From contig NZ_PDCM01000002.1 in the NCBI RefSeq assembly GCF_008634025.1, positions 2,170,001 to 2,234,000 on the forward strand: 64,000 nucleotides of DNA, given 5' to 3'. Positions 1-64,000 of the stretch are shown piece after piece (the first letter of the stretch is position 1; every line of letters begins with the position of its first letter). The DNA comes from Streptomyces albofaciens JCM 4342 (GTDB taxonomy: Bacteria; Actinomycetota; Actinomycetes; Streptomycetales; Streptomycetaceae). A program made the translations under genes and the position numbers. Below the pieces are notes generated by a model that did no database searches, was not told where the DNA came from, and saw nothing but the letters and a program-made list of their open reading frames with translations.

Positions 1-1062
1 GGCGTGCACCGCTGCCGTCAGTTCTTCTCGCAGCCGGCCCGAGAGTGCCCCTGTCTCCAAGGCGCAGGCGCGCACCAGCGCACGACAGCCCTGCCTTTGC
101 CCCTCCGTGGCGATCTCGCTGAATAGGGGATGCGCCAGGTTCTCACGTGCCGCATAGCCGTCTTCAGCGGCCGTCATCCGCCGGTAGAGGTCATCGACGA
201 GGCGGTGTGCCAAGGGCGAATCGGCGATGCCGATCGCGTCAAGGGCCGTAAGGCCGAGCCGGATGTCGAAAACGGTCATTCCAGGTTCGGCCTGCCGATC
301 CAGATAGGTGGCTGCCAGCTCCGCCAAGTGGCCGTCGACCGGCTGCCCAGCCAAACGACGGCACAGGACGACGAGACAGGCCGTAACGGCCTGCTCCCAC
401 GGTTCGCCGGGCATCGTGTCACCGAGCAGACCAGTGGCTGCGGCCGTGTCACCCGTGACCAAGGAGGCCAGTACGGCGACTTGGCGCCCATCGAGCATTC
501 GCTTGCCCACTCCTCGGCGGGCTTCGATGTGTGCCAGGGCCTCGGGCCAACGTCCCTCGGTGGTGAGGGCGCGTGTGCCGTCGGCGAGGAGCACGCGCCA
601 CAGCCATGCGCCGATCTCGTGGCGGTCCTTGTCGGTCGCGGGGAGGTCCGTCGGCACTTCGATGCCTTCGAACCGGGCGGCTGTGCCCGTCTCGACCGCC
701 TCGTAGAGATCGATCAGTCGCTGACGGCCCTCGTCCGTACGGCCGGCGCGGATCTGGAGGCGGGCGAGGTTGACGATCGGTTCCAGTCCTCGGATCACGC
801 TGGTGCTGGGGAGGGGACAGGCATGGAGGTAGGCAGCGGCGTGCTGGTGGCACATCTCGCGGGCGAGGTCGGGAAGGCCGAGGTCGGAGGCGAGGAGCGC
901 CGCCTGGTTGTAGACGGCCGAGGCGATTCCTTGATCGCTCTTCTTCACCGCGGTGTCGGCCAGGTCGACGAGCGCATAGACGCGCTGGGGCAGCGGCAGG
1001 CAGGCGGGCCGGAACCGGGCGACGAGCGGGAAGCGCTGGGCTATTGGTCCGTGCGGGTCCAT
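1..1062 (-). CDS. Helical hypothetical protein of the FxLD locus (C-terminus cut by window edge)
   Basis: The minus-strand frame stays open for 354 codons from an ATG at 1062 to the window edge without a stop, so the gene is truncated. A GGGGGA ribosome site lies just upstream of the ATG. The protein is soluble and Ala/Leu/Arg-rich, with helix-turn-helix-like repeats reminiscent of TPR/SARP-type helical domains (for example NQAALLASDLGLPDLAREM, LARLQIRAGRTDEGRQRL, LTTEGRWPEALAHI). I see no catalytic motif. It follows the methyltransferase gene by 87 bp on the same strand, so it is probably the last visible gene of the lanthipeptide operon. The function is unknown; a scaffold or regulatory role is only a guess. 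Confidence 0.75.
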   Translation of the reverse strand, partial: MDPHGPIAQRFPLVARFRPACLPLPQRVYALVDLADTAVKKSDQGIASAVYNQAALLASDLGLPDLAREMCHQHAAAYLHACPLPSTSVIRGLEPIVNLARLQIRAGRTDEGRQRLIDLYEAVETGTAARFEGIEVPTDLPATDKDRHEIGAWLWRVLLADGTRALTTEGRWPEALAHIEARRGVGKRMLDGRQVAVLASLVTGDTAAATGLLGDTMPGEPWEQAVTACLVVLCRRLAGQPVDGHLAELAATYLDRQAEPGMTVFDIRLGLTALDAIGIADSPLAHRLVDDLYRRMTAAEDGYAARENLAHPLFSEIATEGQRQGCRALVRACALETGALSGRLREELTAAVHA

Positions 1063-1149
1063 GTGTCCCCCAGGTGGTGAGTGAGGGCTGGCTGAGGCGA
1101 CGGTGCCCGCCAGCGTGTGCTGGTGGGCACCGTCATCTGCGCGTGGGCG

Positions 1150-3231
1150 TCAGTTCCAGTCGACGACGATGCGGTTCAGTGGGGTGTCGAGGGCGAAGAG
1201 GCCGGGGCGCTGCTCAATCGCGGGGGCATCGAGGGGCTGGATCTCGAAGGTGGCCTCGCGGCCGCGGTACTCCCGGTCCCAGATGCGGATGGCTGCGGCG
1301 ACCTTCGCGGCCAGCTCGTCGCTGCCGGGTCCGTGGCCGATGACCCCGAACTCCCAGAGTTTGTCGCCTTCGGGGGTCTTCTCCCGCGACAGGCGCCGTG
1401 CGAGGTAAGTGACAGCGCCCTTGTCGACGGCCGCTGTCGATGAGGGGTAGGGGTCTTCGGTGAGCAGGGTGCCCTTGGCGGCCTGCGGAAACAGCATCCG
1501 GATGAGGCCGGAGGGGAGGGCGCAGGTGACGAACAGTTCCATCCACTCGGGCGACTCCATGGCGCGGACCGTCATGCCGGTCCATTCCTCGATGCGCGGC
1601 TGGTCGAGGACACCGGTCAGAGCTTCGGCGTCGATGCTCTGACCGGCGGGGACCTGGAGCCGGACGGTGCCGTCTGTGCTGAGCGGGACGGTTCGGCGGT
1701 CATCGTCGGCGATACCGCGCCTGAGCGGCATGAAGGTGTTCATCTGACTGCTTAGGGAGGTCCACCGGCCGTCTTGCTGTTCGTAGGCGATGGAGCGGGA
1801 CACCGTGCCCTTAAGGCGCTGGGGGACGAGAAGCCTGCCGCCGGGGGCGAGCTGTTGCAGCCAGGCGTGCGGCACTCCGTGCGCGCCGACGGTGGCGATG
1901 ATGCGGTCGTACGGCGCTCCTTCCGCGTAGCCCAGGGCCCCGTCGCGGGTAACGGCCTCGGCGTTGCTGATGCCGGCGGCGACGAGGTGCGCACGGGCAC
2001 CCTCCACGAGGTCGTCGTCGACATCGAGGGTGATCACGTGTCCACTTGCGCCGACCAGGTGGGCGAGCAGACCGGCGTTGTATCCGGTGCCGGCGCCGAG
2101 TTCGAGGACGCGCTGGCCGGGCTGGACGTCGAGTTGGTCCAGCATGAGGGCGACCACGCCCGGCTGGGAGGCGCAGGAGATCGAGGTGCCGTCGGTGTCG
2201 TACTTGATGTGCACCGGTGCGTTGGCGTAGGCGTCTTCGAGCGACGCGTCGGGCACGAACACGTGACGCGGCACGGTTCGCAACGCCGCTTCGACGGCGG
2301 GCATGCAAGCATGTCCGTCGGCTCGGAGCTGGTCGACCAGGGCGTTGCGGAGGCGAGCAGCGTCCGCCGTGGGGATGTCGATCGTGTCGGTGTTCACCGC
2401 CTTGACGCTATCGGCGTCGGTCGTCGCCTTGCCGGGCGACGCGGTGTGGTCACTCGTTCCCATGACTACCTCTCGTGCGATGTGGGACAGCGCGCACTGG
2501 TCGTCCCGGAGGAGACCGGCGCGGTTGGCGTGGAAGATCACGTGATGGGCGATGACTGCTCGCAGACCGCGGGTGAGCACGCCGCGGCGTGAGAGGTCGG
2601 CGAGCGTGTCACCCGCCCGTTCGAAGGCGGCCACCCATGCGTCGTGCCCGTGGAGCGGTCCGTCCGGGCGGCAGAGGCCGTGGGCGTTGGCTGCCATGAG
2701 CTTTCGTACGGCCAGGGCCAGCTCGGCGTTCCGTTCGGGGGATGGAGAGATAGTGACCGGCCGGAGAGCGGCGATCTTCGCCCATACGTCACCCTGCTCG
2801 AACCAGTCGAGCCCGGCACCGCGCATCATGGCGCTCACCAGCAGGACGGCGGTCTCCCGGCGTCCCAGGCGATCCGGGCTCGGCTGGTAGGTGAGCAGGT
2901 GGCGGGAGTCGCTGTGGAACAGGTCGTGGGCGGTGTCCATGGCGTCCGGGCCGCCGAACGCGTCGGTCTCGGGCTCGTAGATACCGGGCCGCCACGACTC
3001 GATCGTCCCGTCATCAGTGAGATCAGCCAGCAGCGACTCGATGACCGGAGAGGGCTGATCGGCGAGGTACCGCAGTGGCCAGGGCTGCTTGTTCATGAAC
3101 CACCAGCCGGTGAGCTGTTCCTCGGCCTCGGCCGTGATCAGGGCGGGGCCGAGTCGTTCGACGATGACGCGCCTGGCAATCGTGCGGTCGGTGAAAGTGA
3201 CGTTGTGCTGCTGCCAGCGGTCAGGGGGCAC
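1150..3231 (-). CDS. FxLD-system methyltransferase: bacteriocin-biosynthesis domain fused to isoaspartyl-type O-methyltransferase
   Basis: 693 aa from a GTG at 3231 that is preceded by AAGGA. Residues about 1-240 resemble the thiopeptide-type bacteriocin (SpaB_C-like) domain also found at the C-terminus of LanB. Residues about 270-480 form a protein-L-isoaspartate O-methyltransferase-like SAM domain with motif I VLELGAGTGYNAG and a second motif around VITLDVDDDL. The remaining C-terminal part has no recognised domain. It lies 20 bp after the LanC gene and is clearly co-transcribed. By analogy with isoaspartyl methyltransferases that act on lanthipeptides, it probably methylates an Asp of the core (the core has Asp44-Asp45), which could give an aspartimide or isoaspartate. 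The architecture matches the family named methyltransferase, FxLD system; the exact product is inference. Confidence 0.88.
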   Translation of the reverse strand: MPPDRWQQHNVTFTDRTIARRVIVERLGPALITAEAEEQLTGWWFMNKQPWPLRYLADQPSPVIESLLADLTDDGTIESWRPGIYEPETDAFGGPDAMDTAHDLFHSDSRHLLTYQPSPDRLGRRETAVLLVSAMMRGAGLDWFEQGDVWAKIAALRPVTISPSPERNAELALAVRKLMAANAHGLCRPDGPLHGHDAWVAAFERAGDTLADLSRRGVLTRGLRAVIAHHVIFHANRAGLLRDDQCALSHIAREVVMGTSDHTASPGKATTDADSVKAVNTDTIDIPTADAARLRNALVDQLRADGHACMPAVEAALRTVPRHVFVPDASLEDAYANAPVHIKYDTDGTSISCASQPGVVALMLDQLDVQPGQRVLELGAGTGYNAGLLAHLVGASGHVITLDVDDDLVEGARAHLVAAGISNAEAVTRDGALGYAEGAPYDRIIATVGAHGVPHAWLQQLAPGGRLLVPQRLKGTVSRSIAYEQQDGRWTSLSSQMNTFMPLRRGIADDDRRTVPLSTDGTVRLQVPAGQSIDAEALTGVLDQPRIEEWTGMTVRAMESPEWMELFVTCALPSGLIRMLFPQAAKGTLLTEDPYPSSTAAVDKGAVTYLARRLSREKTPEGDKLWEFGVIGHGPGSDELAAKVAAAIRIWDREYRGREATFEIQPLDAPAIEQRPGLFALDTPLNRIVVDWN

Positions 3232-3251
3232 GGAAGTCCTTCGGTCGGTGA

Positions 3252-4520
3252 TCAGGCGGTGAGCAGACAGGCGTCCCAGGCGGCCTGGGGTGGTGCGGCG
3301 GCGCTGGGCGCGAGGAGGACCAGGGCGATGCCGGCGGCGCCGTCGAGTAGACCTGGGCCAGGTTCCGCGTTCCGGACGAGGTCGGTGGCCATGCGTTCGG
3401 GGTCGGTGCCCGGCTGGGTGATCGCGTTCAGAAGTGGCGGCATCGCGGCGCGGAGTCGGCCCATGGTTGACGGATGGGCGTCTTCGGCCGTGCGGGCGGC
3501 GACATGGGCGAGGCCGGCGACCCCGTGGCACAGGCCGAGATCTGTCGTGGCTTTGAGCTGGTTCGGGTCGGTCAGGGCGGCCACGAGCGCGTTTTCCGCA
3601 TCGAACTGGCGGCCAGTGTCGCCGAGGGCGAGCGCGGCGAGTTGCTGGGCGCGGGCGAGGCCGGCAGTGCCGTAACACCAGGAAGGCCGCCGGGGCGTGG
3701 ACGGGTCGAGACGGCCGGTACGCAGTTTGGCCCGGGTGACCCAGTAAGGCCAAGCTGTTCCGCAGCCCGCCTTCTGCTGCCAGCGGTCCAGCCACACCAA
3801 GATGGTGCGCAGTGCCGTGTGGTGGTGATCAGTGACGGTGCCATTCCGGGCCGCGAGGGCCAGGAGTGCGAGCACTCCCCCGATGCCGTGTGCAATGCCG
3901 CTGTTGGCGTGCCCGCCGGGGAAACGGTGATCATCCGGGGTGCCCGAGGGGCTGGTCTCGGTCCACCAGCCCGGCAGGGTTTCGTCGTGGTGGGTGATCG
4001 GTTCGGTGAGACGCACGCAGTAGTCGAGGACGGCGCGCAGGGTGGAGTCGCCGGGGTCGCGACGCAGGAGGTAGGCGCCATACCCGGTGAGGCCCCGGAT
4101 GGTGTCGAACTCGGCGAGCTTCGGCAGGCGTCCGGCGTCGATGCGGCGGTGTGCAGCGTCAAGACGACGCCGGGCGTCGGCCCTGACCTGTCGGTCCATC
4201 GTGTCCAGGGCACGCTGGTAGGCGCTGGGCAGGTGGTCGGCGGCGCAGGCCAGGGCGTGGGCGAAGGCGGGTGCCCCGTAGAAGGGGTGGCTGTCGGGGC
4301 CGCTGGTGACCGGCTGCTGGGAGGCGGCGGCAAGCCAGTCGTGGGCGCGCTGCCAGGGTCCGAGGCCGCTTGCGGCTCGCTCGATGTGCAGGAGCGCGAT
4401 GCCGGGCGGCCCGTAGGCGAGGTGCTGCCGGTGTTCCTGAGGGACGAGAGGCCCCGTACCGGGGTCGGCAAGTTGGGTGGCGATGGCGTCAGCGAGGGCG
4501 AGTGCGGGGTGGTCGGTCAT
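3252..4520 (-). CDS. LanC-like lanthionine cyclase
   Basis: 422 aa. The ATG at 4520 overlaps the stop of the LanB gene (ATGA), which selects this start over upstream in-frame alternatives. LanC family signatures are present in order: an AHGIGG loop (about residue 200), WCYGTAGLA (about residue 280) and LCHGVAGLAH (about residue 335). The Cys of WCYG and the Cys-His of CHG are the expected zinc ligands that activate cysteine thiolates for addition to dehydroamino acids. It should form the (methyl)lanthionine rings of the precursor at 7678-7857. The length fits stand-alone class I cyclases. Confidence 0.92.
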   Translation of the reverse strand: MTDHPALALADAIATQLADPGTGPLVPQEHRQHLAYGPPGIALLHIERAASGLGPWQRAHDWLAAASQQPVTSGPDSHPFYGAPAFAHALACAADHLPSAYQRALDTMDRQVRADARRRLDAAHRRIDAGRLPKLAEFDTIRGLTGYGAYLLRRDPGDSTLRAVLDYCVRLTEPITHHDETLPGWWTETSPSGTPDDHRFPGGHANSGIAHGIGGVLALLALAARNGTVTDHHHTALRTILVWLDRWQQKAGCGTAWPYWVTRAKLRTGRLDPSTPRRPSWCYGTAGLARAQQLAALALGDTGRQFDAENALVAALTDPNQLKATTDLGLCHGVAGLAHVAARTAEDAHPSTMGRLRAAMPPLLNAITQPGTDPERMATDLVRNAEPGPGLLDGAAGIALVLLAPSAAAPPQAAWDACLLTA

Positions 4521-7500
4521 GACGGCCTCCCGGCGGTCCAGGCCAGGGCTGCGGCGCGCGCCAGGTAGAGGCACACCTCTTCCTCGGGGAAGTTGACCGC
4601 GACGTGCCGCACGAAGTGGACGTGCAGGAGGGAGGTGAGAACGTCGTCGACGGCGATGCCCCGGGTGTCCGGGCCCGGCAGATGCGTCCGGTACGCGGCG
4701 AGCGCCGCATCACGGTCTGCCCATCCCGACACGATGGCCTCCCCGCCCCGGACTTCGCGTAGCGCGGCCCAGTCGTCGGACGGGTTGGCGAGCCGTACGG
4801 AGTCGGCGAACTGCGGGCGCGGAACGGGTGCGGGGGCTGTTGAGGGGATGTGGTCGGTCAGCCAGCGCATCGCGGCTTCGGTACTGCCGAGGAATGCGGA
4901 GGCGATGGCAACGGAATGGGCCGCCACCAGCGCGCGCTGACTGGGGCGCTCCGGCTGGGCGAGCTGGGCCATGACGGCGCGCGAGTCCGCTCGGAACACA
5001 TCCTCGGCCCTCTCCCATGCAACGCCGGAACCCCACCGGCCCATCTCCCGGTAGGAGGTGGGGTAGCGCAACTCGGCCAGCAGGCCGGCGCTGCGCAGTT
5101 TGTCGGCCCAGGCGCTCACGGTGCGAGCGGTCCGGGTAAAGGCTTCGGGGTCTGGAAGGGCGATGCGTAGGCGGAGGTGCTGGTCCGGGTCGCGGAAACG
5201 GATGAACCACCACGGTGGATCGCCGAGCTGTTCGAGGAGGCCAGGGAGGTGCTGGGAGAGCAGAGTGTCCTGGCTGCGGGAGCCTCCGTACAGGGCGGCA
5301 AGCAGCACCGAGGAGGTGGCGGGAGTCTGCACCTGGGCCGCAGACAGAGTGCGAGCCCGAGTGGGGGCGGGCAGCGCCGGCCACTTCGGCGGCCGGGTCG
5401 CCTTGAGAGGGACCACGACCTCATGAGCTCGCCCGCCGCACCAGCCGTACGCCTCCGGTTCCGGGGCCTCGACGAGCACAGCCAGGTGCGTACGGACGAG
5501 GTGCTGGCGCAGGATCGCCCGGTGGCCGGCCTCGTCGAGGTCGAGGAGCAGGTGCCGGTCGTCCTCGACGAGAAGCACGCGGCGTGGCAGCCGCCGCCGA
5601 GCCCGCCAGTCGGTGAGGGCGGCGTCCCACTGGGCCCGGGGGCCAGTGCGGCCAGGCAGTTCGGACGCCTCCAGCCGCCAGCGCGCTGGGGCCAGCACCG
5701 TACGCCCGTACCGCAGCCGCGGCAGGAACGGCATCGCTGCGGCGGCGCCCCAGTCGAACACGGTGACCTGTGCGCACTGGGCGCGGGAGAGCTCGGTGAG
5801 GAACCGCACCAGCGGTGGAGTGTGCGTGCGCAAGTTCAGCGCATGCATCCCGACGGCCTCCACACGGTGGCCGCGCTCGGGGGCGGCGAGATACATGCGG
5901 CGGCCGTCACACCCGACGGCCAGATCCTCCGGAGTGAGGGTGCTGTCCTTCGGACCGCGGTGCTCCTGGAGGCTGATCACGGTGGGCAGGACCTGCGGGG
6001 CACGGGTGACATGAGCACTTTCCGGGAGCAGCGGCGGGAAGGAGAGCTGGGCGGGCACGGTGTTGTTGTCCGCAGCCGTGAGGTCAGCCAGCTCTGTGGT
6101 GAGGGCCTTACGGCTGGCGGGGGACAGCACGTCGAGGAACCGGCCTGTCGAGACGCCCGCCCCGCGGGACACGCTCACGACCTCCAACCGGAACTGCCCG
6201 CGTTGCAACTGACCCAAGCTGGCCGCGTGCACCCGCACCCCTACCTCCAGGTGCGGCGGTAACCGGGGCTCATCGAGCCCCACGTCCAGGGTGGCGATCA
6301 GGTCATCGGTGAGGATCACCTCGTCGCGGCCATCAAGCACGGCGGCCTGCGCCAGGCGAACGAGGGCGTCGTCCCGAGTGGAGACACGAGGCCGACGTAC
6401 GCCAGCAGGGGTGCCCGGGTAGCCGTCGGGGTAGCCGGTACCGCTGTCCGCGACAGCCTCCGTGAGCGGCACCATGGTGCCGATGCCGTACCGCTCGTAG
6501 AAGCGCTGGTGGTACGCGTTCCACTCGACGGTCCCGTACGGGCGGGTGCACACCCGCATCAGGACGGAAGCGGCCCGCTCGATCTCCCCAGCCACTTCCT
6601 CCGGCAGCACGATCTGCGCATCCAGTCGTAGGTCGTGAGCGATGGGGTGACGGCGCAGGCCGGGCACGAGAGCCCGCATCCGCACCGCGACGCTTTCCCG
6701 GCCGCCGCGCGTGGCGCATTCCTCCAGTCCCACTCGGATCGCGCGCAGCTCATGCACCCTCTCCGCGACCGGGGCGAGGCTTCCGGCGTCGCTCGCATCG
6801 AGCTGTCTGAGCAGGTGCCCGAGGGCGTCGGTCTCGGTGCTCGGCGCGTGCAGGTTCGTGATCAGCACCCGTCGCTGGATCAGCTCTGTCAGCAGGCGGC
6901 GCGCCTTCTCTATCCCGGCCTCGGGAAACTCCGCCCGGAGCTTGTCCGCGAGGGTGCCGCAGGGGATCGGCGTCCGGGCCGCGGCGAGGACCGCGCGCAC
7001 TGGTTCGGTCAGGGCCAAAGATGTCTCGACCGCGCGTCTCCGGTCGCCCTGGACATCGGACTGGAACGGCACGATGAGCCGGTCTCCCCGGCTTGTCGCG
7101 GTGCTGTTGGCGACAACGGTCAGCCGTTCGAGAAGGTCCGGGCACGACTCCAACGGTTCGACCACGGCGGACAGCCACTCTGCCCCCGCGCGGCCAAGCA
7201 CCATGTGCCGGTCGCCCCAGGCCGCGCGTGCCTGCGTCCCGAACTCCGCGGTGGTCACGCCGGCGAACAGGCCGAAGGGCGTCGCTCGATGCTGGGCACG
7301 CAGCAGATATCGGACTACGGACAGCGCCGTGCGTCGCACGGCCCGTGAGGCAGGTTTCTCGGCCATGCACAGGGACCGCACGTGCGCGGCCAGAGCCGGG
7401 CTGGCGTGTTGAAGTGCCTCGGCCACGTCCTTGTCCGCCCAGACGGTACGCAACCACATCGCACAGGAGGACGAACCGCTGGGTGAGCGGTCATCGAGGT

Positions 7501-7591
7501 CAGGGCATGCAGGCACCGGCAGCGAAGGCCGGGCCACGGCGCGCACGAGAGCGGTAGAGCCGGCTCGAAACGCTGCGGGCGGAGCAACCAC
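4517..7591 (-). CDS. LanB-type lantibiotic dehydratase, full length
   Basis: 1024 aa from a GTG at 7591, seven bases after GGAGG. The N-terminus (FRAGSTALVRAVARPSLPV, then WADKDVAEALQHASPALAAHVR) is typical of class I dehydratases. Residues about 50-690 form the tRNA-Glu-dependent glutamylation domain, and residues about 750-1010 form the elimination (SpaB_C) domain, recognisable from PPWWFIRFRDPDQHLRLRI and YREMGRWGSG. It should dehydrate Ser/Thr in the FxLD core. It lies 86 bp downstream of the precursor gene and overlaps the LanC gene. Both halves are present, so the extra SpaB_C-like domain on the methyltransferase is not replacing a missing one. Confidence 0.93.
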   Translation of the reverse strand: MVAPPAAFRAGSTALVRAVARPSLPVPACPDLDDRSPSGSSSCAMWLRTVWADKDVAEALQHASPALAAHVRSLCMAEKPASRAVRRTALSVVRYLLRAQHRATPFGLFAGVTTAEFGTQARAAWGDRHMVLGRAGAEWLSAVVEPLESCPDLLERLTVVANSTATSRGDRLIVPFQSDVQGDRRRAVETSLALTEPVRAVLAAARTPIPCGTLADKLRAEFPEAGIEKARRLLTELIQRRVLITNLHAPSTETDALGHLLRQLDASDAGSLAPVAERVHELRAIRVGLEECATRGGRESVAVRMRALVPGLRRHPIAHDLRLDAQIVLPEEVAGEIERAASVLMRVCTRPYGTVEWNAYHQRFYERYGIGTMVPLTEAVADSGTGYPDGYPGTPAGVRRPRVSTRDDALVRLAQAAVLDGRDEVILTDDLIATLDVGLDEPRLPPHLEVGVRVHAASLGQLQRGQFRLEVVSVSRGAGVSTGRFLDVLSPASRKALTTELADLTAADNNTVPAQLSFPPLLPESAHVTRAPQVLPTVISLQEHRGPKDSTLTPEDLAVGCDGRRMYLAAPERGHRVEAVGMHALNLRTHTPPLVRFLTELSRAQCAQVTVFDWGAAAAMPFLPRLRYGRTVLAPARWRLEASELPGRTGPRAQWDAALTDWRARRRLPRRVLLVEDDRHLLLDLDEAGHRAILRQHLVRTHLAVLVEAPEPEAYGWCGGRAHEVVVPLKATRPPKWPALPAPTRARTLSAAQVQTPATSSVLLAALYGGSRSQDTLLSQHLPGLLEQLGDPPWWFIRFRDPDQHLRLRIALPDPEAFTRTARTVSAWADKLRSAGLLAELRYPTSYREMGRWGSGVAWERAEDVFRADSRAVMAQLAQPERPSQRALVAAHSVAIASAFLGSTEAAMRWLTDHIPSTAPAPVPRPQFADSVRLANPSDDWAALREVRGGEAIVSGWADRDAALAAYRTHLPGPDTRGIAVDDVLTSLLHVHFVRHVAVNFPEEEVCLYLARAAALAWTAGRPS

Positions 7592-7677
7592 CGATTGCCT
7601 CCGTAGGAGAGATGACGGGTGGCCGATGCCGCCGCGCCGAAACGCGACGGCACCAGGACGGATAGAGCTGATGCAGG

Positions 7678-7857
7678 TCAGGCGACGTTCGTGGTGCAGG
7701 CGCCACAGGTGGACCCGCAGTTGTCGTCGGTCAGGTTGACCAGCCCCGCCGGATCGGCGACCTCGACGAGGGAGACGTCCAGGTCGAAGCCGTCGGTCGC
7801 CTCCGGCGGCTGCGGCCGTACCTGGGTGTGGCTGGGCACCACGGTGTTCCGTGTCAT
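7678..7857 (-). CDS. FxLD-family lanthipeptide precursor
   Basis: 59 aa from an ATG at 7857 with AGGAG nine bases upstream. The leader carries FDLDVSLVE (residues 24-32), the FxLD motif that gives the family its name and corresponds to the FNLD box that LanB binds. The presumed core after about residue 33 has Thr43, Ser49, Thr50, Thr55 and Thr56 with Cys47, Cys51 and Cys54 (CGSTCGACTT), enough for up to three rings. Asp44-Asp45 just before the first Cys are candidate substrates for the isoaspartyl-type methyltransferase. It is the first gene of the lan operon. No dedicated protease or exporter is visible in the window. Confidence 0.93.
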   Translation of the reverse strand: MTRNTVVPSHTQVRPQPPEATDGFDLDVSLVEVADPAGLVNLTDDNCGSTCGACTTNVA

Positions 7858-7912
7858 ATCTGCTGACTCCTCTTGTGAGTAGTGACGTCGTCGGGGTTGT
7901 GCAGCCAGTCGC

Positions 7913-7934
7913 CTCCGGGTGTCATCACCCGGAG
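7913..7934 (-). terminator. Hairpin upstream of the lanthipeptide precursor
   Basis: A perfect 9-bp stem (CTCCGGGTG / CACCCGGAG) with a TCAT loop lies between the upstream ATPase gene and the precursor, both on the minus strand. It could terminate the ATPase transcript or sit in the precursor 5' leader. There is no U-tract, as is common in streptomycetes. Confidence 0.5.
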
Positions 7935-8091
7935 ATTTGCCAGGTGGCCAGCCTCTCGGTCGGCTCCTGGCAGCCCGGCAAGAGGCGGCGGCCCTCACGG
8001 ACGCCGGCCTCACGCCGGGAGATCGTGAGCAGGGAGTCTGGTCAGGCCGGGGCTGACCGCTACTCCAGCGAATAGGCCGGCGCATGGGACC

Positions 8092-8538
8092 TCATTGCTC
8101 CCCCTTGGCAGAGAGCTCGGCCCAGACCTCCTTGCCCCACGGGCAGCGACCCGAGCCGCAGAGGTCGTAGCTCCAGCGATCGGCCACAGCATCGATGAGA
8201 ACCAGGCCGCGCCCGGACTCGGCGTCATCCTCGGCCCGGCCGCAAACAGGCAGTCGTGATGGTTCTCGGTCGAGGACCCCGATACGCACCCGCGCCGCAC
8301 TCGGCCAGCCGACGGTGAGCCGGATTTCCTGGCACGAGGTGTGCCTCGCCGCATTCGCGATCAGTTCTGTGACGATCAGCGTGGCGCTGTCGGCGAGGCT
8401 GTCGAGCTGCCACAGGCCGAGAATGGATTGGACGAGCTGGCGCCCGGCCTCGGCTGTGGACGGCTCGCATGGGACTGTCTGGCTATAGATGGCACGGTTG
8501 GCGGTGCTGCTGTGTTCCCGCTCACTGAGACTCGTCAT
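8092..8538 (-). CDS. Anti-sigma-factor-type ATP-binding protein (HATPase_c / RsbW-like)
   Basis: 148 aa from an ATG at 8538. The N box IVTELIANAARHT (about residues 54-66), a degenerate G1 region (RIGVLDREPSRLP) and the G2-like ESGRGLVLIDAVADRW identify a GHKL ATPase of the RsbW/SpoIIAB type. Such small proteins are abundant in Streptomyces and usually act as Ser/Thr kinases or regulators in partner-switching. It lies 234 bp upstream of the lanthipeptide precursor on the same strand and is divergent from the HTH regulator at 8773, so it may belong to the control circuit of the locus. Confidence 0.85.
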   Translation of the reverse strand: MTSLSEREHSSTANRAIYSQTVPCEPSTAEAGRQLVQSILGLWQLDSLADSATLIVTELIANAARHTSCQEIRLTVGWPSAARVRIGVLDREPSRLPVCGRAEDDAESGRGLVLIDAVADRWSYDLCGSGRCPWGKEVWAELSAKGEQ

Positions 8539-8724
8539 TGGGGTAGAGCCCTCGCGTTGTCTCGGCGCCCGGGCCGCTCCCCATACGCATGGGGCGCGGA
8601 CCAAGCCGTCAACAGCCGCCCGAGCGGTGCTGCCGGGCGACCAACACCTAGACAACATCGTTCGGAGCCGCGCTGATTAGGGCGATGGGGCAGTCACCCG
8701 GAAGAACCGCCTAGGGCGATTTGA

Positions 8725-8740
8725 CCAGGCGATTACCTGG
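8725..8740. promoter_or_regulatory. Candidate operator between divergent regulators
   Basis: The inverted repeat CCAGG-N6-CCTGG lies 33 bp before the ATG at 8773. A TACCTT -10-like hexamer at about 8760 sits so close to that ATG that the HTH gene could be leaderless. This is by-eye evidence only. Confidence 0.25.
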
Positions 8741-8772
8741 GGCCTGACCGGTGAGGGCGCTACCTTGCCTGG

Positions 8773-10059
8773 ATGGACTCCACGCGCAACGCCGTTCTTG
8801 AGGCGTGGATGGCCGAACATGGTTACAGCTCCAACAGCCTCGCTGAAGCCGTGAACAGGTCCCTCGAACGTCTCACAGGTCGACCAGGTGGTCTCGACGG
8901 ATCATCGATCCGCGACTGGAAGGCCGGCCGGGTCAAGTGGCCTAAGTCGGCTGCCCGCAGGGCTCTCGAAGACGTCGCGGGCCTGCCTGCCATCGCTTTA
9001 GGGTTCGTGCCACGGGGCCGGGCGCCGTCCGTCACCGCTCCACAGCAGCAGGAGGACCCCGACATGAAGCGCCGTACCCTCGTGGGCGGTATCGCTGCCG
9101 CAGCCGCCGCAGCGGCAGCCACTCCGGGCCACACCTCACCGCGCCGGATCGGGATGAGCGACGTCGACCGTCTACAGAAGCGCTTCGCAGAGGTCATCGC
9201 CAGCGACCACCGTCATGGCGGGCAACTCGGTACCGAGCGGAAAGCCGCCGCGCTCGCCGAGGAGGCACTGAACCTCCAGAACGCGGGCAGCGCCTCCCAG
9301 CGTGTACGCGGCCGCCTCTACGCCTCCGCGGCGGCGTTCCGCTCCTCGGCCATGTGGGCAGCCATCGATGGTCGCCGCTACGACGTCGCGAAGGCTCACA
9401 TGCGTGAGGCCCAGTCCCTCGCCGAAATGTCCTGCGATCAGTCGATCAAGTTCCGCATCTGGAGCCACGCGGGAACGATGTACCGGCACATGGGCCGGCC
9501 CGCCGACGCGCTCGCCGCCAACGACGTCGCCCGCAAACTGAGTCTCACGCGCCGCGATCCCCTGTTCGCGTCCCTCGGTCTGGCCCGACAGGGAGCCATC
9601 CACGGCACAGCGCAGGACAGAACCTTCACCCGCCGGGCGTTCGAGCAGGCCCAGGAAGCCATGTTGCGCGCCGACCCCGCGGATTACCGACCCGTGTGGA
9701 TGCTCGCCTTCTACGACCAGGCCGAACTCGACTCCCTGGCCCTGTCGGCATACCTGGCACTCGGCGACTATCCAGCAGCCGAGTACCACGCCCATCGCTG
9801 CCTGTCCGCCCTGCGGCCCCACATGGTGCGCTCCCGAGCCATCGCCACCACCAGGCTTGCGCACGCACAACTCGCCCAGGGAGCAGCCGACGCCGCCACA
9901 GCCACCGCCATGCACGTCACCGCCAACGCCGCTACCCAGCACGCCCGAGTGGCGCGCATGCTGCAAGAGTTCGGCGCAGCTCTGCGCGCCACCGCACCGC
10001 ACACCGCCACCGTGCAAACTTGGACCGAGCACGTCGCCACCTGGAGGACCACGGTATGA
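8773..10059 (+). CDS. HTH/TPR-like transcriptional regulator with internal Tat-like stretch
   Basis: 428 aa. The N-terminus (residues 1-85) has the look of a Streptomyces XRE-like domain (SLAEAVNRSLERLTG, SSIRDWKAGRVKWP). A linker follows, then MKRRTLVGG and an Ala-rich hydrophobic run (residues about 97-115) that mimics a twin-arginine signal, then about 300 residues of TPR-like helical repeats (for example AHMREAQSLAEMS, MYRHMGRPADALAANDVARKL). Regulators of this layout are frequent in actinomycetes and probably sense a ligand with the C-terminal repeats. It overlaps the acetyltransferase gene by four bases (ATGA). An alternative reading, a Tat-exported protein starting at the ATG at 9064, would discard the HTH and is less likely. 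Confidence 0.8.
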   Translation: MDSTRNAVLEAWMAEHGYSSNSLAEAVNRSLERLTGRPGGLDGSSIRDWKAGRVKWPKSAARRALEDVAGLPAIALGFVPRGRAPSVTAPQQQEDPDMKRRTLVGGIAAAAAAAAATPGHTSPRRIGMSDVDRLQKRFAEVIASDHRHGGQLGTERKAAALAEEALNLQNAGSASQRVRGRLYASAAAFRSSAMWAAIDGRRYDVAKAHMREAQSLAEMSCDQSIKFRIWSHAGTMYRHMGRPADALAANDVARKLSLTRRDPLFASLGLARQGAIHGTAQDRTFTRRAFEQAQEAMLRADPADYRPVWMLAFYDQAELDSLALSAYLALGDYPAAEYHAHRCLSALRPHMVRSRAIATTRLAHAQLAQGAADAATATAMHVTANAATQHARVARMLQEFGAALRATAPHTATVQTWTEHVATWRTTV

Positions 10060-10595
10060 CCACGGCGCCCACCATCGAACTGCGCACCTTCGACACGCTC
10101 GACGCCGTCCGCGGTGACCTCCTCGACGTGTACGCCGAGGTACGCGCACCCCTCCTCCACCTTCCGAACTACGCGGTCACCGCGTTCGGCGAGCGCCTGG
10201 ACCGGCACAGCACCGAGCCGGGGTTCACGGCCGTCCTCGCGTACGCGAACGGGCAACCGGTCGGCTACGCCTACGCCAACAGCATCGAGCGCGGCGACCG
10301 CTACTGGCAGCGCACCAGCCCGGAGCCGGCAGAGATGTATACCGAGCACCCGACCCTAGCCCTGAAGGAGATCGGCGTCCGGCCGACCTGGCGCAAGACC
10401 GGCACCGCCCGCCGCATCCACGACGCCCTCCTCACCGGCCGCGACGAGCCGTACGTCACGCTCATGGTCAACCCAGCCGCCGGCGACGGAAAGGTTCATG
10501 CGCTCTACGAGTCGTGGGGGTACGCGGACATCGGCGAGAGCCAGCCGTCACCGGCCTCGCCGGTGCTTACGGTGATGATCCGAGCTATCGGCTGA
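10056..10595 (+). CDS. GNAT-family N-acetyltransferase
   Basis: 179 aa. The ATG overlaps the stop of the upstream regulator, so the two are translationally coupled. The acetyl-CoA-binding motif A region is seen in LKEIGVRPTWRKTGTARRIH (about residues 103-122), followed by LMVNPAAGDGKVHALYESWGY, the typical strand and loop of motif B in small-molecule acetyltransferases. The substrate is unknown. Its co-transcription with a regulator beside a lanthipeptide locus permits a self-resistance or tailoring role, but nothing in the sequence proves it. Confidence 0.87.
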   Translation: MTTAPTIELRTFDTLDAVRGDLLDVYAEVRAPLLHLPNYAVTAFGERLDRHSTEPGFTAVLAYANGQPVGYAYANSIERGDRYWQRTSPEPAEMYTEHPTLALKEIGVRPTWRKTGTARRIHDALLTGRDEPYVTLMVNPAAGDGKVHALYESWGYADIGESQPSPASPVLTVMIRAIG

Positions 10596-10658
10596 CGTCA
10601 CGCTCAAACTCGGGCCGGTGAACGCTTGTCCACCCCCGTTCACAAAGGGCGCCGCATA

Positions 10659-11074
10659 ATGCACCAGTTCGACTGCATGGCGCTCGCACAGCCGCAGCCG
10701 GGCTCACCGCATGTGCCGGAGACACAAGGGCGACCGTCCAGTACCTCACAAAGCGCCAAGGCCAACGACATTTCGCGGGCTTCACGCACGCAGCCACGGA
10801 CAGCGTCCAGGACGCACGGCACCGATTCTTCGGTATCGACTTCGTCGGTACCGACCACGTCTTCCGACTTAACCGCAAGCGGGTGGAGGCGTTCTCCGGA
10901 GTCGCGAAGGAACTCTTCCGCCACCTTGAGGAGGGACGGGTAGAACAGTACCGCCGCGAGATCTGCGCGCGCCGGTCCACATGGCCGCACGATACCTGGG
11001 CCACCCCCTGGAACGGCCCTGTCTCTGTACATCCTGACGGCTCCGTGCTAGCCATGCGCCTGCTGCGCAACTAG
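10659..11074 (+). pseudogene. Probable frameshifted hypothetical gene
   Basis: An ATG at 10659 follows AAAGGG at a suitable distance and opens a frame with GC-rich third positions for about 20-25 codons. After about 10715-10740 the protein-like frame is a different one (shift of -1) and runs without interruption to the TAG at 11074, reading for example TVQYLTKRQGQRHFAGF, FFGIDFVGTDHVFRLNRKR and AKELFRHLEEGRVEQYRREI. That second frame has no ATG/GTG/TTG before a GTG at 10883. I read this as one gene of about 138 codons broken by a single-base indel, or a sequencing error. I recognise no family. The alternative is a short protein starting at 10883 (63 aa). Confidence 0.4.
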
Positions 11075-11225
11075 CCCATCTCGTGCTGGGACGCCAAGGC
11101 ACAACCGCTCCGAGCTGCGGGTCGCCCCAGGAAAATGCCCTACTCGGCCACGGACTCTCATCCGGGGCCGGCTGCGTGAGAGGTCGAGGCGTTGATTTCC
11201 TGGCAGGTCATCATCCTCCATTGAC

Positions 11226-11247
11226 TTAGACGATGTCTTGTTTGGCG
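11226..11247. repeat. Left terminal repeat of the IS with TTA target duplication
   Basis: TTA (11226-11228) followed by the 19-bp terminal repeat. The first ten and last six bases match the right end exactly. Confidence 0.8.
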
Positions 11248-11258
11248 AACTGGAGACC

Positions 11259-11819
11259 CTACAGGTCCTGGTCGGGTGTTGTGATCCCGAGATCGACACG
11301 CATTACGTGACGCATTCTCCACAGGGGATCCCACAGCTTGTCCATGCTCTCCCAGGCGGCCTCCAGGTTCTCTCCCTGCTGGGCAGTGCCTCCATCGAGC
11401 CGCATCAGCAGGCCGTAGAGATCGCCGAGATGGCGGTTCGCCGTGCTGGCCGCTTCCGCCACAGTGTCGGGCAGCACCATCTGGGCCTCAGCGTGACGCA
11501 AACGGTGCTCGCGGCGGGCCCGGTCCAGATCTGACCGCAGCTCCTCGGCCATCTCGCCCCTCTCCAGGGCGTGGAGGATGTTCGTCATCACGTTGGCCAG
11601 ATCGCGAGTGCCCGCGCTGAGAGTGGCGTAGCAGGTGCGCCGCGCCTCAAGCTGAGCCTGGCGCGTGGCGTACTCGCGTTCATCTTGCTGCAGTTGTCTT
11701 GTGTGTTCCAGCTCGCGGGCCCTGGCACGGTCGGCGCTGCGCTGTGTGATCACGGCGGCTGCGAGCGTGCCGCCAATACCCAGAACCGCGATCACGATCT
11801 GGCTGATTGAGCTGTTCAA
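11259..11819 (-). CDS. Passenger gene in the IS: membrane-anchored coiled-coil protein
   Basis: 186 aa from a TTG at 11819 preceded by a G-rich ribosome site five bases upstream. An N-terminal hydrophobic segment (residues about 7-25, IVIAVLGIGGTLAAAVI) anchors a long charged helical domain rich in Arg, Glu and Gln (residues 30-160), probably coiled coil. There is no catalytic motif. The gene lies 59 bp downstream of the transposase in the same orientation, and its stop is only 12 bp from the left terminal repeat, so it is inside the element. I do not recognise the family; similar small membrane-helical proteins are scattered in Streptomyces genomes. Confidence 0.7.
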   Translation of the reverse strand: MNSSISQIVIAVLGIGGTLAAAVITQRSADRARARELEHTRQLQQDEREYATRQAQLEARRTCYATLSAGTRDLANVMTNILHALERGEMAEELRSDLDRARREHRLRHAEAQMVLPDTVAEAASTANRHLGDLYGLLMRLDGGTAQQGENLEAAWESMDKLWDPLWRMRHVMRVDLGITTPDQDL

Positions 11820-11878
11820 GCTGTCCCCCCCGCATCCGATCGGCTCGCCGGGACTGTACCCGCTGTCGGACGTCGTCC

Positions 11879-12681
11879 TCAGCGGTCGGTACGCCGGTAG
11901 CAGATGAGGGCGCTGGCCAGGCCGACGAAGGCCAGGAAGTGCTCGGCCTTGCGCTCATAACGGCGGTGCAGGCGACGGCAGCCGCTCGGCCAGGACAGCG
12001 TACGCTCGATCATCCAACGGTGCCGCCCCAGACTGCTGGAGGACTCCACCCCGCGGCGCGCGATGCGTGGCACGATCTGCCTGCGTCGCAGCCAGCTGCG
12101 CAGGCAGTCGAAGTCGTAACCCTTGTCTGCGTGGAGCTGGTCCGGGCGGCGACGCCGGGGACCACGGCGCGAGCGGATGGGAGGGATGCCGCGCATCAGC
12201 GGGATAAGGGCCTGACTGTCGTGCACGTTGGCGGCGGAGATGCCCACCGAGATCGGCAGGCCGTTGCGGTCACAGATGACGTGGACCTTCGCCCCGTTCT
12301 TGCCGCGATCGGTCGGATTCGGTCCCGTCAGAGGCCCCCTTTGACAGCGCGGACACTGATCGAGTCGATTGCGCAGCGCGACCAGTCCACGCCGCCGATG
12401 GCTCCGAGCTGGTCCAGCAGCACCCGGTGCAACTTGGCCCACACCCGGGCCGCGGACCATTCCGTGAAACGCCGGTGCACCGTCTGCCAGGAGGCACTGA
12501 AGACCGGCGGCAACTGCCGCCAGGTACAGCCCGTGGTCGCCACAAAGACGATCGCGGCCAGCACTGCACGGTCATCACAGCGCCGACGTCCCCCTCCCTG
12601 CGGGCGCTGCGGCGCCGACGGCACCACGTCCTGAAACAGCTCCCACAGCCTGTCCGGCACCAACCGCTCGACTATCCCCAT
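11879..12681 (-). CDS. IS5-family transposase, expressed by -1 frameshift
   Basis: Two overlapping frames encode one DDE transposase. The first (12681-12328, 117 aa) holds the N-terminal DUF4096-like domain (MGIVERLVPDRLWELFQDV, GCTWRQLP) and ends in SISVRAVKGGL. The second (ending at 11879) continues with GPNPTDRGKNGAKVHVICD, LHADKGYD and RHRWMIERTLSW. The junction is an A-AAG-GGG-type slippery run (minus strand, around 12330-12345). A -1 slip after AAA GGG joins AVKGG to PLTGPNP, matching the usual IS5 sequence. The catalytic triad is expected at the Asp of CAIDS, the Asp of ADKGYD and the Glu of MIERT. The gene looks intact, so the element may still be active. Confidence 0.88.
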
Positions 12682-12700
12682 GCCCAGAACAACGAGTCAC

Positions 12701-12722
12701 CGCCAACTGAGACATCGTCTTA
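12701..12722. repeat. Right terminal repeat of the IS with TTA target duplication
   Basis: The 19-bp repeat (12701-12719, inverted relative to the left copy), then TTA at 12720-12722. Insertion was downstream of the MFS gene, in intergenic DNA. Confidence 0.8.
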
Positions 12723-12811
12723 TCCGGACTGAACCTCTCGTCAACACGAACCGGGCCGCGCCCCGGCCCTGTACTCGGGCTGGGGCGCAGTCGCGTCCGT
12801 ACGGCAGAACC

Positions 12812-14260
12812 TCAGTCCACCACCGGAGCCTCCACCCCCTCCCCCGCTTCCCCGTCCTCGAACGGCGGCGGCTGCGGCGGGTTCTTCGGCAGCCGCAGGG
12901 CGACCAGCGCGCCCACGGTGACCAGTGCGGCCGTCACCCACACCGCGGTGCGGTACGGGCCGGGCCCGGCGGCGCCCGTGCCGTGGCCGCCGATCACCCC
13001 GGCGCAGACGGCGATGCCCAGCGCGCCGCCGAGCGTGCGCAGGATCTGGAAGAGGCCCATGGCCCGGCCCATGTCGGGCGGGGCGATGTCCTCGAACCCG
13101 GCGAGCTGGACGGTGAGCACCGCCGTGCCGAGCACCAGGCCGATGGCGAACATCAGGCCCCGTACGAGCCAGGGGTTGCCCGCCGCGCCCGGTACGGCGA
13201 GGGCGGCGAAGACCACGGCGGCGAGCAGCAGGGCGGGGACCGCGAGCCGTCGCGGTCCGATGCGCGGCAGCAGCCGGTCGACGACCTGGGAGGCGAGCAT
13301 CAGGCCGACCGCCTCCGGGAAGACGCTCAGGCCCGCGTCGAGGGCCGAGGCGCCCAGCGCGGCCTGGTAGAGCAGCGGGAAGACGAACAGGACGCCCATC
13401 AGGCCGGCGGCGGTGAGCACGGCGAGCGTGGCGGCCGTCCCGTACGCCCGTCCGGCCAGCAGCCGCAGCTTCAGCAGGGGCTCCGGCGTACGGAGCTGGT
13501 GGACGACGGCGGCGGCGAGCAGCAGTACGCCGAGGACGGCGCCGACCGCGACGGCGGGCTGCGTCCAGCCCTGCGAGGGGCCGAACCCGAGCGCGTACGT
13601 GAGCAGTCCGAGCCCCGGGGTGGCGAGCCAGAATCCGGCCCGGTCGAACGGCCCCGGCACGCCCTCGACGTGCTCGCGCAGCCCGAGGACGCCCAGCAGG
13701 ACGGCGGCGGCGCCGATCGGCACGTTCACGAAGAACAGCCAGTGCCAGGACAGGTGCTGGGTCAGGAAGCCGCCCAGCGGCGGGCCGAGGGCGGGCATCA
13801 GGGCGGTCGGCACGATCAGCACCTTGGACAGCTTCGCCCGTTCGTGCGGCGGGAACGCGCGGAACAGCAGCGTCATGCCGACCGGCGTGAGCAGGCCGCC
13901 CGCCAGGCCCTGCACCGCCCGCGCCACGACGAGCGCGGGCAGGCCGGGGGCCAGGCCGCAGGCGGCCGAGGCGGTGGTGAAGACGGCGAGCGCGCCGAGG
14001 AAGACGCGCTTGGTGCCGTAGCGGTCGCCGAGCCAGCCGGCCACCGGCAGGGCCAGCGCGAGGGCGACGAGGAAGGCGGTCTCGACGGTGTTGGCCGCGG
14101 AGACCGGGCGGCCGAAGTCGCCCGCGATGGTGTAGAGGGCGGGGTTGACGATGGTCGAGTCGAGGCCGTTCATGCACATGGCGGCCGTGTAGACGAGGAC
14201 GACGGCGGTCTTCGGGGAGAGCCGGGACGGCCGGGTCCGGGTCGGTTCGGTGAGGGTCAC
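12812..14260 (-). CDS. MFS exporter, DHA2 (EmrB/QacA) type; candidate siderophore exporter
   Basis: 482 aa from a GTG at 14260, only four bases after the NRPS stop. About 14 membrane segments are visible. The DHA2 motifs are LDSTIVNPALYTIAGDF after TM1, the motif A loop GWLGDRYGTKRVF, and the motif C-like stretch ALGPPLGGFL in TM5. Placement directly after the NRPS, under the same iron-box promoter, argues that it exports the siderophore, as MFS pumps do in bacillibactin- and enterobactin-type systems. A C-terminal acidic tail (about residues 465-482) is probably disordered. Substrate assignment is by context. Confidence 0.9.
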   Translation of the reverse strand: MTLTEPTRTRPSRLSPKTAVVLVYTAAMCMNGLDSTIVNPALYTIAGDFGRPVSAANTVETAFLVALALALPVAGWLGDRYGTKRVFLGALAVFTTASAACGLAPGLPALVVARAVQGLAGGLLTPVGMTLLFRAFPPHERAKLSKVLIVPTALMPALGPPLGGFLTQHLSWHWLFFVNVPIGAAAVLLGVLGLREHVEGVPGPFDRAGFWLATPGLGLLTYALGFGPSQGWTQPAVAVGAVLGVLLLAAAVVHQLRTPEPLLKLRLLAGRAYGTAATLAVLTAAGLMGVLFVFPLLYQAALGASALDAGLSVFPEAVGLMLASQVVDRLLPRIGPRRLAVPALLLAAVVFAALAVPGAAGNPWLVRGLMFAIGLVLGTAVLTVQLAGFEDIAPPDMGRAMGLFQILRTLGGALGIAVCAGVIGGHGTGAAGPGPYRTAVWVTAALVTVGALVALRLPKNPPQPPPFEDGEAGEGVEAPVVD

Positions 14261-14264
14261 CGGG

Positions 14265-21848
<7,584 letters not shown>

Positions 21849-21911
21849 GTGTGTGACAACTCCCGTGGAGAAATCCGACCTTCGCGCACCGGCCGGAGGA
21901 GCCCGCACGCA

Positions 21912-21931
21912 AACTTAGGGAAGCCTAAGTT
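21912..21931. promoter_or_regulatory. Iron box (DmdR/IdeR operator) for the siderophore genes
   Basis: AACTTAGGGAAGCCTAAGTT is a perfect 8-bp dyad with a 4-bp centre and fits the TTAGGTTAGSCTAACCTAA-type box at 14 of 19 positions. It lies between the divergent NRPS (minus) and M20 hydrolase (plus) starts, 64 and 68 bp away, so one Fe(II)-repressor dimer pair could control both. Confidence 0.8.
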
Positions 21932-21998
21932 ATTTTTTACTCTTCTGTGGTGCCGCCCGCCGCGGCGGGCACCGGCCACCGAGCCCGAAGAGGAGACG

Positions 21999-23189
21999 AT
22001 GACGTCCGCCACCACCCCCGCCCCCGGGTCCGCCACCCCGCCCACCGCCGTCAAGGACGCCGTGCGGCGGTACATAGCGGACCGGCGTGCCGCTCTGCTG
22101 GACCTCAGCCGCCGCATCCACGGCCATCCGGAGACGGCCTTCACCGAGCACCGCGCCGCGGCCTGGTGCGCGGAGCTGCTGCGCGAGCACGGTTTCGCCG
22201 TGACCGCGCCCGCCCACGGCCTGGAGACCGCGTTCGTGGCCACCGCCGGGACCGGTCCGGTCACGGTGGCGATCGCCTGCGAGTACGACGCGCTGCCGGA
22301 CCTCGGCCATGCCTGCGGCCACAATCTGATCGCCGCGGCGGGGGTCGGCGCGGCGCTGGGCCTGGCCCGGTTCGCCGCGGAACTGGGCCTGGCCGTGCGG
22401 GTCGTGGGCACGCCGGCCGAGGAGCGCGGCGCGGGCAAGGCGCTGCTGCTGGAGGCCGGGGCGTTCGACGGGGTGGACGCGGCGATGATGGTGCACCCGT
22501 GCCCGTTCGAGATGTCCGACTTCCGGTCGTTCGCGCTGGGCACGCTGTCCGTCACGTACACCGGCCGGACCGCCCACCCCAGCCTGAATCCGCACGAGGG
22601 CCGCAACGCGGCCGACGCGCTGACCGTCGCGCAGGTCGCCCTCGGCCTGCTGCGCCAGCAGTTGCCGCCGCAGTGGCGGGTGCACGGCGTCACGACGTCG
22701 GCGGGCTCGGCGCCGAACGCGATACCGGACCGCGCGACGGCCGAGTACGAGATCCGCGCGGAGGCCGCCGGGGACCTGCGGGAGCTGCGGGACCGGGTGG
22801 AGGCCTGCTTCCGGGCGGGTGCGCTGGCGACCGGCTGCGAGGTGACGCTGGAGCGCCCCGAGCCCGATTACCTGGACTTCCGCGGCGACCCGGGGCTGAT
22901 CGCCCTGTGGGAGGCGAACGCGCGCGCCCTGGGCCGGCCGGAGCCGGTCGTGCGCGGGCCCTTCGCCTGTACGGACATGGGCAACGTGTCGCACGTGGTG
23001 CCCTCGATCCACCCCGTACTGGACATCAGCGGGGGCGCCTGCGGGCCGCACGAGCCGGAGTTCGCCGCGGCGGCGGTGTCCCCGGCGGCCGAACAGGCCC
23101 TGCTGGACGGCGCGGTGGGCCTGGCCTGGACGGCCGCGGACTTCGCGTACGGCAGGAACGGCGGAGGCGGCGGCGTGGCCGGGGCGTGA
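21999..23189 (+). CDS. M20-family amidohydrolase, iron-box associated
   Basis: 396 aa from an ATG at 21999 with GAGGAG six bases upstream. It has the M20D (AbgB/IAA-amide hydrolase) layout: HGHPETAFTEHRAA near residue 45, ACGHNLIAAA (metal ligands Cys/His) near residue 106, the catalytic GTPAEERGAGK near 143, MVHP near 165, then a lid domain starting SVTYTGRTAHPS. It is soluble, with no signal peptide. Being divergent from the NRPS around a shared iron box, it is likely to be made under iron limitation, and could hydrolyse an amide of the siderophore or a precursor (for example to release iron inside the cell). The family is sure; the role is inference. Confidence 0.9.
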   Translation: MTSATTPAPGSATPPTAVKDAVRRYIADRRAALLDLSRRIHGHPETAFTEHRAAAWCAELLREHGFAVTAPAHGLETAFVATAGTGPVTVAIACEYDALPDLGHACGHNLIAAAGVGAALGLARFAAELGLAVRVVGTPAEERGAGKALLLEAGAFDGVDAAMMVHPCPFEMSDFRSFALGTLSVTYTGRTAHPSLNPHEGRNAADALTVAQVALGLLRQQLPPQWRVHGVTTSAGSAPNAIPDRATAEYEIRAEAAGDLRELRDRVEACFRAGALATGCEVTLERPEPDYLDFRGDPGLIALWEANARALGRPEPVVRGPFACTDMGNVSHVVPSIHPVLDISGGACGPHEPEFAAAAVSPAAEQALLDGAVGLAWTAADFAYGRNGGGGGVAGA

Positions 23190-23194
23190 CGGAG

Positions 23195-23224
23195 CGCCGG
23201 TGGCACCTGTGGGTGCCACCGGCG
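23195..23224. terminator. Bidirectional terminator hairpin
   Basis: A perfect 13-bp stem (CGCCGGTGGCACC / GGTGCCACCGGCG) with a four-base loop sits between the convergent M20 hydrolase and binding-protein genes. Confidence 0.8.
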
Positions 23225-23289
23225 TCCGGACGGCCGTCCGGGCCGCCGCGGCCCGGGGCCCGGACGGCTCAGGGCAGGGCCCGGACGGC

Positions 23290-24291
23290 TCAGGACTTGG
23301 ACAGCGCCTTGCTGATGTCGTTCATGACGACATCGCTGGCCAGCGGGCCGCCACGGGTGGACCAGACGGAGCCGTCGACGGTCGCCACGTGGTTCTTCTG
23401 CACCGCGCCCAGCTCCTTGTAGGCGGGCTTGGTCTGCACGTCCTTGAGGGCCTTCTCGCCGTCGGAGGTCAGGGTGGACAGGAACAGCCAGTCGCCGTCG
23501 ATCTCGTTGATCTTCTCCAGGCTGAGCGACGGGGTGTGCGCGTTGCCGTCCTTGTTCTGGTTGGCGGGCCGCTTCAGGCCCATCTCCAGGGCGACGCCGC
23601 TGGCGAACTGCTTGCGTTCCATCCAGCTCGGGCCGTCCTGGTTCCAGCGCACGATGGAGACGGCGGCGCCCTTGTTGGCGCCCAGCTTCTCGCCCGCTGC
23701 CTTGGCGGCCGCCTCGTGGTCGGCGATGACCTTGTTGGCCTCGTTCAGCTTGTTGACGGCGTTGCCGATGCCGCGGAAGGAGATCTTCCAGTCGTCGGTG
23801 GGCGCCATGGTGACCAGGGTGGCGGGGGTGATCTCGCGCAGCTGCTTGAGCACCTGCTCGTCCTGCATGTCACCGGCGAGGATCAGGTCGGGCCTGGCCG
23901 CGATGACCTTGTCCATGACGGGCTTGAGCAGGCCGCCGACGACGTCGACGCCCTTGACCTTGTCGGCCAGGTAGGCCGGCGGCTCGTCCAGGCCCTGTCC
24001 GTTGGTGATGCCGACCGGCTTGATCTTCAGCGCCAGCACCGCGTCCAGGTCCTCCTGGGTCAGCGTGACGATCCGCTGCGGGTGGGCGGGGACCTGGACG
24101 ACCTTGCCGGTGGCGTCCTTGACCGTACGGGTCTCGCCGGACGCCGCCGCGTCCTTGCCGTCCTCGCCCTTGGCGTCCGCGCCGGCGTCCGAGCCGCAGC
24201 CGGTCAGCAGCAGCGCCGCGGCCCCGAGGGCGGCGACGGCCGCGGCGGCACGGCGTCGGGTGGTCAGAAGTGGGCGGCGGGACACGGTCAT
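23290..24291 (-). CDS. Fe-siderophore-binding lipoprotein
   Basis: 333 aa from an ATG at 24291 with CGGAG seven bases upstream. A Tat-like/Arg-rich signal (SRRPLLTTRRR) and hydrophobic stretch end in the lipobox LLLTGC, so it should be lipid-anchored outside the membrane. The mature part is a class III (FecB/FepB/CeuE) periplasmic-binding fold: TVKDATGKVVQVPAHPQRIV, DLILAGDMQDEQVLKQLREI and SVWSTRGGPLASDVVMNDI. It should capture the ferric siderophore and pass it to an ABC importer. It shares an iron box with the divergent ATPase gene. No FecCD permease gene lies in this window. Confidence 0.9.
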   Translation of the reverse strand: MTVSRRPLLTTRRRAAAAVAALGAAALLLTGCGSDAGADAKGEDGKDAAASGETRTVKDATGKVVQVPAHPQRIVTLTQEDLDAVLALKIKPVGITNGQGLDEPPAYLADKVKGVDVVGGLLKPVMDKVIAARPDLILAGDMQDEQVLKQLREITPATLVTMAPTDDWKISFRGIGNAVNKLNEANKVIADHEAAAKAAGEKLGANKGAAVSIVRWNQDGPSWMERKQFASGVALEMGLKRPANQNKDGNAHTPSLSLEKINEIDGDWLFLSTLTSDGEKALKDVQTKPAYKELGAVQKNHVATVDGSVWSTRGGPLASDVVMNDISKALSKS

Positions 24292-24373
24292 CGGGGACTC
24301 CGGGTTCAATGGGACACGAGGTGCGGACGGCGTACGGATGCGGCCGGGGCAGCCACATCTTGGCCGATTCGCG

Positions 24374-24394
24374 TTAAGGTTAGCCTTACCTTAT
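24374..24394. promoter_or_regulatory. Iron box between binding protein and ABC ATPase
   Basis: TTAAGGTTAGCCTTACCTTA matches the actinobacterial DmdR/IdeR box almost perfectly. It lies 83 bp upstream of the lipoprotein ATG (minus) and about 65 bp upstream of the ATPase GTG (plus), in an AT-richer stretch, and should repress both with Fe(II). Confidence 0.9.
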
Positions 24395-24458
24395 GACAAA
24401 TTGGCAAGAGGTGTGACACGCCTGTGACCACCCTTGCCCCGGAGAAAGGCCGGCCCCA

Positions 24459-25253
24459 GTGGAACTCCGCGTCGAGCAGCTCACCGCCGGATACGCCGGC
24501 CACCCGGTCGTCGACCGGGTGGACCTGACGGTCGAGTCGGGCACGGTGGTGGCGGTGGTCGGCCCCAACGGCTGCGGCAAGTCCACCCTGCTGCGCTGCC
24601 TGGCCCGCCTCCACCAGCCGGAGTCGGGTCGGGTGTTCGCGGGCGACGCGGACGTGTGGCGGCTCAAGCAGCGGGAGGCCGCCCACCGCATCGCGCTGCT
24701 CCCGCAGTCCCCGCAGGCGCCCGAGGCGGTCACCGTAGCCGGACTCGTACGGTACGGACGCCACCCGCACCAGGGCCTGTTCCGCCAGTGGTCGCGCGAG
24801 GACGAGCGGGCCGTGGCCCGCGCCCTGGAGCAGACCGGCACCAGCGGCCTGGCCGGCCGGCGCCTCGACCAGCTCTCCGGCGGCCAGCGCCAGCGCTGCT
24901 GGCTGGCCATGGCACTCGCCCAGGAGACCCCCGTCGTGCTGCTCGACGAGCCGACCAGCGCCCTGGACATCGGGCACGCCGTGGAGGTGCTGGACCTGGT
25001 GCGCGAGGTCGCGGCGGGCGGCCGCACCATCGTGATGGTCGTCCACGACCTCGCGGCCGCGGCCCGCTACGCCGACACGGTCGTCGCGATGCGCTCGGGC
25101 CGGGTGGTCGCCGCCGGCCCGCCGCGCGACATCATCGACGCCGCGCTCGTGAAGGAGCTGTACGGCGTGGACGCGGAGATCCTCGCCGCGCCCTCCGACG
25201 GCTCCCCGGTGGTCGTGCCGACGGCCCGCACGGCGGTCCCCGTACGCTCCTGA
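24459..25253 (+). CDS. FecE/FepC-type ABC transporter ATPase
   Basis: 264 aa from a GTG at 24459. All ABC motifs are present: Walker A GPNGCGKST (near residue 36), Q-loop LLPQSPQAP, signature LSGGQRQRCWLAMAL, Walker B VVLLDEPTSALD, and the switch VHD (MVVHDLAAAARYADTVV). The sequence belongs to the iron-siderophore/cobalamin import class. It pairs with the divergent lipoprotein through the shared iron box. The membrane permease is missing from the neighbourhood, so it must be supplied from another locus. Confidence 0.92.
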   Translation: MELRVEQLTAGYAGHPVVDRVDLTVESGTVVAVVGPNGCGKSTLLRCLARLHQPESGRVFAGDADVWRLKQREAAHRIALLPQSPQAPEAVTVAGLVRYGRHPHQGLFRQWSREDERAVARALEQTGTSGLAGRRLDQLSGGQRQRCWLAMALAQETPVVLLDEPTSALDIGHAVEVLDLVREVAAGGRTIVMVVHDLAAAARYADTVVAMRSGRVVAAGPPRDIIDAALVKELYGVDAEILAAPSDGSPVVVPTARTAVPVRS

Positions 25254-25274
25254 CCGCCGCGGCCGGACACGGCG

Positions 25275-25300
25275 ACGGGCCCGCCGTACGGCGGGCCCGT
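25275..25300. terminator. Bidirectional terminator (perfect 13+13 palindrome)
   Basis: A perfect palindrome whose arms read ACGGGCCCGCCGT lies between the convergent ABC ATPase and glycosyltransferase genes. Confidence 0.8.
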
Positions 25301-25322
25301 CCGTGTGTGGCCGGAAAGCGTC

Positions 25323-26582
25323 TCAGGCCACCAGCTTCTCCAGGTCGGCGACGACCTGGCCGATGTCCGGCAGGGCGAGGCTGGCGAGCTGCGCCCGACG
25401 GCAGCGCGCGGCCGTCTCGCGGTCGGCCAGCAGCTCCCGGCACACGGCGGCCACGGCGTCCGGGTCGGTGTCGGTCAGGTGCCGGCCCAGGCCCAGTTCC
25501 TGCACGCGCGCGGCGTTGGGCAGCTGGTCGCCGAAGTTCGGCAGCACCGCCATGGGCGTGCCCGTGCGCACCGCTTCGCGGATGCTGTTGTAGCCGCCGT
25601 GGGTGACGAACAGGTCGGCGCATTCCAGCAGCAACGGCTGCGCGAGGCGGTCCGTCAGGTGGACGTGCGGCGCGGGCTCGACGCCGCCGGCCGGTTCGAC
25701 ACCGCCGGTCGCCACCACGGCCGTGCACTCCAGCCGGGACAGGCCCGCGATGATGGTCGCCAGGATCTCGGACGGGTCGGTCATGCCCACCGGCAGCGGC
25801 GTGCCCGCGGGCAGGATCTCGCGGAACATCGGCATCGCGGTGCCCACCGCGGCGAACACCAGCGGCCGGTCGGCGGGGAGTTCGGCGACCCAGCCGGGCA
25901 GCCCGGCGGTGCGGTCCACCACCGTGGTCTGGCGGTAGGCCAGCACGGTGGCCGGGAACCGCGCGAAGGAGTACTCGGCGGGCAGGTAGTCGAAGCGGCC
26001 GTGCGGGTAGAGCGACCCGGGCTCCTCCTGCACGGGCAGCCCCAGCTCCTCGCGCAGCCGGTTCAGCGCCGGCAGCGCCACGGCCGGGTCGAGGATGTTC
26101 ACGGTGCCCGCGGGGATGGGCAGCTGCGGGATGCCGAGCTGCTCGGCGAGCAGGCAGGCGCCCATGTCCATGCCGTCCCGGATGATGGCGTCCGGGCGGA
26201 ACTCCCGGGCCAGCTCGGACAGTACGCGGTGGTGTTCGCGGGCCATGTCGCCGGTGAGCCGTTCCATCAGGACGCGCATGTGCGGGTGCTCGGCGGGGTC
26301 GGCGTCCGGATCGGCGTCCGGTGTGGCACCGGTCTGTTCCACCGCGGCGGCGGCCGCCCGAGCGTCCGCGCCCTCGCCGTCCGCCTCCTGCTCTTCGGGC
26401 GTGGTGAAGTCGATGCGCGGCAGGCTGGGCTCGACCCGCACCGGGTCGGCGGCGAAGACGGGCGCCACGTCGGCCGTCGTGACGACGGTGACCTCGTGCC
26501 CGGCGCCGGCCAGCGCGCGGGCCAGCGGCAGCAGGGCTCGGCCGTGCGAGGGGGAGCCGGTGGCGGTGCACAGGACGCGCAT
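25323..26582 (-). CDS. UGT-like glycosyltransferase (GT-B, macrolide-transferase type)
   Basis: 419 aa. The ATG at 26582 has GAGGA seven bases upstream, preferred over the ATG at 26594 that overlaps that site. The N-terminus MRVLCTATGSPSHGRALLPLA and the C-terminal nucleotide-sugar site (LECADLFVTHGGYNSIREAV, then GTPMAVLPNFGDQLPNA) are typical of GT1 enzymes that glycosylate natural products or inactivate macrolides. An acidic linker (around residues 55-95) replaces part of the acceptor domain. It converges on the siderophore ATPase but has no iron box of its own. Acceptor unknown; siderophore glycosylation or self-resistance are both possible. Confidence 0.87.
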   Translation of the reverse strand: MRVLCTATGSPSHGRALLPLARALAGAGHEVTVVTTADVAPVFAADPVRVEPSLPRIDFTTPEEQEADGEGADARAAAAAVEQTGATPDADPDADPAEHPHMRVLMERLTGDMAREHHRVLSELAREFRPDAIIRDGMDMGACLLAEQLGIPQLPIPAGTVNILDPAVALPALNRLREELGLPVQEEPGSLYPHGRFDYLPAEYSFARFPATVLAYRQTTVVDRTAGLPGWVAELPADRPLVFAAVGTAMPMFREILPAGTPLPVGMTDPSEILATIIAGLSRLECTAVVATGGVEPAGGVEPAPHVHLTDRLAQPLLLECADLFVTHGGYNSIREAVRTGTPMAVLPNFGDQLPNAARVQELGLGRHLTDTDPDAVAAVCRELLADRETAARCRRAQLASLALPDIGQVVADLEKLVA

Positions 26583-26862
26583 GGTGTTCCTCATTTCTGG
26601 GCCGGGGGGAGGTCCGATCACCGTAGGGAGCCTCCGGAACACGTGTCAAAGAAGGGTGACGGCATTCGGCGACATTGAGTCATTCCCTGGGGAAAGGGCT
26701 GGTGAAAACGGGGAAGATGTGCGCAACGGCGCCCCGGAACCGAGGGGGCGCGCCCCGCTCACACGCACCGCCCCCCGCAAGATGCGATCAGCGGCGGGCC
26801 GCCACACGATGGGACCACGCAGGCGCCGCGGCGCACGGCCGGCAGGAAGGCGGACACCCGAC

Positions 26863-27630
26863 GTGGAGCACATCGAAGAGCACTCGGCGCCGTCCGGAAC
26901 CGGCGGAGCGGCCGGGGCCGCGTCCCCGGTCGAGGCCGCCCGCTCGTGCCTCACCCACTCCGCGGTCTGCCTGCTGTCCCCGGCCTCGGTACGGGAGCAG
27001 CTGGGCGCGGACGAGGAGGCCTGGGCCCGGTTCGCCGCGCACTGGGACGAGCTGGGCGAGGACCCGTACGCGGCCGAACGCGGCACCCGCAGGCTGCGCC
27101 GCTACGGCGGGTTCGCCCTCACCCCGGCCACCGGGGAGCTGGAGCGGCTGCCCCATGAGCCGTTCGTCCAGCCGAAGGACACCAACCCGCTGTACGAGGC
27201 GGTGGACCGGAACTTCGAGCCGCTGACCGACGCGTTCGTCGCCGATCCGCTGCTGCGCCCGCTGTTCGACCTGCTGGCGCAGGCGGCGGCCGCGCTGGAC
27301 GACGCCGGGCGGTGGATCGTCAAGGTGCACCCGTTCCGGGTGGTCGCGACCGCCGAGGACGAGGGGGACCCGACTCCGGAGGGGCGGCACAAGGACGGTG
27401 TGACCCTGGTGTCCTCACTGCTCGTCAGCCGGAGGAACGCGGTCGGCGGCCAGAGCTGCGTCTACACGGACGACGGGCGGGAACTGCTCTGCACCACCCT
27501 GCACCGGCCGGGCAGCCTGCTGCTGTCGGACGACCGGGACTCGCTGCACTGCGTCTCCCCCATCCGCCCGATGGACCGCTCGGAGCCCGCCTACCGCGAT
27601 GTGCTGGTGACCACGCTCACCGCCGCGTAG
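26863..27630 (+). CDS. 2OG-Fe dioxygenase family protein (IDO-like)
   Basis: 255 aa from a GTG at 26863; an ATG at 26809 is an alternative that adds an Arg-rich tail. The C-terminal half has the Fe(II) facial triad as H-x-D in GRHKDGVTLVSSLLV (near residue 172) and a distal His in SDDRDSLHCVSPIRPM (near residue 225), with a downstream Arg. This is the pattern of the amino-acid hydroxylase family that includes L-isoleucine dioxygenase. The substrate may be a free amino acid. It opens a short plus-strand group with the HemK-like and CDGSH genes. Confidence 0.8.
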   Translation: MEHIEEHSAPSGTGGAAGAASPVEAARSCLTHSAVCLLSPASVREQLGADEEAWARFAAHWDELGEDPYAAERGTRRLRRYGGFALTPATGELERLPHEPFVQPKDTNPLYEAVDRNFEPLTDAFVADPLLRPLFDLLAQAAAALDDAGRWIVKVHPFRVVATAEDEGDPTPEGRHKDGVTLVSSLLVSRRNAVGGQSCVYTDDGRELLCTTLHRPGSLLLSDDRDSLHCVSPIRPMDRSEPAYRDVLVTTLTAA

Positions 27631-27685
27631 CCGCGGCTTCGAACCGCCCCTGCAAGGAATGGTGTGACCGGGGTACCCGTGGCAG

Positions 27686-28348
27686 GTGTTCTTCATCAGA
27701 CCACCGGGCGTGTACGCGCCACAAGAAGACACCGGGATGCTGGCCGCGGCACTCCGGCGGGAGACCCTGCGGCCGGGCGCGGAAGTGCTGGACGTGGGGG
27801 CGGGCAGCGGGGCGCTGGCGGTCGCCGCGGCCCGTCAGGGTGCCGGGCGGGTCACCGCCGTGGACGCCGCGCTCGCCGCCGTGCTCACCACCCGGTTGAA
27901 CGCCTGGTTCGCCGGGCACCGGAGCACGGTGCGCGCGTACCGGGGCGACTTGCTGCGCCCGGTGGCCGGGCGCAGGTTCGACCTGATCATGGCGAATCCG
28001 CCGTACGTGCCCTGCGCCACGCCGGTGCCGCCGCGCGGCGGCCGGGCGCGGGCGTGGGACGCCGGGCCGGACGGCCGCGCCGTACTGGACCGGCTGTGCG
28101 CCCAGGCGCCCGCGCTGCTCGCCCCGGACGGCGTGCTGCTGCTGGTCCACTCGGGGCTCTGCGATCCGCTCCGGACCGTGGAGCAGCTGACCGGGGCCGG
28201 ACTCAAGGCCGCCGTCACCGACCGGCGGTCCATCCCTTTCGGGCCCGTGCTGCGGCAGCGCGCGCCCTGGCTGGAGGCCCAGGGGCTGACGGCCCCTGGC
28301 CAGGACAAGGAAGAGCTGGTGGTGATCCGTGCCCAGCGCCCCTCGTGA
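27686..28348 (+). CDS. HemK/PrmC-like class I SAM methyltransferase
   Basis: 220 aa from a GTG at 27686. SAM motif I reads VLDVGAGSGALAVAAA (residues about 34-49), and the amide-recognition motif is NPPYVP (about 109-114), as in N5-glutamine methyltransferases and the archaeal/eukaryotic HemK2-Mtq2 group. It is short and lacks the N-terminal helical domain of PrmC, so it is the small HemK2-like version. It overlaps the following CDGSH gene by 20 bases. Substrate unknown; a protein glutamine or a small metabolite is possible. Confidence 0.85.
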   Translation: MFFIRPPGVYAPQEDTGMLAAALRRETLRPGAEVLDVGAGSGALAVAAARQGAGRVTAVDAALAAVLTTRLNAWFAGHRSTVRAYRGDLLRPVAGRRFDLIMANPPYVPCATPVPPRGGRARAWDAGPDGRAVLDRLCAQAPALLAPDGVLLLVHSGLCDPLRTVEQLTGAGLKAAVTDRRSIPFGPVLRQRAPWLEAQGLTAPGQDKEELVVIRAQRPS

Positions 28349-28607
28349 ACAGCGGGAACCGGTACGCGAGCGTACGGACGGCGGGCGCGCGGACGCGCGC
28401 CGGGTCGTCCAGGACCCCGGGGGCCCGGTGCTCATCGAGGGCCCCGTCGAGGTGCAGCTCGACGACGGTACGACGGCCCGTTCGGACCGCCCCTTCGTGG
28501 CGCTGTGCATGTGCCGCCGCAGCCGGTCCTACCCCTGGTGCGACACCAGCCACCGCGGGCTCAGGCGGCCACCGGGTCCGCGCGCCCGGGCCGCCGGGGA
28601 CCCGTGA
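28329..28607 (+). CDS. CDGSH iron-sulfur domain protein
   Basis: 92 aa from a GTG at 28329, overlapping the methyltransferase gene. The metal site reads CMCRRSRSYPWCDTSH: three Cys and one His in the C-x-C-...-P-x-C-D-x-S-H order that binds a 2Fe-2S cluster. The Gly of CDGSH is replaced by Thr. The N-terminal 30 residues are charged and probably disordered. In Streptomyces such proteins often sit next to the haem-oxygenase-like iron enzyme found here on the opposite strand, suggesting electron transfer to it. Confidence 0.88.
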   Translation: MPSAPREQREPVRERTDGGRADARRVVQDPGGPVLIEGPVEVQLDDGTTARSDRPFVALCMCRRSRSYPWCDTSHRGLRRPPGPRARAAGDP

Positions 28608-28646
28608 GACGGCGGTCAGGGCAGCACAGCGGGGCGGCTCAGGGCG

Positions 28647-29624
28647 TCACAGCGGGGCGAACAGGGAGGACGTCCCGGCCGTCCACGCGCCGAGCAGGTG
28701 CTCGCCCAGCCGCTCCTCCAGCAGGTCGGTGGCGGCGATGCCGAAGGCGACGTCCGGCGCGAGGGCGGGCTCCTCGCGCAGCAGTCCCCGTACGACCTGG
28801 TGGCGCACCAGCTGTTCGTGCACGGCGTCGGCCTCGACGTGCTCGGCGTAGAAGTGCACGGCGGCCGGTCCGGCGTCCAGCCGTTCCAGCGCCTGCGCGA
28901 GGCGGCGCGAGCCGGGTGACGAGGTGACCTCCACCCAGGCGAAGTGGCCGACCAGGGCGCCCCGGTGTACGCGGTGCAGCCCGAAGAGCGACATCAGGTT
29001 GTTGACGGCGAGCATCTGCCGGGGGCAGACGCCGAGGTAGCGGCCGTAGGCGGGGTCCAGGCCGAGGTCGGTCAGGAGGTCGGCGAAGAGCCGGGCGTGC
29101 ACCCGCTCCGCGCGCCCCGCCCCGAACTCGTCGTACTCCACCGCCATCATCCCGGCCTTGGCCTGGCCCCACAGGCGCGGCACCACCCACAGGTGGGGGT
29201 CGGCCTCCTTGAGGTGGTACAGGGACCGCTGGGCCGCGTACTCGCGCAGGTGCCACAGTTCGCCCTCGTCGCGCAGGAAGTGCGAGACGCCGGTGCCGTC
29301 GGCCGGCTCCACCAGCAGGCCGTCGAGCAGTGCGGTCACCTCGCCCGGCCGCGGCAGGTCGGCGCGCAGCGCGTCGAGGAAGCCCTTCTCCAGGGACGCC
29401 CGGAAGCGCAGCAGTTCCGGGTCCCACTCCCAGGTGTCGGGCACGGCGTCGAGGCCGCGGTAGTGCAGTTCGTAGCAGAGGGCCAGGGCGAGGTGCAGGT
29501 CGTCGCCGTACGGGTCCGCCGCGGCCACCGTACGGGCGTCGGGCAGCCGTGCGGTGCCGGGCGGCCGTTCCAGCGCGGAGACGACCGCCGCCGACAGGTC
29601 TCCGCGTGCCGGGGGGCGTTGCAC
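28647..29624 (-). CDS. Iron-containing redox enzyme, haem-oxygenase-like fold (HDO family)
   Basis: 325 aa. The helical domain contains spaced Glu/His/Asp residues suited to a non-haem di-iron site (for example GMMAVEYDEFGAGRAERVHARL, FYAEHVEADAVHEQ), as in the haem-oxygenase-like di-iron oxidases that desaturate, cleave or N-oxygenate amino-acid-type substrates. It converges on the CDGSH gene with a 39-bp gap; the pair recurs in actinomycetes (recalled, not checked). Substrate is unknown. Confidence 0.85.
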   Translation of the reverse strand: MQRPPARGDLSAAVVSALERPPGTARLPDARTVAAADPYGDDLHLALALCYELHYRGLDAVPDTWEWDPELLRFRASLEKGFLDALRADLPRPGEVTALLDGLLVEPADGTGVSHFLRDEGELWHLREYAAQRSLYHLKEADPHLWVVPRLWGQAKAGMMAVEYDEFGAGRAERVHARLFADLLTDLGLDPAYGRYLGVCPRQMLAVNNLMSLFGLHRVHRGALVGHFAWVEVTSSPGSRRLAQALERLDAGPAAVHFYAEHVEADAVHEQLVRHQVVRGLLREEPALAPDVAFGIAATDLLEERLGEHLLGAWTAGTSSLFAPL

Positions 29625-29754
29625 GTCGCGGTCCCTCCCTTCGCCCGCCCGGAGGTACGGTGCGGGCGGTGTGCCGATGCCGTGTGCCGTGTGGCTGACG
29701 GGTGCCCCGGGTGATCCGGGGAAAACGCGGTGCCTGCCCGTGCGCCCGGCCCCG

Positions 29755-30954
29755 TCACCTGGTCCGCTGCTCGTCCTCCCGCTCCCCCGACATGTCCGTC
29801 CGGGCGAAGTCGGTCAGCTCGTGCAGCAGCTGCTTCATCTCCACGAGCAGTTCGCCGCCCGCCGCGGCGGCCGCGGGGTCGTCCAGCCGCCGGAACTCGT
29901 CCGCCAGCCCGTCGTACAGCTCCTGGGACCGGCGGCGGGCCGCGTGGTAGCGCTTCTCCGCCCGCGCCCGCTCGTGGCCGGCCAGCAGGTCGGCCTCGGC
30001 CTCGCAGAGCGCCGCCGCCTCGTCCGCGAGGTCGGCGTAGCGCCGCAGGAAGCCGGCGCCGGGCGTGGTCAGCCGGGCCCGTTCCCCGGAGGCGCCCGAC
30101 AAGGTGCGGGTGATGGCCGTGAGGTGGTCGGCGGCGCGTTCCCACACGGCGTCGGCCTTCTCGGGCGGCGGCGGGGGCGGCCCGGTGCGGCGCAGCCGGA
30201 AACCGGGGTTGAAGCGGGAGCTCTCGGCGGTCCACTGCCGGGCACTGGCCAGCGCTTTCAGCACCTGGCCGAGGCGGCGCGCGCGGTCGTGCCAGCCGGC
30301 CGCGTCCGCCGCGCTCCACTCCCCGCCGCGCAGGCCCTCCGCCATCGTCCGCAGCAGTTCGGCGGATTCCCGGGGCAGGCGCCGGAGCTGGTCGTGCACG
30401 TTGCGCAGGTGCACCGGGGGCAGGACGAGGGCGTTGACGGCGACGCCGATGACCGCGCCGATCATGGTCTCGACGAGCCGGTGGCCGACCTCGGTCAGGG
30501 AGTAGGCGCCGTAGGTGATGACGAACAGGGCGGTGGTCGCGCCGTAGATGCCCTGGGCGCCCAGCCTGCGGTGGGTGCCGGCCAGCGTCATCACCGGCAG
30601 CGCGATGAGCATGGCGCCCAGTGTGCTGCCGTCCGTCGCGGCCATCGCGGCGGACGCGAACAGCGCGCCGAGCACGATGACCACGAGCTGCTGGAGCCCG
30701 GAGCGCAGCGAGCGGTAGACGGTGGCGTCGACCAGCGCCAGCGCCGTCCAGGGGGCCATCAGGGCCAGCGGCGCGTTCAGCCACCAGCCCGTCAGCGCCC
30801 AGGCGACGGTCGCCGCGCCGGCCGCCTTCAGCGACTGGACGACGGTGTCCCGCTCCGGCCCGGAGTGCCGTACGGCGGTCCGCACCGTACGGCCGACCGC
30901 CGTCACCTCCCACCACAGCCACCGCCACGCGGCCGTGCCCCGCGCCTTCGCCAA
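29755..30954 (-). CDS. FUSC/aromatic-acid-exporter family membrane protein
   Basis: 399 aa from a TTG at 30954 with GGGAGG five bases upstream; the open frame extends much further upstream but without a coding look. Residues about 40-190 hold six membrane segments (for example LMAPWTALALVDATVYRSL, LVVIVLGALFASAAMAATDG, LVETMIGAVIGVAVNALVL), typical of the FUSC half-barrel. A long soluble helical C-terminus (about 200-399) is rich in Arg, Glu and Ala. The family exports aromatic acids and similar compounds. No partner periplasmic adaptor is expected in actinomycetes. Substrate unknown. Confidence 0.82.
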   Translation of the reverse strand: MAKARGTAAWRWLWWEVTAVGRTVRTAVRHSGPERDTVVQSLKAAGAATVAWALTGWWLNAPLALMAPWTALALVDATVYRSLRSGLQQLVVIVLGALFASAAMAATDGSTLGAMLIALPVMTLAGTHRRLGAQGIYGATTALFVITYGAYSLTEVGHRLVETMIGAVIGVAVNALVLPPVHLRNVHDQLRRLPRESAELLRTMAEGLRGGEWSAADAAGWHDRARRLGQVLKALASARQWTAESSRFNPGFRLRRTGPPPPPPEKADAVWERAADHLTAITRTLSGASGERARLTTPGAGFLRRYADLADEAAALCEAEADLLAGHERARAEKRYHAARRRSQELYDGLADEFRRLDDPAAAAAGGELLVEMKQLLHELTDFARTDMSGEREDEQRTR

Positions 30955-31236
30955 CTCCGCCTCCCGGGCCGCTCCCCCACTGGTCAGGACCGGGCGGCGC
31001 CCGGTGGTCCGGCACGCTGGGTACCCATGATCGGCGGGAGTAGTCGTACGGCGGGCGCCGCGGACGCGCGCCGCCCTCGAACACCCTCGCCGCGCTCTCG
31101 GCCGCCCGGGTGATCCCCGGCCCCCGTAAGGGTGGTCGCACGGGCCGAGGCGCTTCGCGGGCGGGTGCGGCCGCATTGACTGGGGTGCGCCCCGCGTCCC
31201 CGTTCCCCGCCCGCCCCTCGTGGAAGTCACGTTCTG

Positions 31237-31479
31237 ATGCGTATTCGTTCCGCCGTCATCACCGCGGTCGCCGCGGCCGGTGCCGCCGCCCTGGTCCCGC
31301 AGCCCGCCGTCGCCTCCACGGCGTCGAGCCCGGTGGTCTCCTCCCTCACCGACTCCAAGGCCGTGCAACTGCTGCGCATCCCGTTGAGCGAGCGCAACGT
31401 CGAACTGGCCCTGGACGCCGTCGAGACGGTCGCCCGGCCGCTCAACATGGAGAAGGGCGCCTCGTTCACCGGCCGGTGA
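31237..31479 (+). CDS. Small secreted peptide of unknown function
   Basis: 80 aa from an ATG at 31237. A clear Sec signal (residues 1-27, ending VASTASS) precedes about 53 mature residues that look amphipathic and helical (LSERNVELALDAVETVARPLN). There is no Cys. It lies 139 bp upstream of a 2OG-Fe(II) oxygenase gene on the same strand. I do not recognise a family. Confidence 0.6.
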   Translation: MRIRSAVITAVAAAGAAALVPQPAVASTASSPVVSSLTDSKAVQLLRIPLSERNVELALDAVETVARPLNMEKGASFTGR

Positions 31480-31618
31480 CGCCCGGCTCCCGCAGGGCGC
31501 ACACACGTACGAGTCGCCACGCACGCGTGCGCCCCCGTCTGCGCCTGTCCGCCCCCTCGCCCCGGCGGGACGGTGTTGTACGAGACCGGTACACCGGCCC
31601 GTCGACGAGGAGAGCGAA

Positions 31619-32275
31619 GTGATCCACATCAGTGAGACGCTCATGCTGCAGACGGTCGAGGAGTTCCTGACCGAGGAGGAGATCTCCCGACTGGTCAAGA
31701 TCATGGACAGCGAGGCGGCCGGCTGGCGGCCCCGCCACCAGGCCGAGGTGCTCCCGGCCCCGGCGACCGCGCACGAGGTGCTGGCCGATGCCACGCTGCG
31801 GGCGCTGCCCGCGATCCGGCGCAGCATGCCGTCGATCGCCGGGTCCGGGCACTGGGGATACACCGAACTCGCCGTGGGCCAGGGCGTGCCGACCCACCTC
31901 GACGGCATCAGCAGCCCGCGGACCCCGCCCCGCCGCATCGGCCGGATCGGCGTGACGATCGCCGACGCGGCGGAAGGCGGCCGCTTCTACATCGAGACGA
32001 CGTCGGACAGCGCCCCCTGGACGGACACGCTGCTGGGCGCGGCCGACGGGTACGAGCCGGGCACGCCGCTGAGCCGCTGCCTGCCGCACGGCCCCGCGGC
32101 CCACGAGCGGACGCCGCAGTGGCTGAGCGCGCCGCGCAAGAGCCGGTGGCTGACCGACGCCGGGCCGGGGGTGGCCGTCGCGTACGGCGCCCAGGTCATC
32201 CACGGTGTCACGCCGGTGCTCCGCGGCCGGGTGCGCAAGTTCGTCGCCGACCTCGTGGACACGGCGGCGGCCTGA
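31619..32275 (+). CDS. 2OG-Fe(II) oxygenase (P4H-like fold)
   Basis: 218 aa from a GTG at 31619 with GAGGAGAG nearby. It begins with a helical segment (VEEFLTEEEISRLVKIM) typical of prolyl-4-hydroxylase-like enzymes. The iron site reads H-x-D in VPTHLDGI (near residue 93) and the distal His in VAYGAQVIHGVTPV (near residue 193). Arg in LRGRVRKFV is positioned to bind 2-oxoglutarate. It could hydroxylate a peptide or small molecule. It converges on the atropopeptide P450 gene across a terminator, so a shared pathway is possible but unproven. Confidence 0.8.
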   Translation: MIHISETLMLQTVEEFLTEEEISRLVKIMDSEAAGWRPRHQAEVLPAPATAHEVLADATLRALPAIRRSMPSIAGSGHWGYTELAVGQGVPTHLDGISSPRTPPRRIGRIGVTIADAAEGGRFYIETTSDSAPWTDTLLGAADGYEPGTPLSRCLPHGPAAHERTPQWLSAPRKSRWLTDAGPGVAVAYGAQVIHGVTPVLRGRVRKFVADLVDTAAA

Positions 32276-32294
32276 CGGCGCGCGGTCCGGACAC

Positions 32295-32317
32295 GTGCGG
32301 GCTCACGGAGCCCGCAC
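32295..32317. terminator. Terminator between convergent oxygenase and P450 genes
   Basis: A perfect 10-bp stem (GTGCGGGCTC / GAGCCCGCAC) with a three-base loop. Confidence 0.75.
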
Positions 32318-32366
32318 GGGACCGCTCCCCGACGCCGGCCGCTGCCGCATCCGGCCGTGGGACGGC

Positions 32367-33431
32367 TCAGCGCCGTACGACCGACACCCGCGACACCCCG
32401 AGCAGGCCGGCCAGCGGCACCTCGGCGGACTTCTGCTCCGGGCTCACCGCCAGGCCCTGTTGCCGCACCAGGTCCAGCAGCCGTTCGGCCAGCGGCATGA
32501 CCATGTGCCGCCCCCAGCAGCGCTCGTTCGCGTGCCCGAAGGGCAGGTAGCCGGGCTGGTCGTCGGCGTCGAGGGCCGCCCAGCGCTCAGGGCGGAACTC
32601 GTCCGGCGCGTCCCATGTGCGCGGGTCGCGATGGCTGAGCAGCGGCAGCAGCAGGACGTCGTCGCCCGCGCCGATCCGCTCGTCGAGGGCGGCGAACTCC
32701 GGTGACGCCACGCGCAGCAGGTTCCACGACGGCGGCAGCAGCCGCATGGACTCGTACAGGATGTGGCGGTTCGGTATGTGGTCCTCGAAGGGCGAGCCGA
32801 GCCACAGCGCGTTGGCGACGAGGGTGGACACGGTGAAGCACACCGGTGCCGCCGCCCGCCGGTACAGGCCCATCGCGTACCGCCGGTCCCCGTAACCGGC
32901 CGCGGCGGCCGCGAGCCCCGCCAGCCGGGACACCGGCGCGCCGGCCCCCGGGCAGCCCGGCAGCGCCGCGCCCGCCGCGATCACCGTCCAGGTCAGTTTG
33001 GGCGTCCATTCCAGCTTGCGGTCCACGAGTACCCGCAGCCGCATCGGATCGGCCCCGAAAACCAGGTCCCGCAGATACAGGTGCGCCACCCGCGGCCATT
33101 CGCCCGACAAGTCGGCGGCCGGGCCGCCTTTCCCGTCGGGCGCGGCCGGCCTTTCCAGTGCCGCGCGCACGTCCAGGGAAACGGCGCGCATGACCGCGGA
33201 GGATTCGGGGCGGCTGATGGGCCGGCCCTGGAGGGGTTTGAAGGTGGGCCGTTCGGCCGCGTTGGCCGGTCTGCTGCGCAGCACGGCGTCGATCAGCCCG
33301 GCTCCGGCGACGCCGACCGTGTCGGCCTCCAGCCGGAAGACGTCCGCGCCGCGGTGCTCGCTGAGGAGCCGGCCGAGCCGCGGCGTGAAGACCGTGACCC
33401 GGTCGCTCCGTTCCGTACCGTACGTACGCAT
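32367..33431 (-). CDS. Atropopeptide cytochrome P450 (tryptorubin TrpB type)
   Basis: 354 aa from an ATG at 33431 with GGAGG seven bases upstream. The K-helix ExxR is ESMR (about residue 228), the meander has DEFRPERWAAL, and the haem loop is YLPFGHANERCWGRHMV with Cys as the iron ligand; it departs from FGxGxHxCxG. It is about 50 residues shorter than an ordinary P450, and no standard A/G-G-x-D/E-T-T I-helix motif is visible. The gene begins 49 bp after the 26-codon precursor ending AWYIWY. In known atropopeptide pathways one P450 makes all the C-C and C-N crosslinks among Trp and Tyr. That pairing, rather than the P450 alone, is the basis of the call. Confidence 0.9.
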   Translation of the reverse strand: MRTYGTERSDRVTVFTPRLGRLLSEHRGADVFRLEADTVGVAGAGLIDAVLRSRPANAAERPTFKPLQGRPISRPESSAVMRAVSLDVRAALERPAAPDGKGGPAADLSGEWPRVAHLYLRDLVFGADPMRLRVLVDRKLEWTPKLTWTVIAAGAALPGCPGAGAPVSRLAGLAAAAAGYGDRRYAMGLYRRAAAPVCFTVSTLVANALWLGSPFEDHIPNRHILYESMRLLPPSWNLLRVASPEFAALDERIGAGDDVLLLPLLSHRDPRTWDAPDEFRPERWAALDADDQPGYLPFGHANERCWGRHMVMPLAERLLDLVRQQGLAVSPEQKSAEVPLAGLLGVSRVSVVRR

Positions 33432-33480
33432 CGGCGGCCTCCGAGAGCCTGGATGAGGGAACTACCGGGTCACGTGCCGA

Positions 33481-33561
33481 TCAGTACCAGATGTACCAGG
33501 CGTAGGCCTTCAGGCTCTTCTCCGCCTTCATCTTCTTCTTGAGGGAGTTGATGAGCTTCAT
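33481..33561 (-). CDS. Atropopeptide precursor, core AWYIWY (tryptorubin type)
   Basis: 26 aa from an ATG at 33561, with GGAGG seven bases upstream. Residues 1-20 are a short Lys-rich, probably helical leader with no Cys (MKLINSLKKKMKAEKSLKAY), and residues 21-26 are A-W-Y-I-W-Y, directly followed by TGA. The last six residues equal the peptide sequence of tryptorubin A. The gene is far below usual size cut-offs and lies inside a longer frame whose upstream part has no coding character. It starts the operon with the P450. Leader removal would need a general protease, because no dedicated one is present. Confidence 0.92.
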   Translation of the reverse strand: MKLINSLKKKMKAEKSLKAYAWYIWY

Positions 33562-33954
33562 GACAGCACCTCCGGGACAGGCGAACCGACTGAACCGAAC
33601 ACTGACTCCGGCGGACCGGGACGCGGGAAAACACTGCTCCGCCACTGAATCCGGCTTTCCGCTTTTCGTCAGGGCAAAGTGAAGCCCAGCGGCGAAAGGT
33701 ACGTCAATGTGGTCAAGGTCACCGTAAATTCGGGGTATTGGGGGTTTCGTCGGCGAACGGGGGTGAAAGGCCGGGGCGTACGGAACGGGTGCCCGCGTGT
33801 GGGAAATCGCCGCCGCGACCGCCCCCGAAGGCGGATAACGCCACTTCACCGGCGGTGACTGTCACCTCCGGGTGCCGCCTTCCACGCTGATCCGCGACCG
33901 GCCCCGCGCTGTCCGCGCGGGGCCGAGGCGTCGACAACGGTGGAGGGATTTCCG
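33562..33954. promoter_or_regulatory. Divergent promoter region of precursor and MFS exporter
   Basis: 393 bp without a convincing gene. It is somewhat AT-richer in the middle (about 33620-33760), which suits promoters for both the minus-strand precursor and the plus-strand exporter. I do not identify a specific operator. Confidence 0.5.
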
Positions 33955-35397
33955 ATGACCGCTGAGCATGTGCTCGCGCCGCCCGGCACGGCCTGCCGAT
34001 GGCGGTGGTGGGCGCTCGCCGCCCTGCTGCTGGCCGAGGCGATGAACCTGCTGGACGCGACCATCGTGCAGGTCGCGGCGCCCGCCGTGCACGCCGACCT
34101 GGGCGGTCCGGTGTCCGACGTCCAGTGGTTCACGACGGCCTACACCCTGCCGTTCGCGGTGCTGCTGATCACCGGCGGGCGCCTGGGTGACATCGCCGGG
34201 CGGCGACGGGTGTTCGTCGTCGGCGTCACGGGCTTCCTGCTCGCGTCCGTCGCCTGCGCCCTGGCGCCCGGCGCCGGTCCGCTGATCGCCTTCCGGATGG
34301 TGCAGGGGGCCGCGGCGGCCCTGGTCATTCCGCAGACCATCGGCCTGATCAGAGCGATGTTCACCGGCGCGGAGCTGGCCCGCGCCCTGGGCTGCATCGG
34401 TCCGGTGATGGGGCTCGCCGCCGTCTGCGGGCCGGTGCTCGGCGGATTCCTCACCCACGCCGACCTGTTCGGCTCGTCCTGGCGGGCGGCGTTCCTGGTG
34501 AACGTCCCCCTGTCGCTGTTCGTCCTCGCGCTCGCGCCCAAGCTGACGGACGACCGCGCCCCGCGGCGCCCCGCCCTCGACCTGACCGGCACGCTGCTGG
34601 CCGCGGCGGGCGTCGGGCTCGTCGTCCATCCGCTGATCGGGGCCGACCTCGCCGCGCTGTCCGGCCGGCACTGGGCCTCCATCGCGGCCGGGCTGCTGCT
34701 GACGGCCGTCTTCGTACGGCACCAGCGGGGTGCCGGCGCCGCCGGGCGCAGCCCGCTGGTGGAGCCGAGCCTGTTCGGGCGCCGCGGCTTCCCGGCCGCG
34801 CTGGTGGCCTCGGCCTCGTTCTTCGCGATGACCAACGGCCTGCTGACGGTGATCGTGCTCCAGCTGCAACTGGGCCTGCGGGTCAGCGTGTTGGCGGCGG
34901 GCCTCACGCTCGCCCCGTGGTCGGCCGGTCTGGCCGTGGCGTCCTGGGCGTCCGGCGCCCGCCTCGTCCGGCGCTTCGGACACCGGACGATGCCGCTCGG
35001 GCTCGCCGTGCTCCTGGCCGGCACGCTGGCCGCCATCGCCGTGTACCGCACCGCGGATCCCGCGGCCTGTCCCGTCCTGCTGCTCCCGGCGCTCGCGGTC
35101 GTCGGCCTGGGGGCCGGCCTGTTCACGCCCGCGTTCTTCACCACCGCGCTCCAGCCGTTGCGCCCGCAGGAGATCGGCTCGGCCGCCGGGCTGCTGAACG
35201 CGGTCCAGCAGTTGGGCGCGACCCTCGGGGTGGCCGTCCTCGGCAGCGTCTACCTCCACGCCGCCGGGCCCGGCGGCGCCGCGGCCTCGCTGCACGCCGT
35301 GCAGCTCGCGTTCTGGGCCGCCACGGCGCTCGCGGTGGTCAGCCTGGTGGCGGCCAGGCTGATGACCGGCGGCCCGGAGGCGGGGACGGTCCGCTGA
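33955..35397 (+). CDS. MFS exporter, DHA2 type, divergent from the atropopeptide operon
   Basis: 480 aa from an ATG at 33955 with GGAGGG seven bases upstream. About 14 membrane segments; the DHA2 motifs are LLDATIVQVAAPAVHADL after TM1, GGRLGDIAGRRRVFV (motif A) and GLAAVCGPVLGGFL (motif C-like). Its divergent position next to the atropopeptide genes makes it the natural candidate for exporting the crosslinked hexapeptide or a related product. It could equally be an unrelated drug pump. No regulator gene (TetR/MarR) adjoins it. Confidence 0.88.
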   Translation: MTAEHVLAPPGTACRWRWWALAALLLAEAMNLLDATIVQVAAPAVHADLGGPVSDVQWFTTAYTLPFAVLLITGGRLGDIAGRRRVFVVGVTGFLLASVACALAPGAGPLIAFRMVQGAAAALVIPQTIGLIRAMFTGAELARALGCIGPVMGLAAVCGPVLGGFLTHADLFGSSWRAAFLVNVPLSLFVLALAPKLTDDRAPRRPALDLTGTLLAAAGVGLVVHPLIGADLAALSGRHWASIAAGLLLTAVFVRHQRGAGAAGRSPLVEPSLFGRRGFPAALVASASFFAMTNGLLTVIVLQLQLGLRVSVLAAGLTLAPWSAGLAVASWASGARLVRRFGHRTMPLGLAVLLAGTLAAIAVYRTADPAACPVLLLPALAVVGLGAGLFTPAFFTTALQPLRPQEIGSAAGLLNAVQQLGATLGVAVLGSVYLHAAGPGGAAASLHAVQLAFWAATALAVVSLVAARLMTGGPEAGTVR

Positions 35398-35602
35398 TCC
35401 GGCCCGTACGCGGCCCTGGCCCGACCGGTACGCGTGAACCTTGCGCCGCAGGCGGCTGATCCACGTACGGAACGGCGTTTCCCGGGACGTATCGGCTCGT
35501 TGGGCGTGGACGAGCCTTGTCCGGCACACCGGCGTCCGCCGGACCGTGGGAAGGCTCTCGCGTCCGGGGCGCTGGGCTCCGGCGCCGGAGAGAGGACAAC
35601 CT

Positions 35603-35842
35603 GTGCGAAAGATGAGCTACGCCCTGGCCGCGGCCGTCGCGCTGAGCGGCGTGCTGTTCACGGGGGCGGCCACCGAGGCCGCCGCCGCCACCGCCCGCCC
35701 GCAGGCGCAGCCGAGCGGCCCGCCGTTCCCGTACGCCGACTGCATCAGGGAAGTGAAGAGGCAGTACAAGGGCAAGAAGGACCCGAAGGCCACCTGCGAC
35801 GCGCTGGTGCGCAAGGGCTACATCAAGAAGCCGGGCACCTGA
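35603..35842 (+). CDS. Small secreted basic peptide
   Basis: 79 aa from a GTG at 35603 with AGAGGA six bases upstream. A Sec signal peptide (residues 1-30, SYALAAAVALSGVLFTGAA then EAAAA) precedes a basic mature part with two Cys (YADCIREVKRQYKGKKD, then TCDALVRKGYIKKPGT) that could form a disulfide. No known family is recognised. It is 205 bp downstream of the exporter on the same strand. Confidence 0.65.
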   Translation: MRKMSYALAAAVALSGVLFTGAATEAAAATARPQAQPSGPPFPYADCIREVKRQYKGKKDPKATCDALVRKGYIKKPGT

Positions 35843-36264
35843 TCCGGCCGCTCCTCCCTCCGGGCCCCGTGCCCCGGGCTCCGCGCCCGGGCCGCGGGGC
35901 CCGGCCCCGTACGGGTCCGGTCCGTGCGCCCGCGCGTACGTCTGTCAGACGGTGGCGCGCGCCACCCGACGACGAACGCCGCGCACGCCCCTTGTGCGCC
36001 GGTGGCGGCCGGGGCAAGCTTCGTTGATGGTAAAAGCAACCCGGTTCCGAAACGGCCGCAGCTCGCGAGGATAAGGGACAGTATCCGGGCGGCCCGTTGC
36101 ATGACGCTGACGCGGACCGGGAACGCGGGAACGACTCCTCCTTCCGTCGATTCCCTTGTGGACGCATTGTCATAAGCGTCCTGCCCTATTGGTACTGGCC
36201 GACCGGCCGGCGAGGAAAGCGCGCAGTACGGCGAGATCCGGTGCGGGGTAGGGAGAGGGGTTCC
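35843..36264. other. Intergenic region upstream of the prenyltransferase
   Basis: 422 bp with several short frames that lack codon bias or ribosome sites. It turns AT-richer after about 36000 and probably holds the promoter of the prenyltransferase operon. I see no specific site. Confidence 0.4.
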
Positions 36265-37371
36265 ATGTCGGCTCTGGGAACGGTTCCACCGGTGTGCGGT
36301 GGCGTGACACTCATGGATTATGGAGTTTCCACCCTCAGGCGCCTGCTCGCCAGTGCGGGTCTGAATGTCGAACAGGGCGCGAGGGTGCTGCGCAGGATGC
36401 TGTCACCGTGGGGAGAGCGGCGTATAGGAACGCGTCCCGACTGGCGTTCCGATGTCTGCGCCGACGGTTCGCCGATCGAATTCTCCGCCGCCTTCTCGCG
36501 GGAACGCACCCAGATACGGGTGCTCGTGGAAGCCGTACCGGACCGGCTGGACACCTCGGCCGCGCAGGAATCGGCGCTCGGCCTCACCCATGTGCTGACC
36601 CGGGAGTTCGGCGCCGTCGACGACCGTCTGGCCGAAGTCCGGGACCTGTTCCTGCCGGACGAGGGACCGGCCGGTTTCGCCATGATGCACGCCGCCGTCT
36701 TCTCGCCGCACGGCGACCCCGAGTTCAAGGTCTATCTGAACCCCGACGCCGACCGGCGCATGACCGCCGTCGAGCGGACGCGCCGGGCTCTGGACCGCCT
36801 GGGATTCGGCAAGGCGTGGAATGCGATCGGCGAATACGCCCGCCGGGGATTCGACCTCGACCGGATCGTCTATCTGGGTCTCGACCTGATGGACGGCCCC
36901 CAGGCGCGGGTGAAGGTGTACTTCCGCCACTACGACGTCTCCCCGGCGGAACTCGACGCCCGTATGCGCATATCGCTCCAGCACGAGGCCGGATTCCTGG
37001 AGGATTTCTGCTACGCGCTGACCGGCAACGCCGGTGCGGCACGGCCCCAGCCGCTCGTCAGCAACCTGACCTTCACGGCGGTCGGCGAGCACATACCCGA
37101 ATCCGCCACGCTGTACGTCCCGCTGTGGGTGCACGCGGAGAGCGACCGCACCGTACGGGACCGGGTCAGCTCCGTCATGGCCCGCATGGGCCTTCCCGCC
37201 GGCCGTTACCGGACGCTGCTGAGCCAGGTGGCCCGGCGCCCGCTGGCGGGCGGCCGCGGCATCCACACCTACGCGTCGGCGCGGATGCAGAACGGCCGCC
37301 CGCGCATGACCACCTACTGGTCCTCGGAACTGTACGACCGGTATCCGCCCGCCCGTTACCAGCGGGGGTGA
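36265..37371 (+). CDS. DMATS-type aromatic (indole) prenyltransferase
   Basis: 368 aa from an ATG at 36265 after GGGAGAGGGG. It has the bacterial indole prenyltransferase (ABBA barrel, DMATS family) look: an N-terminal helical part, GLTHVLTREFG, FKVYLNPDA (diphosphate-binding Lys on a strand), RVKVYFRHYDVS (second Lys strand) and the C-terminal repeat TYASARMQNGRPRMTTYWSSELY. The family transfers dimethylallyl diphosphate without Mg-binding DDxxD motifs, most often to tryptophan. It is followed after 5 bp by a PLP enzyme gene, so prenyl-Trp processing is the likely pathway. The position of prenylation cannot be read from the sequence. Confidence 0.9.
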   Translation: MSALGTVPPVCGGVTLMDYGVSTLRRLLASAGLNVEQGARVLRRMLSPWGERRIGTRPDWRSDVCADGSPIEFSAAFSRERTQIRVLVEAVPDRLDTSAAQESALGLTHVLTREFGAVDDRLAEVRDLFLPDEGPAGFAMMHAAVFSPHGDPEFKVYLNPDADRRMTAVERTRRALDRLGFGKAWNAIGEYARRGFDLDRIVYLGLDLMDGPQARVKVYFRHYDVSPAELDARMRISLQHEAGFLEDFCYALTGNAGAARPQPLVSNLTFTAVGEHIPESATLYVPLWVHAESDRTVRDRVSSVMARMGLPAGRYRTLLSQVARRPLAGGRGIHTYASARMQNGRPRMTTYWSSELYDRYPPARYQRG

Positions 37372-37376
37372 CCGCC

Positions 37377-38612
37377 ATGCCGCGGCACGAGGCGCTCCGC
37401 TCGCTGTTCGACGACGCGCGGGTCCGGCCCGACCTGCTGCGTCGGCGATCGCCCGTCCGGTGGGGCGCGGTCCCGCCCGACGTCATTCCGCTGACGGCGG
37501 CCGAACCGGATTTCCCCGGGCCCCGGGCGGTCAGGGACGCGGTCGTCGCGGCGGTCGCCGACGGCTATTTCCCCTACGCGACACCCAACGGACCGGAAGA
37601 ACTCCTGGAGGCCTTCTCGGAAGTCGCCGAAGCCCGTCACGGAATCGGCAACCACCCCGATCGCGTGGTGCTCGCGCCCGGCACGGCGGCCGCCTTGTGG
37701 GGTGTGGTGCGCCTGCTGTGCGGAAAGGGCGACGAGTGCATCCTGCTGGACCCGGTGGACCTGCTGTTCGGCCAGGCCGTCGACGCCGTGGGGGCCCGGC
37801 GCGTCTACTGCCCGGTGGACAAGCGCACCGGGCGACTGGACACGGACCAGCTCGCCTCCTTGGTGACGGCGCGCACCGCGCTGATCTGCCTGTGCAATCC
37901 GCACAACCCGCTGGGCACGGTCTTCACCGAGCCGACGCTGCGGGCGGTGGAGGACATAGCCGCCGCCCACCGTGTCCCGATACTTTCCGACGAGGTGTGG
38001 GGCGACATCGTGTACCCGCCCAGGACGCACATCAGCATGGCGAGCCTGGACACCGGAAACAGCCGGCGCGTCTACACGGTGACCGGGCTTTCCAAGACGT
38101 TCGCGCTCCCGGGGCTGCGCATGGGCTTCGTGGTCGCCCCGACCCCCGCGGATGCGGACGCCTTGCGGCTCGCCTTCCAGCATCTCGGCGCCGCGTACAG
38201 CATGACGCCCTGTACCCAGGCCGGCGCCCTGGCCGCCCTGCGCCACGGCTGGCCCTGGCGGGACGCGTTCCTGGAACACCTGCAGGCCATGCGCGACTAC
38301 TGTGCGGACCGGCTGAACGCGATACCGGGATTCTCCTGCGGCCGGCCGGACGGAACGTACGTCCTCTTCCCCGATGTGTCCGCCCTCGGGCTGAGCAGCC
38401 GGGCGATGGGCGAATTCCTGCTGGCGAAAGCGCGGGTGGCCGTGGTGCCCGGTACGGCCGAGTGGTTCGGCCCGGCCGCCGAGGGCAATATCCGCATCAG
38501 CTACGCCACTTCGCGGGCCGTGCTGGAAGAGGCGCTGAACCGTATGGCGAGCGCCGTCGGAGAACTCGTCCCCGGTGGCCCGGCCGCGCTCCAGGCCACC
38601 GGCACGCCGTGA
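37377..38612 (+). CDS. PLP-dependent fold-type I enzyme (class I/II aminotransferase, MalY/PatB-like)
   Basis: 411 aa from an ATG at 37377, five bases after the prenyltransferase stop. The PLP lysine is in TVTGLSKTFALPGLRMGF, the cofactor Asp in LSDEVWGDIVYP, and the Asn in CNPHNPLGTVF. The NPHNP and SDE patterns resemble MalY/PatB C-S lyases as much as true aminotransferases, so transamination, beta-elimination or decarboxylation are all open. Coupled to a DMATS gene, its probable substrate is a prenylated tryptophan. It converges on the CYP157 gene. Confidence 0.88.
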   Translation: MPRHEALRSLFDDARVRPDLLRRRSPVRWGAVPPDVIPLTAAEPDFPGPRAVRDAVVAAVADGYFPYATPNGPEELLEAFSEVAEARHGIGNHPDRVVLAPGTAAALWGVVRLLCGKGDECILLDPVDLLFGQAVDAVGARRVYCPVDKRTGRLDTDQLASLVTARTALICLCNPHNPLGTVFTEPTLRAVEDIAAAHRVPILSDEVWGDIVYPPRTHISMASLDTGNSRRVYTVTGLSKTFALPGLRMGFVVAPTPADADALRLAFQHLGAAYSMTPCTQAGALAALRHGWPWRDAFLEHLQAMRDYCADRLNAIPGFSCGRPDGTYVLFPDVSALGLSSRAMGEFLLAKARVAVVPGTAEWFGPAAEGNIRISYATSRAVLEEALNRMASAVGELVPGGPAALQATGTP

Positions 38613-38645
38613 CGGGCCGTGCGGCCTGCCGGCCGGGTCCGGGCG

Positions 38646-40112
38646 TCAGCCGCGCAGCCAGGCCTTCAGCGCGGCCCACCAGGACGTACGCCTCGGGAGT
38701 ACGGGGGCCGCGGGAGGCGGGCCGGGCGGGGACGGGGCCGGTGGCTCGGCCGCGGGCAGGGAGCCGTCGTCCGGGACGTCCCACAGCGGGCGCTCGGCGG
38801 CCGGACCGGCGGGCGCGCCGGAGCGCGCGGGCCGCGAGGGGCTGAACGTCACCGGGAGGCTGGTCAGGTGGCGCGTCATCCAGCCCGACTTCCAGCGCAG
38901 GTCCTCCTCGGGGATGCGCAGCCGCACGTCGGGCAGCCGGGCCATCAGCGTGTCGATGCCGGTGTCGGCGATGGCCCGGCCGATGTTCTGGCCGGGGCAC
39001 TCCTGCGGGCCGCTGCTGAAGGCGAGGTGCGAGCGGTTGCCGAGCAGCGGAATCGAGGGGTCCGGGCGGACGGCCGGATCATTGTTCCCGGCGGCCAGGC
39101 TGAGCAGCAGCATGTCCCCCGCCTCGACCTTCTGGCCGCCGACCTCCGTGTCCACGGCGGCCCAGCGGCCGGGAATGGTCATCAGGGGCGGTTCGTTCCA
39201 CAGCACCTGCTCCACCACGTCGGGCAGCGTCATCTGCCCGCCGGCCAGCGAGGCGTGGCACCGGGGATCGGTCAGCACCATCCGCAGGGTGCTCTTGAGG
39301 AGGTTGACCGTGGTCTCGTTCGCGGCGATCAGGACGACCCGCAGGTGGTTCCACACCTCCTCGTCGGTCAGCCGGGAGGAGTGGTCGATCAGCCAGGACG
39401 TGATGTCGTGGCCCCGGGTCGTGTGCTTGCGCCGTACCAGCTCCGTGAGGGTCTCCACGATGAACGCGTTGCTGGCCACCGAGGTCGCGGTGCCCGCCAC
39501 CATGTCCCGGCTGGCCGTGACCAGCCGGGGCCCGTACTCGTCGGGCATGCCCAGGAGCTGCGTCAGCACGAGCATGGGCAGATGCTCGCAGAACTCCTCG
39601 GCCAGGTCCGCCTCACCGCGCTCGGCGAAGCCGTCGACCAGCTGGTGGGTGAAGCGGGTGATGTGCCGCCGGATGCCCCGGCGGTTGAAGCGGTCCAGGC
39701 TGTCGGTGACCGCCACGCGCAGCCGGTTGCGCTCCTCCCCGTCCAGGAACAGGCAGACCGGCTGCCAGGCGATCATCGGGAGCAGCGGTGAGTCCGGCGG
39801 CACCCGCCCTTCCCGGAACCAGCGCCAGTTGCGCGAGTCGCGGCTGAAGCGGGCGGGCGTACCGGCGACCTCCAGGATCTCGCGGTAGCCGAGGACGAGC
39901 CAGGCGGGCAGGTCGCCGTCCAGCAGGACGGGTGCGACGGCCCCGTGCCGGGCGCGCAGCCGCTCGTACAGGCCCATGGGGTCCTCGGCCGCCTCGGGGC
40001 CGAAGAGCCGCGCCAGTCCGTCGGCGGCGCCGAACCGGGCGTGTGCCGGGCACTCCCGGGGCGGCGTGGCGGCCCATGTGGTGCCGGGCTGTTCGGGGAA
40101 GGGCATGGTCAC
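38646..40112 (-). CDS. CYP157-like cytochrome P450 of the conservon (CvnE type)
   Basis: 488 aa. The GTG at 40112 overlaps the CvnD stop (GTGA), six bases upstream of an alternative ATG. The haem loop is LAFSSGPQECPGQNIGR with the ligand Cys. In the K-helix the normally invariant ExxR is replaced by EQVLW (VVEQVLWNEPPL), the known hallmark of CYP157, which occurs as the fifth gene of conservons. The I-helix reads VVLIAANETTVN with the usual acid-Thr pair. A Pro-rich tail of about 65 residues follows the P450 fold and ends in a Trp-rich amphipathic piece (SWWAALKAWLRG). The substrate is unknown. Confidence 0.9.
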   Translation of the reverse strand: MTMPFPEQPGTTWAATPPRECPAHARFGAADGLARLFGPEAAEDPMGLYERLRARHGAVAPVLLDGDLPAWLVLGYREILEVAGTPARFSRDSRNWRWFREGRVPPDSPLLPMIAWQPVCLFLDGEERNRLRVAVTDSLDRFNRRGIRRHITRFTHQLVDGFAERGEADLAEEFCEHLPMLVLTQLLGMPDEYGPRLVTASRDMVAGTATSVASNAFIVETLTELVRRKHTTRGHDITSWLIDHSSRLTDEEVWNHLRVVLIAANETTVNLLKSTLRMVLTDPRCHASLAGGQMTLPDVVEQVLWNEPPLMTIPGRWAAVDTEVGGQKVEAGDMLLLSLAAGNNDPAVRPDPSIPLLGNRSHLAFSSGPQECPGQNIGRAIADTGIDTLMARLPDVRLRIPEEDLRWKSGWMTRHLTSLPVTFSPSRPARSGAPAGPAAERPLWDVPDDGSLPAAEPPAPSPPGPPPAAPVLPRRTSWWAALKAWLRG

Positions 40113-40732
40113 CGTGGCTCCGCAGTCGTGGTGGTGAGGGTGTGCAGATAGCGCATGAGGGTCAGCAGACCGTCGCGGCTGGAGCCGCGTTCGCGGGCGT
40201 CGCAGTCGATCACCGGCACCTGGTCGGGGATGTCCAGAGCCTGCCGGAGCTCGGAGACCGGGTACGAGGGGGCGTCCGGGAAGGCGTTGATGGCGACGAT
40301 GAAGGGCACCCCGCGCTCCTCCAGGCGGCCCATCACGTCGAAACTGTCCTCCAGCCGCCGGGTGTCGATGAGGACGACGGCGCCCAGCGCGCCTTCGAAG
40401 AGGCCGTTCCACAGGAACCAGAACCGCTGCTGGCCCGGGGTGCCGAAGACGTACAGCACCAGTTCGTCGTTGAGGGTGATCCGGCCGAAGTCCATCGCCA
40501 CGGTGGTCTCGCTCTTGCGCTCCACCCCGGCGAGATCGTCCACGCCGGCCCCGGCCTGCGTCATGATCTCCTCGGTGGTGAGCGGTCTGATCTCGCTGAC
40601 CGAGCCGACCAGGGTGGTCTTGCCGACGCCGAAACCGCCGACGATCACCACCTTCACCGCCGTGGTGACCGAGGCCGGCAGGATGTCCTCGCCCCGCGGG
40701 CCGACGACGGGTTCAGAGATTCTGTAGTCCAT
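40109..40732 (-). CDS. cvnD: Conservon GTPase-like ATP/GTP-binding protein (CvnD)
   Basis: 207 aa. G1/Walker A is GGFGVGKTT (about residues 32-40), G3 FGTPGQQRF, and an NAF-type G4 stretch (VAINAFPDAPSYP), as in the Ras-like MglA-related proteins of conservons. It starts 20 bases inside the CvnC gene and its stop overlaps the P450 start. With CvnA-C it forms a membrane-associated complex that acts like a eukaryotic G-protein-coupled switch in Streptomyces morphology and antibiotic control. Confidence 0.93.
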   Translation of the reverse strand: MDYRISEPVVGPRGEDILPASVTTAVKVVIVGGFGVGKTTLVGSVSEIRPLTTEEIMTQAGAGVDDLAGVERKSETTVAMDFGRITLNDELVLYVFGTPGQQRFWFLWNGLFEGALGAVVLIDTRRLEDSFDVMGRLEERGVPFIVAINAFPDAPSYPVSELRQALDIPDQVPVIDCDARERGSSRDGLLTLMRYLHTLTTTTAEPR

Positions 40733-41084
40733 GCATCACCGCCTCCAAGAGTTCGATGTCGGGCAGCGACTTGGCCGGGACCGAGGCCCGGGCCTCGACG
40801 TGGTTGCTCGCCAGCAGCTCCGTGAGCAGTACGGTGACCACGCTGACCGGCAGGTGGAGGTACGCGGAGAGCTCGGCGACGGACAGCGGGTAGTCGCAGA
40901 TGCGGACGATGGCGGCGAGCTCCGGCTGCATGCCCGGACCGGCCTCGCCGCGGCTCACGATCAGCGTGACCATGTCGAGGGGGGCCTGCCGTTCGGCCGG
41001 TTGCCGGCCGGACGTCAGGACGTAGAGCCGTTCGGGACCGCCCTCTTCCCAGGCCTGTTTCTTCTGCCGCTCCGGCTCACTCAT
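40713..41084 (-). CDS. cvnC: Conservon protein with DUF742 domain (CvnC)
   Basis: 123 aa. The ATG at 41084 overlaps the CvnB stop (ATGA). The sequence has the DUF742 winged-helix-like signature: RLYVLTSGRQPAE, then YPLSVAELSAYLHLPVSVVTVLLTELLASNHV and SLPDIELLEAVMHGL. It is part of the conservon complex and links the roadblock protein and the GTPase; the precise mechanism is not known. Confidence 0.93.
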   Translation of the reverse strand: MSEPERQKKQAWEEGGPERLYVLTSGRQPAERQAPLDMVTLIVSRGEAGPGMQPELAAIVRICDYPLSVAELSAYLHLPVSVVTVLLTELLASNHVEARASVPAKSLPDIELLEAVMHGLQNL

Positions 41085-41503
41085 GGGACCTGCCGGTCGG
41101 ACCTCGGCGGACTGGACAGGTGCTGGCCGATCCGGGCGACCAGGTCCCGCATCCGCTGCCCCATGAGGCCGGCGTCCACGTCGTCGTCGGCCAGCACCGC
41201 GAGGTACGCACCGGCGCCGGCCGCCATCAGGTAGAAGAAGCCGCCGTCGACCTCGACGACGACGAGTTTCATCCGGCCGTCGCGGTGCGGGAACTCGGCG
41301 GCGATGGCCGCCGACAGGCTCTGCAGCCCGGCGCAGGCGGCGGCGAGGCGGTCGGCGGTGTCGGTGTCCGTACCGCACTGCGCCATGCACAGGCCGTCCG
41401 AGGACAGCACCACGACGTTGCGGGTCTGCGGGACGCTGGACGCCAACTCCTCCAGCATCCAGTCCATGTTGAGCCGCTGCTTTGTGGCCACTTGCTCACT
41501 CAT
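41081..41503 (-). CDS. cvnB: Conservon roadblock/LC7 protein (CvnB)
   Basis: 140 aa from an ATG at 41503. The roadblock/LC7 fold is recognisable from LNMDWMLEELASSVPQTRN, VVVLSSDGLCMAQCG and FFYLMAAGAGAYLAVLAD. Such proteins regulate the partner small GTPase (CvnD). It follows CvnA by 18 bp. Confidence 0.94.
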   Translation of the reverse strand: MSEQVATKQRLNMDWMLEELASSVPQTRNVVVLSSDGLCMAQCGTDTDTADRLAAACAGLQSLSAAIAAEFPHRDGRMKLVVVEVDGGFFYLMAAGAGAYLAVLADDDVDAGLMGQRMRDLVARIGQHLSSPPRSDRQVP

Positions 41504-41521
41504 CCTTATCTGCTGGCTCGG

Positions 41522-43009
41522 TCACTGCTCGGGCTCCGGGGCGCCCGGGCCCTCGGGACCGCGCGCCGGGGGCTCGTCCGGCGACGCGCCGGAGGGGCCG
41601 TCGAGGAAGGCGGACAACCACATCCCGGCCGGCGGGGCCGGACGCCGGGGCTCGGTGGCGGAGGGGGCCGCCGGCCGCGGGCCCGCGGGCGGGAACACCG
41701 GACGGGTGGTGCGCCGCCTGCGCTGCGGGAGTCCGTTGGCGGTGCGCGGGGCGTCGGCGGACGACTCCTCGGCGGCCGCCGTGGCCCGGTGCTTGGGGCC
41801 GCTGGGGTAGCGGGGCGGCGGCAGGCTGGGCGCCTTGGCGATGGCGCCGCCGGGCGCCGGGGTCACGGTGATCAGTTCGGGCGGTACGACCAGGACGACG
41901 CGCACGCCGCCGTACGCGGACACCCGCAGCGACACGGTGAAGTGGTTGGTGTGGGACAGCCGGCCGACCACCGCCAGGCCGAGCCGGGGCGACTCCCCCA
42001 GGTCGTCCAGGTCCAGGCCGCTGGTGGCGTGCTGGGCCAGGGACCGCTCGGCGCGGACCCGGGCCTCGTCGGTCAGGCCGAGCCCGGCGTCCTCGATCTC
42101 GACGGCCACCCCGGTCTGGACCTCGGTCGCGGTCAGGTGGACGCGGGTCTGCGGCGGTGAGTAGCGCGTGGCGTTGTCCAGGAGCTCGGCCACGGCGTGG
42201 ATCAGCGGTTCGGCGGCGCGGCCGAGAATGCCGACGTCGGCCACCGAGTGGAGATCGACGCGCTGGTAGTCGGTGATCCGGGACATGGCCCCGCGCAACA
42301 CGTTGAACAGCGGGATGTCCTTCTGCCACTGCCGGCCCGGCCGGGCGCCGCCGAGGACGGCGATGCTGTCCGCCAGCCGGCCGATCAGCGCGGTCCGGTG
42401 GTCCAGGTGCAGCAGGTCATGGAAGACGTCCGGGTCGTTGCCGTGCTTGTCCTCCAGTTCGCGCAGTTCCAGGGCCTGTTGGTGCACGATGGCCTGCACG
42501 CGCCGGGCGATGTTGACGAAGGCCCGCCGGGCGGAGTCGCGCAGGTCCTCCTCGGCGTCGACCGTCAGGAGGATGTAGCGCACCACCGCGTCGTGCGCGG
42601 CCTCGAACCGGGGGCTCACCCGGGACACCGGGCCGATGGTGCGCAGCACGTCCTCGATCGACGTGCCCTGCCGGAGCCGGGCCAGGGCCGCGGGCAGGGT
42701 CTCCTTGGCCAGCCGGATCGTCTCGGTCTCCTGCTCGGCCAGCTGCCGTTGCAGGAAGGCCTCGCGTTCGGCGTACTGCCTGCGCAGGGCGTCGATCGCA
42801 CGGCCCCGGCGGGCCGCCTCGGCGGCCGCGACGGCCACGGCGGCGGTCGCCAGGACGCCGATCCAGGCGGCGTGGGCACGGGCCGCCGACGGCAGCAACG
42901 ACGCGGCCACGGCCGTACATATGGCCAGAAACGCGGGTGGCAGCAGCCACGGTGCGGTGGCGGCCGGCCCCGGCCTCCCGGGTGGCGAATCAGCACGAGC
43001 CATCGGCAT
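41522..43009 (-). CDS. cvnA: Conservon sensor histidine-kinase-like ATPase (CvnA)
   Basis: 495 aa from an ATG at 43009. Two N-terminal membrane segments (residues about 20-65) with a very short loop are followed by a coiled coil (about 65-100), a helical dimerisation-like domain (DLLHLDHRTALIGRLADSI near 215-235), and an HATPase domain: N box HAVAELLDNATRYSPP, G1 EIEDAGLGL, G2-like SPRLGLAVVGRLS. The C-terminal 120 residues are Pro/Ala-rich and disordered. There is no response regulator; output goes to the CvnB-D proteins. It is the first gene of the conservon operon. Confidence 0.92.
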   Translation of the reverse strand: MPMARADSPPGRPGPAATAPWLLPPAFLAICTAVAASLLPSAARAHAAWIGVLATAAVAVAAAEAARRGRAIDALRRQYAEREAFLQRQLAEQETETIRLAKETLPAALARLRQGTSIEDVLRTIGPVSRVSPRFEAAHDAVVRYILLTVDAEEDLRDSARRAFVNIARRVQAIVHQQALELRELEDKHGNDPDVFHDLLHLDHRTALIGRLADSIAVLGGARPGRQWQKDIPLFNVLRGAMSRITDYQRVDLHSVADVGILGRAAEPLIHAVAELLDNATRYSPPQTRVHLTATEVQTGVAVEIEDAGLGLTDEARVRAERSLAQHATSGLDLDDLGESPRLGLAVVGRLSHTNHFTVSLRVSAYGGVRVVLVVPPELITVTPAPGGAIAKAPSLPPPRYPSGPKHRATAAAEESSADAPRTANGLPQRRRRTTRPVFPPAGPRPAAPSATEPRRPAPPAGMWLSAFLDGPSGASPDEPPARGPEGPGAPEPEQ

Positions 43010-43477
43010 CCTCAGAGCGCTAATGGAAGGGACAGGGCGTCATACGCGGCGTTCACGGTGTCGAAAGGCAGCGGGAAGACATGAGGCGGCGTTCCGCGCG
43101 CGGAGCCGGGTCCCAGGACGCCCGTGCCCTCGTGCGGCGGCGGCTTCACGGCAGCCGTCAGCGGTCTGCCGCAGCCGTCACAACTCGCTGCGCGGCAGTG
43201 AGCATAGTGCGGGCGGAATGGCTCTGCGGGCCATGTGCACGCACCACATGAATGTACTCACGTACGAAATTCAGAAGAATCGTTTGGCGCTGGCCATTCG
43301 CCGACACCGCGGCAAGCGGGAGCCGCTGACCTGCGCGGACAGGAATTCGGCGGTTTTCCGGGGCGTTACGCGACGGGCCGGGCACAGGGAAGTGTCCGCA
43401 CGCCGGGGAAAACGTGCGGACACCCGCTTTTCGGGGCCGGGCCGGTGGATGTCACCACCGGGCGGCCGCCGCCCGCC
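43010..43477. other. Intergenic region upstream of the conservon
   Basis: 468 bp between CvnA and the DUF2637-like gene, both on the minus strand. A 75-codon minus-strand frame (43158-43385) is present but has no good ribosome site or family resemblance. The stretch 43200-43290 is AT-richer and is the likely conservon promoter. Confidence 0.4.
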
Positions 43478-44479
43478 TCACCCGCCGGACCGGTGCCGGT
43501 GCTGCCCCCGGCTGCTGTGCGCGTGCCGGGCCGCGGGCTGGGGGGCGCCGGCCAGGTCGAGTTGGCGTACGAACTGGTGGAAGCAGAGCAGGACGGTCAG
43601 CGGCGGCAGGCCCGCCACGGCGATGCCGGACGGCGAGGGGTGGACGTGGGCGATGCACAGCATCATGGCGACGGCGGCGAAGAAGATGACGACGGCCCAG
43701 GAATGCAGGGTGCGGCGCCGGTGGACGCGGGCGCGCAGGATGGACAGGGTGGCCACCACCCAGGGGCCGTAGATCAGCAGCGGCCACAGCACCGCGATGT
43801 CCGACGGCGCCACACCGTCCGCGATGGCGCGCAGGGGCGGATAGGACGCCACGGCGCCCAGCGCGGAGACGGCGATCGCGATCACCGCCGTGAGCAGGAC
43901 GGACGACGCGCTGAGCAGCCGCCTCCAGGACCAGGCCGCGGGTCCGGCGGCGGGCCCGGCGGGCGCGTCGGCGGCCCGGGGGGCCGGTGCGGCGGGCCGG
44001 GCGGCGGTCTCGGCGTGCGGGTACTCGGGGTCGGCGCGCGGGTCCACGGACTCGACGTGCGGGTAGCCGGCTTCGACGTACGGGTACGCGGGATCGGCCG
44101 GGTACGCGGCCTCGACGTGCGGGTACACGGGGTCGGCGGACGAGTACGCGGGATCGGCGTGCGGGTACACGGGATCGGCGTGCGGGTACACGGCTTCGCC
44201 GGGGTAGTACACGGCCCGGCCGGGCGGGAACAACGACTCCGGGCCGTCCGCCACGGCGGGCTGCTCGGCCGTGTCCCACAACTCCGCCATCTCGGGGCCG
44301 AGTTCCTGTACGACGGCGGCGTCCCACCCGTCGTCGGCGATCTCCTGTTCCAGGGGCAGGTCGTGCGCGAACGGCACGCCCGCGCCACCGGGGAAGGGGA
44401 CGGCCTCGTGCGTGCTCTGACGTGGCAGCCGGTGTCGGCCGGAACCGGGAGGCACGGGGACCCGCGGGATGTCGTTCAC
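43478..44479 (-). CDS. DUF2637-like membrane protein with tandem Tyr-Pro repeats
   Basis: 333 aa, taken from the GTG at 44479 because GAGAG lies upstream of it; a GTG at 44491 is possible. Residues about 85-160 are tandem degenerate repeats of about seven residues (YPHADPV, YPHVEAA, YPYVEAG). Four membrane segments follow (residues about 190-320), resembling the DUF2637 family of actinomycete membrane proteins often linked with mobile elements and SsfX/Spd-like spreading functions. The C-terminus is His/Arg-rich. It lies 88 bp downstream of a 64-codon gene on the same strand. Confidence 0.78.
   Translation of the reverse strand: MNDIPRVPVPPGSGRHRLPRQSTHEAVPFPGGAGVPFAHDLPLEQEIADDGWDAAVVQELGPEMAELWDTAEQPAVADGPESLFPPGRAVYYPGEAVYPHADPVYPHADPAYSSADPVYPHVEAAYPADPAYPYVEAGYPHVESVDPRADPEYPHAETAARPAAPAPRAADAPAGPAAGPAAWSWRRLLSASSVLLTAVIAIAVSALGAVASYPPLRAIADGVAPSDIAVLWPLLIYGPWVVATLSILRARVHRRRTLHSWAVVIFFAAVAMMLCIAHVHPSPSGIAVAGLPPLTVLLCFHQFVRQLDLAGAPQPAARHAHSSRGQHRHRSGG
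44016..44213. repeat. 21-bp tandem repeat array within the DUF2637-like gene
   Basis: About nine degenerate copies of a 21-bp unit (around GATCGGCGTGCGGGTACAC) keep the reading frame and encode the YPHADP-type repeats. Copy number may vary between strains. Confidence 0.7.
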
Positions 44480-44567
44480 TGCAGCTCTCACTGGAATCGG
44501 TGGTGGCCGGTGGGCGGGGGCCGGCCGACGCGCCGCCCTCGGGGGGCGGCGGGCGCCGGGAGTGCCG

Positions 44568-44762
44568 TTACCGGTCGTCCTCGCTGCCGTCGAGGGTGGC
44601 CAGCAGCTGTTCCAGCAGGTCGCCGGTGTACTCCAGGCGGACCCGCTGTCCGGCGCGCAGCAGGTGGACGTCGGGCCGGACGCCGGGGGTGGCGCGCGGC
44701 ACGCTCGCGCGCAGCTGCCAGGCGCCGAGCTGACGGGTGGGGGAAACGCTCGTCTCGGTCAT
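44568..44762 (-). CDS. Small hypothetical protein upstream of the DUF2637-like gene
   Basis: 64 aa from an ATG at 44762. It is soluble, with a beta-like core (VHLLRAGQRVRLEYTGDLLEQLLATLDG). The gene has good third-position bias and shares strand with the DUF2637-like gene, with which it is probably co-transcribed. No family is recognised. Confidence 0.6.
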   Translation of the reverse strand: MTETSVSPTRQLGAWQLRASVPRATPGVRPDVHLLRAGQRVRLEYTGDLLEQLLATLDGSEDDR

Positions 44763-46004
44763 ATGTCGTCAACGAACAGGTATCGAGGCGGGTGACTGCG
44801 GCATACGGGCGAATCAGAATTAAGATAACTAATTCCTCATAACGGTTCTCCGGGACGAACCGGAAGCAGTCGCACCGCCACGATTCGACCAGACCCCGCG
44901 CCGCACGGCCGCCTCATCGGGCCGCCATCCGCTCAGGCGTCACTGACCAGCGTCAATACCATAGACGGAGAGTTACGGACATACCGCCAGGAACCCCGGC
45001 GACTCCGGCATACTCACCGGCCCGGGCGTCGCCGCGGTGACTTTCGCGTACGCGCAGATGGACAGCATCACAAGTTTCCTTCACCACAGTTGAAACGCGC
45101 CAATCGCCGGGCTAGGGTTCCTACGCCGCGCCTCAACCGTGCCGAACATTCAAGCCATCGGATCCGAAGCAGAGTTGACACCGGCGGTACGCGCCCCCGC
45201 GCGACCGCCGGACACCCCGGCCGAGGCCTCCCCCACCGGCAGCCCCCTCCGGACGACACGTCCCGGCGAGGGCCACGGACACTGCGCCACCCTTGCACCG
45301 GAGCCGATCTGTCCGCAGCGGGCGAAAGGAAGAGCGACGACCATGGAGTTCCGCGCCCTGGGACCGGTCGGACCCCGTACGCGCCCGGACACGCCGAGGG
45401 CCGCCGGCGGCGGGCAGCCCCGCCGCCGGCCGGCCGGGGCGGGCCCGCCGGACCTCCGCGCAGGACAGGTGCGGCGTCGATGTTCGCGCGCGCGGGGCCC
45501 GTTCCGGCCGGCCGGGTTCGCGCCGCGGCCGCCTCGCGCGCAGCAGCGCCCCGGCCCACGGCGGTTGACCGGCCCCCGCGCGGCCGACTCCACCGGCGCC
45601 CGCACCGTCCGGCCATGAGCCCCCGGGGCGCGGACCAGGCGCCCCGATTTCCGTCGCACGGCGTTCGGAAATGGGTGACCTTGCATTACGCATATTCATC
45701 CGACTGCCATCCGAACGCAACATGAACGGCGTCCGGATGAGGGTGCTTCACGGCATCCCGTACGGCATTACGGGCACCTCGGACGGCCATCGCGAGGCAT
45801 CCGGACCGAAAGCGGAAAACCACCGGTGCAGCATTATTGACACCCTGTCAACGCTCTTTCAGTGATCTTTCCGAGTCGCCCGTACGGGCGATTCCTGTGC
45901 TACCCTTTCGCCTGCTGCCGGTAATGGCCAGCTCGCTTTCCACGGCATTCCAGAACGCTCGGCCCGACGAAGCAGCTCCACCATGTACATCAAGGGGGAT
46001 GATT
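44763..46004. other. Long intergenic region without a convincing gene
   Basis: About 1.2 kb. 44763-45060 and 45640-46000 are distinctly AT-richer than the rest of the window. 45100-45620 is GC-rich with open frames on both strands but no consistent codon bias; one plus-strand frame at 45343 begins MEFRALGPV like a SARP regulator and then loses all resemblance. The right end carries two palindromes that probably control the gene at 46005. Confidence 0.5.
45837..45851. promoter_or_regulatory. TTGACA-containing dyad upstream of the ArsR-like regulator
   Basis: TTGACACCCTGTCAA is a perfect 6-bp inverted repeat that includes a consensus -35 hexamer. A second palindrome, TCGCCCGTACGGGCGA (45876-45891), follows, and a TACCCT -10-like hexamer lies at about 45901. 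Autoregulation by the downstream regulator is plausible but untested. Confidence 0.35.
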
Positions 46005-46901
46005 GTGCAGCGGATCGTTTTCACGCCGGAAAGCCTTGCGAAGTTACGGCTGGCAGCCCGCCCCGAGCAGTTCCGGGAGACCCTGTTCGCCCTGGGCATG
46101 CTGAGCACCGGCAGCGGCGGCGCGCCGTTCAACGCCTGGCGAAGACGGGTGGGCGCCTGGGCCGGAGCCGGCGGGATCGTCGGACTCGCCCGTACGGTAC
46201 GCACCTTTCCCGACCTCTACCGCGTCGCCGAAAAGGCCTCCGCCGAGGACGCCTCCGCCCGGACGGCCACCACGACGGTGCCCGCCGCTTTCAAACCGCG
46301 GCTGCTGAAGGACCTGGAGGCTTTCCACCGGGTCGCGGTGGCGCCCTACTGGTCCCGGATAGCCGGCCACCTGGAGGCGGACCGCAACGTCCGCGGACAG
46401 ATCACACTGAGCGGCGGCATCGACCAGCTGCTCGGCACCCTGCACCCGGCCATCCGCTGGGAACCGCCGGTCCTCGAAGTGCCCGGCGAGGGTGAGGACA
46501 TCAAGCTGGAGGATTCCGGACTGCTCCTCGCGCCGGCCTTCTTCCTCTTCTCCCGCGCGCCGGTGCTCATCGAGCAGCGCGGCGGTCTGCCGCCCCTGCT
46601 GTCGTATCCGGTCCCGGTCAAGCAGGACTGGAGCGACGAGCCCCAGGGCACGAGCGCCGGCAGCGACCAGGCGCTGCGCGCGCTCGTCGGCCGGACCCGG
46701 GCCGCGGTGCTGCAGACCCTGACCCTGACCTGCACCACGACCCAGGTCGGCGAGCGGGTGGGGATCTCCACCGCCGCCGCCAGCCAGCACACCGCCGTGC
46801 TGCGCGCCGCCGGTCTGATCAGCACCCTGCGCACCCTCAACAAGGTCCAGCACACCCTCACCCCCCTCGGCGGGGCGCTCCTCCGGGGCGAAATGACCTG
46901 A
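46005..46901 (+). CDS. ArsR-type winged-helix regulator with N-terminal DUF5937-like domain
   Basis: 298 aa; the GTG at 46005 is preferred because AAGGGGG lies six bases upstream, while the ATG at 45999 abuts it. Residues about 1-200 form a conserved actinomycete domain (VFTPESLAKLRLAARPEQFRE, VAPYWSRIAGHLEADR, GGIDQLLGTLHPAIRW). Residues about 230-298 form the winged helix (VLQTLTLTCTTTQVGERVGI, STAAASQHTAVLRAAGLIS). No metal-binding Cys pair is visible, so it is not a classical metal sensor. It probably represses its neighbours, including itself. A paralogue without the winged helix is encoded at 47931-48581. Confidence 0.87.
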   Translation: MQRIVFTPESLAKLRLAARPEQFRETLFALGMLSTGSGGAPFNAWRRRVGAWAGAGGIVGLARTVRTFPDLYRVAEKASAEDASARTATTTVPAAFKPRLLKDLEAFHRVAVAPYWSRIAGHLEADRNVRGQITLSGGIDQLLGTLHPAIRWEPPVLEVPGEGEDIKLEDSGLLLAPAFFLFSRAPVLIEQRGGLPPLLSYPVPVKQDWSDEPQGTSAGSDQALRALVGRTRAAVLQTLTLTCTTTQVGERVGISTAAASQHTAVLRAAGLISTLRTLNKVQHTLTPLGGALLRGEMT

Positions 46902-47092
46902 TCCGCGACTGGCGGGAAAGGGCCCGGAGGCTAGCATTCCGGGCCCATATCGGGGGTGAAGGTTACTGCACCCCCGCCCTACTGCCAGCATCATGGTGCT
47001 CGCCGGCCGCCGCATTGTAGTTTTGGTCCGTGGGCCTGGCAGGGCCCCACGCCGACGAAGGCCGGGGGCCGGATTGTGCGGGTGAATCAGTG

Positions 47093-47812
47093 ATGGGGGG
47101 ATTCGAGGGTTCTCCTGGTCCTTTTGAATCTCAGGAATACGCGGTAACGCTCGACAACGTGTCGAAGAGATACCCGGAAGCGGACCCGGACCGCTGCGCC
47201 CTGGACGATCTCTCGCTGGGTGTGCGGAAGGGGCGGTTCTGCGCCGTCATGGGCCCGCCGAAGTCCGGGAAGACCACCCTGTTGCAATGCATGGCGGGTA
47301 TTGTCCGCCCGTCGTCCGGAACCGTCCGGTGGGGCCGTGCCGAAGCGGATTCGATCGGTGTCGTGCGCACCGACGACCTCCCGGACCCCGGCGCCGGCGT
47401 CCGCGACTTCGTCTCCGCGCGGCCGGGGGGCTCGCAGCGCAGCGACCGCGAGGTGCGCGACGCCTGCCGGCTCGCCCGGCTGTGGCCGCGGCGGCGCGAT
47501 GTCCGCGAATTGACCGCGGTCCAGCTGAAGAAGGCCACGCTGGCCCGCGCGCTCGCCGACTCCCCCCGTTTACTGCTGGTGGACGAGCCGGCCGGGCCGG
47601 CCGCCGAAGGGTATTCGCGGGTGGTCGGGGACATCGTGCGCCGGGCCGTACGGACGCTGGAGGTCACGGCGGTGATGGCGACGGACGATCCGCTCGCCGC
47701 CTCCCGCGCGGACAGTGTCGTCTTCCTGCGGGACGGCCGCCTGGTGGACGCGGTGGCGAAGGCGTCGGTCGAGGAGATCACCGACTGTCTGCAGTTCCTC
47801 GACGAGCGCTGA
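47093..47812 (+). CDS. ABC-transporter ATPase-like protein with degenerate motifs
   Basis: 239 aa from an ATG at 47093; GTG codons just upstream are possible starts. Walker A is GPPKSGKTT (near residue 50) and Walker B LLLVDEPAGP (near 165), both sound. The Q-loop Gln is missing (IGVVRTDDLPDPGAG), the signature LSGGQ is LTAVQ (ELTAVQLKKATLARALA), and the H-loop His is Asp (VMATDDPLAA). ATP binding is likely but normal hydrolysis and transport coupling are doubtful. No permease gene lies next to it. It sits between two paralogous regulators and may be a regulatory or resistance-like ABC protein. Confidence 0.8.
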   Translation: MGGFEGSPGPFESQEYAVTLDNVSKRYPEADPDRCALDDLSLGVRKGRFCAVMGPPKSGKTTLLQCMAGIVRPSSGTVRWGRAEADSIGVVRTDDLPDPGAGVRDFVSARPGGSQRSDREVRDACRLARLWPRRRDVRELTAVQLKKATLARALADSPRLLLVDEPAGPAAEGYSRVVGDIVRRAVRTLEVTAVMATDDPLAASRADSVVFLRDGRLVDAVAKASVEEITDCLQFLDER

Positions 47813-47930
47813 GACGAGGGCCGCACCGTCCCCTTCCGCCGCGGGCACGGCACCCGCGGCGGTACGTACGGAAGCGGAACGTACGGCAGCGCAATGTACC
47901 CAGCGCTCGGGAACGCGACGTACGGGAAGG

Positions 47931-48581
47931 TCAGCCGCCGAACGCGCCCGCCAGCGCCGAGGGTGCGGGCACCGGCTCGCGGTCGGAGCGGATCGGGTAG
48001 AAGAGCATCGGGCCGGGACGCAGCGGGGTCTGACGGATGAGCACGGTGATCCCCGGCGAGAGGAAGAAGGACGGGGCGATCGTCAGACCCACCCTGTCCA
48101 AGCTCAAGTTCCCGCCCTGGCCCGGCACTTCGAGACCGGCGGCGGACCAGAAGACCTTCGGGTGCAGGCTGCCCAGCAGCCCGTCGGCGCCGCGCTCGCG
48201 CAGGACGGTCATCCGGGCCGCGCGGTCCCGCTCCAGACTCCGGGCGATCTGGTCCCAGTAGGGCGCCACACAGGCGTGGTAGAAGTGCCGCAGCGCCTCG
48301 GTGACGCGGTTCGGGCGGGCGCCGGCCGACGGCCCCTCGCCCCAGTGGTCGCGCTGCACCATGCGGTCGATGTCGGGGAACGGGCGGATGACCTTGGCCA
48401 GTTCGGTCAGGCGCCTGGCCTGCGGCCGGTGGCCGACCGCCCGGCGCCAGCGTTCGACGTCCGGTCCTCCGCCGCCGGAGGCGAGCAGCTCCAGGGCGAA
48501 GAGGGTTTCCCGGATGCGGTCGGCCTCGGACAGGATGCGGGTTCTGCGGAGGCTGTCGGTGGTGAAGTGAAGGTGCGGCAC
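47931..48581 (-). CDS. DUF5937-like protein lacking the winged helix
   Basis: 216 aa from an ATG at 48581. It aligns by eye with the N-terminal 200 residues of the regulator at 46005: IRETLFALELLASGGGGPDVERWRR versus FRETLFALGMLSTGSGGAPFNAWRR (shown in part), CVAPYWDQIARSLERDRAAR, and DGLLGSLHPKVFW. It ends after PAPSALAGAFGG without any DNA-binding domain. It converges on the degenerate ABC gene. It may bind the same ligand or form inactive heterodimers with the full-length regulator; a simple decayed copy is also possible, though the frame is intact. Confidence 0.75.
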   Translation of the reverse strand: MPHLHFTTDSLRRTRILSEADRIRETLFALELLASGGGGPDVERWRRAVGHRPQARRLTELAKVIRPFPDIDRMVQRDHWGEGPSAGARPNRVTEALRHFYHACVAPYWDQIARSLERDRAARMTVLRERGADGLLGSLHPKVFWSAAGLEVPGQGGNLSLDRVGLTIAPSFFLSPGITVLIRQTPLRPGPMLFYPIRSDREPVPAPSALAGAFGG

Positions 48582-48764
48582 GGGTCCCCCATGAACTCAG
48601 TCAGCGTCGGCGCCGCGGTCCCGCGGGGGGAGGGTGAGGGGTGTCCGGGGGCCGGGGCCGATGCTGTGCTGCCGGTGCGTCGAGATCCTGAAGTGTTCAA
48701 CTTCAACAGGAACGACGGTACGCGGCGGCCCGGTGGGCAGCAGTAGAGCTCGTGCCCGTTCGCT

Positions 48765-48782
48765 GGTGCAGTTCTCTGCACC
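48765..48782. promoter_or_regulatory. 18-bp palindrome, copy 1
   Basis: GGTGCAGTTCTCTGCACC: 7-bp arms around TTCT. It lies 184 bp upstream of the DUF5937-like gene at 48581. The same sequence occurs inverted at 49716-49733, so it is a likely binding site for a dimeric regulator. Confidence 0.55.
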
Positions 48783-48910
48783 CCGCGCAACCGCTCCCGG
48801 GCGCGCCACAGGGCCCGGCGGCACCACTCCCGTCCCGCGGGTACGGGGGTGGGCCGGCCGGCCCCGGATCGCGCGGTCGTGCGCGGGTGGCACCTGGTGG
48901 GCCGCCGCCC

Positions 48911-49021
48911 TCAGATGGTGATGATGACGTTGATGACCACGGCCACGGCGACGATGGCGGCCACCACCCAGGGCCACATCGGGCGCTCCTGGGACGGCTT
49001 CCAACCGGTGGACTCCGGCAT
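48911..49021 (-). CDS. 36-residue single-pass membrane peptide
   Basis: 36 aa from an ATG at 49021 with AGGAG six bases upstream. Residues 1-15 are polar (MPESTGWKPSQERPM) and residues 16-36 are one hydrophobic membrane segment (WPWVVAAIVAVAVVINVIIT), with TGA directly after. Codon bias is strong. No family is recognised; it may be a small regulator of a membrane protein or of the adjacent lipoprotein. Confidence 0.6.
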   Translation of the reverse strand: MPESTGWKPSQERPMWPWVVAAIVAVAVVINVIITI

Positions 49022-49173
49022 GACTGCTCCTGACGCTGGTTCGTACGGTGATGAGGGGTCCGGGCCCCTCGGGCGACGGGGGACACCCAAGGGGCCCGGC
49101 GGTGAGGCTCTGGTGGCACAGGCACCCGGGGTGCCGCCGCCGAGCCCGGTCCGGGGTACTGCTTTCGGGGGGG

Positions 49174-49608
49174 CTACTTGTAGTCGTCGCGGTTCAGACA
49201 GGTTTTACGGAGGTCTTCGAGCAGTTCGTTCTGATCGGCGATGTAGCCGATCACGGTCCGGCTCGAACCCTTCCCCTTGACTTCCGCGTCGCGCATTTTG
49301 CGCGCGGTTTCCTTGATGGCCGTACGGAGCTTCTCGTCCGATGCCTGTCCGGCCATGGAGTCCAGTTCGTCGGCGCGTTCCCGGATCTGCTTCTTCGTCT
49401 TCTCCACATCGTCCGGGAACGGATTGGTGAAGGTCTTGCCCACGATCCGCGCACACAGTTCCACGCGGTTGGCGGTCTTGGTGCTGACGTCCTGGCAGCC
49501 ACTGGCCCCCATGGTCAGCGCCGCCGCGGTGAGGACCGCGGCCACCACGGCGCCCGTCCGGGCCCGGTGTCGGCCGCCGCCTCCGGCACCCGGTTCCTTC
49601 GGTATCAC
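49174..49608 (-). CDS. Small lipoprotein with helical mature domain
   Basis: 144 aa from a GTG at 49608 with GGGAGG seven bases upstream. An Arg-rich N-region and hydrophobic segment (AVVAAVLTAAALTMGASGC) end in a lipobox Cys near residue 35. The mature part is a charged helical domain (DVEKTKKQIRERADELDSM, ETARKMRDAEVKGKG) with a further Cys near the C-terminus and one near the middle (LCARIVG). It resembles no family I can name. Copy 2 of the 18-bp palindrome lies 108 bp upstream. Confidence 0.75.
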   Translation of the reverse strand: MIPKEPGAGGGGRHRARTGAVVAAVLTAAALTMGASGCQDVSTKTANRVELCARIVGKTFTNPFPDDVEKTKKQIRERADELDSMAGQASDEKLRTAIKETARKMRDAEVKGKGSSRTVIGYIADQNELLEDLRKTCLNRDDYK

Positions 49609-49715
49609 CTGCCGGCCTCCCTGTCGTGGTCCAGCGCGGGTGGCGGACCGTTCTGCGATGTCTCCATGCTGCGCCCCCGGACGCCGCCGCACAGTGGGAC
49701 AGGCTCCCCAATCGA

Positions 49716-49733
49716 GGTGCAGAGAACTGCACC
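49716..49733. promoter_or_regulatory. 18-bp palindrome, copy 2
   Basis: GGTGCAGAGAACTGCACC, the exact reverse complement of the copy at 48765-48782, lying between the lipoprotein (minus) and LeuC-like (plus) genes and so able to act on either promoter. Confidence 0.55.
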
Positions 49734-49899
49734 AGGGCGGCCATGCGTACCGCCGGCCCGGGGCCCGGTGCCCTCGCCCGGGCACGCACGGCCAGGTGTA
49801 TTTCGCGTCGGCTTAAAGACATGGTGATCCCGGGTTCCAGGCCGCAGGCTGGGACCGGCCCGGAATGCGCGGCCGTTGAGGTGACGGAGGAGAGGTCCC

Positions 49900-51300
49900 A
49901 TGGGTTCACCGATGACTCTGGCGGCGAAATTGTGGGAAAGCCACGTGGTCGACTCGCCGCCCGGTGGACCGGATCTCCTGTACATCGATCTGCACCTGAC
50001 GCACGAGGCGACCTCACCGCAGGCGTTCGACGGCCTGCGGCTGGCCGGGCGGTCCGTACGGCGGCCGGAGCTGACGCTGGCCCTGGAGGACCACAACGTG
50101 CCGACCAGCCCGCTGGCCGTCGCCGATCCGGTCAGCCGTACGCAGTTGGAGACGCTGCGCCGCAACTGTGAGACGCACGGCATCGAGCTGTACTCCCTCG
50201 GGCACCGCCGGCAGGGCATCGTGCACGTCGTCGGGCCCGAACTCGGCCTGGTGCACCCCGGCATGACCGTGGTGTGCGGCGACAGCCACACCTCGACGCA
50301 CGGCGCCTTCGGGGCGCTGGCCTTCGGCATCGGCACCAGCGACGTGGAACACGTACTCGCCACGCAGTGCCTGGAGCTGCCGCGTCCGAAGACGATGGCG
50401 GTGGACTTCGACGGCGAGCTGCCCAGCGGGGTGGGCGCCAAGGACCTGGTGCTGGCGCTGATCGCGGAGATCGGCCCCAACGGCGCGCAGGGGCACATGG
50501 TCGAGTACCGCGGCGCGGCCGTCCGGGGGCTGTCCATGGAGTCCCGGATGACGCTGTGCAACATGAGCATCGAGGCGGGCGCGCGGGCCGGCCTGGTCGC
50601 GCCGGACGCGACGACGCTCGCGTACCTCAGGGACCGGCCGTACGCGCCGGGCGCCGGCCACCGGGACGCGGCCGCGGCGCACTGGGCGACGCTGCGCAGC
50701 GACCCCGGCGCGCGCTTCGACCGCTGCGTACGGATCGACGTCTCCGCGCTCACCCCGTGGGTGACGTGGGGCACCAACCCGGCGCAGGCGGCCCCCCTCG
50801 CCTCCGAGGTGCCCGCCCCGGACGCCTTCGCCGACCCGCTGGAGCGGGCCTCGGCCCAACGCGCCCTGCGCTACATGGACCTGGCCCCGGGCACCCCCCT
50901 CCGCGACATCCCCATCGACGTGGTCTTCCTCGGCTCGTGCACCAACGGGCGGCTGGAGGACCTGCGGGCCGCGGCTTCCGTGCTCAAGGGCCGCAGCGTC
51001 GCCGGCAGCACCCGCCTGCTGGTCGTCCCCGGCTCCATGGAGGTCCGCGAGAAGGCCGAGGCGGAGGGGCTGCACGAGGTCTTCCTGGCGTCCGGCGCCG
51101 AGTGGCGCTCCCCCGGCTGCTCGATGTGCCTGGGCATGAACACCGACCGGCTCGTCGGCACGGTGCGCAGCGCGTCGACGTCCAACCGCAACTACGAGGG
51201 CCGGCAGGGCGCCACCGCGCGCACCCACCTGGTCTCGCCGGAGGTGGCCGCCGCCACGGCGGTCACCGGCCGGCTCACCGCCCCCGCCGACCTGGCATGA
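49900..51300 (+). CDS. LeuC-like aconitase-family large subunit
   Basis: 466 aa from an ATG at 49900 after GGAGGAGAGG. The 4Fe-4S ligands are in place: Cys in FLGSCTNGR (near residue 345) and two Cys in [11 protein letters not shown] (near 405). [21 protein letters not shown] and [15 protein letters not shown] are typical of isopropylmalate isomerase large subunits. It differs at many positions from the conserved housekeeping LeuC expected in Streptomyces, and its neighbours are an aminotransferase, an oxygenase and an exporter, so it is probably a pathway-specific hydro-lyase/isomerase acting on a substituted malate. It overlaps the LeuD-like gene (ATGA). Confidence 0.9.
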
Positions 51301-51941
51301 GAGGTACCGAGCCCGTGGAACCCTTCACCGAGCACACCGGCACCGCGGTGGCCGTGCGCCGCGACGACATCGACACCGACCAGATCCTGCCCGCGGAGTT
51401 CTGCAAGCGGGTGGTCAAGTCCGGTTACGCGGACGCGCTGTTCAAAGGCTGGCGGGAGCGGGGCGACTGCGTCATCGACCGGCCCGAGCACCGCGGCGCG
51501 ACGATCCTGCTGGCCGGCAAGGACTTCGGCATCGGCAGCTCCCGCGAGCACGCCGTCTGGGCCCTGCGCGACGGCGGTTTCCTGGCCGTGGTGGCCACCG
51601 GGTTCGGCGACATCTTCCGGCGCAACGCGCTGAACAACGGGCTGATCCCGGTCGATCTTCCGGCGCCGGTGGTGGAAGGGCTGATGGACCGGGTGGAGGC
51701 CGGACCCGGTTTCCGGCTCACCGTGGACCTGCGGACCTGCCGGCTGCGCTGGGCGGGCGGCGAAGCGGACTTCGTGATCGACGACCGGGCGCGCCGGATG
51801 CTGCTGGAGGGCAAGGACGCCATCGAGCAGACCCTGCTGCGGCAGGACGCCATCGCCGCGTACGAGGCGCGCCGCGCGCCCTGGATGCCGGCCGTCCCAC
51901 GGGGCGCGTTCGACGCCGCGTCCGCGGCGGGGGCCCGGTGA
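51297..51941 (+). CDS. LeuD-like aconitase-family small subunit
   Basis: 214 aa; the ATG overlaps the upstream stop, while a GTG at 51315 is an alternative start. Swivel-domain motifs include [33 protein letters not shown] and [17 protein letters not shown]. With the upstream gene it should form a heterodimeric dehydratase/isomerase. The residues that contact the substrate side chain cannot be interpreted reliably by eye. Its stop overlaps the aminotransferase start. Confidence 0.92.
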
Positions 51942-53152
51942 TGGCCGCCGCCGTCCGGGGCGCGCGCGACGTGCTCGGGGCCGCGCGGGTGCGGCAGTTG
52001 CCCGGCGGCGGCCTGGCCGGACTGCTGCGCGACGGCGTTCCGGCCGGCACGGTGAACCTCGCGGTGGGCACCCCCGCGTTCCCGGACACGCCCCCTGAGC
52101 TGGTGGACGCGGCCTGTGCGGCGCTGCGCGCGGGCGTGCACCAGTACCAGGACCCGGCCGGTGTGCCGGCCCTGCGCGAGCGGATCGCCGCCGGGCTGCC
52201 GGGCGCCCCCGACCCGGACACCGAGATCACCGTGACGGTGGGCGGCAGCGAAGGCCTGTGCGTGGCCCTGCTGGCGGCCGTCGACCCCGGTGACGAGGTG
52301 ATCGTGCTGGAGCCGTGCTACGAGAACTTCCTCAGCGCGGTCGCGCTGGCGGGCGGCCGGGTGCGCCCCGTACCGCTGCGCGCGCCGGACTGGATCCTGG
52401 ACCCGGCGGAGCTGGCCGCCGCCATGGGACCCCGGACCCGGGCCGTCGTCCTGAACAGCCCGGGCAACCCCACCGGGCAGCTGCTCGGCCGCCAGGACCT
52501 CACGGTGATCGCCGAGTTGTGCGCACGGTGGGACGTCACGGTCGTCTCCGACGAGGTGTACGCCGACTACGTCTACGACGGGCGGCAGCACTGCTCGGTG
52601 GCCGAGGTGCCCGGCCTGGCCGAGCGGAGCATCGTCGTGGGCAGCTTCTCCAAGAGCCACGCGATCAGCGGCTGGCGGCTGGGCTTCCTGCGGGCCCCGG
52701 CGCGGTGGACGGAGCTGCTGCGCCAGATCCACGTCGCCACGACGGCCGGCGCCCCCGCCGCCTTCCAGCACGCCGCGGCCGCCGTCGACCTGCACGGCCC
52801 CGGCCGGCAGCGGCGCTCGGCGGCCATGGCCGCACGGCGCGACAGCGCGGTGGCGCTGCTGCGCGAGGCCGGCTTCCACTGCGCCGAACCCGCCGGCGGC
52901 TGCTACGTCCTGGCGGGCATCGACGGCCTGACCGACGAGCCGAGCCCGGCCTTCGTCCGCACCCTGCTCCAGGACTCCGGGGTACTGCTGGCCCCCGCCA
53001 CCTCGTTCTTCGCCGACCCGCGGCGCGGTGAGCGGCATGTGCGGGTGGCGTTCAACCGGCCGGCCGAGACCCTCGACACCGCCCGGCGGCGCCTGCTCGC
53101 CCGCACGCGCGCCGGCCTCCCGCACCGCATTCAGGAAGGTGAACGAACGTGA
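51938..53152 (+). CDS. Class I/II PLP aminotransferase
   Basis: 404 aa. GTG at 51938 and ATG at 51941 are adjacent starts, both overlapping the LeuD-like stop. The PLP lysine lies in VGSFSKSHAISGWRLGF, the Asp in VVSDEVYADYVYDG, and NSPGNPTGQLL holds the cofactor Asn. It should convert a 2-oxo acid formed downstream of the isomerase to an amino acid. It overlaps the oxygenase gene (GTGA), within a run of five coupled genes. Confidence 0.92.
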   Translation: MMAAAVRGARDVLGAARVRQLPGGGLAGLLRDGVPAGTVNLAVGTPAFPDTPPELVDAACAALRAGVHQYQDPAGVPALRERIAAGLPGAPDPDTEITVTVGGSEGLCVALLAAVDPGDEVIVLEPCYENFLSAVALAGGRVRPVPLRAPDWILDPAELAAAMGPRTRAVVLNSPGNPTGQLLGRQDLTVIAELCARWDVTVVSDEVYADYVYDGRQHCSVAEVPGLAERSIVVGSFSKSHAISGWRLGFLRAPARWTELLRQIHVATTAGAPAAFQHAAAAVDLHGPGRQRRSAAMAARRDSAVALLREAGFHCAEPAGGCYVLAGIDGLTDEPSPAFVRTLLQDSGVLLAPATSFFADPRRGERHVRVAFNRPAETLDTARRRLLARTRAGLPHRIQEGERT

Positions 53153-54177
53153 CAAGCACGATGGATCTGGTGACCGGGCCCCGGCACGGCGGCCTGGTGC
53201 TCGGCATCGAGGCCGACTCCCCCGGGGCCGCGCTGACCGAGGTGGGGGCGCGGCACGGCGAGCGCATCCGCGAGGGGGTGATCGAGCACGGCACCGCCCT
53301 GCTCAGCGGGTTCTCCTGGGCCGACTGGCCGGAGCTGGACGCCTTCGTCAACAGCGTCGTCGGCCGGCCGCTGGACTACACCGAGCGCTCGTCGCCGCGT
53401 ACGGAGCTGCACCCCGGGGTGTTCACCGCCACCGACCACCCGCCGACCGAGGAGATCTTCCTCCACACCGAGCAGTCCTACAACCTCAACGTCCCGCGCT
53501 ACCTGTTCTTCTTCTGCCGCCAGGGGGCGCCCGAGGGCGGGGCCAACACGCTCGCCGACTGCCGGGCCCTGTACGACACGCTGCCCCGCCGGATCGCCGA
53601 CCGCTTCGACGAGGAGGGCTACCTGCTGGTCCGCAACTTCCTCCCGGGCCTCGGCCTGTCCTGGCAGGACGCGTTCGGCACGAAGGACCGCGCGGAGGTG
53701 CAGGCGTACTGCGACGCCAACGCCATCGAGGTGGAGTGGGTGGACGAGGACCATCTGCGCACCAAGCAGCGGCGCTGGGCGGTGGCCACGCACCCGGTGA
53801 CCGGCCGGCGCTCGTGGTTCAACCACATGACGTTCTTCCACGCGCGCACGCTGCGCCCGGAGGTGGGCGAGTTCCTGCTGGAGGAGTACGGCCCCTGGGG
53901 CATGCCGACCAACACCTTCCACGCCGACGGCTCGGAGATTCCCGACGAGGTGGTGACCGGCCTCCAGCAGGCGTACCGGGACCACGCGATCGAGGTGACC
54001 GCCCGTACCGGCGAGGTGCTGATCGTGGACAACCTGAGCGTGGCGCACGGCAGGCTGCCGTTCGTGCCGCCCCGTGAGCTGTTCGTGAGCATGTCGGACG
54101 CGCTGCCGTGGTCGGCGCTGCGTCCGGTGGAGCGGACCTCCGCCCCCGCGGGCGGGGACACGGCGCCCGCCGGATGA
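53149..54177 (+). CDS. TauD/TfdA-family 2OG-Fe(II) oxygenase
   Basis: 342 aa from a GTG at 53149. The iron triad reads H-x-E in FLHTEQSYNLN (near residue 105) and the distal His in NLSVAHGRLPF (near residue 290), followed by an Arg for 2-oxoglutarate (PPRELFVSMSD). The SyrB/clavaminate-synthase-like branch of the TauD family has H-x-E/D here and hydroxylates free or carrier-bound amino acids. A Gly or Ala in that position would mean a halogenase; Glu argues for hydroxylation. It is coupled to both neighbours. Confidence 0.9.
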   Translation: MTSTMDLVTGPRHGGLVLGIEADSPGAALTEVGARHGERIREGVIEHGTALLSGFSWADWPELDAFVNSVVGRPLDYTERSSPRTELHPGVFTATDHPPTEEIFLHTEQSYNLNVPRYLFFFCRQGAPEGGANTLADCRALYDTLPRRIADRFDEEGYLLVRNFLPGLGLSWQDAFGTKDRAEVQAYCDANAIEVEWVDEDHLRTKQRRWAVATHPVTGRRSWFNHMTFFHARTLRPEVGEFLLEEYGPWGMPTNTFHADGSEIPDEVVTGLQQAYRDHAIEVTARTGEVLIVDNLSVAHGRLPFVPPRELFVSMSDALPWSALRPVERTSAPAGGDTAPAG

Positions 54178-55442
54178 GCACCGGCGCGGACGTGGCCGCC
54201 ACGCGGCCGGCCCCGCCGCCCCGCCCGCTCTCCCGCAACCGGGAGTACAACCTGCTGTGGAGCGCCAACATGGTCTCCCAGCTGGGCGCCCAGGGCACGC
54301 TGATCGCCTACCCGATGCTGGTCCTGGCGCTCGGCGGCTCGGCCCTCCAGGCGTCGCTGGTGGAGTTCGCCATCGGCACCTCGCGGGCCCTGGCGGCGGT
54401 GCCGGCCGGGGCCCTGGCGGACCGCTGGAACCGCAGGACCGTGCTGCTGGTGGCCGAGCTGGGCCGGGCGGTGGCCCTCGGGCTGCTCGCCCTGACGGTC
54501 GCGCTCGGATCGGGCGGCTTCGGGGCGATCCTGGCCGTGGCGGTGGTCGAGGGGGTGTGCACGTCGCTGTTCACCACCACCGACCAGGCGCTGCTGCCCG
54601 GTGTCGTGCCACGCTCCCAGCTGGGCACGGCGGTGGCCCGCAACACCGCCCGCTACCACCTCGCCACGGTGGTCGGCCCGGGCCTCGGCGGGGTCCTGTA
54701 CGGGGTGCACCGGCTGCTGCCGTTCGTGGCGCAGGCGGCGGCCTCGCTGCTGTCCTTCGTCACGCTGCTGTTCCTGCGGGTGCCGCGGCGGCCGTCCGGC
54801 GGACCGGAGGCGCGTGAGGGGATGGCGGGCGGGATGCGCTCGGGGCTGCGGTGGCTGGCCGCCAACCGGCCGGTGCGCACCACGGTGCTGGTAGCCACCG
54901 TCTTCAACCTGGCCTTCGGCGGGATGCTGCTGGTGGTCGTGGTGATGGCGCAGCAGGCCGGGCGCCCGGCCGGGGAGATCGGCGCGATCGGCGCGCTGCT
55001 GGGGGCGGGCGGGGTGGTGGGCGCGGTGCTGGCGCCCCGGCTGCGGCACCTGCTCACGCCGTACGCCGCCCTGATGCTCCTGACGTGGGGCGCGGCGGTG
55101 CTGGTGCCGCTGCTGGCGGTGGTGCCGCTGGGGTACGCGAGCGGTCTGGTGCTGGCCGGTGTGGCCCTGCTGGCGCCCACGGCCAGCGCGATCGTGACGA
55201 CGTACCAGATGCTCGTCACGCCCGACGGGATGCGGGGCCGGCTGGCCGGGGTGATCGGCATCTCCATGAGCGCGGGCTCCGCGCTGGGGCCGCTGATCGG
55301 CGGTGTGCTGCTGGAGACGGCGGGCGGCACGGCCACCGTCCTGGTGTGCACGGCGGTGTTCGGGGTCCTCGCGCTGGTGGTGTCCTTCGCGCCGGCCGTA
55401 CGGACCTTCCCGCGGCCGAAGGAGCTGGAGGCGGCCGAGTAG
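54174..55442 (+). CDS. MFS exporter (EntS/MFS_3-like)
   Basis: 422 aa from an ATG overlapping the oxygenase stop (ATGA). About 12 membrane segments; N-terminal NREYNLLWSANMVSQLGAQG, the motif A loop ALADRWNRRTVLLVAELGR and TTYQMLVTPDGMRGRLAGVIG are typical of the enterobactin-exporter/MFS_3 group. As the last gene of a five-gene coupled operon it should export the amino acid product or a peptide built from it, and may give self-resistance. Confidence 0.9.
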   Translation: MSTGADVAATRPAPPPRPLSRNREYNLLWSANMVSQLGAQGTLIAYPMLVLALGGSALQASLVEFAIGTSRALAAVPAGALADRWNRRTVLLVAELGRAVALGLLALTVALGSGGFGAILAVAVVEGVCTSLFTTTDQALLPGVVPRSQLGTAVARNTARYHLATVVGPGLGGVLYGVHRLLPFVAQAAASLLSFVTLLFLRVPRRPSGGPEAREGMAGGMRSGLRWLAANRPVRTTVLVATVFNLAFGGMLLVVVVMAQQAGRPAGEIGAIGALLGAGGVVGAVLAPRLRHLLTPYAALMLLTWGAAVLVPLLAVVPLGYASGLVLAGVALLAPTASAIVTTYQMLVTPDGMRGRLAGVIGISMSAGSALGPLIGGVLLETAGGTATVLVCTAVFGVLALVVSFAPAVRTFPRPKELEAAE

Positions 55443-55456
55443 GCCCGGTGTACGGC

Positions 55457-55486
55457 GGGGACCGGTCCGCCCCTGGACCGGTCCCC
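55457..55486. terminator. Strong bidirectional terminator hairpin
   Basis: A perfect 12-bp stem (GGGGACCGGTCC / GGACCGGTCCCC) with a six-base loop lies between the convergent exporter and response-regulator genes. Confidence 0.8.
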
Positions 55487-55494
55487 GCAGGCGT

Positions 55495-56139
55495 TCACGC
55501 CCGCAGATACGTCAGGACCGCCAGCACCCGCCGGTGCCCGCTGGCCGAGGTGGGCAGGTCCAGCTTGGTGAAGATGCTGCCGATGTGCTTGTTGACGGAA
55601 CTCTCGGCGATGAAGAGCGACTTGGCGATCACCGGGTTGCTCTGTCCCTCGGCCATCAGCGCCAGCACCTCGCGCTCGCGCTGGGTGAGGGTGCTCAGGG
55701 GGTCGTCGCCGGCCCGGCGGATCATCAGCTGGGAGATCACCTCCGGATCCATGGCGGTGCCGCCGGCCGCGATCCGGTCCAGCGCCTCCAGGAACTCCTC
55801 GGTGTTGCCCACCCGGTCCTTGAGCAGGTAGCCGACGCCCGAGGCGCTCTGCGCGAGCAGTTCGCCCGCGTAGGCCCGTTCCACGTACTGCGACAGGACC
55901 AGGACGGGGAGTTCGGGGATCTGGCGGCGGGCCTCCACCACCGCGCGCAGGCCCTCGTCGCGGAAGGACGGGGGCAGCCGGACGTCCACCACGGCGGCGT
56001 CGGGGCGGTGTTCGAGCAGGGCGGGCAGCAGGTCGGTGCCGTTGTCGACGGTGGCGCAGATCTCGTGGCCCTCGCCCTCCAGCAACAGGACCAGCCCCTC
56101 CCGGAGCAGCGCGTTGTCTTCGGCGATCAGGATCCGCAT
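55495..56139 (-). CDS. NarL/LuxR-type response regulator
   Basis: 214 aa from an ATG at 56139, overlapping the kinase gene by 13 bases. The receiver has the acidic pair AEDN near residue 7, the phospho-Asp in AVVDVRLPP near residue 52 and Lys in YLLKDRV. The C-terminal GerE helix-turn-helix is LTQREREVLALMAEGQSNP then SSVNKHIGSIFTKL. It pairs with the upstream kinase, and the divergent ABC/FtsX genes are the likely targets. Confidence 0.93.
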   Translation of the reverse strand: MRILIAEDNALLREGLVLLLEGEGHEICATVDNGTDLLPALLEHRPDAAVVDVRLPPSFRDEGLRAVVEARRQIPELPVLVLSQYVERAYAGELLAQSASGVGYLLKDRVGNTEEFLEALDRIAAGGTAMDPEVISQLMIRRAGDDPLSTLTQREREVLALMAEGQSNPVIAKSLFIAESSVNKHIGSIFTKLDLPTSASGHRRVLAVLTYLRA

Positions 56140-57416
56140 GGAATCTCCACTCTGAGTACGGTCGGGCCCCCGGGCGGGCTGACCAGTTCTGTCGTGCCGT
56201 CGAAGGCCGCGACCCGGCGGCGTACGCCCATGATTCCGCTGCCCGCGTGCTCGGAGGCGCCGCCGCGGCCGTTGTCCTCCACGTGGATGGAGATGCTGCG
56301 CTCGCCGATCCGCAGCCGCACCAGCGCGCTGTCCGCGCCGCTGTGCTTGGCGACGTTGGTCAGCGCCTCGGAGACGACGAAGTACGCGGCGGCCTCCACG
56401 GCCGCGGGGGCGCGGGGCGCGGCCGCCGCGTCGTCCTCGATGTCGATCGAGGTGGGCACCTCGTTCAGCGCGGTCAGCGCCCGTACGGCGTCGATCAGGC
56501 CGCGGTCGATCAGGACCGGCGGGTAGATGCCGCGGACCAGCTGGCGCAGCGACTCCAGGGCCTGCTGGGCGAGTTGCTGGGTGGCGTCGACCATCTCGGG
56601 GACCTGTTCGGGTCGCGCCTTGAGCGCCCGTTTGATCATGCCCAGGCGCAGCGACACCGCGACGATGCCGGCCTGCGCGCCGTCGTGCAGGTCCCGTTCG
56701 ATGCGGCGCAGCTCCGCGTCGTGCGCGTCCAGCGCCTCGGCGCGGGTGACCGACAGTTCCTGCACCCGCTGCTCCAGCGGGACCCGGGCGCGGGTGACCA
56801 GGACCTTGCGGGAGCCCAGCGCGTGCACCCGGGCCAGCGCCACGACGATCGCGGCGGCCACCACCGCGTAGACCACCCCGACGAACATGGCGCCGAACGC
56901 CTTCGGCCAGGAGTCGACGGTGATGATGATGACGGCGTCCCGCTCGCGCGGCGCGAGCCGCCACCACAGCGGCGCGGTGAGCCAGTTGACGGCCCCGCCG
57001 CAGGCGCTGATGGCGGCGACGCACAGGGTGGTGCCCAGGATGCTGTGGGCGAGCAGCCACACGATGTCCTTGCGCACGGCCGGGTCGCGCAGCGACAGCC
57101 GCGGGCGGCGGGTGGCGGCGTCCACCCCGCGGTAGTACGTGACGACTTCGGCGCCCAAGAGGCGGGAGACCCGGCGGCGGTGGAATTCGGCCACCCGGCG
57201 CAGCAGCCGCAGGACGACCGGCAGCAGCAGGAAGCCGGTGCCCACCAGGCACAGGGCGAGGGTGACGACGAGCAGGTAGAAGACTCCGAGACCGGCCAGA
57301 CCGGTGCCCAGGCAGAGCACGACGTAGCCGATGGCCTGCGGGAAGCGGCCGAACAGCCGGCGCGAGAGCTCCCGCGCGGGCATCCGTCGCAGTGTCGCGA
57401 ACAGCGGTAAGGACAT
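56127..57416 (-). CDS. HisKA_3-type sensor histidine kinase
   Basis: 429 aa from an ATG at 57416. Four to five N-terminal membrane segments (residues about 28-75 and 120-205) form a putative sensor like those of actinomycete NarX-type kinases. The phospho-accepting His is in RRIERDLHDGAQAGIV (near residue 250), and the ATPase domain has VVSEALTNVAKHSGA and HVEDNGRGG then GSGIMGVRRRV. It lies 234 bp from the divergent ABC transporter operon, which suggests envelope-stress or antibiotic sensing (a Bce/Lia-like arrangement). Confidence 0.93.
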   Translation of the reverse strand: MSLPLFATLRRMPARELSRRLFGRFPQAIGYVVLCLGTGLAGLGVFYLLVVTLALCLVGTGFLLLPVVLRLLRRVAEFHRRRVSRLLGAEVVTYYRGVDAATRRPRLSLRDPAVRKDIVWLLAHSILGTTLCVAAISACGGAVNWLTAPLWWRLAPRERDAVIIITVDSWPKAFGAMFVGVVYAVVAAAIVVALARVHALGSRKVLVTRARVPLEQRVQELSVTRAEALDAHDAELRRIERDLHDGAQAGIVAVSLRLGMIKRALKARPEQVPEMVDATQQLAQQALESLRQLVRGIYPPVLIDRGLIDAVRALTALNEVPTSIDIEDDAAAAPRAPAAVEAAAYFVVSEALTNVAKHSGADSALVRLRIGERSISIHVEDNGRGGASEHAGSGIMGVRRRVAAFDGTTELVSPPGGPTVLRVEIPCGS

Positions 57417-57649
57417 GACCGAGTGAACCCCCCGACGCTACGGCGCGATCACCGTACCACCGGGCGGTGACGCCCGGACCGGGCCTCCGGACCCTCCCGC
57501 GGCGGCGGTGCGGGGGCCTTCCGGAGGTCTCGGGGGCACTTATCTGCACCTTTAAATCTCCAGTTCACGTGGTGGTCCCCCGTGCGATCCGAGATCTAGC
57601 GTGCTGGAGCAGAAGAAGCGGAGACGGACTGCGCAGCGAGGGGTCGGAC

Positions 57650-58480
57650 GTGGGCAGAAGGGACCGGGCGGCACGGGGCGCGACGGAGGCGGCGCCGCCT
57701 CCGCGGGCGGAGGCCACGCCCCTGGGCAACGGAGACGGCCGGCGGGCGGGCGACGGCCCGGTGGTCAGCCTCAGCGGGGTCCGCAAGACCTACGGCAGGG
57801 GCGCCGGCGCGGTGCACGCGCTGCGCGACCTGTCCATCGACTTCGCGCGGGGCTCCTTCACCGCGGTGATGGGCCCCTCGGGCGCCGGCAAGAGCACCTT
57901 CCTGCACTGCGCGGCGGGCCTGGACCGGCCGGACGCCGGGACCGTGGTGCTCGGCGGCACCGACCTCGCGAGCCTGAACGAGGTCGAGCTGACCATGCTG
58001 CGCCGGGAGCGCGTCGGCTTCGTCTTCCAGGCGTACAACCTGATGTCGGCGCTGACCGTGGCGGACAACATCACCCTGCCGCTGATGCTGGCGGACCGCC
58101 GGCCCGACTCCGCCTGGCTGGACCGGGTGGTGGCCCAGGTGGGGCTGAGCGACCGGCTCGGGCACCGGCCGTCGGAGCTGTCCGGCGGCCAGCAGCAGCG
58201 GGTGGCCATCGCCCGCGCCCTGGCGCCCCGCCCCGAGGTGGTCTTCGCCGACGAGCCCACCGGCGCGCTGGACACCCGTACCGCCAGGCAGGTGCTGCAA
58301 CTCCTGCGCGACGTGGTCGACTCGACCGGGCAGACCGTGGTCATGGTGACGCACGACCCGGTCGCCGCGTCCTACGCGCACCGGGTGGTCTTCCTCGCGG
58401 ACGGGCGGTACGCGGAGGAGATGACGCGGGCGACGCCGGAGCTGATCGCCGAGCGGATGACCCGGCTGGGAGAGTGGTGA
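57650..58480 (+). CDS. ABC transporter ATPase (MacB/LolD type)
   Basis: 276 aa from a GTG at 57650 with GAGGGG seven bases upstream; the first 45 residues are a disordered Arg/Ala-rich tail. Motifs are complete: Walker A GPSGAGKST, Q-loop VFQAYNLMSALTVADNI, signature LSGGQQQRVAIARAL, Walker B VVFADEPTGALD, H-loop VTHDPVAAS. It is followed after 4 bp by its FtsX-like permease. The likely role is export of, or resistance to, a peptide or other antibiotic. Confidence 0.93.
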   Translation: MGRRDRAARGATEAAPPPRAEATPLGNGDGRRAGDGPVVSLSGVRKTYGRGAGAVHALRDLSIDFARGSFTAVMGPSGAGKSTFLHCAAGLDRPDAGTVVLGGTDLASLNEVELTMLRRERVGFVFQAYNLMSALTVADNITLPLMLADRRPDSAWLDRVVAQVGLSDRLGHRPSELSGGQQQRVAIARALAPRPEVVFADEPTGALDTRTARQVLQLLRDVVDSTGQTVVMVTHDPVAASYAHRVVFLADGRYAEEMTRATPELIAERMTRLGEW

Positions 58481-58484
58481 TCCC

Positions 58485-61055
58485 GTGTTCGCCCTCGTGC
58501 TGAAGACGGTCAAGGAGCGCAAGAGCGGCTTCGTGGGCGCGTTCGTGGCGCTCCTGGGGGCGTCCATGCTGATCACCGCCTTCGGCATCATCCTCCAGTC
58601 GGGCATCGACTCCGGTGTCCCGGCGCAGCGCTACAGCGACGCCGCGGTGGTGGTGGCGGGCCGGCAGGAGTTCTCGGTCACCGAGGGCAAGAGCACCAAG
58701 ACGAAGGCGCTGGACGACGCCGTCGGGGTGCCGCGCTCGCTGCTGGCCAAGGTCGCGGCGGTGCCGGGGGTCCGGCAGGCCGTGGCCGATCTGCGCTTTC
58801 CCACCCAGCTGGTGGGCAAGGACGGCGGGGTTCTCAAAGGTGAGGACGGCGAGGGGGCGTTGGGCACGTCCTGGCCCGGCTCGGTCCTCGGCCCGTTCCA
58901 CCTGGCCGGCGGGCGGGGCGCGGAGCGGCCCGGCGAAGTGGTCCTGGAGAAGTCGCTGGCCGAGCGGGCCGGGGTCAAGGCCGGCGGCACGGTACGGCTG
59001 GCGACCACGCAGGCCGCCGCGAGCTACACGGTGGCCGGCGTGGTCGAGTACCGCGGCCCCGGTGACGGACTGCGCACCCCGCCGGTGTTCTTCTCGGAGG
59101 CGCAGGCACGGCAGTTGTACGGCCGGGACGACCAGGTCTCGGCGATCGGCGTGCTCGCCAAGGACGGCACCGACCCGGAGGAGCTGGCGGAGCGGATCGA
59201 GGGCAAGCTCGGCGGCACCCCGGCGGACCTCTACACCGGGGACGCGCTGAGCAGTGTGGAGAACCCGGACGTGGCCTCGGCGCGGGGCAGCCTGAAGGAG
59301 CTGGCCGGTTCGCTGGGCGGCACGGTCATCCTGATCACCCTGATGGTGGTGAGCAGTACGCTCGCGCTCGGCGTCCACCAGCGGCGCCGCGAGCTGGCGC
59401 TGCTGCGCGCGGTGGGGGCGACGCCCAAGCAGATCCACAAGATGATCGCCGGTGAGGCGCTGGTGATCTCCCTGCTGGCGTCGGTCATCGGCTGTCTGCC
59501 GGGCGCGCTGGCGGCCGGGGTGCTGCGCGGGGCGCTGTCCGTGATCGGTGTGGTGCCGGACGACTTCGCGTTCTCCTACGGGCCGGTGCCGATGGTCGCG
59601 GCGGTGGCCATCGGGGTGGCGACCGCGCAGATCGCGGGGTTCGCGGTGGCCCGCAAGGTGGTGGCCATCCGGCCGGTGGAGGCGCTGAGCCAGTCCCGTA
59701 CGGAGGAGCCCACGCTCGGCAGGGCCCGGGGCACCTTCGGTGTCGTCCTGCTCGTGCTGGGTCTCGCGGCCTCGATGCTCCCGCTGTTCTTCGGCAGCAT
59801 CTTCGCCGTGGCGGGGGCGGGCAGCGGCGGCCTGATCATGGTCATCGCGATCCTGATGCTGGCGCCGCCGGTGGTCGGGCGGGCGACCCGGCTGCTGGCC
59901 CGGCCCTTCCGGCGGCGGTTCGGCACGCTGGGTTACCTGGCGGTGGCCAACACCCGTGCCAACGCCCGGCGGCTGGCGGCCGGCATCGGCCCGCTGATCC
60001 TGGCGATCGGCTTCGCCTCGGTGCAGCTGTTCATCCCCACCACGACCAACGAGGCGGCCAAGGACCAGGCCGCGGCGGGCGTGGTCGCCGACTACACGCT
60101 CGGCAGCGACCTCGGCGGGGTGCCCGTGGCGGCCACCGGGGACATCGCGCGGCTGCCCGGTGTCTCGGCGGCGGCCGGGGTGGTGCGTACGAAGCTGTTC
60201 GCGTCCCGGAAGCTGCTGGACTCGCCCGAGGTCTTCGACTACGAGGCGCAGGGCGTGACGCCGGGGAAGCTGGACCAGCTGTTCGACCTTGAGGTGGACG
60301 AGGGCGACCTGAACGGCCTGGGCGCCTCGCCCGACACGGTCGCCCTGAGCAGCGGCGCGGCGAGCACCCTGGGGGCCGGTGTGGGCGACCGGGTGCGGCT
60401 GCATCTGCCGGACGGCGCGCAGCAGGAGTCCAAGGTCGTCGCGGTCTACCGGCGCGGGCTGGGCTTCGGCGACGTGACGCTGCCGCACGACACGGTGATC
60501 AAGCACAGTTCCAAGCGGCTGGACGACTCGGTCCTGGTACGGCTGGCACCGGACGCGGACCGGGACAAGGTCGCCGACGGGCTGAGCGAACTGGCCGCGC
60601 GCTATCCGGGGCTGAAGGCCGCGGACGACGAGGGCGTGGCGCGGGAGAAGACCGCGATGGCGGGGCTGGTCGGCAGCGCGCTGCCGCTGGTGCTGGTCTT
60701 CGGCTACATCGCGGTGGCGGTCGCCAACACCCTGGTGATGACGACGCTCAGCAGGGTGCGGGAGTTCGCGCTGCTGCGGCTGGTCGGCGCGACGCCCGAC
60801 CAGGTGATGCGGATGATGCGCACGGAGACCCTGATGGTCGTCCTGATCGCCGTGGTGGTGGGCACGGTCGTGCCGCTGCTGCCGCTGGTGACGGTGAGCG
60901 TCGGGCTGACCTCCTCCCCCGTGCCCTACATCCCGCCGCTGCTGTATCTGGGCATCGTCGCGGCAACGGCGGCGCTGGCCGCGGCGGCGGTGCTGCTGCC
61001 GACCAGGCTCGCGCTGCGCTCGCGCCCCGCCGACGCCATCGGGATGCGCGAATAG
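58485..61055 (+). CDS. FtsX-like ABC permease with two FtsX units
   Basis: 856 aa from a GTG at 58485. An N-terminal membrane segment (about residues 17-40) and a large extracytoplasmic domain (about 45-270) are followed by the first FtsX three-helix unit (about 275-400, with HQRRRELALLRAVGATPKQ). A middle pair of segments, a second extracytoplasmic domain (about 520-720) and a second FtsX unit (about 730-850, MTTLSRVREFALLRLVGATPDQ) follow. This is the usual layout of actinomycete permeases linked to a two-component system. It works with the ATPase just upstream. Confidence 0.92.
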   Translation: MFALVLKTVKERKSGFVGAFVALLGASMLITAFGIILQSGIDSGVPAQRYSDAAVVVAGRQEFSVTEGKSTKTKALDDAVGVPRSLLAKVAAVPGVRQAVADLRFPTQLVGKDGGVLKGEDGEGALGTSWPGSVLGPFHLAGGRGAERPGEVVLEKSLAERAGVKAGGTVRLATTQAAASYTVAGVVEYRGPGDGLRTPPVFFSEAQARQLYGRDDQVSAIGVLAKDGTDPEELAERIEGKLGGTPADLYTGDALSSVENPDVASARGSLKELAGSLGGTVILITLMVVSSTLALGVHQRRRELALLRAVGATPKQIHKMIAGEALVISLLASVIGCLPGALAAGVLRGALSVIGVVPDDFAFSYGPVPMVAAVAIGVATAQIAGFAVARKVVAIRPVEALSQSRTEEPTLGRARGTFGVVLLVLGLAASMLPLFFGSIFAVAGAGSGGLIMVIAILMLAPPVVGRATRLLARPFRRRFGTLGYLAVANTRANARRLAAGIGPLILAIGFASVQLFIPTTTNEAAKDQAAAGVVADYTLGSDLGGVPVAATGDIARLPGVSAAAGVVRTKLFASRKLLDSPEVFDYEAQGVTPGKLDQLFDLEVDEGDLNGLGASPDTVALSSGAASTLGAGVGDRVRLHLPDGAQQESKVVAVYRRGLGFGDVTLPHDTVIKHSSKRLDDSVLVRLAPDADRDKVADGLSELAARYPGLKAADDEGVAREKTAMAGLVGSALPLVLVFGYIAVAVANTLVMTTLSRVREFALLRLVGATPDQVMRMMRTETLMVVLIAVVVGTVVPLLPLVTVSVGLTSSPVPYIPPLLYLGIVAATAALAAAAVLLPTRLALRSRPADAIGMRE

Positions 61056-61074
61056 CCCGCGCCCGTGCGCACGC

Positions 61075-61106
61075 GGCCGGCGGTCCCCAGCGGGGGGCCG
61101 CCGGCC
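61075..61106. terminator. Terminator after the ABC transporter operon
   Basis: GGCCGGCGG and CCGCCGGCC arms with an inner CCCC/GGGG stem form a long GC-rich hairpin 20 bp after the permease stop. Confidence 0.7.
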
Positions 61107-61328
61107 GTTCCGCTTGCCGGGCCCCGAACCCGTCCGGTTCGTCAACCTGCGCTATTTGCCTGCCGCTTAACGTCCCTACCTGGCAGTACTCCCCGGTGTT
61201 AGCCTGCTTTCACCAACGGGCTCGCACCGACGAACCCTCACTTTCCCGGGACATTCAGATCCGCGGACCATCTGCCGCGCCTTTCCGGATTCCGGGCTCA
61301 CTGCCTATTGCCTTCTGGGGGATGTGCC

Positions 61329-62639
61329 GTGGACGCACGACGGCTGGGCGAAATACTCGGCGAACTGGCGCACCGCCACCGGATTTCCGTGGCGCAGTGC
61401 GCAGTGCGCGGACCGGGCGGCATATCCGTGGCACGGGCCGGTCACCATGACGCGGCAGGCGCGGGCGGTGCGGCGGAATCCGTGCGGCTGCCCTTCGCCT
61501 CGGTCACCAAGCTGTTCACCGCCGCCGTCGCCCTGCAACTGGTGACCGACGGCGACCTCGACCTCGACGAGCCGGTGCGTGCCCGGCTGTCCCCCTGGGC
61601 CGACGCCGCCTCCGGTGTGACGCTGCGGCATCTGCTGAGCCACTGCTCCGGCCTGGTCTGCGACGCGCCGGGCGAGCCCGGTTCGGCGGCGCAGGCCGCG
61701 ACGGCCACCGCCGCCGCCGGCCTGCTCTTCCCGCCCGGCAGCGCCTTCTCGTACTCCAACGCCGGGTTCACCGTGGTGGGCCGGCTGATCGAGACGGTCA
61801 CCGGGATGTCCTGGCGGCAGGCCGTGACGGATTTCCTGCTGGGCCCGCTGGACATCGCGCCCGCGTTCCTCGGCGGCGGCCCGGGCAGCGGCACCGTGCG
61901 CGGCGGTCACGTCGTCACGCGGAACGGCCCGGTGCCGGTCGCGCCGGCCGTGCCCCGGGCCGTGGAGCCCGCCGCGGCGCTGGCCGGCCGGGTCGAGGAC
62001 CTGGTCGCCTTCGGCGGCCTCTTCCTGGACGACCGCGGCGGCGCCGCCCGCGCCCTGCTGGACGACGAGGCCGTGGCCGCCATGCGGCAGCCGCCGTTCG
62101 ACGCCGTGCCGTTCGGGCTGGCCGACGCCTGGGGCCTGGGCTGGGCCCTGTACGGGACGGCGGCCGACCGGTGGCTGGGGCTGGACGCGGCCGGCGCGGG
62201 GACCGCCTGTCACCTGCGGGTGCACCCGGCGAGCGGCACCGTGCTCGCCTTCCAGGCCGATTCCGCCGCCGGTGCCGCCGCGTGGGACGACCTGGCCGCG
62301 CTGCTGCGCGCCGAGGGCCCGGCGGTCGGCATGCCGCCGGCCGGGGTGACGGCACCGGGCACGGACGCCGGTGCCGACCGCGCGCTGCCCGACTGCACCG
62401 GCCGGTGGGTCAACGGCGAAACGGTCTACCGGATCTCCCGTACCGCCGCCGGCACCGCGGTGCTGGAGGACGACGACGGAACCGAGTACTTCCTCTCCGG
62501 CCACGGTGTCCAGGTGTTTTCCGCACGGCCCGCCGAAAAGCCGGACACGGAACACCTGGGGCGTTTTCTGACCGACCCGGAATCCGGGCGGACCACCCTC
62601 ATGCAATTCGGCGGCCGTTTGATGCAGCGCGCCGCCTGA
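61329..62639 (+). CDS. Serine hydrolase of the beta-lactamase/DD-peptidase family
   Basis: 436 aa from a GTG at 61329 with GGGGG eight bases upstream. The catalytic SxxK is SVTK in LPFASVTKLFTAAVAL (near residue 61), and the YxN motif is YSN in SAFSYSNAGFTVVGRLIE (near residue 142). There is no signal peptide, so it is probably cytoplasmic, as are several esterases and D-peptidases of NRPS clusters. A beta-sheet C-terminal domain (about 360-436) resembles the lipocalin-like tail of some family members. It precedes the NRPS gene by 73 bp and may release, hydrolyse or inactivate its product. Confidence 0.87.
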   Translation: MDARRLGEILGELAHRHRISVAQCAVRGPGGISVARAGHHDAAGAGGAAESVRLPFASVTKLFTAAVALQLVTDGDLDLDEPVRARLSPWADAASGVTLRHLLSHCSGLVCDAPGEPGSAAQAATATAAAGLLFPPGSAFSYSNAGFTVVGRLIETVTGMSWRQAVTDFLLGPLDIAPAFLGGGPGSGTVRGGHVVTRNGPVPVAPAVPRAVEPAAALAGRVEDLVAFGGLFLDDRGGAARALLDDEAVAAMRQPPFDAVPFGLADAWGLGWALYGTAADRWLGLDAAGAGTACHLRVHPASGTVLAFQADSAAGAAAWDDLAALLRAEGPAVGMPPAGVTAPGTDAGADRALPDCTGRWVNGETVYRISRTAAGTAVLEDDDGTEYFLSGHGVQVFSARPAEKPDTEHLGRFLTDPESGRTTLMQFGGRLMQRAA

Positions 62640-62658
62640 TCCGGACCGGCGCACCGCG

Positions 62659-62686
62659 GCCCGGCCGGGCATTTCACCGGCCGGGC
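62659..62686 (+). terminator. Hairpin between serine hydrolase and NRPS genes
   Basis: A perfect 10-bp stem (GCCCGGCCGG / CCGGCCGGGC) with an eight-base loop. It may reduce rather than stop read-through into the NRPS gene. Confidence 0.55.
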
Positions 62687-62712
62687 GTCCCGCAATCCTT
62701 TGGAGAGCAGAC

Positions 62713-64000
62713 GTGACAGCAACAAGTGACGGTTTTCCTCGCGACGGTGTGCGGGAGTCCGTGGGCATCGCGGACGGCACGGCCGGACTCTCCCCCGTAC
62801 AGCAGCGGCTGTGGTTCCTCAACCGCTTCCAGGAGGGGCGGCCGGGGCAGACCCGCACGCTGTCCGTACGGCTGGGCGGCGCCCTGGACCTGCCCGCGCT
62901 GCGGGCCGCGCTGGCCGCGGTCGTCAGGCGGCACCGGGTCCTGGGCACGGTGCACCGCGAGGCGGAGGGGCGCTGCCGCCCGGAGTTCCGGCCGCCGGAG
63001 CGGACGTTCGCGGCGCTGCGCGCCGAGCCGGTGGCGCCGGCCCGGCTCAACCGTGCCCTGGCGCAGACGGCCGGCGAGGGCCTGGACCTCACCGCGGAGT
63101 GCCCGCTGCGCGTCCGGCTGCTGGGCCTGGCGCCGGACGACCACGTCCTGGTCCTGGTGGTGCACGAGATCGCGGCGGACGAGCGGTCGCTGACGCTGCT
63201 GGCCGATGAGCTGGCGGAGGCGTACGGGGAGGCCGTACGGACCGGCGGCACGCCGCGTGCCGACCACGGGCCGCAGTACGCGGAGGTCGCCGCCGCGGCA
63301 CGCGAAGCGCTCGGCGACCCGCAGGAGCCGGGCAGCCGCGCCGCCGAGCACCTCGCCTACTGGCGCGCGGCGTTGGACGGCGCCCCGGAACAGCTCCAGC
63401 TGCCGCTGGACCGGCCCCGGCCGGCCCTCACCGACTACCGGAGCACCACGTACCACGGCTTCCTGGACACCGCCCTGCACCGCAAGCTGGACGGGCTGGC
63501 GCGGAGCGCGGGCGTGCCGCTCGACGCGGTGCTGCTGGCCGGTGTCTCGGCGCTGCTGCACCGCTTCGGCGCCGGTACGGACATCCCGCTGGCCGTCACC
63601 CTGCCCGGCCGGCCGGACGCCGGACCGGCCACGGTCATCGGGCCGCTGGCGAACACCGCCGTCGTACGGACGGCTCCGGCGCCCGGCCACGGCTTCCGGG
63701 CCCTGGTACGGGACTGCGCCGCGGCCGGTGCGGCGGCGCGGCAGCACGGGGCGGTGCCGTTCGAGCAGGTGGTGGACGCGCTGCGGCCCGAACGCGCGCT
63801 GAACCGGCACCCGTTGGCGCAGGTCGCCGTCGAGGTCCGGGAGGCGGAGACGGCGCGGCGGCCGTTCGGCCCGCTCACCGCGCGGGTGACCCGGCTGCCC
63901 GCCCAGCACTGCCGGTTCGACCTGCGCTTCGGCTTCCGTCCGCGGACCGGCGGCACCGGGCCGGCGGACGGCGCCCACGGCATCGACCTGGTCGTCGACT
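62713..64000 (+). CDS. NRPS, N-terminal condensation domain (3' end beyond window)
   Basis: The frame is open from a GTG at 62713 (GGAGAG seven bases upstream) to the window end, 429 codons. It begins with the condensation-domain signature LSPVQQRLWFLNRFQEG and continues with LPLDRPRPALTDYRS, GAGTDIPLAVTLPGRPD and GAVPFEQVVDALRPERALNRHPLAQVAVEV, so the domain fills residues about 25-429. The active-site motif, normally HHxxxDG, reads HEIAADE (VVHEIAADERSL near residue 155): the second, catalytic His is Glu and the Gly is Glu. The domain may be inactive or have another role. Later modules are not visible. Confidence 0.9.
   Translation, partial: MTATSDGFPRDGVRESVGIADGTAGLSPVQQRLWFLNRFQEGRPGQTRTLSVRLGGALDLPALRAALAAVVRRHRVLGTVHREAEGRCRPEFRPPERTFAALRAEPVAPARLNRALAQTAGEGLDLTAECPLRVRLLGLAPDDHVLVLVVHEIAADERSLTLLADELAEAYGEAVRTGGTPRADHGPQYAEVAAAAREALGDPQEPGSRAAEHLAYWRAALDGAPEQLQLPLDRPRPALTDYRSTTYHGFLDTALHRKLDGLARSAGVPLDAVLLAGVSALLHRFGAGTDIPLAVTLPGRPDAGPATVIGPLANTAVVRTAPAPGHGFRALVRDCAAAGAAARQHGAVPFEQVVDALRPERALNRHPLAQVAVEVREAETARRPFGPLTARVTRLPAQHCRFDLRFGFRPRTGGTGPADGAHGIDLVVD

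Follow-up and report, generated by a model that had tools for sequence, protein, structure and literature searches.

A probable two-gene tryptorubin-type atropopeptide cluster in Streptomyces albofaciens JCM 4342

A 26-residue precursor gene and a single cytochrome P450 gene stand next to each other in the window, as we call the whole 64-kb stretch of DNA analysed, and we consider with a probability of about 0.94 that they form a minimal two-gene atropopeptide cluster (a tryptorubin-type RiPP; Table 1). The initial annotation had proposed an atropopeptide locus with the tryptorubin core and one P450, and this proposal is supported by the match of the precursor to the NCBIfam model NF038372, by the family placement of the P450 and by the published definition of the class. 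The locus is a genuine example of the atropopeptide (tryptorubin) family, which is already known from hundreds of genomes, and it presumably adds a member to this family rather than a new class or kind of system. More than 650 atropopeptide clusters have been predicted by AtropoFinder (PMC11450843; this paper, PMC12352619 and PMC13417212 are each drawn on here for part of their text). The view that such precursors lie below gene-calling limits and are easily missed holds in part; it is partly out of date because NCBI has a curated precursor model, and the number of AtropoFinder clusters also speaks against it. As a well-supported tryptorubin-core locus, the pair offers a way to ask if P450s that have diverged still make one compound from one core.

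Table 1. Positions of the features of the window, and loci of the sister P450 group
Feature	Position	Strand	Evidence
Precursor peptide gene, 26 aa, MKLINSLKKKMKAEKSLKAYAWYIWY	33481..33561	minus	Direct reading; NCBIfam NF038372 match; homologues in the same place at P450 loci
KSLK leader motif codons, residues 15-18	33508..33519	minus	Direct reading; motif as in PMC11450843 (part of text)
Core AWYIWY codons, residues 21-26	33484..33501	minus	Direct reading
Ribosome-binding site GGAGG, 7 nt before ATG	33569..33573	minus	Direct reading
Atropopeptide cytochrome P450, 354 aa	32367..33431	minus	Pfam p450 1.1e-12; tree; residue conservation; structure model
Divergent MFS efflux gene (DHA2/EmrB-like)	33940/33955-35397	plus	Pfam MFS_1 4.6e-42; TIGR00711 163.8 bits, under cut-off 230.2
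Convergent 2OG-Fe(II)-oxygenase-like gene, 218 aa	31619..32275	plus	Conserved residues; weak structure model
Sister loci L148, L149, L150, L151	Genomes G240, G302, G357, G165 respectively		

Direct reading of the DNA bore out the 26-codon, Lys-rich precursor ending AWYIWY at the position and on the strand first given for it, the strong ribosome site before it (GGAGG, 7 nt from the ATG) and the P450 ATG 49 bp after it. The leader contains KSLK, and the peptide matched NF038372 (tryptorubin family RiPP precursor) over positions 1-26 of 26, with 55.8 bits against a cut-off of 33. The window has 449 ends of short ORFs (15-45 codons, on both strands, the precursor being counted with two nested starts and one stop), and of these the precursor alone has the W..W. 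ending, and 20 simulated windows (first-order Markov) contained six W..W. ends in total, none of them with KSLK. We take the tryptorubin core to be AWYIWY, which is consistent with the WYIWY published for LauA and tryptorubin B. With regard to the features described in PMC11450843, the precursor has the KSLK leader motif at residues 15-18, which the paper places at 17-20 in an alignment whose positions 7-8 are rarely filled, and Trp stands at core position 2 (A-W-Y-I-W-Y). With Trp as the second and the fifth core residue and with the KSLK leader, the peptide belongs to the bitryptides, the xWxxWx subfamily of the same paper.

S. rimosus NRRL WC-3904 carries a direct orthologue of the locus (L038), and so does Streptomyces sp. 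CB02923 (L039). The precursor DNA of S. rimosus is identical to that of the window (precursor identity 100%), and that of CB02923 (92%) has three synonymous and three non-synonymous changes, the latter in two leader residues; a further locus, L153 in genome G157, differs by three synonymous and five non-synonymous changes and has the same core. GGAGG stands at equal spacing from the ATG in all three. Since the precursor DNA is unchanged in S. rimosus while the P450 there carries 51 substitutions (36.8 synonymous and 14.2 non-synonymous), the precursor peptide is, as judged from these sequences, under constraint. The P450 is 97% identical to that of S. rimosus and 86% to that of CB02923, and its dN/dS values (about 0.14 for L038, 0.18 for L039 and 0.25 for L153) indicate that it is under purifying selection.

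In the P450, E227, R230 and C305 are among the residues invariant across 35 aligned P450s; we take E227-R230 to be the ExxR motif and C305 to be the haem-ligand cysteine. Ordinary P450s have an acid-alcohol pair in the I-helix, and helix 179-212 of this protein, presumably its I-helix, reads AAAPVCFTVST at that place. The structure model has a mean pLDDT of 85, and its PDB matches were P450s with query TM-scores of 0.44-0.61 (among the 50 matches listed). A PDB sequence search gave 161 matches, and the 60 of them listed, with 9ulw (376 aa) as the best, were P450s of other pathways or entries named plainly 'Cytochrome P450'.

A scan of contigs found 85 related P450s, from which 80 loci were retained (71 of them at least 14 kb long), and a search of 392 Streptomyces genomes (genus judged from named matches) gave a P450 match at E<=1e-40 in 48 of them, two of which (G240 and G302) hold only the sister-type P450 described below and one (G377) only a partial match. 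The 80 contig loci were combined with the best 30 genome loci of 51 matches, the window being one of these 30, into a set of 110 loci with 100 distinct P450s, some strains being present twice; five genome loci beyond the best 30 were also fetched. The results showed that a precursor ORF lies directly upstream of the P450 at 109 of the 110 loci (window included), with the leader motif KSLK at 90, PSLK at nine, KPLK at three, KNLK and QSLK at two each, and ESLK, RSFK and TSLK at one each. The variants at L012, L041, L058, L094, L103 and L105 were found by a looser scan made after the fact, and the leaders of these six loci (KNLK, QSLK, RSFK and TSLK) lie outside the six motifs listed in the text of PMC11450843. 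The looser motif scan also gave no upstream precursor at L109, where the P450 match is partial (residues 164-351), and none was found at L152 (G377), another partial match (residues 234-354). Over the loci, the distance from the precursor stop to the P450 match has a median of 124 bp, the gap in the window being among the shortest, and the core is AWYIWY at 27 of the 100 distinct P450s, that of the window included.

In a phylogenetic tree made by a quick search with SH-aLRT support only, and with a distant outgroup that calls for caution about long branches, the P450 of the window was placed among 98 P450s, each linked to a precursor, and six ordinary same-genome P450s stood apart. It grouped with L009 and L010, the homologues of S. 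rimosus and CB02923 (SH-aLRT 100), within a branch of eight rows whose cores are all AWYIWY (SH-aLRT 91). The initial annotation would have given way if the P450 had grouped outside the atropopeptide clade, and the tree, which does not itself include TryB, favours the clade. This tree, built without TryB (WP_007820080.1), ScaB and P450Blt, and the linkage at 109 of 110 loci together identify the enzyme as the class-defining P450. At L093 (Streptomyces sp. SPB074, core AWYIWY) the P450 is 61% identical to that of the window; this strain is presumably a producer, and a literature search for tryptorubin together with SPB074 found no paper. The same tree contains a P450 of Streptomyces sp. MMG1121 (L115), 68% identical to that of the window, and AtropoFinder had flagged a cluster in this strain (PMC11450843). 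L109 (partial) and L069 (in-frame stop in the match) were left out of the tree as too short. L069, from Xanthomonas cucurbitae (8001-9008), has its in-frame stop in the P450 match and a precursor open through SWYIWY, and is perhaps a decayed locus.

Because of the identity of the core, the product would most likely be tryptorubin A or B, and it is quite probable that the P450 of the window lays the same bonds as TryB. In the proposed mechanism, the ribosome would make the 26-residue precursor, whose basic leader with KSLK would dock on the P450, so that the tail of six residues is threaded into the haem pocket. There the enzyme would couple the two Trp and the first Tyr of AWYIWY oxidatively through C-C and C-N bonds, at a net cost of about 4 H, the value for three bonds being taken from varsorubin B1. 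Removal of the leader by host peptidases would then give tryptorubin A or, where the Ala is also lost, tryptorubin B. The genes, the constraint and the family membership come from this analysis, and docking, crosslinking and cleavage are transferred by homology from the published family, in which docking is itself a model (PMC11450843, PMC12352619). According to the same two papers, the leader recruits the P450, which forms every bridge of tryptorubin A, and freeing of the hexapeptide, or of the pentapeptide less Ala, is presumed to be the work of host peptidases; a two-gene cluster with one P450 gives all three crosslinks of tryptorubin A (PMC12352619).

The identity of the core leaves the product and its crosslinks unfixed, because SvaB lays two bond patterns on a single core (the varsorubins) and, with WYIWY as its core, ScaB yields no more than a monocycle (PMC11450843, PMC12352619). 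It is unlikely that the atropopeptide P450 here crosslinks the AWYIWY core in another pattern, giving a monocycle or a tryptorubin isomer. The branch of the window stands apart from the other AWYIWY groups, with 61% identity to L093, and published P450s lay differing bond patterns on like cores, which would suit such an enzyme; yet the jum and amyxirubin P450s, 59% identical, give one and the same compound, amyxirubin B (PMC11450843), and the core and leader motif of the window are the standard ones. In the passages of PMC11450843 and PMC12352619 drawn on here, we found no product reported for this P450 branch.

The two-gene cluster proposed for tryptorubin A or B resembles the try cluster of these compounds, which likewise has two genes, a KSLK leader, the tryptorubin core and one class-defining P450 (PMC11450843, PMC12352619). 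The lau cluster of laurentirubin B likewise combines a WYIWY core with one atropopeptide P450; in it a second P450 adds an ether bond, and lauA with lauB1 alone gives tryptorubin B (PMC11450843, PMC12352619). Biarylitides are likewise small RiPPs crosslinked by a P450, marked by Tyr-His tripeptides and by a five-residue precursor that takes 18 bp to encode (PMC13417212, PMC12352619), whereas the precursor of the window has 26 residues with KSLK and is not of the five-residue kind. Unlike in lau, the nearest other P450 match among the scanned neighbouring ORFs of the window is 5 kb off, at 38646-40412, beside histidine-kinase-like and GTPase-like genes. A histidine-kinase-like ATPase, a small ORF, a GTPase-like gene and this weak P450 match stand in a row at 38646-43009 on the minus strand, an arrangement that we take to resemble a Streptomyces conservon.

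The initial annotation had also suggested that the MFS and 2OG genes may extend the pathway; both genes exist nearby, and the extension is without support outside one small clade. An extended cluster, in which the 2OG-oxygenase would act as a hydroxylase of the crosslinked peptide and the MFS protein as its exporter, is improbable. The two genes flank the precursor/P450 pair in S. rimosus too, the 2OG gene of CB02923 is 92% identical to that of the window, above the value for the P450, and the 2OG protein has HxD...H residues (D95, H195 and R206 invariant, H93 in 16 of 17 aligned proteins) and a 2OG-type fold in a weak model (mean pLDDT 63) that matches prolyl hydroxylases; a Pfam search with it gave no match. 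Against these points, 42 of the 392 genomes contain a 2OG homologue (E<=1e-10), and linkage with the P450 is seen in three of them (G000, G047 and G336), all of one clade, and the gene was found at two of the 80 P450 loci; its adjacency may be plain synteny, because the flank past it is colinear with CB02923 as well. MFS matches were found at ten of the 80 loci, namely a full orthologue at L038, an 81-codon remnant at L039, seven of 31-35% identity and one of 25% at L099. The 2OG gene is probably a neighbour and not a member of the cluster. The MFS gene is a possible exporter of the cluster product, its membership of the cluster being without support; an exporter role in some strains may be considered possible because L060 has an MFS gene of 35% identity slightly more than 1 kb from its P450 and on the other strand. 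For the S. rimosus clade, either another P450 bond pattern on AWYIWY or 2OG hydroxylation of the crosslinked peptide, with a product other than tryptorubin A or B, may be put forward tentatively as a less likely reading. A chance ORF beside an unrelated P450 has its small size and nothing more in its favour, and this reading, of practically negligible probability, is refuted because the precursor/P450 pair is conserved, with the NF038372 match, the simulated windows and the linkage at 109 of 110 loci also against it.

The locus of CB02923 differs from that of the window in being without most of the MFS gene and about 9 kb past it: the match jumps from window position 34183 to 43473, and the roughly 9.3 kb between them correspond to roughly 0.4 kb. 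The part without counterpart holds most of the MFS gene, a prenyltransferase and an aminotransferase gene, and the precursor and P450 are intact. The 81-codon MFS remnant suggests that the difference arose by loss in CB02923. The MFS, 2OG, prenyltransferase and aminotransferase genes are best seen as neighbours. The prenyltransferase is of the DMATS aromatic type (36097-37371, plus strand; Trp_DMAT 3e-17) and is followed by a gene with a class I/II aminotransferase domain, the pair spanning 36097-38612 on the plus strand; they possibly form a small prenyl-aromatic pathway. As a tailoring gene the DMATS prenyltransferase was rejected, being present at one of the 80 P450 loci, that of S. rimosus. 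Just before the 2OG gene, at 31237-31479 on the plus strand, lies a secreted-looking 80-aa ORF with a signal-like N-terminus. This ORF was rejected as a partner of the 2OG gene: it occurs only in the window and two clade relatives (L118-L120), and ahead of the 2OG gene at the 27 further loci checked (L121-L147) the search gave only weak partial matches, with E 0.039 or worse. At 26095-29624 a 2OG-Fe_Oxy_2 domain protein, a small methyltransferase and a haem-oxygenase-like iron enzyme are clustered. The ORFs g27664, g28944, g29554, g31110, g35434, g37460, g38619 and g39932 were excluded as genes, being probable shadow frames.

A sister P450, 38-41% identical to that of the window, was found in four of the 392 genomes (Table 1), and this group, with its W-x-x-H precursor, may merit more attention than the locus of the window. 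A literature search found no paper on a precursor group of the HAWVLHVI type, and the one precursor of this type that was compared with NF038372 gave no match. The sister precursor has 27 aa, ends in DEDLA[NS]HAWVLHVI without KSLK, and starts 238-416 bp before the P450 match. Relatives of the sister P450 at E<=1e-100 number at least 84, many of them from Kitasatospora. In all four loci the P450 is followed by a third gene, an ORF of 335-377 aa beginning MESPTLA, and its protein has a JmjC_2 domain (Pfam) in L148 and L150, the two that were run. On sequence grounds, L148-L151 are possibly a separate family of P450 RiPPs whose core is W-x-x-H and which includes a hydroxylase.
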